Assembly: GCF_036669915.1 (NCBI RefSeq)
Contig: NC_089313.1
Span: forward strand, 1,098,585-1,162,584
Reading direction: 5' to 3'
Length of the DNA: 64,000 bases
Source: Pocillopora verrucosa
Taxonomy: Eukaryota > Cnidaria > Anthozoa > Scleractinia > Pocilloporidae
This document shows, in pieces, positions 1 to 64,000 of this stretch. The stretch's first letter is position 1; each line of letters begins with the position of its first letter. The translations under genes and the position numbers were made by a program. Below the pieces are notes generated by a model. The model was not told the origin of the DNA. It searched no databases and saw only the letters and a program-made list of their open reading frames with translations.

Positions 1-3000
1 GACAAAAGGCTTTGATGAGGCTAGAGACGTACAGTCAGTTTTGGCAATCGAAAATTCTGGAGAATCATTGTTTTTATTGCAGATAAAGGTTGTAGGAGGA
101 TTTCTAAAGTCCTGGGGCTTTTAAAGTTTGTTATCAAATCACCTAGGGTCTTGGATAACAATGTCGAGAAATCCAAGCAACAAGGCTGACATCTTGTTCC
201 GTTAAACCGCCAATTCGACAGCTCAGTTTTCTTTCGACAAAGGCAAAAGCTATTTTTTTTAACGGGTATTTAATCGTGTTCTCTGGGACGAACCAAAAAG
301 AGAGTTAAAAATGTTATCTCTATTTGGGATTTGTTGAAAAATAGCAACAACTGTCCTTAGCTTTAAGAGATAATCTTCAAATAAGATAAATCTAAGAAGC
401 GACATCAGCTGCTAATGGTATATTACCATCAGTGGGGCAATTCAGTACAAAACAGAAAGGCTATTCCCCCTTTTCTTTTCTACTTTTTAGCTGTTCTCAA
501 GGTGTAAAAATTTGCCATTCTCTCATGAGAAATAAATGAGAACAGCGTTGTTAAGAACGAGCAAGAGTTGCATGTGAAAAAAAACGTTCCTGCAAACTTG
601 TCTCTTTGCATAAGCTGCTGTTCGAGTCTTAGACATAAAGCTCATTTGGTTGTATTGCAGCAAAACTACTTGCGACTGTATTAGGTGTTTACGATCAAAC
701 TTAACCTCTTAAAGGTCGGAAAACACAATAAACCTTTCCCTATTGTTTCATCGCTTTTTTTAGCGTTAGAATATTCTTAAATGAACTTGAAGACACAAAC
801 AATATCCGATTTGTCTCGACATCAAATGATTTCTTTACATTATTTTTAAAACCGGGCAACTCTCTGAGGTGTAAAAACACTGGAGTTTTGTTTGTCTTCC
901 TTGTTAAATCCCTCTAGTAACGGTTCAAGGTATTATTTATGACAAGACAATACCTATTGAACGTTTAACAGCTTAACTAAAAGCTATTGCGGCGTTTTTG
1001 TGATGTCGACAAAACACAACGAAAACTGAAAAGGCGTGTTTGTGGTCAAAGCATGTTGCCAAGGGTAACCTCCCTTTGTTAAACCTCAAGTTGATTTTAT
1101 ATTAACAAAACCAACAATTGTTCTTTTTAATTCCTTTAGCTGTCTTTGTTCCTGGCGGCAATATTTTACAATAATACTGTCTGAGGAAAATGTTATCAAA
1201 ATAGCTCAGAACGCTCAAAGTTATTCCGTTGGCTGAAATCAAAAGTTAGTACACTTTAACGTAGATTTAAAAATAATTTACACTTGAGCTGTACCGTTTG
1301 GTTCCTCGATGCCAAGTTATAGAGAAAGCTTTTTCTACAGGTTATTTTTGTAGATGCGTGGGTTTGTCAAAATGATTTGAGAGCTTTTATGACTGCCTCC
1401 AGATTCTTTTATCTCAGCTTTCACTCAGTCAGACACCTGTAAGTGAATAGATTGAATGATATAACAACTTCACTTTCATGTATTTCTGTTTTGGCGATGA
1501 AAAGTGAACTAAAGATTTCCAGTTGCATAGTTTCGTGGTTTATTATTGTCCAAAACAGAAGACGCATTTGTTTAAGTAAGGTTAAGAATAGTTGGCGGCT
1601 AGTGAGGAACATGAAAACTGGCTTCGCCTGCGGGAAAGATGTACTGAACATTTTTTGCCAGACGCAATACTATGTCAGAGCTCTTCCAATTTTGTGCGGG
1701 ATATGTATGATTTTGCTTAAAAGAATATGCCTAGGTCGAAGATCTTTTGAACTCTAGTTTCATTTACGATCAATTTATCCTATACAATTTCTTTTCCTGT
1801 CAATATCACTTTGTAGATAAAATGTAAAACATTGTTAGAGGTCAGGATGAAATTTCAGAGCTGGAGGTATTTTGCTAGGTAATTCATACCGTAATTTAGT
1901 CTCGGGCAAAATCTGCTGGGCTTGACATTTGCTTGTAATTTTTGAATCAGCTCTTTTGAAACCGTAAAACTTGGAGCAGAAATAGGGTTTTAAATAGATT
2001 ATAATTCCCAGCGTTCGGACTTTTTTGCCGAGCCTAAAACGAAGAAAGCTTGAAATTACATCGTTAAGGGTTTTTTTTTAGTGAGGGTGATGTCGCTTAA
2101 AACTTTTAAGCATAAAAGGAAGTATTAATAACGTCCCTTGAGAGCTTTTTATTAGAGAACACTTAAACTTATTCGAGACAACCAAACAAACCGCCTCGCT
2201 TTAAGAACTTTTTAATATTTACCCTGTTCTTTTGCAATTAAAGGGAGAAAGAGTGTTTACCCGAGCTGTAATTGCCCGTCAACAGTAAAAATGAGTTTTA
2301 ACGCCAACGGAAATTTCATAAATGATTCAGTAAATTCAATATTCGCTAAGAGAGCCGCGCTCGCCTATAACCTTGAGTAATTTGAATTTGCAAGGTGTTC
2401 CTTATACTTAGCTTACAAGTGCACTTTGCCTCTCGATTGAACATTAGTGGGTTTTTGTTGTTAAAATGTGGTCGATGTGACTCAAATGAGACAAAAACCG
2501 GATGTCCACGTAGAAGGTCAAATCTTGCTTCAGGCACTCCTTGTTATTTATTTGCACGCGATTAAAACGAGAGAAAATAGGAAAAGGCAAAAGCCTGTTG
2601 AATTAATTTTGTCATTGGCGAGACAAATTTTCCCAATATTTTCACCTGTCTTCAAACACGGACTAAAACATTTCTGACGGTATAGATTTAATTGAAGTTA
2701 AGTGCATGCTCTCTCACGTACAGCGAGAACTGTCCATTTGCAAAGTAAATGCTATTTATACTCGTAAGAATGGAAGATTCTGCTTGGGGGCAAGCTAAAT
2801 ATGTACATAAATTCGTCGATGCGTTTTTGAAAAATTACAATCAATTAGAACAGAATTATTAAATTTCCTGTTCATTCACGTAGTTAAACCCACACCTTTC
2901 AAATGGTTTTACCTTTTAGAGCTAATTTTTTTTTTTTGAGGAATTTTGTACAAGGGAGTGTGCGAAAACCTCGCTCGACGAGCGCGTTGTTTTTTCGTTG

Positions 3001-4194
3001 GTGCTTTGATTGAGGCGGGACTTAGTCGTCAGCAAACAAAAGCTGGCTACTACATGGCTGTGCTACGGAAATGTAGTCATCTACCTCCCGCTGACTGTGC
3101 TCAACTCAAGTGTTCTGGTTTAAAAAGCCTCGCTTGACACTCGTACATAAAACATGAGCTAACTTTGCCTTTTAAAAGATCGACCGGAGAGTGTTTTGCA
3201 AAACATTGGGTGGTCTTTTAGAAAGTTCCATGTGTTTGGCCTTTTCTGACGCCCGCCCGCCAGGGTCTTTTTAAAAGGAGTTCCGTCTTGAAGGCTTGTT
3301 TTGGCGTTCTTGTTTTGCAATCACTCGTGCAGGAAAATTCACGAATTTTTATCCGTACGAACTTACGTACCGCATTCCTGTGACTCCTAAGGTGCCCTTG
3401 ATGAAAGCTTTCAAGAGGACTCCGTAATAATGATTCTGTAATAAAAACACGAAAAGACGAACTAAACAAAGGGAATTTTAACATTGCTAAGTTTTTATCA
3501 GTGCACGAAAAAGAGATGCTGAGTTCGTGACTAGCGCCTCATCGCATCTGCGCGAATTCGTTTAAACGTTGCAGGCGATACAATGAAAATTTCGTTGCTT
3601 CTCGAGCGAGTTTTTTTTTTTAACTAGAGAAGCACTTTGATTTGGCAGAAATTTTTTAGAGTTGTGTAAAACAGTTATACTGAAACACGGGACATTGATA
3701 AACACATGACTTACACCTGTTGACTAACAGTCTTTATTTCGTCTGAATTCAACTCACAAGTTTTTAGAACAAACAGTATGTTGCATAATAATTTCATTTT
3801 TATTATTATTATTATCTATGTCTCAGAAAAGTGATTAAATTCCTCTTTCTAACACTGTAACTATCTCGGTATGTTTTATGCTTAGTGTTTGGCATGGGAT
3901 GTTAACTTTATATGTACCTCAGCATCTGAGGTCGGTCGGTTGAATTAGCTCACACTTAAATTATAAAATAGCTTTGTAAAACATTCACAATTTCATACAC
4001 AAGTTCCTCAAGGGAACAATCTCTTATGTTACATTTTTTTTCGTCTCTCAAATCGCTTTATATTACAACATATTTCAACTGATAACTCGTGATAAAATTT
4101 CATGTATATTTGGCCTTTTTCCTTGCAGCCTGTGTGTGTTTCTAGTTGAGTAGATAACATGGTTGTTGCTGAATGCCCCAAGGCAATAAACTGT
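1..4194. other. Gene-poor intergenic DNA downstream of lhx1/5
   Basis: I see no supported gene here. The open frames are short, lack recognisable domains and often start at TTG. The DNA is AT-rich with homopolymer runs and a short (ATT)n tract near 3800. It may hold distal 3' untranslated or regulatory sequence of the LIM-homeobox gene, but nothing in the sequence proves that. Confidence 0.5.
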
Positions 4195-4200
4195 TTTATT
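4195..4200 (-). terminator. Candidate poly(A) signal AATAAA for lhx1/5
   Basis: The plus strand reads tttatt, which is AATAAA on the minus strand, about 305 bases beyond the lhx1/5 stop codon. The spacing suits a 3' UTR. The hexamer is common in AT-rich DNA, so this is only a candidate. Confidence 0.35.
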
Positions 4201-4505
4201 TACTTAATCTTTCCTAATGGCTTGGCGAACTCTCGAGCGGCATTTTTAATTGATGAAACGATAACTGGGTGTTTTGCTCGGTCTGGTTTGCCAGATTGAA
4301 TAAAAATAGTACGCCACTTAGACTAGAGGTGGTTTGTTCCTTTTTGTTTTCAGCAGATTACACGGATTCCCGGTAACTCGAAGCAGACTATCAAAGAGAA
4401 AGCAAGCTTTGTTCCTATGCATTAAATAACTCTTTCTTTTTCTCTCTATACAATACATTGGCAGCTTTACAATTCGGGAATGAATCCTTTGAATCACTGA
4501 TGCTT

Positions 4506-7500
4506 TCACCAAACCTCGGCTGTAGAAGGTATTGTGTTTTGTTGCCTTGTGGCAGAAGTGTCGTAAAGTCCACCATTCTGGCTCTGACCTACACCACAAT
4601 GGTTCATTTGTATTCCCGTGCTGTTATCCAGACTGACAGAATTAACCGGAATCATTCCTTGGTTGTTAAATCCAGGATTCTGAATCATTTGAGAATTATC
4701 CATTGTCGTGGGAACTTCACTCGCTAACCCAGCATCACCCTTCATGTAAAACTCATCAAAGGCCGTCGCCGGAAAGTGTGCACTTTGAGAAGCTAAACGT
4801 GGGAAAGAAATAAATAAAACGTGAGAAAAGTCAAACAAATAAGCTTATCCTGTGATAAAACCAAACCTTAAATTCGCATTAAAAACGCCTTATCTGTAGA
4901 ATGAAACACGGAATACCTCACAAAGTTCTCTTAATCTACATTTCTGTTGAATTATATTTAAAAACAAACTCATTGTGGTTTTGAAGAGATAGCACGAGCC
5001 AAACCAAAGTGGGCTTAAACTCAGGATTCCTTTTCCATTAAATGAGAAAAGAAGGCGGCATTTTATCGGATGTGCTTTAATATTGTGCCTCTTCAACCGC
5101 CTTAAAAGCCACTTAACGTGTACAAAGATATTTTTTCCAAAAAAAGCGAACCTTACAACACTCCAAAATATGCAGATATGAATGTATATTTTGACGTATT
5201 TGTCAAATATTAAAACAATATAGAAAGCAGAACTTTCCCAATTTTAATGCGAGCTTTTATATTGAGACGTAACGATATTTGACGGAGAATATTCCACTGA
5301 TATCGGTTCTCGGGATTATTGTGGAAAAGAAAAACTGAACGAAACATCACAGGAAAATTATAGCATATACGTAAAATGAATTCATACTTAAGTCGCTTTG
5401 GTGGTAAAAAGTCAAATGTCGATATTCATCGGTGAATTATAAAGTCCTTCCTTAATTTCCTTTGGTTTTCATCCATAAAAATTTCCTTTTTTATCCGATA
5501 GGTATTCCAAAATTCTGTCTTCTCCAACACCGACATTACTTTTTGTCTTGGATAATTTATACTCACGAATCTATCGAGTAATATTCAGCTCAGTCCAGAC
5601 AGTCGGATTTCAGTTTTGTGATCGTTGTTGAAATTTAATGGTCTGACCTCCACTTGAGTCGAATTATTAACAAAACAAGCGCTACCTCGCTGCCATAGAA
5701 AAGATTCGTTAAAGTATGGTTTGAAAAATCTGTTCTCGCTCCCGCAGAAAAACGAATTAAAATTGTCCCCTAGAGATTTCGTTTGATTGGAAAGATGGGG
5801 CTTTTTGATGGGAATATCTTTTGACTTCCAAAAGCTTAATGCCAAACCATCTGAATTATTAAAGAATGGAAGGTTTTAACAGTGGGGAGTTTGTTTTACA
5901 AGTAACCCGAAATCTTTAGAAAATCATCGTACAGCGCAAATTTTCGCGAATTGTGAAAGGCCCAATTCATATGAAACACCATACGAAGGCTTGTGAAATC
6001 TTGTAATGCCTCAACTGAGTTAGTACATACAAAATCAGTTTTAGAAAGAAGGGATGCACAATTTTTTTTTCAGTAGATCCCTTATCACTAAACAAAACTT
6101 GAGATAAATAACATTTCCATTTCGCCATTTCCTGCCAACTTGCGTTGGATGTGAGGCTTTCCATGTTGCATGTTGAACGCTATTTTTAGCTGAGCGCATT
6201 TTGTGTCAAAGCTTCGTTGTTTCTGCACGAAATTTGTTGCTGCAGCTGTCGGTTCTCATAAATGTGCTAAAAATGTAAGACAGGCAAAATGGTTGAATAA
6301 TGCCTTTTAAAACAATGGGAGGTTGATATGCTGGTTTCGAGTTATTCAAATTCGTGATTTTTAGTATCTTTTGATCACTTGCCAAAATTTGAGGAAACAT
6401 TTTTTAGTTTCAGTTGTACGACGCTCGGTTAATGGTTTGCCCCTGAGTCATCTGCAACAATGACTAAGCAATCAGGAAGCTTTCTTGGGGACACGATCTT
6501 GGAGCGCTGATTAAAACGTTCTTGAGAAATTTCTCCATCGCTAAGGGCAACTGAGCAAGTTTTTTCACATCAGTTCACAAGGGTAAATTGTCATGTGATC
6601 TTTAGTTGGTTATCAGGTTGAAGAGGTTTCGAGTGCTTTCTAAATACAAACTCGAGAGCGCTATCCATTTAAATTTCAGCGATATTTTCCGCCACGTCGC
6701 CTGTCAGGTGAAAGCGTACCGTGTCCAAAACACGATCAAACGTGCAGTGCAATATAGGAACCGCAAGATTATTTTTCTTTCCTGAAAGAAAACTGCAACA
6801 CGGAAGAAGAGTAAACATAGTTAGTTCCAAGCCTACCTGCGTAATTTATATGTGATGTGGTGATTGACTGTTCGTTGTTTGGGGCAGGTTCGTTTCCAAG
6901 GTTTTCACCTCTAGATCTTCTTGATCGCCGGCCTGATCGTACAGCGCGCGTCGCGTTTGGTTGCGCGACTCCTTGCTGCTTGAGCCTTCTCTCTTTCGAT
7001 CGTCGATTTTGAAACCAGACTTGAATGACTCGCATGTTTAAACCCGTCTCTTGCGCAAGTTTTTCGCGGATGTTCCGCGATGGTTTCGGAGTTGCGGCAA
7101 AGGTTGCTTTGAGTGCCTCTAGCTGCTTAGCTTTGATAGTTGTTCGCGGACCGCGGCGTTTGGTGCCTAGCGCCACATCTAGGTCTTCGTCTAAACCGTA
7201 ACTTAAATCTTTCTCTTCGGAATCCGAGTCTGTGGATGATACAACACAACGTACACATGCACACAAAAATTAGATCTATTAAGATTAAATAACCGTTTGT
7301 ATATTAATAAACAAACCAATTCCCTTTGCACTCACCGGATTGCTTCGACTGGAAGTGTGATTGGTAGTAGTCCTCTTTACAAACGAATTTACTTTCTCCG
7401 ACGTAATACAATTCATCACCGGTCAAAATTTGCCGGTTACAGCTGGAACAATTGAAACATTTCACGTGAAAGACCAAGTGTTTAGCTCTGCGGACCATGT

Positions 7501-7868
7501 CGTTCGGCGAGATCCCTAGACAACATCCAGCGCATTTTGTCCCGTAGCGCCTAAAGATTTGAAAGTAAGAACAGGGTAGTTAGACCGTTCAATTCACTAT
7601 GATCGAATTAATCGTCTGGCTGCTTACCACAGAGCTCGCGAAAACTAAAGTTCAGCTGCCGGACGTGAAATTTCGACCGATTGTGAGCAACGTACCTGTA
7701 AAAATCATTCTTACAAAACAGCTTTCCTTCACGGGAAAAGCATTTATTTGTGAGTGCACATTTGCAGTCGTAGCAATGGACACACTGTACATGCCAGACA
7801 CGATCCAGAACCTTCAAAAGGAATTTATCCGAGATGGGCAGTTCACATCCCGCGCACTGTTGAACCAT
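4506..7868 (-). CDS. lhx1: LIM-homeodomain transcription factor of the Lhx1/5 (Lim1) class
   Basis: Nuclear DNA-binding regulator; the family pairs two LIM zinc fingers, which bind Ldb/CLIM cofactors, with a homeodomain. I read four coding exons: 7696-7868, 7336-7550, 6837-7229 and 4506-4792, all with GT-AG introns and matching phase, giving 355 aa. LIM1 (about residues 4-55, opening CAGC) and LIM2 (about 63-118, FVCKEDY) keep all zinc ligands. The homeodomain (about 153-212) has [20 protein letters not shown] and the recognition helix [15 protein letters not shown]. The last residues, AEVW, resemble the AAVW end of vertebrate Lhx1/5, which fixes the subclass. An in-frame ATG at 7889 would add 7 aa; I chose 7868 because family members begin MV just before CAGC. 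The protein is shorter than vertebrate Lhx1 (about 400 aa), and the stretch after the homeodomain is unusually Arg/Ser-rich. The last intron is 2 kb; I saw no gene in it. Confidence 0.93.
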
Positions 7869-8271
7869 GTTGCAGATCTGTGCCTTCATCAAGCCAAGAA
7901 GAGTCAGTCGCTGCTTTCGTTTCCTCTTCTTGTCCGGGTGTATGTACGTTTATGTAAAGTGCGGTGCTGTGTGCGTGAAATTTATGCAAGTAACTCTTCT
8001 ACGTGCCCGGTGGGTGGTGCTTTGCACTGTACCAGCTGCTTAACGGGACGGTAAAAAGCGATGGAAGAGGGAGTATTGCGGATTTTCTAAAAACCGACGC
8101 TGAAGTTTATTCCGCGGTCAAAATTTGCATAAAGTTTGGCACACGGAATTGTAAAGTGGACGGATGAAAGCGCGCGGCATAGAACCACTTAGGCCGCCAT
8201 GCTAGATGTCAATTAGCTTGTTGAAAGACAACACATTTACGCGCTCTCCTTTTGATATAATTTGACTCCGC

Positions 8272-8328
8272 CTGTCAAAAGGAATTGACAGTTCAAATTT
8301 GACAGCACTCTGACAAAAGCCAATGACA
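8272..8328. promoter_or_regulatory. Cluster of TGACA(G) motifs upstream of lhx1/5
   Basis: Within 57 bases there are five copies of TGACA or its complement: CTGTCA at 8272, TGACAG at 8286 and 8300, TGACA at 8311 and 8324. TGACAG is the core site of TALE homeodomain proteins (Meis, TGIF). The cluster lies about 400-460 bases upstream of the lhx1/5 start codon. Binding is inferred only from the motif. Confidence 0.35.
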
Positions 8329-11057
8329 TTGAGAGCCTTTGTGGGCGCGAGCCAAACTTTCAACACACCATTGTTTGACTAGGATTATGTAAACTCGAAA
8401 AAATCGCACAATTTGAACATCTTTTGTCTGGCTATTGTTCCCTTTGACTGCTATCATGAGCTCAAAAGCGCCTCCTAGTCTCCGAACGATTCAACCACGA
8501 ACGTATCGTCGCTGAACTGAACAACTCGTGATCGGTGACATTGAAAAGGAAGTCGTGGCATCCTTGAAATACCGCAGTGCGCTTAAATATTGGATTTCAG
8601 ATGTTTCCGACGGCCAAAACATTTTTTACGCCGAATTCGATCAGTATCACGGCTATCAGTAAAGCAGGCGGCTGTAAGACTCCGATCGAAACGGAAAAGC
8701 TTTTGTTGCCGAGATTTACTTTATCTCGTGATAAACCTTATGTTGTTGTCACTAAAACATGTCAAAACACTCCCATTTGCAAGTGTTTATTTACATACGG
8801 ATTTTCAAAACAAAGGCCCTACAGTTAGCGCATGTTAATGAGAATTTTGTATTCTCCTGCACTTAGTGGCATGTTCGAGACAAACGTAGAACATAACGCC
8901 GCAATCACAGTGAAAAGCCGGTGCAAAGAAAATTCACTTTCTTGTGCCATCTGCCTCTAAGAGGCTCTCCAAGCGCGAAAATGGGCAACCACAGATTTTG
9001 ATCATTCGAATTGGCTCCTTACTGTCGGACACAAACCCGCATAACACAGCGATTTACTAACGTGTCGGTTCAGATTTTGGCAAAAGGCATTCTCCGCAAC
9101 AGTTTAATTTCCAAAAGTGAATTATTCAACAAAACCGACAGAAGTTTCTATTTTCGTCGATATTCTGATGACAAAACCTCGATTGTTAATGAAAATTTGT
9201 CTGAAGCTCTTCCTTCGCAAAAAGACGCGAAAAACGCTAAAATTATGTTAACAACCCCCATGTTAATCGTTTTAGTTTAAAGGATTTCTTAATCTGGGAA
9301 ATAGATTTTGCCGATTCAGAATCTTAAATCGTTTTTTAGCGAGAAAACCTTCCTCTAATGATAAAGGCCTTACACTTCTTGGACGCATTTCAAACGAATA
9401 CTTGTGTTTTTGTGTCAGTTTTTAAGCCGTGTTAAACCTCTCTCTGCCAGCTTTGGTTGAACATGCTAATTTGTCAAATCACCTGTTTCAGATCAACACC
9501 TGCTTCTACAACCGCGTTCAACAAAGAACGCAGGCGATGAACTTGTTCAAAGAACATAAGTTCCCCTCAAATTTAAGTTAGTAATTTATTTCTTTAGCTG
9601 CAAAGCAGATTGCCTTTGTCTGACCCCAATAAAGTATTCTTCAAAGTATTCGTGTAGAGACTTATCTCCGAGAAGATCCCGCGCTTCGGTGGAAGCGTTT
9701 CTTTGGCCGCGGGAAAGAACGAGGCTGCAATGCAAGACGGTGAGAGCTCTGCAAGGGGTCTGGCATTGGTAATGAGGCTGGGGCCTTCTCGCAGGTTATG
9801 TAGCGACTCATCGGATTAATGCCTCGATTAGTATTGTATACATTATTTCCAAGAAATTTATAGTCAAGAGGCTCAGTAAATTATTTCTTAAATTATTTAG
9901 CAAATTGCTTTTAATTTAAAGAGAACTTAAGGTAACGATTTGTGGAAGAAGTCAAATACCAAAAATATCTGAATGAACCTTGAGGAAATAAGTATGGAAA
10001 GGGATGAAGTACTTAAAACGGATTGGAGATGAATAGCTCGAAAGAGTCAGTTTTTATGACTCGCCAACTTTATTTTGCACACCTTGCGTGCCTATGTAAG
10101 TTTCTCACAGCCTTCACGGCATGTAAAGGCCAGACTGATTCAACATTGGAACATGAAGAACTTTCGCATGTTGATGTAAAAAGATTTTGTATTTCCTTCA
10201 TTCCTAGTTAAGCTATTTTACAACAATAAAAATATGGAGAAGTGGAGAGAAAATTTGACAGATTATCCCTGAAAAATTTTTTAAGAAATCGATTGCGTGC
10301 TGAAAAGCTTTACGCCTTAACGTGACGAACCTGGCGCTTGTCAATGTACGGTCACAAATTTAGTTATGGTAAACCTCGTTCGCCCCGCATGAATTCTGGC
10401 GCCTACTGTCACCCTCGAAACGAAGTCACTTCCAGTCGTACAGCGTCATGTACGCGCCATTCACATTTGCCACTCACACGAGGATCTTTCAAGTCGAGAA
10501 AGGCGAATGCCACTGCCCCCTCCCCCCTTCTCTACCCCGGCTTGCTCTGAGGTGTCCACAGAGTCAACGCAAACATCAAACAACCTTTTCTTCGGTGTTT
10601 TCTAACTTTTGCTGTTCTCTGAGCAATTAAAAACTGCATGCAATTCTACAATTTTCATTTTCCTTTATGGCCGGGCAATGCCGGGTCGTGTAAACTGACT
10701 TAATCTAACTTCCAACTCACCCTTAGTTTCCCACATCCATTGAAGAGAAGAACTGCTCTGCTGAAAGTTAAGTTGTTCAAATTCCTTCAGTTCGCTTTTG
10801 ATTTAAGAGTAGTAATGTCAATACACCGTTACACTTTTTCAATCTGCTCCGAAACCAAATAATCAACAACCGAAGATCATTATTTTTGTTTGTTTTGACT
10901 GTTTTGTTTTGCCTTTTTTTTTTGTTATGTCGCTATTTCTCAAAAAAAAAAATGGGAGTCAGCCATGGCCGGGACTTCATGCCAGATTTCCACATGTTTG
11001 GCCTCAGCATTTTTTCTCCTGTGCGGACCCATTGTGATGCGATTTTCGGATCAATGT

Positions 11058-11171
11058 CCGTCAGCAACTGCGCACATACCCCTCCCATAGCTCATCAACG
11101 GTCATTTTAATCTAAGATAGGTTTACCACTACGGTTGGTCTAGGGGAGGGGTAGGCGCGCAGTTGGTCAGA
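11058..11171. repeat. Imperfect inverted repeat, MITE-like
   Basis: The arms at about 11058-11090 and 11139-11171 are near reverse complements around the shared core CAACTGCGC...TACCCCTCCC, with a spacer of roughly 50 bases. This layout suits a small hairpin element. I saw no clear target-site duplication. Confidence 0.45.
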
Positions 11172-13172
11172 TATTAACATAGATCCAGATTTTCATGCTT
11201 TCCTCTCTACAACTAAGCAATGGGTTCACTATCAGGGCGAGGTTTTATCGAGTCGTTTTCGATTGGATTCACGTTAATTTTGTGCAGGGCAGTTACTGCT
11301 CAAACACTTTTGGTCTTGAAATCATTTCAACCCACGTCGATTTCGAGCATCATTTAAAACGAGTTTGCGTTGAAGGTGACCTTTTGCACGCTCGATGACA
11401 AAGGAGCAAGCCACGATGGCGCTGACATTCAAGATTATCTGAACCCATAACCACCTTATCAAGAGCTTCAACCTGAGATTTTATTACAATCGTTTTTTGA
11501 TTGCGATAAAATATGGCGGTTCCGGAATTCATTAGTCTGAGGGCGATAAAGATCCAGTCGGCAGACATTCCATTAGACGGCGATGATTGACGAGATAAAG
11601 CTTTGCTTTGAACTTGGAGTAATAACACTTGACATGATTAGAAGGAATGCGATGTTAAAATGCACTTAAGATCAGTTTTATAAGATGCTCTTGAAAATAT
11701 TAAATGTTTCTCAACCATCTACGGATACAAGATTACTGGCGCGCGACTTAAAGCTGAGTCACGCGTTAAGTTCGGGTGGAAGGGAGGGATCATTCTGCAA
11801 AGCTTTGTACGGGGAGTCGTCGTCCATAGTCCCATACCTGCCAGCGGTTTTAAAAGGCTAGAGGTTAACGTAAAATAAAATATTTTTTGGCCAAGGTGGC
11901 CCATTCTGCCATTTACCCTTTACTGGTCATTTCCTTATAAATTTGAGCCCGTGGTTCCTTTATCAGTCTGGTCAGTTGTGAATGAGAGTCAAGACACTCA
12001 TTCTTTCTGAGCTCTTCCTGGAAAGAAGAGACGCATTGGAAACTAGTTTTGATCCTGATCCCTTTCAGGACAACAGTCAAGCTGACTGAGCACTGTCCAA
12101 GAATGTTTTAATTCTACAACACATCAAAAAGAGGCATTTACTTCATCAAAGAATTCTTGCAAAATCAAAAATCCGTTTATATAAGAAAGTCTCGGTTTTA
12201 GGAGCTACCTGTAAACAAAAGACAAGGTGCATTGCAGTAAAGATGTATCATGCCACATGTTCAGATGACAGAAATTTGTCGGTGTTTCCACAAGGACACT
12301 GAACTGTGACTGGTTCTCCCATTGGAAATCACCACGCCTATAGTAAGGTAGAAGATAGGTTTTTCAGGTTGACTTTGGGACGATGGTAGGAATAAGCCTC
12401 TGGTAGCGAAACATCACACTCTGAATAAGCATTATGGCACAATTTTTAAGGACGGAGCCTTTTGTGGAGAAAGTCAAAGAGTGGCTGAAGCCTCAAATAT
12501 GTTTTTTTCTGCTCATTTCGCTCATACGGTGCCTAATCAGAAGACAAATACTGATTGCGACCTCAGACGTTTTCTCTTAAAATCTGCAGATTCTAGTCTG
12601 TGCCAAACTCTTGGTATTTGGAGGAGGTCTAGGAAGGAGTGTCGAGAGGGGCAAGGAGGCGAGTGTAACCTCCTTACAAGGGTCCTCTTTCTTAGTAAAT
12701 CCCTCTCCTTATTCCCCTCTGTTTTTTTTTCTCGCGCTCGCTCCCGGACTAAAACATCTACAGGTGTAAACAATCTTTAGAATGTCTCCATCAGCAATGT
12801 AGTGTATTCATGTTGGACTTATGACACAGTTTGGAATAAAGGCAGCTTCGGTAACTCAGATGGTTCAAAAGGAAAAATTTTCGCCGTCATTCAACCGGAC
12901 CTGAGCAAACTGAAGTCAAAGAAACACTCTTGCACTGAGGAGAACGATACTTTGTATGTAGTCTTCACCACATTGACTCTTCACTGATTCGTAATGACTC
13001 AAAGAGGAGTTGTAGGTTTTAAGAATTGCTTTCCAAGAGTTATGTAATCGCTACCAAAAGGGGGCTGCAAATCGTCAGTAGTTGAATCTCTACGAGATAA
13101 AATGTTCTTAGTTTTGCAACTTTAACTACGGGACTGTGTCCAAAGAAGAAAATGCAAGTTCTGTCAGAAGCC

Positions 13173-16100
13173 CTACATCTCTATACTGTCGTATGGCACG
13201 CTCAGTTTAATATTGTAGTTGTACCCACTGGTGTCGTCATAATTTGAAGAGCAAATCTCCGGGATTCCCTCTGTGGCATTGCTCGCCGAGAAGTCAAACG
13301 TGCGAATGACTCCTCGATGACGTCGATGAAGAATCAAATCATCTGCATACCAAAGATTATCACGTGGTGTTCTATCCAATGGAATGTTCGCCGTGATCAT
13401 CCGGGGACCTTGAAATTTACAGAGTCTCACAGGGTGTCGCGCATGAGTCGTCCATAAAGTTGACGTCATCCGCTGGTCCCAGACCACCAACGTTCCATCC
13501 TCTGCACCGCTGACCACTTTCCAATCGTCCATTTGCACCGCAGTTACAGCTCTTTTGTGTCCCAAGTGAAATGAAAGCGCCATCTTTTCACTGCGCAGGT
13601 CAAACACGCGTACCCTGCAATCGTAGCTGCCTGTCACGAGACGATGTGGAGGGCAATTGGCTAGATCAAGACAAGTGATCTCGCGATAGTGAGATCCCAA
13701 TATGGAAATCATTTTTGAGGTTTCTAGACTATAAAGGCGCACCTAAAAATTACAGAAAAATAAATTAAAGTCGGTTTGCTGACAACATCGTGACAAAATA
13801 CACACGCACAGAACCTTCTTTTATTTTTTTCAAAACAAAATTCTTCTTGATTGTGAAAGTCTGGCGGTCAGATGTTCAGGCTGAGATGGACCACAACTGG
13901 ACCATGCAAAAAAAAGCTAGTTAAGAACTGGACAAAACAGAGAAGGAAAAGCTTTGATGGCCTATGCTCCTGGAAGAGCTGAGGGTATAACTAACTAACT
14001 AACTTATTCTGAGTTTCAGGTGACACTGTTACTAAACTTGAGGTACACAATAAAAAATAAAAACGATTTTTTTCTTTCACATATTTCACAGTCACTAGGA
14101 GGGAAATTTGATCATTCAAAAAGGCTGCACTCTCTGTTCTTCATGAGGTAGACCATCACCAAAGGTGTATGCCAAACTTACAAATTCATAAAACTGTAGC
14201 CGCAAACAATTGCTATCTTAAAATGGGAATTGTTAACAATTTTATACCCAAGCTAATTGTGTTGTTATGTCCAAGGTTTTGAACATTTTGAAGGATTTCA
14301 ACTTATTGTTAGTTTTTTTAGCTCTTTTTCTCCTTTTTGGGCTTGTAATAAACAACTCTTTGATTTGGTTTTGCCTTAGTAATTACTATCCATGAACCAC
14401 TTTGGTAGGCTTTGCCCATTTGCTTACAAGTAAGCTACATTGTGATTTTGATAAACCAACAAAATTACTCTGTTTCCGAGGGTTCCATATCCATACGAAC
14501 CCACACCAATTGCAAGCTGATCTGGAGTACAGTCCATGCAAGTTAACTTTCCACCAATCACATGATCCATTGTTGATAGAAGACCTTTGCCAGGTGCCAG
14601 GATTGACACAGTATCTTGAGTTGCTATGGCAACATGTTCAGGTAATGAGTGTGAAGCAGAGTTTGGGATAAACATGGCATGGCCAATCTGTGGAAGAAAT
14701 TATAAAAGTCATCAGAGTTGAGTATCTCTCCATACAAGATGCTTTCATTACTGGAGAAAGTTTTAATAGTTTTGAGGTTGTTTTACCTTCTCATAATTCC
14801 TTGATTCTACACATGACCACCGTCCATTGACATCACTGGTATGTACCTTGAGTACATGATCTGACAGGGCTACAAATGCTAGTGGACCACTTATGGCCAA
14901 TGAAACACCCTTAACAGATTCGTGACAGTGAAAATGGTACAGCGGTGAGGAACTCAAGTTATGGGACCATACACAAACATCACCTATGAGTTCAAAGTGT
15001 CAGTAATTTAGTACTGTGGGAAACAGTACCAGTATTTAATTCAGTTGTTTGATAGAAATTAGCTGAGTGTTGTATAGTTGCAAATCTTTCCTTGTCATGA
15101 AATATTATGCACTCATCAATTCCAAGGGGGCCCCCCTCTCCCCCCAACCTGGGCAACCCAAAGGCATTTGACTGTGATCCACACCCAGGGATGGAGAATT
15201 TGAACTTTGCCTATGTGGGGTAGGGAATTTGAACCTGAAATGACAAATCTTTCCAGCATAACACACATTTTATCTTTTACTATAGAGGTGATTAAAGGTA
15301 AAGAATTTGCTTTGGCTTCAAATTGATGGACACATTCGCTTTGAGTACAAGTCCTTTTGGGTGACATCAAAGGTAATACAGAAACAGATGAACAAAATTG
15401 CTCAGGGAGGAAGAGCTGTCCTTCATTCAACCTAATTACAAGTAACGAATGAGTGATAATGGCAATGAATGAATGAATGAATGAATGGTAATGAATGAGA
15501 ACTGAAAAAATTATTACATGTAACTCAAAGATATTGACTCAATAAAACACAAAATTATCTTAAGATGTGATACCATTGTCAAACCCAGCTACACACAACT
15601 TCTGGTTGATGGTAGTTGATGTGACATGCACTCTCTGTCTTTGTGAATTCACTGAATCAGATGAGATCAGTTCTCTGTAACTTGACACATTTTCAGCATC
15701 TCCTTCCCATACAACGACTGCACCACTTGAGTATCCTGAACAAATGAAATTTCCATGGACAGAAACAGCACAGAGACCTCCACCTGTGGGGATAAAAACC
15801 ATCAAGGATGAGGATTGGTTGGTTAGAAATGATTCTGAATTACAGCATAATATCTGGTAAGCAGTTTTCTGGTGGACTAGGAAAATGCTTGCTTATGAAA
15901 AGTGTCTGCTTATGAAACTATAAAGATGCCAGGATCTTGTGTGAATGAGGCTGAAATATGATGTCCACCAGAAAGAACTGCCTGCGTGTATGACATGTCC
16001 ACTTGTGGAAATTTTGTTGTGTAATTATAATTTTGAGTCCTGGTAATATCATCTGTTAATATACATGTGATTGTTGTGCATTGCTAGTCTAATAATAGAG

Positions 16101-17850
16101 ACAGGGTTTGTGGAATGACCAAAACCAAAGACTGATGGTTAATTTTTTTACTAAATGGAATAAATTTTAGTTATAGGACAATTCCAGAGTGCACAGCCAA
16201 TTCTCTTGATTTATGTTGACAGTATTGCATAACTAAAGAATGTAGCTACAATCAGCATCAAAATTAGTTGACATGTTATGTTTGAAGAGTTTTATTCATA
16301 GGTAGAATAACACACCTGTTTCTACCACACTCAAAATCATTAACAAGACCCCCTTCCCCATTAAATGTTGGCTAAAAGTTCATGGAATTATGATAGGACA
16401 TTGTTTTGTGTCAAAGGGGGCCAAAGGGGTAACTTATCAAGGGCAAAAGAGAAAGACTGAAGTAAAAGGGGGTTGAAAAGATCAATGTGTCAACAGTTTT
16501 GTGGCTGATTGAAGGTCCAGGGGTGTAAGGTTAGTAGCCTGCAGTGTGAGAATATTTTTGCATTCATTTCTTCATAAAAAGTTTGGCCACCATCTTGGAT
16601 TTTTTAAGACGAGGAAGGTTAAGGAGAGAAAAAAAATCTAATGGGGGGAGGGGTTTATTGGGCCAGGGAAAAGTGGGGGTGGGGGTGGGGGGAGAGAGAG
16701 GGGGTAGGTACAAGTTGAAATATTTTACCCCCATCTCCTATCCACACATTCCTGGCAAGAGAGAAATGTTGATGAGGAAGGGGGACAAGAAAGATGATTC
16801 CTTCACTCTGTCCACTTCAATGAAGAGGAAAAAGGGAGAAGAGAAGGGAAAATAAAACAATTTGTTCTTTTCTCATCCTTCTTGTCTTGTTCAAATTTGG
16901 ACAAAAGGAATAAGGGGGGAAGGGGAATGAAGAGGAAAAACATTTTCATCTATCCTTGTCCCACCCCTCTCCTCCCCTCCCCTCCCCTCCCCTCTCCATC
17001 CACTTTGATCCCACCCAAATCAAACATTGAATCCTAGCACTAACTAACTCTCCCTAAAAGATGGGAGACAAGAAAAGGAGTTTTGCTCTTTCCAAGAAAG
17101 AAAGCTATTCATCAGCAAACCTCTCTCAAATTCCAAACTGGACAATCTGCATATTCTTTCCTTCCAGTTCCTTCTCAATTCTCTTTCCTCTAAAATGCTA
17201 TCTCGTACAAAACTTTTCCAGTTTTCTCTGTCTATAGTGGAAGAGTGTCTCTTTTGAACATAACCTAGTTTACAACCTACATGGTACCATATCAGTTCAT
17301 CCTCTGCCAGAATTTTCCAGGCCTTGCTAACCTGAGCGCAAGCACAAAGGTCTTTGATTCCCAAGTCAGTGAAAATCTGTACTCCCACTTCTTTGGGTAA
17401 GCTCAAATCAAAGAAAGGAATACTTGTAATTTCATCAATGTCTTCTATCAGTTGATCTAGTAGACTCTTCTTTCTTTTAACAAGTTTTTCAGAGAACAAT
17501 TTTTGTTGTACTTTTGAGTCACTCGGTGTGTCATTGTTAACCTCTCCAGTTTGAGGTTGCGGTAAATTCAAAAGAACAATATCATCATTTACATTGACAG
17601 ATGATTTTTCTTCTGTCGTCTTAGGAAATTTTACAGAGCACGATTTATCCGTGGAGCATCCTACAGGATGAAAATGACGTACTTCCTCTTTGAAATCAAC
17701 AAACGCTCTCTCAATGTCGCCTTGTTTGAAATTTTGACATTTTTCCAGATTCCCCTTGTGAACTTGTATATCTTGTTTTGTTTTGCTGAGTTCTTGCATC
17801 CATTCGCGACGGAAACATTTCAACTCCTCATTATCTCCGGCTGAATACAT
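13173..17850 (-). CDS. fbxw8: F-box/WD-repeat protein FBXW8
   Basis: Substrate receptor of the CUL7-RBX1-SKP1 ubiquitin ligase in animals. Five coding exons (17121-17850, 15574-15783, 14787-14983, 14469-14687, 13173-13742) join in phase to 641 aa; human FBXW8 is 598 aa. The F-box is about residues 146-192 (FFDLSLPKEVGVQIF ... CAQVSKAW), followed by the WKERICRLSSLE linker and WD repeats. The C-terminal exon carries the typical VQMDDWKVVSG and HRRHRGVIR stretches, which point to FBXW8 rather than another Fbxw. The first 130 residues are charged and probably disordered. Intron 1 (15784-17120) holds G- and C-rich tracts; intron 2 holds a short ATGA microsatellite near 15465. The donor after exon 4 (AGA|GTAATT) is weak but in phase with the next exon. 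It is transcribed divergently from zdhhc5/8. Confidence 0.92.
16643..16706 (+). repeat. G-rich tract in fbxw8 intron 1
   Basis: Several runs of four to six G on the plus strand alternate with A-rich spacers. The G-runs are close enough to form a quadruplex on the strand that is template for fbxw8. Only composition supports this. Confidence 0.5.
16961..16997 (-). repeat. (CCCCT)n tract in fbxw8 intron 1
   Basis: The plus strand repeats ctcccctcccct, so the fbxw8 pre-mRNA carries (AGGGG)n about 125 bases after the intron 1 donor (exon 1 ends at 17121). The regular G4 spacing fits an RNA G-quadruplex. It is a simple repeat, and its function is unknown. Confidence 0.55.
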
Positions 17851-18063
17851 TTGAAAATAAATTCCTGTTTTTCAAAATCTCTTCAAATTGTAATTTCCGG
17901 AGAAATTCTTTGTCGCTAAACATAAGAATTCGCAGGGCCCATATTGGTTTTCTAGAAAAACCGCTGATCGAAATTAGGAATTTGCGCATGCTCAGTACAA
18001 TCGGCTTGGGTATTCTTCAAAAAATAATTCATAGATCAGGGCCGAGAAAAGGGAACGAAGAAA
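17851..18063. promoter_or_regulatory. Shared bidirectional promoter of fbxw8 and zdhhc5/8
   Basis: The two start codons point away from each other and are separated by 213 bases. The interval has an NRF1-like site (TGCGCATGC at 17983-17991) and an ETS-like TTCCGG near 17892, both typical of housekeeping bidirectional promoters. No TATA box is evident near either start. The 5' UTRs must also fit here, so transcription start sites are close together. Confidence 0.6.
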
Positions 18064-21000
18064 ATGTCCCGTTCTCGGCCTTGCAAGAAGTTTTCTTCTC
18101 AACAAATTCCACTGCTATGTGCAGCATTGCTCCTCATTGGAACCTCAACTCTGTTCTTCGTGTTCGTGTAAGAATTGAAGGTTTCTGAGTTCGTGTTTCG
18201 AGTGCTTTTGCTGTGATCATGCCCACGCGAAGCGCCCAGCCTTGGAGGATTTCAGTTGATGACAAGTTTTATTTATTCCTTTTTAGCTGCCCTCATTTGG
18301 CAAATGAATATTCCATTGCTATCCCTGTCTATGATGGAATCCTTACTTTGATAGTTTTGGCCAGTTTCGCCAATGCTTCACTAAGAGACCCTGGCGTAAT
18401 TCCCAGAGGTAAGTTTGCTGTAAATAGTGAATTTTTAACTTAACTTACAATCAGGGGTCTCTCCAGACGGCCACGGTAGAACGTTATAATTATTGTTTAT
18501 TTACCCTTGCTTGTGAACGGCTCCTTTTCATAGCGTTATTTATAATAAAGGTTGAAACTCAACTATAACCGATTTTAGAGTAAATTTCCGAAAGACGGGA
18601 AAAATAAACGCTCCCTGCAGCTGCTTTCCACAATGTATGTTATTTCCCGTTCCTTCGTTTTATAGACGGAGAAAGGCTTGACACAACTGTCTAGAAAAGC
18701 CTAACGTTATTTTAAATGATTAAGAAAAACAGCGGACGCAATTTCTTGGAAACCTCAATATTGAGACGAAAAAACACGTTAACGATACCGACAAGCGCAG
18801 CACACATACGCCATGGCCTTTTAAAGTTTTAACCATTTAATCTCGCTTAGTTATTTATTGCTAAATTCTCATGTTATTGTTAGAACAAACTCAATTAAGC
18901 AGGTCACACGAACAAGAAATGTGATACTTCGATGAATTCGAATTCCTCCCAAATAGACATCTGCTGCAAGGAAGTGAAATGTTATCCTGAATCATTTATA
19001 AAGACCACAATTTACTTTTATTTTGGAATAATGACATGTATCAACGGATCATGCTATATCTCTGGACTGAGACAGATATTGATACTTAAAACATTGTGTT
19101 ATATTGTTTACAGATTTAGTGTCAGACATGATGTAATTGTTTTAACTACCAAAAAAAATACTTAAAAATAAATTAAAAACTCATGATAGTACTTTTTAAA
19201 GACATGTTTAGGCATGACTCATGCAGTCATCAGTTAATAATTTTGTATCCATTTACTTTGTGTATATTTTCAATATACCTGTCTGTTTATGGTTTTTTCT
19301 TCATGATTGTGTAATGAAAGTTTTTTTTTTTCCTCAACATGAAATTTATGGCATTGAAATTTGCTGCTCCTAGGTAATTAAGCAAACAATCTTTTGCTCT
19401 GATATGCAAGCGCTATTAAGTGAATATAGGTGTCTTTCTATAAGTGAGTGAATAGTTAAGTCATATAGACTTGTTTCAATAAAATCTGTGACCAAAAAGA
19501 AAGATAGTTGTAAGGTTTTTTATTTATTGATTGATTTATTTGCCACACTACAATAAAAATTTCTAAGGAAGCATGATAAGCTAAGATGTAACGTAAGGAA
19601 ACCTATATGAAACCACAAGAGTTATATGATGTTACATTTCCTCTGAAAAGAACAAAAGTTTGCATTGATATGGAACATCAAACAAGATGTAGAGGTGTGA
19701 AGCCAGATTCAGATCAAGGGGAAAAGAATAAAAAAGGAAAGGAAGAAGTAAATAATTCTTGATTGAGAATTTTGCTGTATATTATCAAAAGGATACTAGA
19801 ATTGAAGTGTTTAATTTTGCAAGTTAGGGTACTGAAATACTTGGGACCTTAAAAGGAAACAGAAAACTGTGTTATATTTTTCCTTGAAAGGTTAAGGGTA
19901 AAACTAATAAAATTTTTGTTGTAATAAATAATTAGGTTAACTACTGGTGTAGCATATCTGTAGCCTACATCTGATATTTGCTTTGCAGAAGAAACATCAA
20001 CTTCTGAGCAAGAGGATGACTTCAGAGCTCCTCTATACAAGAATGTTGATATCAATGGCATTACAGTTCGCATGAAATGGTGTGATACCTGCAAGTTTTA
20101 CAGACCACCACGATGTTCACATTGTAGCATTTGTAACAATTGTATTGAGGTAAGGGTTTATTATCATCAACATTACTACTACTATTATCTCTACCAGTCT
20201 ATGCTTTCATGAAATTACTTGCTCAACTTCAAGTTTGAACTGTTAAAAGCACCACAGTTTTGTTGTAGCTAATACTGAAAGGAGGAAAGTGAAATCTAGT
20301 TGTGTATTGAGCAGAAATGTTTCAACAACATTGCTGGTGGAATTAGTCATTCTCCAAAAGTTGTTATATTATCTTCACTTTGGTTAACCTTTTACTTCCA
20401 TGAGTGACCAAAACAGAATTTCTCTCCACAATATCAATACAATATCAAGCAGGCAAGTGATAAGAATAAAGCAAGATATCAATTAGAGGATTGTTAGTTG
20501 ATCCAATAAATATCACAAGCACTGTATACCATATAGCAAGGAGAATTACTAATGAGATCTTGAGAGTGGTAGGGTTAAAGAATAATTTCCAGTGACCTTG
20601 TTCCAGGTCTGGCAACAATTCCAGTGAAATACTTTATTGATAAGACATATTTTCCTTTTTCTCTTTGCAGAATTTTGATCATCATTGTCCTTGGGTAGAT
20701 AACTGCATTGGCAGGAGAAATTATAGATATTTCTTTTTCTTTGTGTTTTCTCTGTCTGTTCACATTATATCTGTATTTGCCTTGTCTTTGATATTTATTC
20801 TTGAGAAAAAGGATGAATTGAGGGAAGCAGCAGTGGCGTATCCTTACCCTGATATTAAATTCTTACTGATATCTTTTACATCAACGGAGGCATGCACAGC
20901 ACATTTACAGTGTATGTTTCGAACAAAATTTGGCTGCTCTTTATTCCTGTGGCTTTCTCTTAAGGACCAGGTACTTTCAATTGTAATTCTTTCTTTTTGA

Positions 21001-24000
21001 CTGACATACAGACTTTTAATTGTCAAGTGTGAAACTTAAGACCTGGTCAGGTCAATATAACCAGGCATTAACTTTCATGTTTTAATCAGTCATCTTGGGG
21101 ATTTGATTTGTCAATTAAATATAGGAAGATTGATCATTCCTGGGTATCAAATGAGAAAGACAAAAATGTTTTGTGTATTGATATACATGACTTGTATACT
21201 TAGCCAAGGAAATGCTTTAAAGTAAATGTTATCAACAATAAATGATACAGCACACAGTACTCTGGGAGAAAAAAGTAATGTCTATAAGTCTTATGGCCAG
21301 TGCAATGGCATAGGATGAGAGTGATGAGTTTTTTGAGAGTTGTTTTAATATTCTCTACATTTCACTTGAATGAGGAAGTTATTCACTTATTAGCAGTGTT
21401 TTAACCTTTTTTCTGTAATTGTATAAATCAGTTTAGTTAACCAATAATTACATAAAATCAACATTTTGCTGTGTTCAAGTCATCCCTATGTTTGTGGGTG
21501 TCATGTATGTTTGCCACCTTAACTTCTGACACAGAATAGCTATTATGGTGGTGTGTGGACTGACGTCTATTCCAGTGATTGGATTAACTGTGTTCCACAT
21601 TGGACTGGTGGCCATGGGACGCACAACTAATGAACAGGTGATAACTAAGGCAATTTAAAGAGTCTAATGATGTATTAACTCGTATAAACAAGTAATGACA
21701 TTTTACATTAATTTTTTCTTATTATTTCTAATGATTTATTGAGCATCAAATTTGAGGATTATTTCTGATTTCATCAATAGAGGCATGAACCATGTGATTT
21801 TCTTTAAATATCCTGAATCTACAATCACACTCAAAGTTATGGGTTTTTGTCATCAGAATGGAAAGGTTTGAAGCATATATATTTTGGATAAAGTTCACAA
21901 TTTTCTAAATATTTCAATGGAACCCCATTTGGAATTCATACTGTTGTTTTGTTTAAAAAGTTAAATTTAGATGCTGAAAGTATTTGAAAAAAGGTACAAC
22001 CAACCCACTAGAAATGTTACAAAATTAGGTTTTAATCAAGGCCATTTCTTCCCTAGGAGCAGTAACATGGGCAAAGTCCAGATAACTTAGTAAATAGCAG
22101 TGGCTGTTTTTCAAACAAACTATTCATTTATAATTTATTTCATAAGAAATTGAAGTAACCTCCGATTGTCTATTACATCTTTTCCAAGGTGACAGGAAAG
22201 TTCCGCAGTGGTCATAATCCTTTTGATAAAGGCTGTAAGAACAACTGCTTGGTGACACTTTGTTCTTCTCAATATTCAAAGTAAGGAGTTTTGGGGTCAA
22301 TTTTTCATAAGCATACTGATCTCCATACTGAGGAGCTTTTATATTTTCTTAAGTCAATGATGTGCAGTTAAATGATGTTTCGCCCTTTATCCTGAGATCT
22401 CATCAGTAATTTTGCCGTATTGTCTACTATACAATTCTTATGATGTTAAATCAGAGAATTTGGTATTGGATAGACTAGTAATATAGAAAACAGTATGGAG
22501 AATGTGCACATTGATGTTAGGGTGTAGAGGATAAATCAATAGCAGCTACTGGGTTAGAGTTAATTACTGGATTTCCAGGGAATTGGGAATGGTTCTCTAT
22601 CTAATGGCTGGTTGCAAAAGGGTTGTAGCTAGTACATTGCTCAAATTATTATCAGAGGAAAATTCTGAGTCATCATTATTATTCTTTCTTCCTCTCTTGT
22701 TGGAATGAAAGGCCTCTTCCTTTCCCTCTCTCTCTCACTCTCCAGGCTGTTCTATCCTTTTCAGTTGTGGAAAGAAGTCAAAGCACGAAAAATTACACAT
22801 ATTTTAAAGATTTTCACAACCATTAATATTTTTAAAATTTTTGTTTGTGTAGGTATATTGGTTATATGGAAAATGTAGCCAAGGAATCCACTAAGAACAA
22901 AAAGAGAATAGAGAAGAAAAAGGAGAAAGAAAAGGATGCAAACAAATCTGTTGATGTTGAGTTAACTGAAGTTAAAGTTGAGGTGACAAGTAATCACTCC
23001 AATCAAAAGTCACAGGTATACCACCACAATGAACTGCACAGGCTACTTATTATTTGAATTCCTGCATTTTAGTTCTCACCACAGGTCAACCCTAAGACCA
23101 TCAGAGTGACTAGCATCTAATTTTTCCTTACATTGTTACTACTGAATCAAATACTAAGGTCATCAGAATACAGGAAATGATCACCAGCTGAAGAAGCTTT
23201 CAATCGTTTTATTAAACAAATTCTCCTTTTCAGTACCATGAGAAATGTAAAGAGAACAGCATGGAAATTATGCATAGTGATGTTTGGGTGTAAAGGGGTA
23301 AGGTACTGTCAAGAATGTAGGTACATCTTATGCAGGGCTCTTGCTGGAGTCTGGGAAAAAATGCATGTACCCTTTGATGTATTAGAGCCTTACATGGAAA
23401 ACAAACACACTTCAGAAAATCACCCCACTATTCATTACAGACTAGAGCTTATCTTATGTTAATATGCATGATTCTCCTAGAAACTTACAATGCAGTAGAA
23501 ATGTAAACATGTCACATGAGTATTCTGTAGGATGATGCAGGATGTTAGGGATTGTGTGGTTTTGATTGAATTCTGCCACACACTCTGTTTAGAATCCCTT
23601 TAGTCATTGGAAGCAGGAAAATTTTCAATTAATCCTTTAACCCCTAGAAGTTACAAGCATCTAATTTCTTCCCACAGTACTGCTGCTATACTTGAACTGT
23701 AAGGTCATGAGAATAAACAAAATGAATTGCCAACGAAAGAAGCTCTCAATTCTCCTTGTTAATTTCATGGGATATCCATAGAAAACAGTACAGAGAATAA
23801 GCATACTGAAGTTTGGATGTAAAGGTTGAAAGGATTTTCTTGAATTTAAAACTAAATTCTCAGGAGAAGCCAACAAAGATATATGTGGATGTCTGAAAAT
23901 TTCCTTTCATATTTTGGAGGTGAATGGGTTAAATCTAGTGTGACTTAAGTTGAGATTAAGCTCACTAAACACTAGGTTGATGTCATTTTATTATATTGAA

Positions 24001-24199
24001 TTATGTTTTAGAACATTATGATTAATATTTTCAGGATGATAGCAGAGATGGTAGAGATAGAAATAGTCATCAGATGAGGTCTCAAGATGGCAGATCTTCT
24101 GTCCCAGTAACTACTGCTCCTCCACGAGTTTCAGCAACTTATGTGAAGTCAAGTGTAAATGGAAGAACAATAAGTGGCAGCCGTGAAGTCACAGTTTAA
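18064..24199 (+). CDS. zdhhc5/8: DHHC palmitoyltransferase, ZDHHC5/ZDHHC8 type
   Basis: Integral membrane protein S-acyltransferase. Eight coding exons (18064-18167, 18287-18408, 19989-20149, 20671-20837, 21535-21637, 22189-22280, 22853-23015, 24035-24199) join in phase to 358 aa. Two membrane spans come first, then the cysteine-rich domain ([18 protein letters not shown]), the catalytic DHHC with Cys about 135 (NFDHHCPWV), two more spans, and the TTNE motif (GRTTNEQ). [20 protein letters not shown] before the CRD matches ZDHHC5/8 rather than ZDHHC9/14/18. The tail is short (vertebrate ZDHHC5/8 exceed 700 aa), with a Lys/Glu-rich stretch, and ends EVTV, a PDZ-ligand-like end comparable to EISV of the vertebrate proteins. 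The intron after exon 4 looks U12-type. Introns contain several MITE copies. Confidence 0.92.
20384..20577 (+). mobile_element. MITE, family 2 (ttaacc ... ggttaa ends)
   Basis: About 194 bases starting ttaaccttttacttcc and ending agagtggtagggttaa, in zdhhc5/8 intron 3. The same sequence appears reversed at 26240-26430 and in part at 22381. Ends are short inverted repeats. No coding capacity. Confidence 0.55.
20838..21534 (+). other. Probable U12-type (minor spliceosome) intron of zdhhc5/8
   Basis: The donor reads GTATCCTTAC, matching the minor-spliceosome consensus RTATCCTTT at eight of nine places. CCTTAAC, the core of the U12 branch-site consensus, sits at 21517-21523, about 12 bases before the acceptor AG. 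Phase also supports it: only this donor gives two leftover bases that join the next exon in frame. Confidence 0.75.
22381..22535. mobile_element. Chimeric MITE: family 2 half joined to family 1 half
   Basis: The first part (ccctttatcctgagatctc ... gagaatttggtattgga) matches the reversed family 2 copy at 26240. The second part (acagtatggagaatgtgcac ... ttagggtgtagagg) matches the 3' half of family 1 (23633, 55522). It lies in intron 6 of zdhhc5/8. Confidence 0.5.
23087..23303 (+). mobile_element. MITE, family 1
   Basis: About 217 bases: opens near aaccctaagaccatcagagtg and closes gtttgggtgtaaaggggtaa. It shares gaaatgatcaccag and aaacaaattctcc with the copies at 23633 and 55522. It lies in the last intron of zdhhc5/8. 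Confidence 0.55.
23633..23833 (+). mobile_element. MITE, family 1
   Basis: About 200 bases: opens tcctttaacccctagaag and closes gtttggatgtaaaggttg. It is a second diverged copy in the last intron of zdhhc5/8, 330 bases after the first. Non-coding. Confidence 0.55.
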
Positions 24200-26808
24200 T
24201 GTCATGTTTGTATGCTATACAAGATAATAAACTCTATTGCTACTGCAGTCCAAGGTGCTGAGTACAAACCTTGAATTTCATGGAAGCAGTTGATGGATGA
24301 ATTTGCTGCTTTTCACTAGGATTAGCCAGTGCTCACCTGTAAATTTAACAAGGCATGTCTTTGGAAGCAAGTGGTACAATCAATGGGAAGAGAGGCAGAA
24401 ATGTTGGATACACAAGATTTGCTGTGCATAAATTTACCCCTAATTAAGATTGTAATCCTAAGGACTGACTTTTTTTAAGGAAGTGAATTTGTCAGATCTA
24501 AGCAGGTTGCAAATGTGAGGGTAACTATGCTTCATATCTGCCTGCAGTGCTGAATTAATAGTTAACTCATATCTTTTCATGTCAAAGTACATGCAAAATA
24601 TACTGCGTATTCAATCTACCTTAAAAGGACTGTATTGAAAGAATCAGTGATTGCTGCACATGGTTTCAAACACAAACAGTTGGGGTAAAAATTGTTGCTG
24701 TTAAAACAGTTGATGGCAGTAGTATACTGTAAATAATCTGAAAAAAGTGTTGTATATTATCTGATGCCTATAGTACTAATTAAAAGAAGTCGTTTGATTT
24801 TTAATTTTTGTGTTGCTATCCTGCTCATGTGAAATTCACGACTGTGCTATTACAATGATTGTTATAATAATAAGTTAAATATTTTTTAGTGCTTTTGTTA
24901 GTTATCATGATAATAATGATGAATTGGTGCTTTGTATAGTAAGTAATTACAGAGTTAGGTTTTTTAGAAATATTTCCATTTTGGCAGCTATCATTCAAAC
25001 AAAGGATATAATATGTTCTTCGATTTGTAAACTGCATTAATTTGAAGAAGTTTTCATGGTGAGAGTTATAAATGGTAGTGAGTGCTGTTGTAAGAAAACA
25101 GTATATTTTTGTGCAATGTGATAAATTGCATGGGGAGGAAAATTATGTTAGCCATTGGAAAGCGGAAAAATATAGAGACAAGAGGTAAAATGTTGAATAT
25201 TACTTTAAGGGATCTTTAGACTGGTTAGCATCTTTTGTACCATAAAGTGGGAAGAGGCGTTAATTAACAATAATTTGACGTAGTGTAGAAATGCATTAAA
25301 TTTCTGTTAGATCATTAGTTACTCACACAGATCTATCAATACCATATGGTTCCTTTACTGTACAAGTAGCTTACTGTATTTATCTCAACTTGCATTTTAT
25401 TTTCATTTTACTTCAGGAATAAATTACTCATATTTTGACAAATTGTCAAAATGTCATTTGATTGTAGACTCAGATAACAATTTCTCAAATCAACTGAAAC
25501 TGCAGTTTCCAGTCTTGTGATTGGTAGAAGACATTTTGAAAAGCTCTCTGTGGCTGATCTGTTCGTTGTGTGCTTATTATTTTGTGGTTTCCATCGACCT
25601 TCAACATGGCTAAAAAATGAGTAGGGGATCCAGTCATTAATTTGCTTCTAGAGTTCATTGACACCCACCTTATAGGCATACTTGAAACACCAGATAAGCA
25701 ATTGTTTGATGTCCTTTTGCAGGCTTTGGCATAGTGGTCATCTGTAAAATATTTTAACTTCAGGTGTTAAGTATATAAACACATTTCAGAATGCCCCATT
25801 TGGTCAAAGAGAATATCAATGTAAATCAAATGCATTGGCAGGGTTTTAAAACAAACACAATCGTGCAATTATTTCAAGTTAGTCAAACATTTCCCCCCTA
25901 ACTTCTAAAACTTCATACAGCTAAGCGATAGACATAGATAATGCAAGTGTTCTTTTTGTTCATCTTGCACAAATATTTTTGAAGCCTCCTTCACAGTTAT
26001 TTTCCTGAAGAAGTCTAACATTTGCTATGATTCTGTACTGAATCATGAAAATACAATATGATATTTAGTTATGGCAATTAATTGGTTTTTAATTATAATT
26101 CGCTCAACATTTATGTTAAAGATATAAAAAATAAATATCAAAGTCAATCACCTTTGTTTTTCTTTTCCTTTTACATGCTAAATTATGAGATTGGCCCATT
26201 AAGAGAATATGTAGGCTTTTGAGTAGCTCTTACTGGCTGGGTTATCCCTTTCGCTCCCAGATCTCACTAGGTATTCTCCTTACTGTCTGCCTTATTCCTA
26301 TGACATTAGCTTGCAGAATTTGGTATTGGATTAAGTAATGATCCCTTAAGTAATATGTTTCTTCAGTGGCATCACTTGTCTGCCTGATACTGTGTTTATT
26401 GTTTGTTAGTCATTGGAGTCAAAGGGTTAAGTACAGTCATACCAGCTTGGAAACAGGACTAGTATGAACAAAAAACCAAGTATAAATGTTTTAATCAACT
26501 CCAACAGAACTTTCACTGCTACAGAAAAGAACTATTTGTCAATCCTCCTGCCAATAAAAGTCACTTAAAAATTTCAAAACACAAGTCCATGAGTTTCTTG
26601 AGCTAATTTCAGACATTAAGTCTTTGACTCTGCTGTCCTAAGGTCATCCTACTTCTTAAAAATTTACATATTTTAAGTAAAAGAAATCCTGTCAAATGCT
26701 GATATTTCTTGTATTGGTAACTCGCATTTAGAAAACTTTACCTCTAAGAAACACTTCATTTAAATAATTATTTATATAATAAAATTTTACCTTCGTCGAT
26801 ATGTGGAA
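24200..26808. other. Intergenic, 3' flank of zdhhc5/8
   Basis: No credible gene. The first part is probably 3' UTR of zdhhc5/8, but no poly(A) site is obvious. The region is AT-rich with one family 2 MITE at 26240-26430. Short open frames such as 25485-25679 have no recognisable domain. Confidence 0.5.
26240..26430 (-). mobile_element. MITE, family 2, reverse orientation
   Basis: Begins ggttatccctttcgctccc and ends gtcaaagggttaa. Its first half is the reverse complement of the 20384-20577 element, including attctccttactgtctgcc. Non-coding. Confidence 0.5.
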
Positions 26809-26890
26809 GGTAGCGTGGCCGAGTGGTCTAAGGCGCTGGTTTTAGGCACCAGTCATTTCGATGGCGTGGGTTCGAATCCCACCGCTGCCA
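26809..26890 (+). tRNA. tRNA-Leu(UAG): tRNA-Leu (anticodon UAG)
   Basis: 82 bases folding as a class II tRNA. The acceptor stem GGTAGCG pairs with CGCTGCC (one G-U pair). The anticodon stem CTGGT/ACCAG encloses loop TTTAGGC with anticodon TAG. A long variable arm follows, as expected for leucine, then T-arm GTGGG-TTCGAAT-CCCAC and discriminator A. The A box (TGGCCGAGTGG) and B box (GGTTCGAATCC) serve as internal promoters. No intron and no encoded CCA. Confidence 0.95.
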
Positions 26891-26894
26891 ATAA

Positions 26895-26899
26895 TTTTT
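26895..26899 (+). terminator. RNA polymerase III T-run terminator
   Basis: Five T residues begin five bases after the tRNA-Leu 3' end, backed by a 12-T run about ten bases later. This is the standard Pol III stop signal. Confidence 0.75.
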
Positions 26900-27863
26900 C
26901 TTTTCTCCTTTTTTTTTTTTGCTCTCTCTTTTGAATTCAGTCGGCTGATTAAGTTCGGTTCTCTTTTGACTTTACGTGTTGAAAAAAAATTTGACAAGAT
27001 TTTGATCAAAAACCGCCATGCTCTCGCATACGTTGAAAATCGTGTGAACATAACGTAGAAGAATAAAAACTTGATACGTTGCTGATGCAGTTAGTCGAAA
27101 TACTGTGTACAACTCGAATTATTATCTACACAAGCAATCGCTGTTTTTCAGACTACTAAATTTCTTAGGCGACTCTGACCTTCGTGTTTAATAGTACTAA
27201 AAAATTTCAACTATCTCCACTAAAAATTATTTCGATTTTGAACGATTGACTATCCCAGTCGATCCGTCGACAATTCGTCAGGGTGCCAGACGAAAAAGTA
27301 ACCTTTTAAGTAACCTTTTGAGACATTTTAAGTCCTTACATTATAAGACTCTCAACTTACATACCAGAGTTGACGAAGAAGAAAATTATGGCGGTCAAAT
27401 TTTAGGGTGGTGGGGTAGGTGGGATAAAATGATAAGACAGGTGGGGGTGGGTGGAAGTAGTTTCGTGGAAGCCATACACATGTAAATAAAGGATGTCAAA
27501 ATATGGCCCTTTCTGGTAAAACGACATTGACTCTAGGCTGATCACTTCACAAATATGACTCCTCATCCCCTCTTTCATCAACAGTCTCAACATTTTACTG
27601 GTAAAAGGTTCAATGATATTCTATCCATCACAAGTGATCAATTCTTGTTTTATACTAGTATTAATAATGTATTCTTGAATCAATTTTCCCACGAAATTCC
27701 ACAAAAATTAATCACCACAAACAGTAGAACCTAAACATATTAATCTACTGATGGGATTCTTAAGAAAAAAAAAACAATTCAAAAGTTTAAATTTATTTAT
27801 TAAATATCTGTTAATTCTATCATTTTCAAGAATACACTGTTTTTCAAAGTAACAATTCGTCCA
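26900..27863. other. Intergenic between tRNA-Leu and crcp
   Basis: No gene seen. The stretch includes T- and A-runs and a G-rich patch near 27405-27460. The part next to 27863 should be the 3' UTR of crcp; minus-strand AATAAAT matches occur near 27787-27800. Confidence 0.45.
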
Positions 27864-29951
27864 CTAAGACATTTCCTCATCATCTTCCTGTGTTTCCTCT
27901 ACCACTGTCTCTTCATTAGGATCAGGAAGCTTTGTAGCAATCACATTCAAAAGTTCCTCAATCTCTTGATCAGTTTTCAAACGCTCTTCACTATCTTCAA
28001 TGATCTAAACAAAGCATAGAGGCACTAATTACATATTCTATAAAACAGAAAATTATGGCTCCCTACAAAAAAAAAACAGCTATAAAAAAAAATACAAAAT
28101 TATGCAGTAAAGTAACCCTATGAAAAAGCCACAAGATATGAGAGAGAACCAAAAGGCTTGGCCACTAAACTCTATGCCAAAACTGATTTCTAAGCAATCA
28201 AATGCAGAAGTTACAAACCAAATCATAGCTAAATGATCACATTCCAATGAAACAAGACAGAACACTAAAAAACTTACCAGCTGAATTTCAACTGGTGTAG
28301 TAGGTCTAAGGTTCAACAGTTGAAGCTTCTCGGCTCTGTTTAAAATATAGTAAAATATATTTAACACATTAGCTCATAACTTGATGATGTTAGTACACAT
28401 TGTGTTAATACATGAAGTAACAGCAGGAAACCTTGTTAAGTTGAATGGCTGCATTGCTTTGACAAATTCTTCTATTACTTCTGGACTCTACAAAAAATAA
28501 AATTTGCATTTCAGAAAAGTCAATTATGTTCAGGCTTACGTGACCTAAAACTAGTCCTGTAATTTACAATGTTTGTCATGGCTTCAAAACTCTAGCCTTC
28601 AGTATACCACCTTGAAACCATCTTTAATGCTAACGCTGCTTCTAAATTACATATATTAGTCCAGTCGATATTTATCCCCCTAAGGGATTCTTGAGGAAAC
28701 ACAAATAATTCAAAAGTTTAAAATTTATTTATTACATATGCAAAGTCTAACCTGGTGTTTACAAGGAGTTTTCTCTAAATGCTTCCGAGCCTAAGAGTGA
28801 ACAACACTGTATCTTAGGACAAAAGTTAGGATTTGGTATAATTTTGAATTAGAGGCAATCTTCAACAAACCTTGCTCAATCTTTTATAACATTACTGACC
28901 TCATAGCAAATTGTTGACAAGTTAACAAGGTGTTTCTGCCTCTTCTTAGCCTTATCAACTTTGTTTTGGTTTTCTGTCTCAAGCAACAGTTGATAAACCT
29001 GAAGAAAACAGGAAATAATTAGAGTTAGAATCCCTAGACTATAGTTACTGGTGTGTAAATGCATCATTTTAAACACTTGCTTCCAGTGTGAGATGTTTGT
29101 TACAAAGAGACAAATTTGTTTGTTCATAAAATTTGTTTGTTTATTTGTTCATTTTCAACAGTCAGCTGTTTGATGTTGTTTTGGTCCCTGTGCTGCAGAC
29201 TGAAGTAATGTTAACACAACAACTCTAAGTAAGCTTAAAAATATACTCATATATTTAATTTTTCCTAGGAAATTATTTGTTCCCCTACAAGAGCATTTTA
29301 GCAGTGTTCACTAGATGTTTGTTTACAAACTGACTTTAAATCAGAGAAGTGTAAATAATTTCATCACTTCAGAATTTCTTTTCTAAAATCATGATGAAGA
29401 TCAAAGCTATGGAGAATTTTAAAATGAAGAGTCAACTTATGTGATAAACCCACAAGATTATGGAAGATAGGCCAGAAGATAATAAAAGATCAGCCCACAA
29501 CATCATAGAAAGATCAGCCCACAACATCATAGAAAGATCAGCCAACATGATCATACCAATAGTGCCCTTGTCCAGTCTCATGTGTCTAATGCTTTTATGT
29601 GCAACAACTCATATCTCTTTTCACGGCGTACTTGGGGAGATGGTTGAGAGCAACGTGAATTTGAGTTTGAATTCACAAGATATATGTAATATTGATAAAA
29701 ATTGACAAAATTAACGGCTAGATGACGCTACATCCTTTTTATCTCCCATACTAAGAAATAAGCTAAGGAAATTTCTACGACAACTTTACCTCGTAATTGC
29801 TCAACAAAGCCGCCTTGTCATTAAGACTGAAAAATTCAAAATTCAATTCAAGACTTCATATTTACAGTTAAACTGGTTGCTATTTTAAACTATTCAGAAG
29901 CCTGAATAATTGAATCAGATAAGAATGGAAGAGTTCTTCTTACACTTCCAT
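27864..29951 (-). CDS. crcp: RNA polymerase III subunit RPC9 (CRCP)
   Basis: Small stalk subunit that pairs with RPC8 in RNA polymerase III; the vertebrate form is also known as CGRP-receptor component protein. Seven coding exons: 29944-29951 (8 nt, ATGGAAGT), 29790-29826, 28900-28998, 28752-28790, 28432-28487, 28278-28335, 27864-28004. They join in phase to 145 aa; human CRCP is 148. Hallmarks are the start MEV...AALLSNYEV, then KTPCKHQSPE, and AEKLQLLNLRP..PVEIQL, followed by an acidic tail ending DDEEMS. The first coding exon is only 8 bases, which automated gene finders easily miss. Exon 3 uses a GTCAGT donor and exon 5 a GTTTCC donor, both weaker than average. Intron 2 (28999-29789) holds a 24-base tandem repeat. 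Confidence 0.93.
29485..29554. repeat. 24-base tandem repeat, nearly three units
   Basis: Units at 29485-29508 and 29509-29532 are identical (aaagatcagcccacaacatc plus atag); a third diverged partial copy follows to 29554. It lies in crcp intron 2. Confidence 0.85.
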
Positions 29952-30234
29952 CTCGACAGCTTTCAGAAATTGTCTAAAACAAGGTCACAAGGATTGAAAT
30001 GTTTTGATGCCGCCATTTTGAACTCGTTTTATCAGGTGGTTACCAAGCTCACTCTTGTCTTTTCGCCTCAGACTCCAGGCAGAGGAATTTTTCCACGCAA
30101 GTTTCCCCTCAAAGGATATTTTTAGTTAGCTTGAGATCTCCTGGTTTTACCGATCTATTTTCTTATTTTTGGCTTGATCGATTCATTTATCCGCCATTTT
30201 AATTATTTATTAAACCAACTAATTCTGAAGTACC

Positions 30235-30271
30235 CCCACGGACGCAGCACCACAGTTTCTTCAGAAACTTA
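30235..30271 (+). repeat. Short fragment of a dispersed repeat shared with 54369-54408
   Basis: The stretch gacgcagcaccacagtttct followed by tcagaaactta matches gacgcattgcaccacggttt followed by ctttagaaactta near 54374. It is probably the end of the same retroelement-derived family. It lies in the gap between crcp and the LINE relic. Confidence 0.35.
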
Positions 30272-30383
30272 AACCTTTTATCTGAGATAAAGCGCTGTGA
30301 GGACCCAAGCCTAACTTAAGTCGACCCTTCAAGTGGTTTTACTGAAGATTCCTTATGACATGAAGTTATTCAGTTCACGGTAT

Positions 30384-30386
<3 letters not shown>

Positions 30387-30419
<33 letters not shown>

Positions 30420-31085
30420 TTATTTCTATAGCGCATTTTCCTAACGCCCAAATGCGCTTTACGGCGTCAAATTATCATAACCTATAATTATATAAAAATT
30501 TAAAGTCTGAGAATATGCTTGTCGAAAAAAATAGGTCTTAAGCTTAGCTTTAAAAATAGAGACAGATGCGCTGCTTTTAATCTCAAATGGAACCGAGTTC
30601 CAGAGGTAAGGCGCGCACACTGAGAAAGCCCTCAGGCCAGTCAATTTGAGCTTGTGTGTTGGTTGCTCCAGTAGAAGTTGGTCAGCAGACCTGAGAGCTT
30701 GCCTAGGAACATAAGGAATGATGAGCTCAGTCAAGTACGTTGCTGCACCATGGAGTTGTTGTTTAACCGGAGATTATTTAAAAGCATCCATTGGTTCAGC
30801 TCACGCAAACAAACTTCAACCCTAGTGCGCGCAGACACAATATCCTCCATTTTAGTGGTCTTCATGCTAAGGTACAGTTGAGTGTCGTCCGCGTACATAT
30901 GAAACCCGACACCATGGCGACACAGGATAGCTCCTAGAGGAGAGGTATAGACCAAATATAGGATTGGGCCTAATACAGACCCCTGGGGAAGACCGCAGGT
31001 CAGTTGACGATCAGAAGAACTAGTATCTCTGATTTGGACGAACTGTGAACGATTGGACAGGTGATGGAAGCGCGGGAAAAGGAAG
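30387..31085 (-). mobile_element. Broken non-LTR retrotransposon (LINE, CR1/L2-like) 3' end
   Basis: The minus strand encodes reverse-transcriptase pieces: NRSQFVQI, CGLPQGSVLGPILY, and the catalytic YADD in FHMYADDTQLYLS. After a frame break near 30730 comes the typical C-terminal segment FSVCAPYLWNSVPFEIKSS. Roughly 100-150 residues normally found between YADD and the C-terminus are missing, so the copy is internally deleted as well as 5'-truncated near 31085. The element ends with gcgctatagaaataaatt followed by an (ATT)n tail at 30387-30420, a 3' end typical of this class. Non-functional. Confidence 0.8.
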
Positions 31086-31831
31086 TGACAAAGTTGCAGT
31101 TGGTTTTAATTTTGAATAAAATTTGTTTGACAGACTTGCACAAGTTTCCGCAACCGAAAGCAGAGCGTGGCCAGGCTTAATCAATAGAATCCCAGACTGT
31201 CAGCGATCAATTGAAAAGCATGAGTGTCGTAAAGTAACGGATCTCTGAGGGGACAAATCTTCGAAATGAACCAATTACATGGGAAACACTGGATCTCTCA
31301 CCGGTCGTACTATGTGCTTATAAATATTCCTCATGCCCGGATTACATGTTCAAGTTAAAGCTTAACTCAACAAGAGGACCATACTTTAACCATACTTTGT
31401 TTTTATTTGCAAACAGATCATGTCTTCCCAGCCGCTAATTAAATCCTCTATTTCAGTTTTGAATTGCTTTCCAAATGCTTTTTAAGTCAGGGTTGAAAAA
31501 TTGGAGTTCACAGACATATTACTTTCGATTTTGCATCCACAGTAACACGCAGCAAATAGTCACCTCGGGTCTCTGCCCGTGGCTTGCAATATAATCAAGC
31601 CCTATACCACTTTTTTCCAAAAACGCCACCGTTCTATTTTAGAAAGATAACAAGTTTCTTCTGATGTCATACTCTAAGGCATTTGATCCGATTCTCACTC
31701 AATACTCAACCCTAGGTTGCTTAATATATATATTACGTCAATGATTATGCAAAATATTAGCTTTTAAACCTAAATATATATTCTGCTTCTCGTCGTGACA
31801 TGCTTCAATCAATATGATCAAGCTGCCTCAC
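31086..31831. other. Intergenic, no gene seen
   Basis: AT-rich DNA without a credible coding frame. A segment at about 31628-31680 (ttctattttagaaagataac and onward) recurs in diverged form at about 33222-33275, on the far side of the kinase-like relic. Confidence 0.4.
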
Positions 31832-33030
31832 TCACTTAGTGTCTGTTAAAAGAAATTCACGTATCACGTCGCTCATCGAGGAGCGCTCCTCTGGGTCCGT
31901 TTGGATGCACCAAAGAATCAACTGTCGCAGATGCGTATTGGGCACCTTCATCAGCTTATCATGGAAATCTTCAGGAGAAGATATTCGTGCTCCCTTGTTA
32001 CACATTTCAAGCAAAAGTAAGCCATAACTTAGCACGTCAATCTGCAGATCAGAAAGCAACATTACCGTCATACACCCTGTATTCACTATTTTCCTATTGA
32101 TTTTGGCTGTAATATTAGAGCAAACAAGCAGACAAGCAGTTGCTGACTTCAATTGTATTTCTTGTATATTGTATGCACCATACCTCTGAGATACGTCAAC
32201 GGCTATAGATTGGTATACATTCAATTTCAAATTACCTGTTATTAACTTGATTATGTAATCTGTAACTCGGTAAACCTACACATAAAGTGTCTACAATTTC
32301 AAAGTCACGTAGAACAATCTGCGCAGGCCTTACTTCACCTTTATCTATTATAAAATCAACAAAACTGAAATAGAATTAAAAAAGGCAATAAACCTTTACC
32401 TTCGGTGATTTCTGTTCTTCCTGGTTCAATCCCATCATTTCCTGTCTCAGTCACTCAGTCTAGCTCTAAAGCGCTTGTCTTCCCTCCTTACCAACACAGT
32501 GACGCTGTTGATATTTCCATGAACGACAGGATACGGCCTCTTGCGGTGAAGGAAGTGTAAGCCTTTCGCAATATCCAGAGCAATCGTGGTTATTTCGGCA
32601 ACTGATAACGACTGCCGCAATAAAAGAAACCTTAAAAAAGGGTCCGGCAATTCATTTACCAGTAGTGGACGAATATCATCGTCGTTTGTGGCACCAATAA
32701 ACTTTGGATGGCAACAGTAAGACGCATTGACCATTGCCTGTTCGTACATGTGCCTATGGTGAGGTAAGAGTCTTCGCATTTCATCCATTAGTTTAACAGC
32801 TACTCGGCTACCACGCAACTTTACTTCCACTGCACCCTTGGTCCCCGCTCCAAAGAATTTCCTCCCTTTTTCTTTCCAATTTCCTTTCGCTGAATAACCC
32901 AGTCATCTACCCGTGGAAGCTGATGTTCGGTCAAAGTTGTCTGGATGGTAGACAAGGCTGATTGCAACTCTTTGTTTGAGGAAGCTTGACTGCTTCTTGA
33001 GTGATTCTTGAGATGAAGTCTCCAAGGCCA
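31832..33030 (-). pseudogene. Decayed protein-kinase-like gene (cnidarian shkB-like type)
   Basis: Pieces of a kinase in a likely order: a coiled-coil lead (ELQSALSTIQTTLTEHQLPR) and DDWVIQRKEI; a glycine loop and lysine strand (FGAGTKG ... RVAVKLM); the loop HGNINSVTVLV; then IDVLSYGLLLLEM and QTDPEERSSMSDV at the C-terminus. HGN replaces the catalytic HRD and no clean DFG or APE is visible, so activity is unlikely. The frame changes in the coiled coil (near 32980) and again at an AAAAAGGG run near 32865. A stop follows RARLSD at 32447, although an alternative splice might avoid it. A possible middle exon (about 32290-32350) carries VLRDFEIVD. I infer a pseudogene. Single-base errors in the sequence could explain one break but not easily all. 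Confidence 0.6.
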
Positions 33031-33885
33031 CTGTTTTTGAAGTAAAGGTAAGAAATAAGGGCTTACGGTCGTGAGTAATATCTAATTATTTTCTACAATG
33101 TGATTCGTTGAGTAAAAGTTTGAAAAATGTTAAACTACTAGCTTTTTTTGTCTTTTTTTTAAGCTCAGTTCTCTGTCCGTAACTCCTAATCATAACCCAC
33201 ATAACTTTTCTCCACAAACCCTAACGTTTTATTTTAGGAAGATTACAAGTTTCCCCTGACGTCAAAATTCTAAGGTATTTACTATTTGTAAGATTTCAGT
33301 CTGTGATTCTCGTGAGTTCCTCATGCAAGGTTGCTACGGATAAACTCAATGGGGATTGCTATTCGGTGATTTTTACCCCGTTTTCGTATCAGTTGATCGG
33401 ATTTCTATACAATTCCAGAAACACTTCTCGATCAATGGTCGACCTGTTTTACTCCCTAATGTTTTCTAAAAGAGACTCACATATAATTTCGCTCGAGTTT
33501 CCGTTCTCAACGCTGATGAGATTCGTTCTGTCGAGATCTTGGTTTGTTTCTTCTATATCGAAACAAACAGTTCTTCCTTCGTGTAATTCACTCAGATCCC
33601 ACCTCTATTCCAAATTGTTGCCCAACTTCTAAATTTTTTCGACTTCAATCGCTGTCTTGTCCCTTGATTCATTTTGTCCCGAGTGACAGGAAAATACTTT
33701 GTTTTCGATCATTTGACACATCTGTGTACCTTCCAGCTCCATAATGGAACTTCTCAATATTTCCTTAGGGTCGCTCTAAAAATCTTTGGACTTAAGTACT
33801 GCCGTTGGTACTTTTTGTACTAAGGAATTAACTGATGGTGATGGTAGGTTCGTGGTGCAGGCGTAACTGCAGTTTCTTTCCTTTG
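33031..33885. other. Intergenic between kinase relic and GT-A
   Basis: No supported gene. Open frames at 33303-33632 and 33544-33744 have no recognisable domain and no splice context. Part of the stretch will be 3' UTR of the GT-A gene. Confidence 0.4.
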
Positions 33886-35571
33886 TTACGTCAATTCGTA
33901 GATCCCCTTGTGAAGATCTCCTAAACTAAATCTTCGATCACACTCTTCCTCCTGTTCCGTAACAGTTGTCTTGTCGATATGACGCTCATCCATGATTGTT
34001 CCCTTGTTTCTTTGTTGCGTTGTCGTTGGGCACAACCACGATTCATCGACGATTTGAAGAAGATGTGTGTTTGGTCCTCTTTCCATTCTTTTCTCAAGTA
34101 CGTTATGAGAGGTTACCGTTTGATTTGGATTCTCCTCCGAGCAAGTCTCCAGCTGTTTCTGTTCGTCTGAAATCACAACAACGTAGCAGTAGAATAATTA
34201 AGATGATGAATTTTGAGCTCAGTCTTAGAGAAAGATATTATTCGTTTAGTCCCAAGCATGGGAAGTAGAAGAGATTGTGTTTCTACGAGGAATCGAGCCT
34301 CAAACATTTTTGTTGAAACATGCATCGGAATTCGAAAGTTAAGCTATTGTTATCGATTTTTTTGGCAGGTACTTAAGAGGATTCTTACCGTAAACAGCTC
34401 TGCGACATTTGGCAACGAGGTCATTACACTGTTTTTCCCAGTTGTACTCTTTTCTGTAACAGGTACGCAGATAGTCACTTTCTTGACGCCGCGTTTTCCA
34501 GTTTTTCCTCCAAACTTGTTTTATAGCGTCAGCCCACACACTGGGATCTTGGGAATCGATTACATAGAATGAACCGAATGCAATCTTGCTGAGGGCCTCT
34601 CCAAATCCCGTGTTCCCACTCACAAGTACAGGCAGGCCAGCAGATAGAGCTTCAAGTGCTGTGAATCCAAAACCGTCCGTCCGAGAAGGCATTAGTGCAA
34701 GATCCACCTCACAAAATAACCTGATTAGCTCATGTTTATTCTCAAGGAAACTTCTTACATCCAGGTTTTCTGGAGAAATGTTGCACTCCAAAAATCTATC
34801 AGTAACCTGTTGAAGGTCTTCCTCGAGAGCACCGGCGAAGATAAGTATTGTGTCACTTAGCCTAGCTACCGCTTTAGCTGCGATGTCAAACCCTTTCAGT
34901 TTGAAATCTTCCTCATCTCCACGGCCAAATGTTAAAACTCGACACTTTTTGCCATCTCTTGGTACGTGTTCTATGTCCGAGTACTCGTTAAAAATTCCCG
35001 GAATAAGAGTTAAAACATCATCAGGATTTTTACACCAGCAAAGATAACTTTGGAATGATTCACTTAGCTTTGGCCCAACTCCAACGACAAAGTCAGCATT
35101 TTCACATAGTTCAACTTCAGTTTTGTGCTTTGTTTCACTTCTCGCGATAGAATCCTGGTAGGCTTTCCACATGCCCAGTTCCTTTGGCGCTGTGTGAGTG
35201 ACTTGTACCCACTTGCACTTGCGATTGTCTCTAATAATCTTTGCTGGTGCACCAAGGACAGCTCCATGGCCAATAACTATATCAATCTGGAGATCACGAG
35301 GTGGAAAGCAAAGCCAAACTTTTTCCTCCAACCCAACCTGCCTTTCGGCTTTAACAACTTTGATGTTGTGTGAGACGGCGTCTTTCTTTTCCTCTTCATT
35401 GCATTCAAGAAGGAAGACTGTAACCTCAACCAACGGATGTTTCGCTAACTGAATGGCAAGTATTCTGTTCAAGGTTGATATTCCTCCCTTCCTGGACCAC
35501 CACTCAGATGACAAAAGGAAAACTTTCAATTTTTCTTCAGATGAACCTGGTGCTCGTAAGCTAGACGGCAT
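33886..35571 (-). CDS. GT4-like glycosyltransferase gene A (GT-B fold)
   Basis: Two exons, 34389-35571 and 33886-34166, join in phase to 487 aa. Exon 1 is a whole glycosyltransferase-group-1-like domain: N-terminal WWSRKGGISTLNRILAIQL, a middle with VGVGPKLSESF, FGRGDEEDFKLKGFDIAAKA, and the donor-binding motif SRTDGFGFTALEALSAGLPV, where Asp replaces the usual first Glu of EX7E. The donor TACG|GTAAGA is strong. Exon 2 encodes a short Glu/Thr-rich, probably disordered tail with no known domain. There is no signal peptide or membrane span, so a cytosolic role is likely. From memory, coral genomes fuse such domains to NACHT-type immune receptors; no NACHT is present here. The sugar and the acceptor are unknown. 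It is roughly three quarters identical by eye to gene B at 42957-44157. Confidence 0.82.
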
Positions 35572-37155
35572 GCCAACACACAAATGTACACCTCTCTACG
35601 AAGACAAAAAGGCCAAAAAAATTACAGTCGAAATTTGTACTTGACAGTTGAAGTCTTTTTATGCAATGCATGGGACAATCCCCTGGAGAAAAATGCCTAA
35701 GGGTGAAGTTGATATTCTGAATCATGCATAATTACCGATATATGACTTAGAGGATTCAGACCCAAATATCAGCTAACAGATGGGGATTTGAAGGAAGATC
35801 ACGATGGTTAACATTGAAAGGGCGGAACGTTACTCACGGGACGATCGATCAATCCCTTATTAAAAACAAAAAAGTTTTTGAGGCGCTCTAAGAAACAGTA
35901 GATATAATAATGATGTTCGCAACGATAAAGATGTATTCGAAGTTCATTAAGTCGAAGCGATGAGACGTTAACAGGACTTGCGTAGCTTAACAGTGAAAAT
36001 AGGCGGAGTAAATGGTGTAAATCGGTTTAGAGCGGCATGAAGTGGTTCCGAAAACTAAGAAGTACAAAGAAAAAATGTAATTGAAAAACGATAGAACTAC
36101 AGTAATCCTTGGAAACAACTCTGGATTCCATTCAAAAGATGTAAAAGGTTAAAAAGACTTAATACTGTATCCGCGTTGCGGATTTTACAGCGTTGACGTT
36201 AATTGTACTTTAAATTCTTAATGTTGTCACGATTAGTTGATAGTCGGAACGGTTTACGGTCAACTCGCCCGGAAGTCAGAGCACCGAAAAAAAAAAAAAA
36301 AAAAAAAAAAAAATGGTCCGCAATGCGTACATGAATGGTTTGCGAAATTGAGCTGCTTTTTAGTGTCTGGTGTCTTACTAGGTTTCTATTAGAAGAGCTA
36401 ATATCTAATTACGGTAGATAGTTTTCAATATTGTTCCTGTTCATCAATAAAACAAGACAACTAGCATATAATAGTCCTGAAATACTCATTTTCAAGGTGA
36501 GGGTTATTAGCCAGACTTTGTTAAGGTCTCATTTCTAGAGCATCATCTCCCATAGTGGCCTGGTAGATTCAGTCATAATTTTGTTTACGCAACGAAGTGG
36601 AAATGAGTTCTTAAGTTTGTAGGTTGATTGTCTATTCCGAGGCAAGTGATCTGAAATTAACTCTAGGGAAGCATTTCATATGAATATTTTTGGCATTTTG
36701 AGTACCAATACACGAGAACAAAACTTAAAAAAGGGCCGGGACATCTGGGAAATGAAGTAATCTACACTAGAAGCCATTGGGAACTTGATTTGGTTCAAAT
36801 GTATGACTAATTTTGGACAAAACATACATGTAAAGTAACACAGTGCTAAGCATAGGTTTCTATTGTCCATTAGGGCACAAAGTTCTGTTTTCAGTTGGTT
36901 GAGAGCAAAACGTTTACTATAATTATTGTATTTGGGTTTTGTGGGACTGTATTTTCAATAACACAGAAAATTTTAGTTGAGGTAGGTGGATATGAGGTTG
37001 CAAATGGAAAAATCTAGGGAAAAAAGATAGGTGCACAACAAGATCTGAACACAAGCAATATTTTAATGAATCATATGTAGAGTAGTACTCTGAAGTAACA
37101 TTACATTAACGTTGCTAATAATATTTAACCCAATAAGATTTGCAATTTCACATAG
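35572..37155. other. Upstream of GT-A, no gene seen
   Basis: Promoter side of the GT-A gene. No convincing TATA box or coding frame was found. It includes a pure 27-A run at 36287-36313, which may be the tail of a retroposed fragment or a simple homopolymer. Confidence 0.45.
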
Positions 37156-37621
37156 CAGGGTGTGAAATTAATTTTTTTTTCTGATAGCCACTTGGCTCCT
37201 AAATTCTTCAAAGTGGTAGCCAATTCAAAAAAAGTTGGTCGCCATTTTCAAAGACAAACAAAACCTTTTTTTACGCTGTCAACGTTTAAGATAGACCTCC
37301 AAAATTAATTTAGGGAAAAGATCTCTAACGTTCTACAAAGTGGACACTAGGATGGATGATATACAACGTTCAAGCTCACCTAAATCCAAGATGGCGTCTA
37401 GTTATCGATTGAGATACTTGATCTGAGTTTTGGAAACAAACTTAACGAGGAAGTTTGCCGCGGATTTATCTTTACAAATCTTTTTGATTCACTATATCTC
37501 TCGGTGAGGTTGTGATGAAACATTCTAGTCGCCAATTTGGCGACTAATTTTCAAGGTTTGGTCGCCAAAGGGAAAAATTTAGTCGCATTGGCGCCTGTAT
37601 TAGGCGCAATTTCACGCCCTG
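37156..37621. mobile_element. 466-bp TIR element (MITE) with 5-bp flanking repeats
   Basis: The left end CAGGGTGTGAAATT and right end AATTTCACGCCCTG are inverted repeats (13 of 14). Both sides are flanked by CATAG (37151-37155 and 37622-37626), a probable target-site duplication. The CAGGG start resembles hAT-type ends, although hAT duplications are usually 8 bp. Inside are repeated gtcgcc motifs and a 17-base near-palindrome, gtcgccaatttggcgac. No coding capacity. Confidence 0.75.
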
Positions 37622-40385
37622 CATAGAGGTTTAATTTAACAGAAAGTTCTGTAGAGATAGAGTGTCATCATAATAAATTTCAGGAACAGTAATCAGAGAC
37701 ATGACTTAAATACAAGAGTTCTATGAACAGGCAAGTAGATGATGGTATCATATGATTAAAAGTACCAGAATCTTTCACGTTTTCTTATTATTGAAATTGC
37801 AATTTCATGCCAGTGTGTTTACCAAATTCAAGCAATGTGGAGACATGAAACGAATAGGCAAATTTGACATCATCATGCAAAGTGTTAAAGGTCCAAGGTC
37901 CAAGATCCAAGGTCCAAAACAAACATAGTAAGCAACTGAACTTCACGTATCAATTTGTGTTAGAGCGCACAAGAGGACGTGTGAGACCTGCTTCACTCTG
38001 ATTTGCCAGAAAAACATTGAACTTCTGGTAACAATCAAAATTCAGAATGACTGTGACAGTTTGGAACTGATCTGTTAAGATAGTGCTTTTAGAGAGTCTA
38101 CAGACGTGATTTGAACCCTACGTCTCCGAGGATGCCTGATGGTTATCTAATTCACATCAAGTAGTTCTAACAAACTATAAACGTAACAAATGTCAGTTCC
38201 ATTGAACTGTCTTTATAACGATCCTTGAAACGCGACAAAGCATCTTTTCTTTCAAGGAAGTTGTCATGAGAGCCGATCTTAGATCGGTATTGTTCAGCTG
38301 ATATTCCCATATAAATATTACTTACTTCTGACGAAATCAGGGGCTAGCAGACTCTTGTCAATTGTGTGTGGATGGTCTGCTGAGTAGATTCAAGCCGTTA
38401 AATGTTGGCTTGCGCGAGTCTATTATGACTCCTAAGTTTCAATGTAGCGCAACCTGCACCAAAGGTCCAGACCGTGAAATGTTGGCCTGTGAGAGCACAA
38501 CTCCTCACCGTAATCCGCACTTAGAAGACAAGCCGACTGTAGGAAAGCCGGCGTGTGAAATCTAAGCAACAAAGATGAACGAACAACTAGATAAAAAAAG
38601 GTCTTCAATAGCTTGTAACACCCACAAATACAAAATGGCCGATTTCTTATGACTGACGTAACTTGGCCGAGCGTAGACTGGAATCCATCGTCGACAATAA
38701 TAAACCACGTGACAAGCGCTCTATCCAACAAGTATACAGGAATAAATATGTCGGACCATGACGTTATGTGGTTTACGATTCGCTTAAACCACACACAAAA
38801 GTCAAGTCGCCCGATTTTTTTTATCACTTGTAAACACACCAAAATGGCATACTTTAGAGGAGTGTTGAAGGTACCGATCGCTCGAAATACCATTTTGATG
38901 GATTTACTTACGTTACCAATCCTTCAATCCTGAAATGTCACCGAACTTCAATTTCTAACCTTTAAAAGCACCATTCACTTGTGTACTACATGCCAACAAT
39001 GTATACTAGAAACTATTATTTCAGTTATACATCTTTCAGCTATATGTTCAGAGGCTAAATCTGAAATGCATCTTATAAGAAAATGATGGAAATTCTTATA
39101 ATCATGCAGAGAGAATCACGATCTGTCTTTGCAAAGTTTTTTCGTGACCAAAGCGTCTGTATTCTTCAGCGCTAGCCCTCCAAAGCACTCTAAAAACAAT
39201 CGGGATAAGGTGGCTCGTCATAGATAATTTCCGTCGTTGAGTACGAGCAGAAACTAAGTAAGTATAAATAGGTCTTCCAATCTCAGAACTTGACGTTGAC
39301 TTTGCAGAGTTTGTAGCTTTTAATATGAGGGAATGAAATTCGAGAAAAACATTTTCCTTTGTTATTTCATAACTCATGAAATCCCATATTGTCTAAACAC
39401 CGATCGCTTTAAAGCGCCTTGATTTCTTCCTTGTGCATGACACGATTACAATGATTTCTGTTTACTGATCTCTTGAATATTCAGGATTTTGTGGTAACCA
39501 TGATAATTTTTGACGCTAGAGTTGCAGTACATTTGCCCATCTGAGCGTAAAAACCGCGGAATAATCAGGACTTTCACAAACTACACTTACGTTGAATCAT
39601 CACCTTGGTGGTATATTGACGTCAACAGTCATTCACACTCAAAGTACGAATGCTTCAAGGCTATATTCCCAGTAGTTGATTCGTTTGGAAAGGTCGAAGA
39701 TGATTCATGTTACGATGGACACAGTTTCATAAAGAACGAAATACGGATTACCAAAAACAAGTTCAAAATTACAATACGTTGCTTATCCTTGATGGTTGTT
39801 GCGATCAAAGCGTTTTAGACTAAACTGTGCAAACCCGATAAGGCTCAACTAGTTACCAATGGATCTTAAATCTTCAATAATACTTGATTACATAAATACT
39901 TAATCGAAACTATTCGTGAATATGTCCGCCAGGGAACCAACTATTATAAACGCAAAATCTAGTGAGCCAGAGAGGGTTTGTTATGAATTGAAAGCGAAAG
40001 TGACCTACGTACGGGTATCGGGGTATCGTTACCAAAATGAGAGATAATTTCTACATTTGAGAACACTAAAAAGCAATACGGAAAACCCACCACTTATTGC
40101 GAAACAAAAGCTTTAATATTCTGTAACAGCAACTGCATTACTGCAATTATTTGAGTGGATAGTATATTACGAACATCATAGCAAAAATGCTTGGCGGAAG
40201 TCGTTCAGATAAAGGCAAAAGGAAACAAAAATAGGGTACCTTTCGATCTCACTTTTTCCGGCTTTATACACTCAAAGCGGAGTAGTCGGACGTTAATCTC
40301 GTGAACTGAAGAAAGATGAAGTAAAAAGTTTGGACTGATTTAGTTGTTATTCGCACTTTGAACTCTCTGATTATATTCTCAATTT
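37622..40385. other. Intergenic, no gene recognised
   Basis: Several open frames (38432-38893 minus, 38649-38933 plus, 39510-39818 plus) overlap, lack domains and fit no exon model, so I do not call them. A short palindrome CCGATCTTAGATCGG lies near 38273. Nothing else stands out. Confidence 0.45.
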
Positions 40386-40457
40386 CTCTCTCCCAGATCT
40401 TCCTCGGTCATATATACACCTGTGTATATGACCGAGGAAGATCTGGAAGAGAGAGAG
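40386..40457. repeat. Long near-perfect hairpin
   Basis: cagatcttcctcggtcatat plus atacac on the left is mirrored by gtgtatatgaccgaggaag plus atctg on the right, around a loop of about 4 bases. Only two bases differ in length. CT-rich and AG-rich flanks extend the pairing with a few mismatches. The inverted repeat is obvious by eye; its origin is unknown. Confidence 0.85.
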
Positions 40458-40689
40458 TCCCCTCAAATCTAGTTATGCGGGAGCCTTACGGGCAGAATCG
40501 ATAAATGATACTGGTTTTCATCTATCTGGTTAGAGAAGTTGGATTTACCGCCAAGACGTGTAACGAGCATACTGGCCTCATGAATCATGGTTTAAATCAT
40601 TAGTAGGGTCAGTTTATATGTTTTTAAAATAGCTTTCCATTGAAACCTTTCAGACACGAAAAAGAGTGATTTTTCGGAAAAGCACAGCG

Positions 40690-42930
40690 GATAAGAGGAT
40701 AAAGTTGCCTTCATGCTGATTCATGGCCACTCTGAGAAGACGTAAGATCTTTGCGTCGACGTTCAACTCGTTTATGCGAAGCTAGTGGAACCTGGTGTAT
40801 TTGCTCCCTCAAAACTCAACAGAATCAATAGTGGGGACATAATGGCTTGCCTTAAAGAGATATTTTAATCATCCTTTGTCAAATCTTTTCAATATCCTTT
40901 TAATAGCTCCAAACAAATTCTTTGCACGTATTCAATGATGTCATAATGTTTAGTTGGTCACTTATAGTTTGCATTAATTGCATCGTAACAAAAAGATTTA
41001 TGGATATCCAAATCTTTCTGTGTCTTGTACATCTTATCACAACTCATACAAACAAACACGTTCATGGGCGTGTACCGTGTTGAGGCAGGGCTCGTGCGTC
41101 TAATGTCACGCCCACCCCTCCCCTCACGGACTGTTATGTCCAGGGTAGGGGCAGGAGAATGTTCCCATTCGTGTTTCTGTGTGTGTCCTTCCGCTAGTCT
41201 TCCTAATATCCTTGTTGCATGTTTCCCATTGGCAGCAGGTTTCGCACTCAACGAAGCACTTTGTTTAGTCTCAGAAAATCTTGTGGTTGTTGCCATTGTC
41301 CTTGTCTTCGCGGACTGGGCTCTAGGTTTCTCAGGTGGGTGGGGTTGTATTTGGTTTGACATGTAGTGGTCTGAGTACGACCGCTGTCCTTCTCTTACGG
41401 CAGATGCAGAGCGCTTGTAAGAAACATTTGAGTTTTCTTTATAAAAATTCTGCGCAGGAGACCTGCAAATGAGAAAAGACATTCAAGGGAAAAAGCTTTA
41501 TCAGTTACATGGGTTTACTGTGAAGATGGCATAACTTGAAAAAAAATAACAATAAAGTGTGGTGGTAAGGGCTGCTATTACCAAGTAACAAAAACAAGAA
41601 TTTGACATGGAAAGAAACAATCAGTTTGCCACAATAATTCCAAGCTAAATATTGTCGTGAACTTGCTTTTGAGATCTGTATTGTTACTTAATAAACAGAA
41701 CCTTCTGGGTAAATCTTTCTGTTCTTCAGTTAGTTCAGGTTCGTCACTGTGTTGCTTCCACAATGGAACAGGTTCTTGTACCTAAAAAATATTAGGAAGT
41801 TTTGACGGTTTTAAATGAAAGTTGGAAACATTGAGAGAGAACTAGGGAACGAGGAAAGTATCTTGAATGTTAATGGGCCTATCCAGTAGGAACACGTGTT
41901 ATAGGGGAGGGACACAGCACTAGGGCATTTGCAACAGCCTCTAAGAACAAAGACAACTGCACGATTAATCTATCAAACATAAGGAAAATTCACATGACCG
42001 ATGCAAAGCGCGGGAAAACAAGACACTAGTGACCAAGTAACAAGTGGATGGATTTGTAAAGGCTGGGATGATTTGGTTGAGTACGATGACGAGAGTTTTA
42101 AACAATCATAGAGAATATTCATGGGAAACCGAAAAGGGAAGAATTTCTTGTTTTTCCACATTTCAAACGAACAAATACTCCGTCAGATTTGATTGTTGAG
42201 TTGTGACAACAGCTGCCAAGAAAAAACAAGTGATAAAACATGTGCAACCAGAAGGGGAAGGTGAGGGTATTTTCGGATATGATAAATTGATCGGATGCGA
42301 CATTTTCATAAACTTATTTTGACAAAGCCATTCGCTGTGTCGGAAACACTGAGAGAGAACAAGGGCTACCGCTCAAAACGTCAGCTTTAGAAACTATTTG
42401 TGGTGGCCAATGTACATTAACAATTTTGTTGAAAAGCCAAATTATCTCATTTACACGAAATTCGAGGAAAATCTTTGGGAGTTTGCGTTGAGGGAGATGG
42501 AGACTGTTTAATATTGTCTTCCACTTACTCTTTTTTTGGAGATGTTTTCTCGAGCATTCATCAAGACAGATATAGACTTCTTCGACTTTCCATTTTGTTT
42601 CTCAAGAGTCAAAATTCTGATATTGTTGGCCATAACTTGTCTCTCCATATCTTTAGCTACCTCTGCTTCTGATGGAACCTCGCCATTAAACATCACCTCT
42701 TTGTCTGACGAGGAAGATTTCTGCTGTTTGGAATCAATGGATGGAAATTCTACCTCGAGTAGAAGTTTTTCTTTGCTTTCTTTTAGCTGCTGTTCAAGTT
42801 CGTTCGCCTCTGCCTCAAGTTCTTCCACTTCACGCCGAAGTTTTTCCAGAATGTTCTGTGCGGAAACAGAGGAGAGGCACCTGGTGTTGTGTTCCAAGTT
42901 TTCAGATTTTAAGCGAGGCCAACAATTTGC
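40690..42930. repeat. Segmental duplication, copy 1 (3' end of CCDC157)
   Basis: This stretch matches 47225-49527 in the same orientation, about 6.6 kb apart. It contains homologues of the last three CCDC157 exons, their introns, a shared retroelement-like insert near 42.4 kb, and about 75 bases of the preceding CCDC157 intron. The exon parts are closest; the DNA beyond the stop codon is more diverged. Confidence 0.85.
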
Positions 42931-44157
42931 TAGTATTCTCCCTTTCTTATTCTTACCACTGTCAATGGTGCGGAGTTTGTTAACGAAGTCGTTACACTGG
43001 CTCTCCCAGTTGTACTTTTTCCCATACCAAGTACGCAGATTTTCAGTTTCTTGAAGTCGAGTTGCCCTGTCTTTCTTCCAGACTTGCTCTATGGCGCTGG
43101 CCCACACACTGGGATCCTCGGAGTCGATTACATAAAATGAACCGAATGGGACTTTGCTGAGTGCTTCTCCAAATCCCGTGTTGCGGCTCACAAGTACAGG
43201 CAGGCCAGCAGATAAAGCTTCGAGAGCTGTGAGTCCAAAGCCGTCGGATCGTGAGGGCAGGAGGGCGAGATCCACTTCACAAAATAACTGGATGAACTCC
43301 TGTGTACTCTTAAGAAAACCTCTCACCTCTAGATTTTGTAGAGAAATACCGCACTCCAAAAGCCTGTTAGCAACCTTCTGGAAGTTTTCATTACGTACAC
43401 CGGCGAAGATAAGTTTTGTGTTGGGTAACAAAGCTACGGCTTTAGCTGTGATATCAAACCCCTTCAGTGCGAAATCTTCCTCATCGTCACGGCCAAATAC
43501 CAAAACTCGACACTTTTTCTCATCTTGGGGTGCATGTTGTATGTCCGAGTATTCGTTGAAAATCCCAGGAGTTAGATTGATAACATCATCAGGATCCTTT
43601 TTACACCACCGAAGATAACAACGGAAAGCTTCGCTCAACTTTGGCCCAACTCCAACGACTAAATCAGCCAATTTGCTAAGTTCAACTTCAACTTCATGCT
43701 TCATCTCACTCTTAATGATGGGATTCCCATAAGTTTTGAACATGCCCAGTTCTTTTGGAATGGTATGAACAATTTGAACCCATCTGCATCGGCGTCTGTC
43801 TCTGATCATTTTGGCTGGTGGCCCGAGTTTTTCTCCGTGACCAATAACTACGTCAATCGGGAGATCAACAGGTGGAACGCAGAGCCAAACTTTTTTTTCC
43901 ATCCCAGGCTGCTTTTCGGCTTTAACAACATTAATGTTATGTTTGACAGCTTCTTTCTTTTCTTCTTCGCTGCATTCAGGAAGGAAGACTGTCACATCAA
44001 CCAAAGGATGTTTATCCAACTGAATGGCAAGTACTCTGTTCAAGGTTGATATTCCTCCCTTCCTGGACCACCATTCAAATGACAAAAGCAAAACGTTTAG
44101 TTTCTTGAGAGGTGAACTTTGTTCTTGTTCCCTCGCTTTCTGGAAGGTAGACAGCAT
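40958..44157 (-). CDS. Chimeric gene: GT4-like glycosyltransferase fused to CCDC157 tail (gene B)
   Basis: Three coding exons, 42529-44157, 41702-41781 and 40958-41462, join in phase to 737 aa. Residues 1-400 are a GT4-like domain close to gene A (WWSRKGGISTLNRVLAIQL; SRSDGFGLTALEALSAGLPV at about 302-321). From residue 435 the protein is the CCDC157 C-terminal region: coiled coil NILEKLRREVEELEAE, the SSSSDKEVMFNGEVPSEAEV segment, then exons 2 and 3 with an intact C2HC finger (CX2CX12HX3C) at the end. Residues 401-434 come from sequence that is, at least in its CCDC157-derived part, intron in CCDC157. It still has GTAAGA at 42956 and an ACAG acceptor at 42856; splicing there would frameshift to a stop after about 408 aa. 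The frame is open throughout. Exon 2 uses a poor GTTCTG donor, as in CCDC157. Whether the chimera is translated needs RNA data. Confidence 0.75.
42341..42445 (+). repeat. Penelope/hammerhead-like retroelement remnant in gene B intron 1
   Basis: gggctaccgctcaaaacgtc followed by agctttagaaac and gtggccaatgtacattaac resembles the better-preserved copy at 54289. It is present at the same place in the CCDC157 intron (48925-49028), so it predates the segmental duplication. Confidence 0.45.
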
Positions 44158-46750
44158 TTCAGCACCAGAGATGTACGTAAACCTAACAAGACAAACATCC
44201 TAGACACTTACAGCTGATCTGGATAATGAACGGGTGATGAACTTCGGAGTGAAAAGCTAAAGGACCTAATTATGCGTCGATCAGTTCGAAGTCTCAACAT
44301 TCCCCCTCCCCGGGCAATCCCCTAAGTATCTGAACTTATAAAGAATGGTGTAGTAAAAACTAGGGAGAAAAAAAATTCCTTATTCAGTTTTTTTGTTAAA
44401 TCCAAAATCACCGACGTGACTTTCTACACATTGGCCAAGCTTTAAAACCTAGAACTTTTCTTCTTAGCCATTTTCTTGGGAAAGTAAACTATTTACCTTA
44501 AACACCTCCGTATTTAAAGATTTAACACTTATATTACCTGAAGAGACTTCACACTTTCGGTCCAAACTCCCCACACCAGCAAGGAAAGGTTCAAATTCGC
44601 CACTCCCAGGTGTCGACGACAGTTAAATGGTCGTTGAACTAAAAACAAAGTGAACAAAATGACAAATTGTGTGTTTGCGATTGTAAAACATTTTTGGATA
44701 GTAATACTGATGATAGTAAAAATCATAAAATTAGCAATGACGAAAATAATAACAATAATACTTACGATGATAAAATTGATGAAGACCTGGTCGACCTGGA
44801 GGACAGGAATGTACAAGGACCTATATGGAGGACAGAATCATTAGAAGAAGACAAGATAATGAAAGAACATTGTAGTAAACGTTAAATCGAGGCTTCTCCA
44901 TTTAATGATCATCCTTAATTCTCTTCGCCAATTCGTCAATTTTGTTTACTTAGCAATTACGTCATAAGCTTTAACATGTGAACGTATATATACAGATGCT
45001 GTTAGCGGCCCTCTTTCAGTAGTTCTAGTTTCAGCTTTACAGAGCTACCTTACGTATTTTTGGTAAATTAAGGTTAGGTCACCCTTAGCTATTTGGAGTG
45101 CAAGCGGGAACCGATGTGTAAGTATAGACTATTTCTACCCCTATTCTGAAGTACAAATTCAAACTTATTGCCCTTTTCCCTAAATTCGCGTTTTTAACCA
45201 ACTGAATCAAAAGGCATCATTACAAGTTAAGTACGTGGCAGCTCCCAGTTTTTCAAAGGACCTATTTAGTTTTTATGTAGCCTTTTATCTCCTGCAATTC
45301 TATAAACTTAAGGATTTTATAATTGATATCGTTGATATTATTGTTATCGCTTTAGAACAATTAGAAGTTCACGTATTCTCTCGGTATTTTTTATTTCCTT
45401 TGTCTTTAGAGATCAGTTAGAAACATTTGTTACGCCGCAATTATGATCAGAATGTTCATTATTAATTCGACCGTGATTCCCGTTATCCTGTAATCTGTTG
45501 TCATTTAGTAATCAGTTGATTCATTGCATTAAATCTCAGTTTACGTTCGATTATCGTCAGTAAATCATCGTTAATCACAGCTGATTTTCTGTGATCTCTG
45601 GCCCTATTCGATCAGTAAGCATTTCCCGCACGCAAAGTTCAACGCGACAAGTTGTTGACAAGTGGTCTCTGCCTCTTCAGAAGTCACCGCGAACCTGGCG
45701 TTACAAACACCAAGTGAAGAATTTGCTCAAAATTTACGGGTTCAATTTACAGTTCCTTATAATTAAACAGTCAAACCAATGTACTATGGCCAAGTAAAAG
45801 AATTTGAAGAGGTACAATGGTGGAAATAAACAGCTCAGGGATAGCAGGCCTCAGAGAATGGTGGAAACTTATCGAAATATGTGATTTCAGTCACGTTGGT
45901 GTTTTTTGCAACTTATTTATCATCTAAACGTTTTTATTCTTCAGCTCTGAACTATTCGGGAAAAAATGGCGAGGCAAAAATAATTTCCAACTAGGTGACT
46001 AGAGAAACACTCAATTTGAGAACAGGACTTGACAGCGAAAAATGTTCAGGTTTAAATAGGACTGTTTCCTAACTTGTATATTAAAATGTCAAAAAGTTCC
46101 GCCTCGGCGTTGAATCGAAAGAGTTCACCCGCTAAGAAACGGCCTTTCAAATCTTCGTTTGCGACTCAGAAAGCAACGATCCATTTGCGTTGTGTTTGCT
46201 GACTTCATCATTAGTCACTGTCCTTATATGGCTCGATATTCGAGTATCAAAACAGCAGAAAATTCTCGAACATCATTAGCATTATTCATTGACCTGCTGT
46301 TATCAATTTCACTTAGCAACTGCGAATAATCAGGGAGATGGAAAAAATTCCGCTTTCTCGGTTAGAAACTGTTAGTTTGTTGGAAAAGACCGAATATACA
46401 TCAGTGCAATGCACACAGTTTGTTGAAATACGGAAAGCGCGCTGACAGATATAGGTTCAAAAATACAAAACGTGTCCGCTCCAAGGGACAATGGTTGTTG
46501 CCTACTGATCAGTTTCATACCGATCGGGCTCAAATTTTCTTAGATGCAAAAATAGTATTGTCGCTCACGGTAAACCTAACATTTCAGTTTGGCAGTTGCT
46601 ACCCTGAAATATGTGGAAATATATTCTGGGACTCAGTGAAGATTAGCACAATATCTTACTAGTCGCGAGACGGAAATCATTTGTAGCTTTCCCACACAGC
46701 TAGCGAGAACAGGACGTGAAAAATTCCTTGTCGCTGTGACTGGAAATATT
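44158..46750. other. Upstream of gene B, no gene recognised
   Basis: Expected promoter side of gene B. I found no convincing upstream coding exon, but a non-coding first exon is possible. A 38-codon frame from about 46086 (Lys/Ser-rich start MSKSSASALNRK) has no domain or splice support. The right part resembles DNA beyond the CCDC157 duplicate, very diverged. Confidence 0.4.
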
Positions 46751-47224
46751 GCAACTCATAAAAAACACCAATTACTACCAGCTTCAAAATTCAATCTACA
46801 CTTATCTGAGTGGATAGTGTACTTAAAAAACGAATTTAAAATAGTGCAAGACGGAAGTTGTCACCGAAAGTGAAAGTAAGATACCTTCCTTTCCCAGTTC
46901 CAGCCACTCACTTCTACCGAGCAGTGTAGTCTGTTGCCAATTTCGCGGAATAAAAGAAAATAATCTTAGGACCCTAACACGGATTAGCTTTTCTAGTTGC
47001 CACAACGTCACTGTTATTCGCCCTCTTCGTCCCTTGCGATTTCCAAAGTTCTCCACGGCCGAGGAAATTCTGGGAGTCACTCTTAATAATTCGTGTCCAG
47101 TGTTAACGCGTCCAACCCTTCTAAGAGCCAAATAATTAAAATATCTTTTTATGATACATCCTCGACACGAACAGACGCGACTTTTCGAAAAGCGCCTCTG
47201 AAGGTTAACCGTTACCTAAAAAAT

Positions 47225-49527
47225 GGGATAGGATAAAGTTGTCTTTCTGCCGATGCATGGTAACTTTAGGAAAACATAAAATCTTTAAGTTATCATTCAT
47301 CTCGTTCAGGCGTGTAGCATAGGCATATGTGCTCACCAAGAACTCAAACAAATTCAACACTGGGGTGATAATGGTTAACGTCTTACAATTCATTTTATTA
47401 TTGTATGGAAAGCATTTCTTCAACATAAACTGAACAAGCAATGTATGTGCATTGAATGTATAATACTTCATTTCACAATGAATTTGTTTTTGATTTTAAT
47501 AGCTTCAAAAAACTTCTTGGATGTATTCAATAATGTAGTAAAGCTTATCTGGTCATGTGTAGTTTTCATTCACTGCACCATAACAGAAAGATTTATGGAT
47601 ATCCAAATCTTTCTGTGTGTTGTACATCTTATCACAACTCAAACAAACAAACACGTTCATAGGCGTGTACCGTGTTGAGGTAGGGCTCGTGCGTCCAATT
47701 TCACGCCCAACCCTCCCCTCACGGGCTGTTACGTCCAGGGTAGGGGCAGGAGAATGTTCCCATTCATGTCTCAGTGTGTGTCCTTCTGCTAGTCTTCCCA
47801 AAATGCCGGTTGCATGTTTCCCGCTAGCAGCAAGTTTCGCACTCAATGAAGCACTTTGTTTAGTCTCGGCAAATTTTGAGGTTGTTGCCTTCGTCCTTGT
47901 CTTCGCGGACTGGGCTCTAGGTTTCTCAGGTGGGCGGGGCTGTATTTGGTTTGACATGTAGTGGTCTGAGTTCGACCGCTGTCCTTCTCTTATGGCAGAT
48001 GCAGGGCGTTTGTGAGAAACATTTGGGTTTTCTTCATAAAAATTCTGCACAGGAGACCTGCGAATGGAAATAGACGTTCAAGCGAAAAAGTTTTATCAGT
48101 TTCAACATGGGTTTACTGTTAAGACAACTTTTTTGAAAAAAAGTAAAGTATGGTGGTAAGAGCTGCTATTTCAAAGTATCAAAAAGAAGAATTTAACTTG
48201 GAAAGAAACAGTCAGTTCGCTACAATAATTCCAATCTAAATATTGTCGTGAACTTGCTTTCGAGATCTGTAATGTTACTTAATAAACAGAACCTTCTGAG
48301 TAAATCTCTCTGATCTTCTATTAGTCCAGGTTCGTCACTGTGTTGCTTCCACAATGGAACAGGTTCTTGTACCTAAAAAATATTACGAATTTTTGACAGT
48401 TTTAAGAGAACGTTGGAAACATTGAGAGAGAACGAGAGAACGTGGTAAGTTGTTTGAATGTTAATGAGCCTATCCTGTAAGAGCAAGTGCAATAAGGGAG
48501 GGACACAGCACTAAGGCATTTACAACAGCCTATCACAACGAAGATGACTGTGCGATGAACCAATAGAAGCGTAAAGAAAATTCACATGACCGATGCAAAG
48601 CGCGGGAAAACAAGACGCGTGTGACCAAGTAGCGAGTGGATTGCCGGGATGATTTGGTTGAGTAAGATAACAAGAGTTTTAACCAATCACAGAAAATATT
48701 CAAGGAAAACCGAAAAGGGAAAAAGTTCTTGTTTTTCTACTTTCAAACGAACAATTACTCCATCAGTTTCGATCGTCAAGTCGCGACAACAGCTGCCAAG
48801 AAAAAACAACTGACAAAACACGTGCAACCACAAGAGGTAGGTAAGTGTATTTTCGGATATGATAAATTAATCGCATGCGACATTCTTCATAAGTCATTTT
48901 AACGAAGCCGTTCGTTCTTCGCACTGAGAGAGAACGAGGGCTACCGCTCAAAACGTTAGCTTTAGAAACTATTCATGGTGGCCAATTTACATTAACAATT
49001 TTGTTGACAAGACCAAATTATCCCATTCACACGAAATTCGAGGAAAATCTTTGGGAGTTTGCGTTGAGGGAGATGGAGACTGTTTAGTGTTGTCTTCCAC
49101 TTACTTTCTTCTTGGAGATGTTTTCTCGAGCGTTCATCAAGAAAGATATAGACTTCCTCAACTTTTCATTTTGTTCCTCAAGAGTCATAATTCTGATATT
49201 GTTGGCCATAACTTGTCTCTCCATATCTTTAGCTACCTCTGCTTCTGAAGGAACTTCCCCATTAAACATCACCTCTTTGTCTGACGAGGAAGATTTCTGC
49301 TGTTTGGAATCAATGGATGGAAATTCTACCACGAGTTGAAGTTTTTCTTCGCTTTCTTTTAGCTGCTGTTCAAGTTTGTTTGTCTTTGCCTCAAATTCTT
49401 CCACTTCTTGCAGAAGTTTTTCCTTTTCAAGTCTGAGTTCTTCCAGAAGGTTCTGTGTAGAAACAGAGGGGAGGTACTTGGTGTTGTGTTCCAAGTTTAA
49501 AAATTTTAACCGTGGCCAACAGTTTAG
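47225..49527. repeat. Segmental duplication, copy 2 (native CCDC157 3' end)
   Basis: Partner of 40690-42930. This copy is continuous with the upstream CCDC157 exons, so it is the parent. The two terminal exons have identical lengths (80 and 505 nt) in both copies. Confidence 0.85.
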
Positions 49528-52500
49528 CTTAAAATGAGCTGTATTGTTGATTAATTTTGTAGATGACCACGAATAGAAAACTCTCCCTTTCTTTATTTCA
49601 CGTTTTGCTCATGGCCACACCCTGAAGCCTATGAAAAGTGCCTGCTGCAGAGAACTGGCCATCTATGGAGAATTAACCTTAACACCCAGCACAAAGTGAC
49701 AAAATTATTTTAACCAAAGCCACTAACACAAAAGACAAAATGCCCCAAATTACCTGCTTGGAATCAAGCTCTTCAGAGAGGTTTGTCTTTTCAGTTTGCA
49801 AACCTTCCATCACTCCTTGCAGTTCATCTCTCTCTCCTTCTGCCTCAAGCACTCTGTCACGCAGCTCCTCACATTCATTGTCCAGATTATCCACTCTTTT
49901 AAGAAGTGCATCATGTTTGCTTTGCAAAGCCTCAGGAAGTAAATTAAATCAATGTTTGCACATGATACTCACTAAAAAGGCTGGCTGCTACAACCTTATC
50001 CCTGTTTCTACATCATCAAGTATGAGCTCCTTCTAAATCACCCCTGAACCCAGCATATTGCACATAAAACCAACCAGGGATAAAAACGAGGAATTGTCAA
50101 TATAGAGCTCTGAACTAAAAGAACTGAGCCAATACTTCTTCAATAAAGAAAAGCTATGGCCTCATTTGCACTCTGTGGCACACATCCAACCAAGGACTAA
50201 GAGAGCTGCTTCCCCACCCAAAAGGCTATGCACAAGTTCAAATAAAAACATATAAGATCTTGTCATCCTCTAACAGCCTGGATTTCTAATATCATTTTCA
50301 CATTAAATCCAAGCTATAAGTTTAAGAGTTACATGTACACTTGTGGTTAATCTTATCACCTCCACTAACAACAGAAACCTACATATCTAACCTGTTCGTG
50401 TTTCTCCAAGGTCTTGTTCCTGGCCTGTGTTTTTCCCAATTCAATAGAAGTGTTTTTTAGTTTGACTTGTAAGTCATCCATTTCTACCTTCAGTTGTTGT
50501 ACTTCAGACTCTACCACTGTTAATCTTGCTACCTCCTTAGACTCCTTATCTAACTCTGTTAACAACCTGTTGTTTTCTTCACCTGGATGAAAAGAAAACA
50601 TGAAATAAGCCACACTGATCAATTTTCTGTGTTGTCTTGTGTCAACTGGCTACATTTCATTTCCTTATTTAAAAATCAGCCGTGTTGTTTGCTGTATAAC
50701 TCTTGGTAAATTTGTCATTTGTCTTTGCATACTTACCTAGAGTTTTAACTGTTTCTTTATACTTCTTTTTCTTTTCCTCCAGTTTGAGCACCATACCCTG
50801 AAGGACATCTTTTCCCTTCACAAGTTCATTGTTCACTTTTTCTGCATCAGATAATAGCAAATCTTTCTCAGCAACAACTTGTTTAAGCTTCTCTTTAAAG
50901 TCCGTTTCTTTCTTTTCACCTTCACTGTCCTTATCTAACAACTGCTTTTCCAGATCTTGGATTTGCTTTTCCAGTTGCGCACAAACTTGTTTTGACCTAC
51001 TAAGTTTATCCTCCAGTGGATTTATCTGTGCATACAAATTATCCAAGTGATCATTAATTCTTGCAAGATCATGGCTCTGTTCAGATGCCCACCTAGACAC
51101 ATCAGCAGCAGCCATTAGCGACTGCCGCAAGAGTTTTTTCTGCTTTGCCAGCGAAGATGGAAGTCCTTGAGATTCACATACTTTTATCACCATGCTACCA
51201 ACTTCAATAAGATTTTGTTGTGTTCTAGCACAAGCCTCACATGGAATAAATGCAGTGTCATAAGTCTGTGTTGATGACTCGTGATAAGTCTTTGCATTAG
51301 TAACATCTTCTACAGCAAGGGTAAGTTCCTTTGAGGGTGTAGAACTTTCTAGAGATAACTCCTCAGATGGAGAGAGAATGAACTTCACAGAAGTTCTATT
51401 AGCACTTTGGCTTTCAATTTTTCCTTGGACAACAGAAGATTTGCCTGATCTTTTATCTGATGCTTGCTTGAAGAGTTTTACCTCACTCCGCAGATCTGTT
51501 ATCGTGTCTTCCATCTTGGACATTGTTTTGTTTTTGGCTTTGCTCTAGAAAACATAAATCAACTTCCATAAGTTGAAATTACCAAAGGTGATCAATATGT
51601 CATTTCTCATCTTTTGTTTTTTAATACAAGATCAAGCAAATCAGTACCCAAAAAATGAGGAGAGAGGAAACACAAACTATAATAAAAATGTAGTGCTAGG
51701 TCATTGTGGCCACTATAAATTAAGCAATGGATTGTTGTGTGCTAAACTTGGCCAGGTTGTCAGAGGATACACCTTCCCATCTCATGTAACCTCTAGGTCT
51801 GCTGAAGTTGGGACAATAAATAACATAATACAATCTATGATTAGCAGCTGTCAACCTCCTGTCAGTCAACAGATTTTTTTTAGGGAGTTGTTCTTCACAA
51901 CTACTACAGGACTATCCACATTTTGGGAATTCATTTGTTCCATCCAATTCCTACAAAGTCTATTTTTATATCAATATGCATTCTTTTATTTTAAGAGCCC
52001 AACTTTTGCCAACATACCTAACAGAACAATATTTATGATTCTGAAAACACATCAAAGAAAATTTTGCCAATTTTTTAATGATTCTTACCTCAGTCTGGAG
52101 TTTCTGGATGGTTTGCTGCACATGAACAAGTTTGTTCCAAAACTTTTTGGCTACCAGTCCAACAGACATACTGGAACCTAATATTTTACCACTACTAGGC
52201 CTGCCATCACATGAGGTCAGCAGTTGGTCACTGAACTGAGCCATACATTGCAGCAAAAGAACAAGTCTGTTGAGAAAAGTCAATCAGCAGATCGTTTTTG
52301 CATTCTTGAGATTATGAAAAAGTTAATCTGCCCTTTTCTGAATAAACATCAGAAATTAATAATAATAATAATTACAATAACAACATTAATAATAGTAATA
52401 ATAACAATTATTATCATTGTTACCACATTTATCAATTTTAGCATAAATAATATAAATAGTGGGGGCTAAAAACTACAAGCTAACCTATATCTATAATAAC

Positions 52501-53291
52501 AATAACCTAGGAAGGGAAAGTCTTCATCAAAATAACATTTTGATGAAACATGAGTTCAGATTGTTTAAAAGGGAAACTATCTTAAATCTGCTCAAATTTA
52601 ATTCCCTCATCCTAAGGTATTTCCAACCACTGTCACCCTCAAAACTTATGGACTGTTTGTGCCCAAAGCCTAAATCCACCCAGAAATCTCAATAAGAAAA
52701 AGATTCTAAATCTTGAATTTTAAATCTAAACAAATGCTACCATACAGATTTCACACTGCTGTGCATCTTTACAGTAATAGATCACAGGTGATGTCAAAAT
52801 ATGGTAGGAACAACAAAAGTGGCACATGAGTTGCATGCGAGTGTGTCATTGATGTTCCTACCACATTTGATGTCCACTGTGATCTATTACAGACCCTTGG
52901 CAACGTTGAAATTTGTTTTATATGATAAAAAGGAAATGTTACCAATCGTGATGTCGCTTATGCATCTGTTGTCCAATACAGTATAAGTAGGAACCAATCA
53001 AAATGTATGCATAGTTATTATATAGTATTATTTGTATAAAAAATACCTGTCGATCAGAAGTTCAAAAAGAATGATGTGTGACAGTTTACAGTGATCTTCA
53101 TCACTGGAATATGAATATCTCTCCAGTAGTTCATCAATATCCAATTCACATGCTACCTTATCGGGATATTTCCATGATGGACTTCTTAAATGTCCCACTC
53201 TGGATAATAAATCCATTACTGTCGTTTGAACGTCATTGACGTCTTGTTTCAAGCTCTCTAAACAAGCTTCACTTCCAAGTAAATGTGCCAT
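47553..53291 (-). CDS. ccdc157: Coiled-coil domain-containing protein CCDC157
   Basis: In mammals this coiled-coil protein is linked to sperm formation and Golgi function. Eight coding exons: 53047-53291, 52089-52266, 50737-51544, 50392-50582, 49754-49930, 49105-49452, 48293-48372, 47553-48057. All join in phase to 843 aa; human is about 750 aa. The start MAHLLGSEACLESLKQDVND and DKVACELDIDELLERY match human CCDC157 closely, as does MSVGLVAKKFW. Exons 3-6 are almost continuous heptad coiled coil. The last exon is basic and Ser/Pro-rich and ends in a C2HC finger, FVCLSCDKMYNTQKDLDIHK. The donor of exon 7 (GAAG|GTTCTG) is weak but conserved in the duplicate and needed for phase. It is transcribed divergently from OGFOD2, 577 bases away. 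Confidence 0.9.
48925..49028 (+). repeat. Penelope/hammerhead-like remnant in CCDC157 intron 6
   Basis: Orthologous to the insert at 42341-42445: gggctaccgctcaaaacgtt, then agctttagaaactattc and gtggccaatttacattaac. The putative catalytic core is degraded (acgtt in place of acgtc). Confidence 0.45.
52774..52890. mobile_element. Hairpin MITE in CCDC157 intron 1
   Basis: Left arm gtaatagatcacaggtgatg ... atggtaggaaca and right arm tgttcctaccacatttgatg ... gtgatctattac are about 85% complementary over 39 bases, with a loop of about 40. No coding capacity. An AAT/ATT-rich low-complexity stretch lies in the same intron near 52350-52450. Confidence 0.6.
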
Positions 53292-53868
53292 TGCACCGAA
53301 CGCTTCACCAAGAAGCGTATTTCCTCACGTAAAAGTGGAATAAATCTCGATTGAAACCAAAGTAGATTTTTTTAATTAAAAAGACCAAATTAAATTTGTC
53401 AATTTAACTTTTTGATGTGAAAACTTGATCGACGTGTTAATTGTAATCGACACGTTCCTTTTTCAGTATTTGTTCCTTCAGATTGAAGCTAAGCAACTTT
53501 TACGCCAACATAACTGCAAGCTATCCTCTTCAAAGTTGAACAAATTGAAAGAATTGTTGCAGACATACTCTGATGTGAAGTAGTCGAAATTAATAAGTCA
53601 AGACCACTTCGACGTACACAATCAACAACGAATCTTTCCTTAGCGATCAGGAGAAGATACAAGACGCGAGAGCTGCCGAATACTTCGTAAATAATGTTAT
53701 TGAGGCATGGACTTATTTTCAAACGATCAAATATTAAAATCTCTCGAAGACAAATGTGCCTCACAAGGACGCCATATTTGCTTTGGTTACAAGAAATAAT
53801 CCATGATGCAACGCTTCTAGCAGAAAATAAGTCACTAGTTACCAAGCTAGCGTGTCTCACGGTTCAAC
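53292..53868. promoter_or_regulatory. Bidirectional promoter region of CCDC157 and OGFOD2
   Basis: 577 bases between divergent start codons. The OGFOD2 start lies inside caacATGGCGGacg, which resembles the YY1 site AANATGGCGG found at start codons of housekeeping genes. I see no TATA box at a proper distance. The rest is unremarkable, with T-rich patches near 53370-53410. Confidence 0.5.
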
Positions 53869-56800
53869 ATGGCGGACGAACCTGAACATTTCGTCTGTCA
53901 GTGTTTTTTCACCCATAATATTTTTCTGAATGACTACGAAGCTCACGTTACCTTCAAAAGTAAAGTTCAATTCGAGAACGAGTATCGGAAGGTACGTGGA
54001 AATTAAGACTGATCTCGGGTTTCTTGGATATCTTTGTTTTGTCACAAATTTTAAGTTTATTTATTTATTTTTTATTTTTATAATTTTTTTATTTTCCTTT
54101 TTTATTTTCTTTTTACTTGAAAGGCACTTTATCACAGAGGCTGTACAACGGACGAACAGTGGCAAGAAGTGCTTAAGCAAGTAATTCAAATGCATTTATT
54201 TCAGTAGTAAATTATTTTATTTTGTTTCGGATGTAACTATTTGTATAGTACAGAGTACAATACAAATAGTTACAGTTATAGTACAAAGGCTGACGAAGGG
54301 CTAACGCTCGAAACGTCAGTCTTTACACCCTTTACGGTGGTTAACACTAAATTACCTGTTACACTCTCCCAACGACGCATTGCACCACGGTTTCTTTAGA
54401 AACTTACCCCCTTTATTAACTTTTTGTATACCCTAACCTGCATTTTTCGCAAGACTACTTAGGCAATGGCACTGATACTACTTAAGAAAATACGATGGGT
54501 GACTTGACGGGTTAGAGTGCTCTGAGAAATTCTGATATGCAGGCTATGTGTACTACACATAGATCTCTTTTTTTATATTTTAAAACAAATTGAGAGGGTC
54601 CATGCTCAATGTTAGGTTTAAATTAATTAAGACAGAATATGGAGCTGGTTCACTACAATTACTAAAAATATCTAGGAAATTATTTGTAATCCAGTGAGAA
54701 TTCATAATTGGACCTGCTTTAATTACGACATTTTCAATGCATAGGTAGAAGATGAAATAGAAAGAAGAAAGAAGCTTGGAAGAGATTCACAGAGGCATAA
54801 AAAGATCATCATCACTGATTATAAACCACTTCATCCTGATGTGTACATTTTACAGGTCAATGAATTATATGTTGATTGGTGTTAGATTACAAATATCATG
54901 TTGGGAACCAATCTCAATTTACTTCATATTTGTTTTATTGGACTCTCTGTGATATTCTACTCAGTTCTTTGTTATATTGGTCACCTGCCCTTATCTTGCT
55001 TAGGATAAGGGATCTTTGCATACATATTAGAATATTCAGTAACTGTCTACCTATAATCCCCCCTCCTCCTCCTCAGGAAGAATGTTTACATTTGTTTGTT
55101 ATTTTTTAACCACAGTTACTTTGGATACCATGATAATTTCATCCTTACAGGATACTAGTCTATATGTCTATATTCATATAATGTATTTCTTGCCACCATG
55201 ATGTGGGTCCAGAGATACAAATGCCTACAAATATAACATGGAATTGTACTCACTCACATCTGTATTTCTACTTCTGTTCCATCAGGAATCATTTCTTGCT
55301 GATAATTTTCTTTCATTGGTGCATTATGCTAGAGATGATGTGACAGCCACAGCTGATGGATTGCTATCCATGATAAAACATTGTGACGGCAAGTAAAAGT
55401 GTCTACTTCCTAGAAACTTTGATGAGCAAAAACTGCAACAACCCTTGGCAAGGAGCATCTTCTCAAAAGTAACAATAGACTACTTCCACTGGGGTGTCCA
55501 AAGTAATCTTTGATTGCATTAAACCTTTAAACCCTGAGAGTGATAAGCATACAATTTCTCTCTACAATATCACTAATGAATTGTGAAGTAAGGTCTTGAG
55601 AATAGAGAAAATGATCACCAACTTAAGGAGTTCTTGATTGTTAAACAAATTCTCCTTGTCAGCACCTTGGGAAATGTGTAGAGAACAGTATGGAGAATAT
55701 GCATACTGATGTCAGGGCGTTAAGGGTTGGTGGTCTTTGTGTCACTGTTGTACATGACTGGCTGAGAAAACTTGTACTATCCTCTTACCCAATCAGATAC
55801 AAAACTAAAACCAACCAAACTTGGAAACTCACATGAATTAGCATGAACATATCAATCATGTTTTTATTAAATATGACTGAAGTCATAACTCTGGATTAAA
55901 ACATAACGATGATTATTGATAAAATTATTATTATTATTATTATTATTATTGTCACTGGAAATAAAACCAAAGTAATACTATTTTACTATTTCCTTTTAGC
56001 TGAAAAAGTCTACTCATTTCAAGTATTTACACCAGAATTCTGTAAGAAGTTTATTGAAGAAATAAGCAACTTTGAAAACACAGATCTCCCCAAGGGAAGG
56101 CCAAACACAATGAACAACTTTGGGGTGAGATTGTTGTCATTTGTTTTCAAAGATAAATTACTAGAAAGTTAAAGTAATCGAATACATGCAGTATTTGTCA
56201 AGTTAAGGGAAAAGGAAAACAGGATGTTGAAGATTTGCAGCCTCATTGGTGAAATTTTTTGTGTGTGGAATCAAGTAAGGTCAGGAGAATACGGAAATGA
56301 TAAGCAACTAAAGAAGCTCTTGAATGATTTTCAAATTCTCCTGTCAGTACCAAAGGAAAAGTACAGAAAACAACATGGAGAATATGTATACTGATGCTGG
56401 CCTATAGATATAGGTTTAACAAGATGTTTGGAGAGTCTTGAATTCAGCAGTTATCAAATATCTCCAGGAATCTTAAAGCTTACAGAAAATTGTTTCCTAT
56501 TGCTTTTCAAAGTAGCTCAAGGTTTCTGTAATTAAATATTGTTGGAGGTGTAGAGGCTTAAATTACTGAACTATAAATATATAAGTGGTAAACACATGCA
56601 CATGCACATGAACTAATCCTGATGAGAGTGCTCTTCATGTTCTAATAATAATTTATTATATAGATACTGATGAAATACCAGGATTTTTCCTTTTACTAAA
56701 CAATTATATCTTCATTGTGCACGGTGAAGATACTATTTTTATCTATCACGTGTGAGGATATTGGTGTCGCTATGGTTACTAACATGATTACCCAATTACA

Positions 56801-58280
56801 AGAGAGCTTCCCGCATCAGGAATTTCATCAGTGTCCCTTCACTCACTCGTAAGAGATACTTTCAGCACTCAAAGATAAAATTCATATCCCCGTGCAGCTG
56901 TGTAATATCCTCCAGATGTGCATCTGGGGTTGTGAGTCATGCATAGCTTTTGAACATGTAACTGCTTGGTTTATATTGGAATATTAAAGTAAGCTTTTTT
57001 AACCTACACTCATTGTTACAGTTATTCCCTTAAAAATTTTTGAGTATCCTTTGAGGATCACTTTTTGATGTTTTAAAATCTTTTAGACTCTAATTTTTTA
57101 TTTTCAGGTTTTACTGAATGAGCTTGGTTTTGATGAGAATTTTTTTTCACCTCTGAGAACAAATTACTTGATGCCAATCACAAGATTGTTGTATCCTGAA
57201 TGTGGGGGCAACGCCTTAGATTCACACAAGGCATTCACAGTACATTACAAGATAGGAGAAGATCTGGACCTCAGTTATCACTATGATAACGCTGAGGTCA
57301 CTTTAAATGTTTCACTTGGTAAGGAGTTTGTTGGAGGAGAGTTGTTTTTTGGTGATATGAGACAGGTAATCTATTGTATTTTTGACGCAAAAATTTCAAA
57401 TTTTCAGGAATTGCCATACATTTAATGCTTTTTGGGTATTTCTAGCAATGAAATTGAATTGTGTCACTTTTGTGACACTGAAAAACTACCTCTAGATTGA
57501 AGGAAACTAGCCTGAAGTGCAAGCATCTTATTAGGGTGAGTTAACGTTACAAGCTCGTGGTTGTTTACTCGACTGGCCATGTTTTGATTAAGATCCCCTT
57601 GAAACAAAATTTCCCCGAGCCTTCCACTGCTGTAAAAATCAAAGAAAGGAGCTGTAATTCTCACCAAGAAAACACTGAGCACTCGCTCGCCAAAATCATA
57701 CCTACTCTGTAGACTGGAAACCTCGGAATTATGGCACTACAAGCAGTCCCCACCCCCCTCCCCATTTCGGTGAAGTCCTTAGCGTGGAGCTTCGGGAGTG
57801 AGGCGCGCAAAAAGTGCTACTTTTTGTGCGCCTGAATCTCAGATTCAAAGTTCCGCGCGCCGCGCTAACATAATTTATTTTCGCTGATTTTTTGACTCGC
57901 GAAGCTGACTTTGTAGTCAAAAAATAGTGGATTGCATGGGTTAACCTTTGGGAGGTAAAACAACAAATGGGACACCTTACATAAACAAGTAGTAGTTTTA
58001 ATTTACCCTTGGGCCTTTTTAGGTCCCCCTGAGAGATACAGAATGTACCCAGTGTGAACATGTAACAAGTTACGGACTTCTTCACAGAGGTCAACATATG
58101 CATGGAGCATTGCCCATCCAATCAGGAGAAAGAATCAACTTGATTATCTGGATGCGTAGTTCTGTAGTGCGTAATAAATTGTGTCCGATGTGTGGCATGG
58201 AGCCTAGACTAATGCCATGTTCTGGTGAGGGGGATGGATTTACCACCGGAAATTCTGTGCCAGTCTGTTCAGCCCTTTAA
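53869..58280 (+). CDS. ogfod2: 2-oxoglutarate/iron-dependent oxygenase OGFOD2
   Basis: Predicted Fe(II)/2OG dioxygenase; its substrate is not established. Seven exons: 53869-53991, 54124-54180, 54745-54855, 55286-55388, 56000-56124, 57108-57365, 58023-58280, joining in phase to 344 aa (human 350). The N-terminus FVCQCFFTHNIF, then VEDEIERRRKLGRDS, and DLPKGRPNTMNNFGVLL identify it. In the jelly-roll core the iron ligands are H231 and D233 (SYHYDNAEVTLNVSLG), with the distal His in LLHRGQHMHGA and the 2OG-binding Arg in SGERINLIIW. The C-terminus RNKLCPMC matches the family. Intron 4 starts GACG|GCAAGT: only this GC donor keeps frame, so it is a GC-AG intron. Intron 4 also holds a family 1 MITE and an (ATT)n run; intron 6 holds a GC-richer block with small palindromes (57750-57920). 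Confidence 0.93.
54283..54415 (+). mobile_element. Penelope-like remnant with hammerhead-like core
   Basis: In OGFOD2 intron 2: CTGACGA, then GGGC-TAAC-GCTC as a small stem-loop, then GAAAC and GTC, followed by acggtggttaacac and caccacggtttctttagaaa. CTGANGA ... GAAA ... GTC is the hammerhead ribozyme core, and Penelope-like retroelements of cnidarians are known to carry minimal hammerheads. The family assignment is my inference. Confidence 0.5.
55522..55728 (+). mobile_element. MITE, family 1, in OGFOD2 intron 4
   Basis: Opens aacctttaaaccctgagagtg and closes gtcagggcgttaagggtt. Shares gaaaatgatcaccaactt and aaacaaattctccttgtcag with the copies in zdhhc5/8. Its right end coincides with the left edge of the segment copied to 58962. 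Confidence 0.6.
55714..56014 (+). repeat. Source of the OGFOD2 intron/exon duplication
   Basis: 301 bases covering the end of intron 4, its acceptor and the first 15 coding bases of exon 5. They recur almost unchanged at 58962-59265. Confidence 0.85.
56275..56400 (+). mobile_element. Partial MITE, family 1, in OGFOD2 intron 5
   Basis: Contains aaggtcaggagaatacgg, gataagcaactaaagaagc and catggagaatatgtatactg, the 3' half of family 1. The 5' half is not recognisable. Confidence 0.45.
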
Positions 58281-58960
58281 GCAAGGCTAGAGGCAAAGCA
58301 AGAAGGGACCCTGAGCAGGTAAAAAGAAAACAATTGGATTCCTTCCCCTAGATTACTGCGTCATATCAAATATTCAGCCCAATTTGTGATCGTCTGGATG
58401 ACTGTAGTCCTGAAAAGGACTTTTGTCAGCGACAATACCTTTCCTTTAGCCTGATCTGAAGTCATCTTAGGAGTCGACTGAATTAATTCTTATGTATTAT
58501 AGTAGTCTGGCTACAAACGCTTTGTTCTTGTTTAATTGTTTGTTTTGTTTGTTTTTTATTTTTAGTTACGCAAGAAAGCGCAAGGCGAGCAAGAAAGCGC
58601 GAAGTGAGCGAGGTAGCGCTAACATGCACAAGGGTGAAGCGAGCGCGAGGGTGATCGAGAGGTAATAGGAAAATTTCTCTCCTCAACTAAACCCCTTGGA
58701 ATAAAAATGCAAAGAACTCTTTCATACGAGAACCTTCCTTTGAAATGGGCCGCCCGTATCGTTAAGCTTTCCTGGCCTCAAGTAAATCGTGTGGTGTTTA
58801 CACAGGCTGAAATCAAGACATAAACAAATATTTCTATCATCCTCTGATAGGGGTTGTTTGAGAAAGTATTCAGTTTTGGCTCGAATTTTTTATCCCCTGG
58901 ATATGCATCCACTGCAGTTTCCCATGATACCAGTATTGAGAGCCATCACATGATAACTTT
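58281..58960. other. Intergenic after OGFOD2
   Basis: Probably begins with the OGFOD2 3' UTR. It includes a GC-rich patch at about 58565-58660 with repeated gcgagc and gaaagcgc motifs, unlike the surrounding AT-rich DNA. No gene seen. Confidence 0.45.
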
Positions 58961-58961
58961 T

Positions 58962-59265
58962 AGGGTGTTAAGGGTTAGTGGTCTTTGTGTCACTGTTGTA
59001 CATGACTGGCTGAGAAAACTTGTACTATCCTCTTACCCAATCAAATACAAAACTAAAACCAACCAAACTTGGAAAATCGCATGAATTAGCATGAACATAT
59101 CAATCATGTTTTCATTAAAAATGACTGAAGTCATAACTCTGGATTAAAACATTACCATCATTATTGATGAAATTATTATTATTATTATTATTGTTATTAT
59201 TATTATTATTATCGTTACCAAGTAATACTATTTTACTATTTCCTTTTAGCTGAAAAAGTCTACTT
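58962..59265 (+). repeat. Captured copy of OGFOD2 intron 4 end plus exon 5 start
   Basis: 304 bases nearly identical to 55714-56014, including the branch/pyrimidine tract, the ccttttag acceptor and the start of exon 5 (ctgaaaaagtctact). The left edge tagggtgttaag (58961-58972) and right edge cttaacaccccta-like cttaacaccctaa (59264-59276) form a perfect 12-base inverted repeat. It lies between OGFOD2 and the amidase gene and encodes nothing. Confidence 0.85.
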
Positions 59266-59419
59266 AACACCCTAACAATGATAAGGACTTTTATTTCAAA
59301 ACGACAAAAATTACATTTAAGAAATCAACTTAGGATCACCTTGAAAACACCTATGCATCACAATTCATATGCCTTATGCAAGTTACTTAACCGAATAGGA
59401 TGCTTAAACTAAAAGCTCC

Positions 59420-60526
59420 TTAAAGTTCAGTATGCACCTGAGCATCCTCAAGATCTCCGGTGACATCCACAAACCCTCCAATAGAGTTTCCAAGCTTGAG
59501 TTTCAACTTCTTGCCAGTGGTCACTTTGTCTAGATGAATCACGCGGATGGTGAGATCTTCATAAGTGCGAAAGTACATTGCCTTGTTGGTGAGGTCCTTG
59601 ACCACAACCCAAGAAGTGTAGTCAGGCATATCTGGATGATCATGGGATGCGGCGACTCCGCGAGGAATATCAACAGTGTTCATGATGTGGAAAGCCAAAT
59701 TCACCGCCTCATCACTTTTCTTGGCAGTATCAGCAAAGTGCACCATGGCTGCAGAACGTACCAGTCTCGATGGAGGAGTGAGATCTCCTGGGACACCAAG
59801 AAGTCCACTTCCTTGGCCAGTGGGTGGGAACGTTGTTTCACCCAATACCAAAGGATCATGAGCGAACTTGGAAAGCTGGACGTAATTGCGGAGGTTCAGC
59901 ATTTGGAAGTCATAGGGTGGAGAGTTGGTCACGACACCAATTGTATTTTCGTGCAGCTTTGGTCCCTGTTCGGTGTACTCAATGACGATTCCGTCACCAC
60001 TTTTGTCGGTGATGGACCAGTGCAATTCGGAGATGGACCCGTTCACAGATTGTCCCCACACAAGTGGAAATGAGTCCTTTTTCCAAGCCATTCGCACCTC
60101 TTCAGCAGTTGCGAAGTTGCCTAGAATCCATGACAGGAACTGCGAGTTGGAAATGGCCGAGCCGCACTTGTCCTGGGGGACAACCTGATATTTGGCAAAA
60201 ACAGGAAACATGAGTGCACCAACGGAAAGTCCAGCGTCATTTTGGCCATCAGTTGCATAAGGCAAATTCCAAGCGTCAATGTAAGCGATCTTGTAGCTGT
60301 TGGTCCAGGTTATTGCTGGTGAACTACGGGAACAAGTCTTTGGCAGTTCTGCAGTGTGGGGGTAATCCTTGGGTTCCACCACGACATGCGACGAAAGATC
60401 CATAATAAACTCCATGCTCCGCCCGACTATGACGGTTTTGTCCTCGGCGATCACTCGGATCTCGGTACAAGCGTCAGTGGCAAGAAAAAGCTTTAGCAGT
60501 ATTGGAACCACGAGTGCAAACTTCAT
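59420..60526 (-). CDS. Secreted choloylglycine-hydrolase-like Ntn amidase (CBAH family)
   Basis: One uninterrupted 368-aa frame. M1-A19 is a signal peptide (MKFALVVPILLKLFLATDA); cleavage would expose Cys20 as N-terminal nucleophile, as in Ntn hydrolases. Arg36 lies 16 residues on, the same spacing as Cys2-Arg18 in bile salt hydrolases. GRSMEF has Glu where many members have Asp. NDAGLSVGALMFP, TNSPPYDF with the conserved Asn, and RSAAMVHFAD with the conserved Arg complete the set. Family members cleave linear amide bonds (conjugated bile acids, penicillin V, acyl amides); the substrate here is unknown. I chose the ATG at 60526 because the signal peptide follows at once; upstream codons overlap the TATA box. 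The absence of introns contrasts with the other genes here and may reflect lateral transfer or retroposition. Confidence 0.87.
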   Translation of the reverse strand: MKFALVVPILLKLFLATDACTEIRVIAEDKTVIVGRSMEFIMDLSSHVVVEPKDYPHTAELPKTCSRSSPAITWTNSYKIAYIDAWNLPYATDGQNDAGLSVGALMFPVFAKYQVVPQDKCGSAISNSQFLSWILGNFATAEEVRMAWKKDSFPLVWGQSVNGSISELHWSITDKSGDGIVIEYTEQGPKLHENTIGVVTNSPPYDFQMLNLRNYVQLSKFAHDPLVLGETTFPPTGQGSGLLGVPGDLTPPSRLVRSAAMVHFADTAKKSDEAVNLAFHIMNTVDIPRGVAASHDHPDMPDYTSWVVVKDLTNKAMYFRTYEDLTIRVIHLDKVTTGKKLKLKLGNSIGGFVDVTGDLEDAQVHTEL

Positions 60527-60602
60527 TGTTTTAGAGGATTCAGAAAGGCGACAATCTGAACAAAGATTTCTTTCAATGTGCAACAAAAATGTTTCACCTC
60601 TT

Positions 60603-60610
60603 CTTTTATA
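60603..60610 (-). promoter_or_regulatory. TATA box of the amidase gene
   Basis: Minus strand TATAAAAG at 60610-60603, 77 bases upstream of the start codon. Transcription would start near 60575, leaving a 5' UTR of about 50 bases. It is the only clear TATA box next to a gene in this window and suits a highly or tissue-specifically expressed secreted enzyme. Confidence 0.7.
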
Positions 60611-61039
60611 GTGACCTTCAAGGAAATGCAAAACACGTGTCTATTATTTAGCAATGACACTTATCAAAAAAATTACATTCGAGAGGTTTCTTAATTAAAA
60701 TATCACGACCCCCTGCAGCCAATTTAAAACTTAATGAGTGGCCTACATTGTCAATTAAAACACTGAAACTTCCTTTAAGTGCTTGAGATCGTTTACTATC
60801 AGTAAGCATATCCCAAAAATGAGTAAATAGATAAGTAAATATCGTCAACCCTGTGGAAAATTTCTCTTTCGCATACAATAGTTTAATTGGCTATTTAAAA
60901 TGATTGATCTGTTTGGAAACTGATCAAACATAACATATTTATAGCATAGTTAGTAAGGCTGTATAGTGATAAAACCCAACTTTTTTTTTTTTTTTTTTGC
61001 AGTTTGCGGTCTTCGTTAGATTTTTGGATCTTGCTTTTC
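60611..61039. other. Upstream of amidase gene
   Basis: AT-rich DNA with no gene; an 18-T run lies near 60982-60999. It may contain further promoter elements of the amidase gene. Confidence 0.4.
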
Positions 61040-61230
61040 TCATCATTTGACAGTATTCCACTCATTTCTAAGTAACTTATTGACAGAAGCTGCTGTTGGT
61101 TTGTTCAGTCACACTGTGGAAACACTAAACCAAAAGATTATGTTTGGTCGGGAACCTCCCATGGATCTTATCAAGGAGCACCGTTGTTTTCATCTTTGAT
61201 CTTTGCCGGCTCTCTAGACAAGTCACCATT
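61040..61230. repeat. Left arm of a long inverted repeat
   Basis: About 190 bases whose reverse complement occurs at 62722-62917. Landmarks: ccactcatttctaagtaact, tgttcagtcacactgtg, gattatgtttggtcgggaac, gatctttgccggctct. Confidence 0.75.
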
Positions 61231-61271
61231 TAAATTTTTTTTTAATTGCTATTTTTGTTTCATCAGTAGTT

Positions 61272-61424
61272 TTATAATGGTAATTGAACTGAGTGGAGTG
61301 CAATTTGGGCTGAAATCATACGCGTGATTTCAAAATTGAACGAGCGCGCAGCGCGAGTTCAATTTGAAATCACAAGTATGATTTCAGACCAAAATTGCAC
61401 AACACGAAGTTCAATTACCGCTTT
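61272..61424. mobile_element. Palindromic hairpin element
   Basis: Two arms of about 75 bases, read from ggtaattgaactgagtgg and back from ccgctttatta, are about 85% complementary around a gcgcgcagcgcg centre near 61345. It probably snaps back as a foldback/MITE element. Non-coding. Confidence 0.7.
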
Positions 61425-61765
61425 ATTACATCCATTTTGAAATCGCCCAAATACAGGACTTCAAATATTTTGTTACTACAATACTGAGCCAGTTTTAAAT
61501 TAAATTCATCCATTTTTGGGAGGAAAAAAAATAAGCCGAGTTCTGGAAACAAAAGTTGTAAAATTTGCCACATGACACTTCATATCTTACATCTTCCTGC
61601 AGTTTGATCGGTTACTTTAAACAAACCTTGAAGTCTGATTGGTTGTTTTGTTTTTAGTGTAGCCTCCTCATAAAGCAAAAAATGGTGCAATTTGTGTATA
61701 AATTGCACCAATTAGAGCCAATCAGATTACAGGGACCACCAGTGATTTCAAAATGGGTGTAATAA
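61423..61765. mobile_element. 343-bp TIR element
   Basis: ttattacatccattttgaaa plus tc at the left and gatttcaaaatgggtgtaat plus aa at the right are inverted repeats (21 of 22). The interior holds ggtgcaatttgtgtataaattgcacc-type self-complementary sequence. It abuts the foldback element at 61272. Confidence 0.65.
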
Positions 61766-61881
61766 ATCTTACAAGTCACCACTATAAAGATAATACTTTA
61801 CTTAATCATGATTGCCACAGGTCAGGGAAAAGTCTGGAAATTTTACATTGAGTCAGGGAAAATTTACCACGGAAAATTTAC

Positions 61882-61916
61882 CAGTCTGAGATATAACAAG
61901 GCTATATCTCAGACTG
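61882..61916. repeat. Perfect 14-bp hairpin
   Basis: cagtctgagatata and tatatctcagactg pair exactly around the 7-base loop acaaggc. Unknown origin. Confidence 0.8.
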
Positions 61917-62599
61917 ACTAAAACTGCAATCAATTGTTCTCCTATTTTATGGCCGGACACACCTTGATTAAACGTGAGCTGATAGGCTATAAAGATCTTT
62001 CAGACAAAAGAGAAACAAAGCTATTCCTCAAAGAAGACAGAACGTGACGCTCGATTTCTGGGCCGATACTTTACAGTCATTACATCAGATAATTACATAA
62101 GATAATTTCTTCTTGAGGTTTTCGTACCGTGTTTAAGACTACCATTCAACATAGGTCGAGAATTACTTCCGACTACGTACATCACAGACTTTATGATGCA
62201 GACAAGTCTTCTTACGCGAATGAGAGAAGCCTTTTATGTTTACGTAGTAAACCTCAAAAATGGATAACTCGCGAAAATGGATTCTTTTCAACATAGTAAG
62301 CGGTCAGATAACAAGCAATGCACTCTGGAAGTAAAGTGAAGTATTTTTATTGAGAATTTAACTGCATTTTTTTTATTCCCCAGAGCGGTCGTAAAGATTT
62401 CTATACAAACTCTCATAGTTTCGCCATGACTTGCAGCTGGAGTTTGCGCCGCCTGTGATGATTTAACCGAAAGAATGTCAGGATTAACTGAATAAAATCA
62501 AATTAATCAAACGGTAATTTTGATGAAATCTTTATCACAAGTCGTGACTAGTAAGTTAAACAACTAGCAAGTAACAACAAAAGAAAAAGAAAATCAGTG

Positions 62600-62692
62600 G
62601 TGACTGGCCTGGAGAGCCGGTAAAGATCAAAGACGAAACAACAGTGCTCCTTGATAAGATGCATGGGAGGTTCCGGACCGAACATAATCTTA
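62600..62692. repeat. Partial tandem copy of the right inverted-repeat arm
   Basis: atcagtggtgactggcctgg ... accgaacataatctt repeats directly at 62723-62814. The two copies share gagccggtaaagatcaaaga and gaggttcc, with scattered differences. Confidence 0.75.
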
Positions 62693-62721
62693 AAATAGCG
62701 ATTAACAAAGGAAAGAATCAA

Positions 62722-62917
62722 TGGTGACTAACCTGAAGAGCCGGTAAAGATCAAAGACGAAACAACATTGCTCCTTGATGAGATGCATAGGAGGTTCCCG
62801 ACCGAACATAATCTTTTGGTTTATACTGAATTAGTGTTCCCGCAGTGTGACTGAACAAATCAACCGCAGCTATTGTCAACAAGTTACTTAGAAATGAGTG
62901 GAAAAATGTCAAATGAT
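62722..62917. repeat. Right arm of the long inverted repeat
   Basis: Reverse complement of 61040-61230, with minor differences. The two arms enclose about 1.5 kb that includes the foldback and TIR elements. Confidence 0.75.
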
Positions 62918-63230
62918 GGGCAAGGCAAGGTCCACATCAAGGATCTGCATACATCGAGGATTTTGCAACTCTCAATGCGGCGAGAGGATCATCGTACGAA
63001 ATATGATCCAGCGATATCACGTGTAATAGTTACTGTTTTTGGAGTTGATCGTCAGAGATAGTACGAGTTTTCACGCGTAGTTTCCGATGAGTTTAAATAA
63101 GTAAATACTTTATTATTCATTTCCTTTTTCTCGTAAAATTATTTGATTTAGCAAGTTTACCAAGTCTTAATCCCCCATGACTAACCGGCCCATAACCCAA
63201 ACATGTTGGGTCTATGAATTGTAACTTCTT
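62836..63230. repeat. Direct repeat, unit 1
   Basis: agtgttcccgcagtgtgact, acttagaaatgagtgg, atctgcatacatcgaggatt, and cccataacccaaacatgttg recur in the same order at 63366-63745, with insertions and deletions between them. Confidence 0.7.
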
Positions 63231-63365
63231 CGGCTACATTCATAAAATCTGTAAACCAGAGTAGCATCAAACCATTTCTGATTGTCCACCTGGTTGTCGT
63301 GTGAACTTTAATATATTACGAAGGCTATTTTTGACCTTGGGCTCCCTCTGGGAAGTCCAAGTAAT

Positions 63366-63745
63366 TAGTGTTCCCACAGTGTGACTGAACAAATCAACTG
63401 CAGCTGTTGTCAATAAGTTACTTAGAAATGAGTGGAATATTGACGATGGGCAAGACCAGGTCTACATCAAGGATCTGCACACATCGAGGATTTGCAACTC
63501 TCAATGAAAAAAAATTGTGAAGTTAATTACAGGCGGCCCAAGCTCTAGCTGTGAGATGATCATCTTAAAAAATATGACCCAGCGATATCGCTGTAGTACG
63601 CGTAGTTTCCGATTAGTTTAAATTGTTAAATACTTTATGATTCGTTTCTGTTACCTCGTGAAATTATTTGGTTTAGCAAGATTACCAAGAGTCTTACTTC
63701 CCCAAGACCAACCAGCCCATAACCCAAACATGTTCACTAACAGAA
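63366..63745. repeat. Direct repeat, unit 2
   Basis: Second copy of the 62836-63230 unit. Its first part also matches the inverted arm at 61040. No coding frame is supported here, nor in the remaining bases to the window end. Confidence 0.7.
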
Positions 63746-64000
63746 TACTTAAGTAGTTGTGTTAGAGTGATTAGTTGACAAAGAAAATGTTGATTAGAAC
63801 TGCTCAAAAGCTTCGTTGTGCAGACAAGACATGCATGCAACTGTTTTAAAATAACGCTAAGGGAGCGAGTGGCACTGAGGCTTGTTCTATTCAGATGAGA
63901 TGTTGTCGTGAACGGTCTTGCGACAAATCATCACACGCGAATAGTCGCTAGTACGATCACAGGTTTTATTCATTGTTTTCCGTCTCGATAGATATCTCAA

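Follow-up and report, generated by a model that had tools for sequence, protein, structure and literature searches.

Published passages on coral glycosyltransferases describe a family that changes its partners readily. In the coral Acropora digitifera, more than 500 GT4 paralogs with highly variable fusions have been described (PMC8195603), and the effector role of GT4-conflict in immunity and conflict is a prediction that the authors of that report drew from domain architecture and gene context. The accounts of Acropora glycosyl transferase group 1 genes likewise describe an expanded family fused to NACHT (PMC12314368, PMC4083563), and also to TPR, LRR and ankyrin repeats (PMC12314368). Chimeric genes are documented among tandem duplications in Drosophila yakuba, with 76 chimeras among 1116 duplications (PMC5460883). 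In coral tandem duplicates, gene conversion is reported to be very rare (PMC10236652). A paper on CCDC157 and Drosophila Pif1A links CCDC157 to spermatogenesis (PMC6370830).

Here we describe a locus on the minus strand of a 64,000-nt stretch of the Pocillopora verrucosa genome (the window), at which a GT4-conflict exon precedes a second copy of the 3′ end of a coiled-coil gene. The chimeric locus is real and well resolved, with a known type of origin and in a family known for changing partners, and from its sequence we regard it as a plausible new architecture reached by a known route. A fusion protein is possible, and would most likely depend on intron retention. A coral has been reported to carry this GT4 family in hugely expanded and variously fused form, and the odd partner is therefore less surprising than the initial annotation held; the coral host fits the family.

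The chimeric frame and its two source genes

An uninterrupted minus-strand frame of 549 aa (44157-42508) runs from the GT4 domain into a coiled-coil tail, as judged from the open reading frame list and Pfam, and the 80-nt and 505-nt exons join it in phase to give a 737-aa reading. Both the continuous frame and the in-phase joining of the next two exons had been noted in the initial annotation and stand as described. Residues 24-389 match the Pfam family GT4-conflict (PF20706, E 2.6e-77) over profile positions 2-383 of 385, with 260.9 bits against a cut-off of 26; the frame also matches PF00534, and a PDB search with the GT4 part returned 12 distant GT4-type sequences at E <= 0.001. Retaining GT4 enzymes carry an active-site signature of E-x7-E plus basic residues. 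R223 and K232 are common to the chimeric copy and its paralog, gene A, and the E-x7-E-type motif reads D305 then E313, its first Glu being Asp in both copies and Glu in PDB 6kih.

Sequence patterns built from the two close GT4 paralogs, which make a weak test, gave 27 matches in prokaryote genomes and 71 in viral contigs, none of them confirmed, and a pattern from one exon, likewise a weak test, gave two matches in viral contigs, again with none confirmed. A degenerate pattern matched three bacterial contigs (L001-L003). Upstream of the chimeric GT4, the stretch 44481-44629 recurs on the other strand at 15165-15313 (150 bases, 71%, E 1e-17), and is either a repeat or a 5′ exon remnant. Elsewhere in the window, a 406-codon stop-to-stop frame at 59420-60640 matches the choloylglycine-hydrolase family (CBAH, E 5e-58); it covers almost the whole profile in one piece and is apparently a domain without introns.

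Gene A encodes the second GT4-conflict domain of the pair (frame 34339-35595, PF20706, E 5e-82) and extends into an exon of its own (Table 1). The homology of the GT4 pair stops before this exon 2, and the limits of homology and the exon readings agree with the earlier statement that the chimeric GT4 lacks the second exon that gene A retains. Behind gene A, at 31832-33069, lie protein-kinase-like pieces (PK_Tyr_Ser-Thr, E 5.5e-6 and 0.0023) that by eye seem interrupted by frame changes; they may once have been the 3′ portion of gene A, or belong to a neighbouring gene in decay. A fragment of an RVT_1 reverse transcriptase is also found near gene A, at 30731-31105 (E 3e-10).

The parental coiled-coil gene lies upstream of the chimeric locus, with exons found from 51544 to 47553. 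The initial annotation named it CCDC157, and the stretch SVGLVAKKFWN in the frame 52320-52085 is presumably CCDC157-like; none of the libraries searched gave the gene a name. No parental piece scanned exceeded a Pfam cut-off, the finger scoring 19 bits with zf-C2H2_jaz (cut-off 22.6 bits), and the parental exon 51544-50735 had no PDB match at E <= 0.01. The distance of about 6.6 kb between this gene and the chimeric locus and the exon lengths agree with the initial annotation, the 80-nt and 505-nt exons being present in both genes. A test of 17 AG sites across 49753-49440 left four that preserve the parental reading frame, namely 49590, 49527, 49476 and 49452, with 4, 9, 7 and 14 pyrimidines, respectively, in the 16 positions before them. 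The acceptor for a start at 49452 is CACAG and that for 49527, the next best, is TTAAG; the last six exons form a single open frame of 702 aa with the former start and a 727-aa reading with the latter. The parental tail exon thus likely starts at 49452 rather than at 49527. Candidate parental poly(A) signals, by consensus match only, are an ATTAAA at 47500 and another site at 47399.

Table 1. Features of the chimeric locus, gene A and the parental coiled-coil gene, in window coordinates
Feature	Position	Strand	Basis or remark
Gene A exon 2, phase 1	33886..34166	-	487-aa reading with exon 1
Gene A, paralogous GT4-conflict exon 1	34389..35571	-	Same donor G/GTAAGAAT as chimeric GT4
Intergenic blocks, second unit of the putative duplication	39078..40895	-	Collinear with 47426-45853
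Block 86% (86.1%) identical to 49525-47461, introns included	40866..42928	-	Self-comparison
ATTAAA, candidate poly(A) signal behind copied tail	40899..40904	-	Consensus match only
505-nt last exon copy, Cys/Cys/His/Cys finger-like motif and stop	40958..41462	-	Alignment with parent
80-nt exon copy	41702..41781	-	Alignment with parent
Coiled-coil exon copy, 7 codons shorter than parent's	42529..42855	-	Alignment with parent
101-nt stretch, probably a hybrid intron (a linker if kept); open in frame	42856..42956	-	Donor GTAAGAAT 5′, acceptor CACAG 3′
Putative duplication junction	42929..42948	-	Gene A homology ends 42949; parental tail homology starts 42928
GT4-conflict glycosyltransferase coding exon, chimeric locus	42957..44157	-	ATG 44157; donor after 42957, phase 1; Pfam PF20706
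Parental 505-nt last exon	47553..48057	-	Exon joins
Parental 80-nt exon	48293..48372	-	Exon joins
Parental coiled-coil tail exon (likely start 49452)	49105..49452	-	Best acceptor directly upstream
Parental exon, phase-0 end before duplicated tail	49754..49930	-	Open-frame exon joins

Duplication junction and the 101-nt stretch

Homology blocks were taken from a sensitive self-comparison of the window. The tail (49525-47461 against 42928-40866, 86.1% identity) is followed in both units by four collinear intergenic blocks of 64-68% identity (47426-47230 against 40895-40696, E 2e-17; 46875-46796 against 40219-40141, E 4e-4 and weak; 46501-46371 against 39802-39675, E 2e-8; 45948-45853 against 39173-39078, E 4e-4 and likewise weak), whose offsets climb steadily through 6531, 6656, 6699 and 6775. 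The third collinear part is GT4 itself (44213-42949 against 35627-34381, 76.2%). The self-comparison gave no match in the gaps that separate 45853 and 39078 from the GT4 homology (1.6 kb and 3.5 kb, respectively), and no third copy of the tail, intergenic or GT4 blocks was found within the window at E <= 1e-3.

The junction unites parts of two neighbouring genes inside a collinear duplicated unit, with about 20 nt between the two homologies. The layout is consistent with tandem duplication of a unit of about 6.6 kb, comprising the tail, the intergenic sequence and GT4, and places the chimeric locus where the two units meet. The initial annotation had proposed a transposed or tandem duplication; the duplication and the derivation of the tail from the neighbouring coiled-coil gene stand, and transposition does not, as the units are collinear. 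A transposed copy of the tail was rejected because the intergenic blocks and GT4 lie collinear behind it. An exact 12-nt match (42948-42937 and 49593-49582, E 0.79) weakly hints that the copy may once have begun near 49593 and then lost about 50 nt.

We propose that a tandem duplication took a unit made of the 3′ end of the CCDC157-like gene, the intergenic sequence and GT4 exon 1, with one breakpoint in a GT4 intron and the other most likely also intronic, within the CCDC157-like gene. GT4 exon 1 would in this way have come to lie upstream of the second tail copy, and the second unit would end, on its far side, with gene A as a complete GT4 gene. The chimeric locus would then carry a 101-nt hybrid intron composed of the GT4 donor and the tail acceptor. 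We lean, by a modest degree of confidence, towards this duplication origin and hybrid-intron anatomy taken jointly.

The stretch 42956-42856, treated as exon in the initial annotation, is probably such a hybrid intron. At its 5′ end, the GT4 exon closes with the phase-1 donor that is identical in gene A; at its 3′ end, the copied tail retains CACAG/AAC in phase 0, with 14 of 16 pyrimidines in both copies of the acceptor. The last 73 nt of the stretch (42928-42856) match parental 49525-49453, upstream of the parent's best acceptor. On a donor-site scoring table, the donor of the GT4 exon reaches 83.0, the two donors of the copied tail 78.6 and 59.7, the gene A donor 85.0 and two parental donors 87.0 and 86.6; only 7 of the 684 GT sites in 40000-52000, the GT4 donor included, score as high as the GT4 donor or higher.

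If the 101 nt are kept, the in-frame fusion of 737 aa results; if they are spliced out, the frame shifts and meets a stop 8 codons on, leaving a 408-aa GT4. Splicing from the GT4 donor to the AG at 42880 gives a stop at 432, and the frame is kept by just one of the four AG sites that fall within 42940-42840, the one at 42929. It lies 27 nt behind the donor, and that interval is too short for an intron. The 80-nt exon and the last exon were rejected as splice partners of the GT4 donor, both joins being out of frame (412 and 422 aa). Since a phase-1 donor meets a phase-0 acceptor, the native splice sites do not join the GT4 and tail coding exons in phase, in-phase exon shuffling through them is rejected, and a fusion protein needs the 101 nt to be kept. 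The exon-to-exon, in-phase join described earlier is doubtful, its phases clashing at a stretch that reads best as intron.

A splice model has to count the open in-frame linker as chance. By base composition the chance of an open in-frame 34-codon linker is about 3% (0.099 x 1/3), and the true value exceeds this, since an open frame already exists there in the parental sequence (ORF 49608-49084). The copied block begins 2 nt from the parental acceptor 49527, and on the weaker supposition that this acceptor marks the true parental start, the last 73 nt of the putative intron would be exon.

Selection, frame integrity and the age of the tail

Over 394 codons of the GT4 pair, dS is 0.66 (NG) or 0.57 (ML) and omega 0.30 or 0.37, with a likelihood-ratio statistic of 40.7 against omega of 1; purifying selection acts on the pair. 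In simulations of a neutral GT4 exon, none of 3000 stayed open at 0.3 substitutions per site, and 0.3% did so at 0.15.

For the tail, a dN/dS comparison with the CCDC157-like parent, as suggested in the initial annotation, gave dS of 0.17 (NG) or 0.14 (ML) and omega of 0.45 or 0.63 over 302 codons, which is not different from 1 (likelihood-ratio statistic 3.11, P 0.078), so that omega does not demonstrate constraint on the copy. Integrity of the tail's frame provides a stronger test. No stop and no frameshift occurs over the 302 aligned codons, and the 906 aligned coding nucleotides contain one in-frame 21-nt indel, against 11 indels, 9 of them frameshifting, in 961 aligned nucleotides of the tail-block introns. 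At the introns' indel rate, the probability that a neutral tail would show neither stop nor frameshift is 0.03, 0.001 or 0.00005, assuming that 25%, 50% or 75% of the divergence falls on the copy's branch. Of the 11 intron indels, 7 are single bases, some of which may be sequence errors; when these 7 are set aside, the probability of no frameshift is 0.39. In the part of the linker shared with the parent, differences fall 3, 4 and 4 by codon position and 18 of 24 residues are the same, so that this low-power test gives no sign of constraint, and non-coding DNA could produce such a pattern. Identity to the parent in the tail exons (92/109, 21/26 and 138/167 residues) is only somewhat above that of the linker.

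The two halves of the locus disagree in age, with dS of about 0.15 for the tail and about 0.6 for GT4. Comparison with the parent shows differences at 132 of 1034 tail-intron sites (12.8%), against 153 of 529 (28.9%) in five alignable flank blocks (Fisher P 2e-14), the latter being a lower bound on flank divergence as the blocks were picked because they align. The identity between the tail copies falls near the stop codon, and 26 of the first 91 aligned nucleotides behind it differ (P 0.0002). A single event of one age was rejected on this drop and the Fisher test, and given the disagreement in age a single-event origin needs additional gene conversion. The pattern suggests an old duplication followed by gene conversion of the tail block (40866-42928 / 49525-47461), through which the copied block would later have been homogenised with its parent.

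Possible products and comparison with known systems

Under the proposed mechanism, the locus would be transcribed from the GT4 side. Spliced transcripts would encode the 408-aa GT4 only and might be decayed, and retained transcripts would encode GT4, a 34-aa linker, the coiled coil and the finger. The hybrid intron could in this way act as a switch between the two products, and in the fused form the enzymatic role may fall to GT4, with the tail serving in oligomerisation or localisation. A real fused GT4-coiled-coil protein strikes us as a serious proposition that falls well short of probable. Its fullest version is improbable as a whole: the locus would make a regulated new protein, retention of the 101-nt hybrid intron would turn a conflict-type GT4 into a form that bears the finger and coiled coil belonging to the sperm-type gene next to it, selection would preserve the tail, and gene conversion would renew it from its parent.

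The rival explanations differ from the preferred duplication and hybrid-intron reading mainly on the product, and some are compatible with it. The initial annotation implied a plain fusion gene whose transcripts retain the 101 nt always or in most cases, and whose 737-aa protein is made and selected. An open, in-frame linker (3% by composition), tail exons intact at the low neutral probabilities given above for each branch share, and conserved tail splice sites all speak for it, and the linker would be mostly exon-derived, in phase, if the parental tail exon starts at 49527; yet a strong donor and a strong acceptor flank the linker, its differences spread evenly over codon positions in a test of low power, the tail omega is not different from 1, and the frame test weakens to 0.39 once the seven 1-nt intron indels are dropped. 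We hold a plain fusion to be possible and somewhat doubtful. A comparable, tentative standing goes to the opposite reading, in which the GT4 exon alone is functional and the tail copy is a pseudogene or an untranslated 3′ region kept parent-like by gene conversion. The omega values would suit a pair in which one copy is neutral and the other constrained, the conversion signature is present and a spliced transcript stops 8 codons after the join, but 302 aligned codons free of stops and frameshifts, along with conserved splice sites, are harder to reconcile with a dead tail.

An intact tail is also explained without any GT4 fusion if the copy supplies alternative last exons to the CCDC157-like gene, spliced from 49754 to 42855 (both phase 0) past the gene's own tail and the GT4 exon. 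Translated across this join, a single frame stays open for 695 aa until the copied stop, and a candidate poly(A) signal lies behind the copied tail; the arrangement needs, however, read-through of the parent's last exon and its candidate poly(A) signals, and a 6.9-kb intron containing a GT4 gene, and we judge it unlikely. Least credible is a 493-aa protein made by splicing chimeric GT4 exon 1 to gene A exon 2 (34166). Of four downstream acceptors tried, this is the only one that continues in the expected frame of its exon, and the donor is conserved, but the splice must skip gene A exon 1 across 8.8 kb, and an acceptor-like TTTGTCTTCGTAG was seen by eye upstream of the gene A exon 1 ATG; we consider it very unlikely.

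Returning to the preferred reading of a duplication with a hybrid intron, one route to a new GT4 partner becomes readable at base level, as a duplication would have put a GT4 exon before the tail of an unrelated gene. The phase clash raises the question of whether new architectures begin as intron-retention products. Conversion of the tail block would depart locally from the pattern reported for corals, in which such events are very rare (PMC10236652).

Compared with metazoan GT4-conflict proteins, the locus carries the same domain in both copies (PF20706; PMC8195603), and the CCDC157-like tail is not among the partners named in the passages of that report, TRADD-N and LRRs. The coral glycosyl transferase group 1 fusions have PF00534 in common with the chimeric frame, whereas the tail here is a coiled coil with a finger-like motif and not a repeat or NACHT. 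A GT4-CCDC157 fusion is not named in the literature passages found, which is not proof of its absence from print; judged by those passages, a fused protein, should one be made, would add a new architecture to the GT4 family. The chimeras of D. yakuba come from population samples with RNA data, whereas the present locus, read from genomic sequence, looks old by its GT4 dS of about 0.6. It appears to share their origin, with the 5′ part of one gene and the 3′ part of its neighbour brought together at a duplication junction (PMC5460883).
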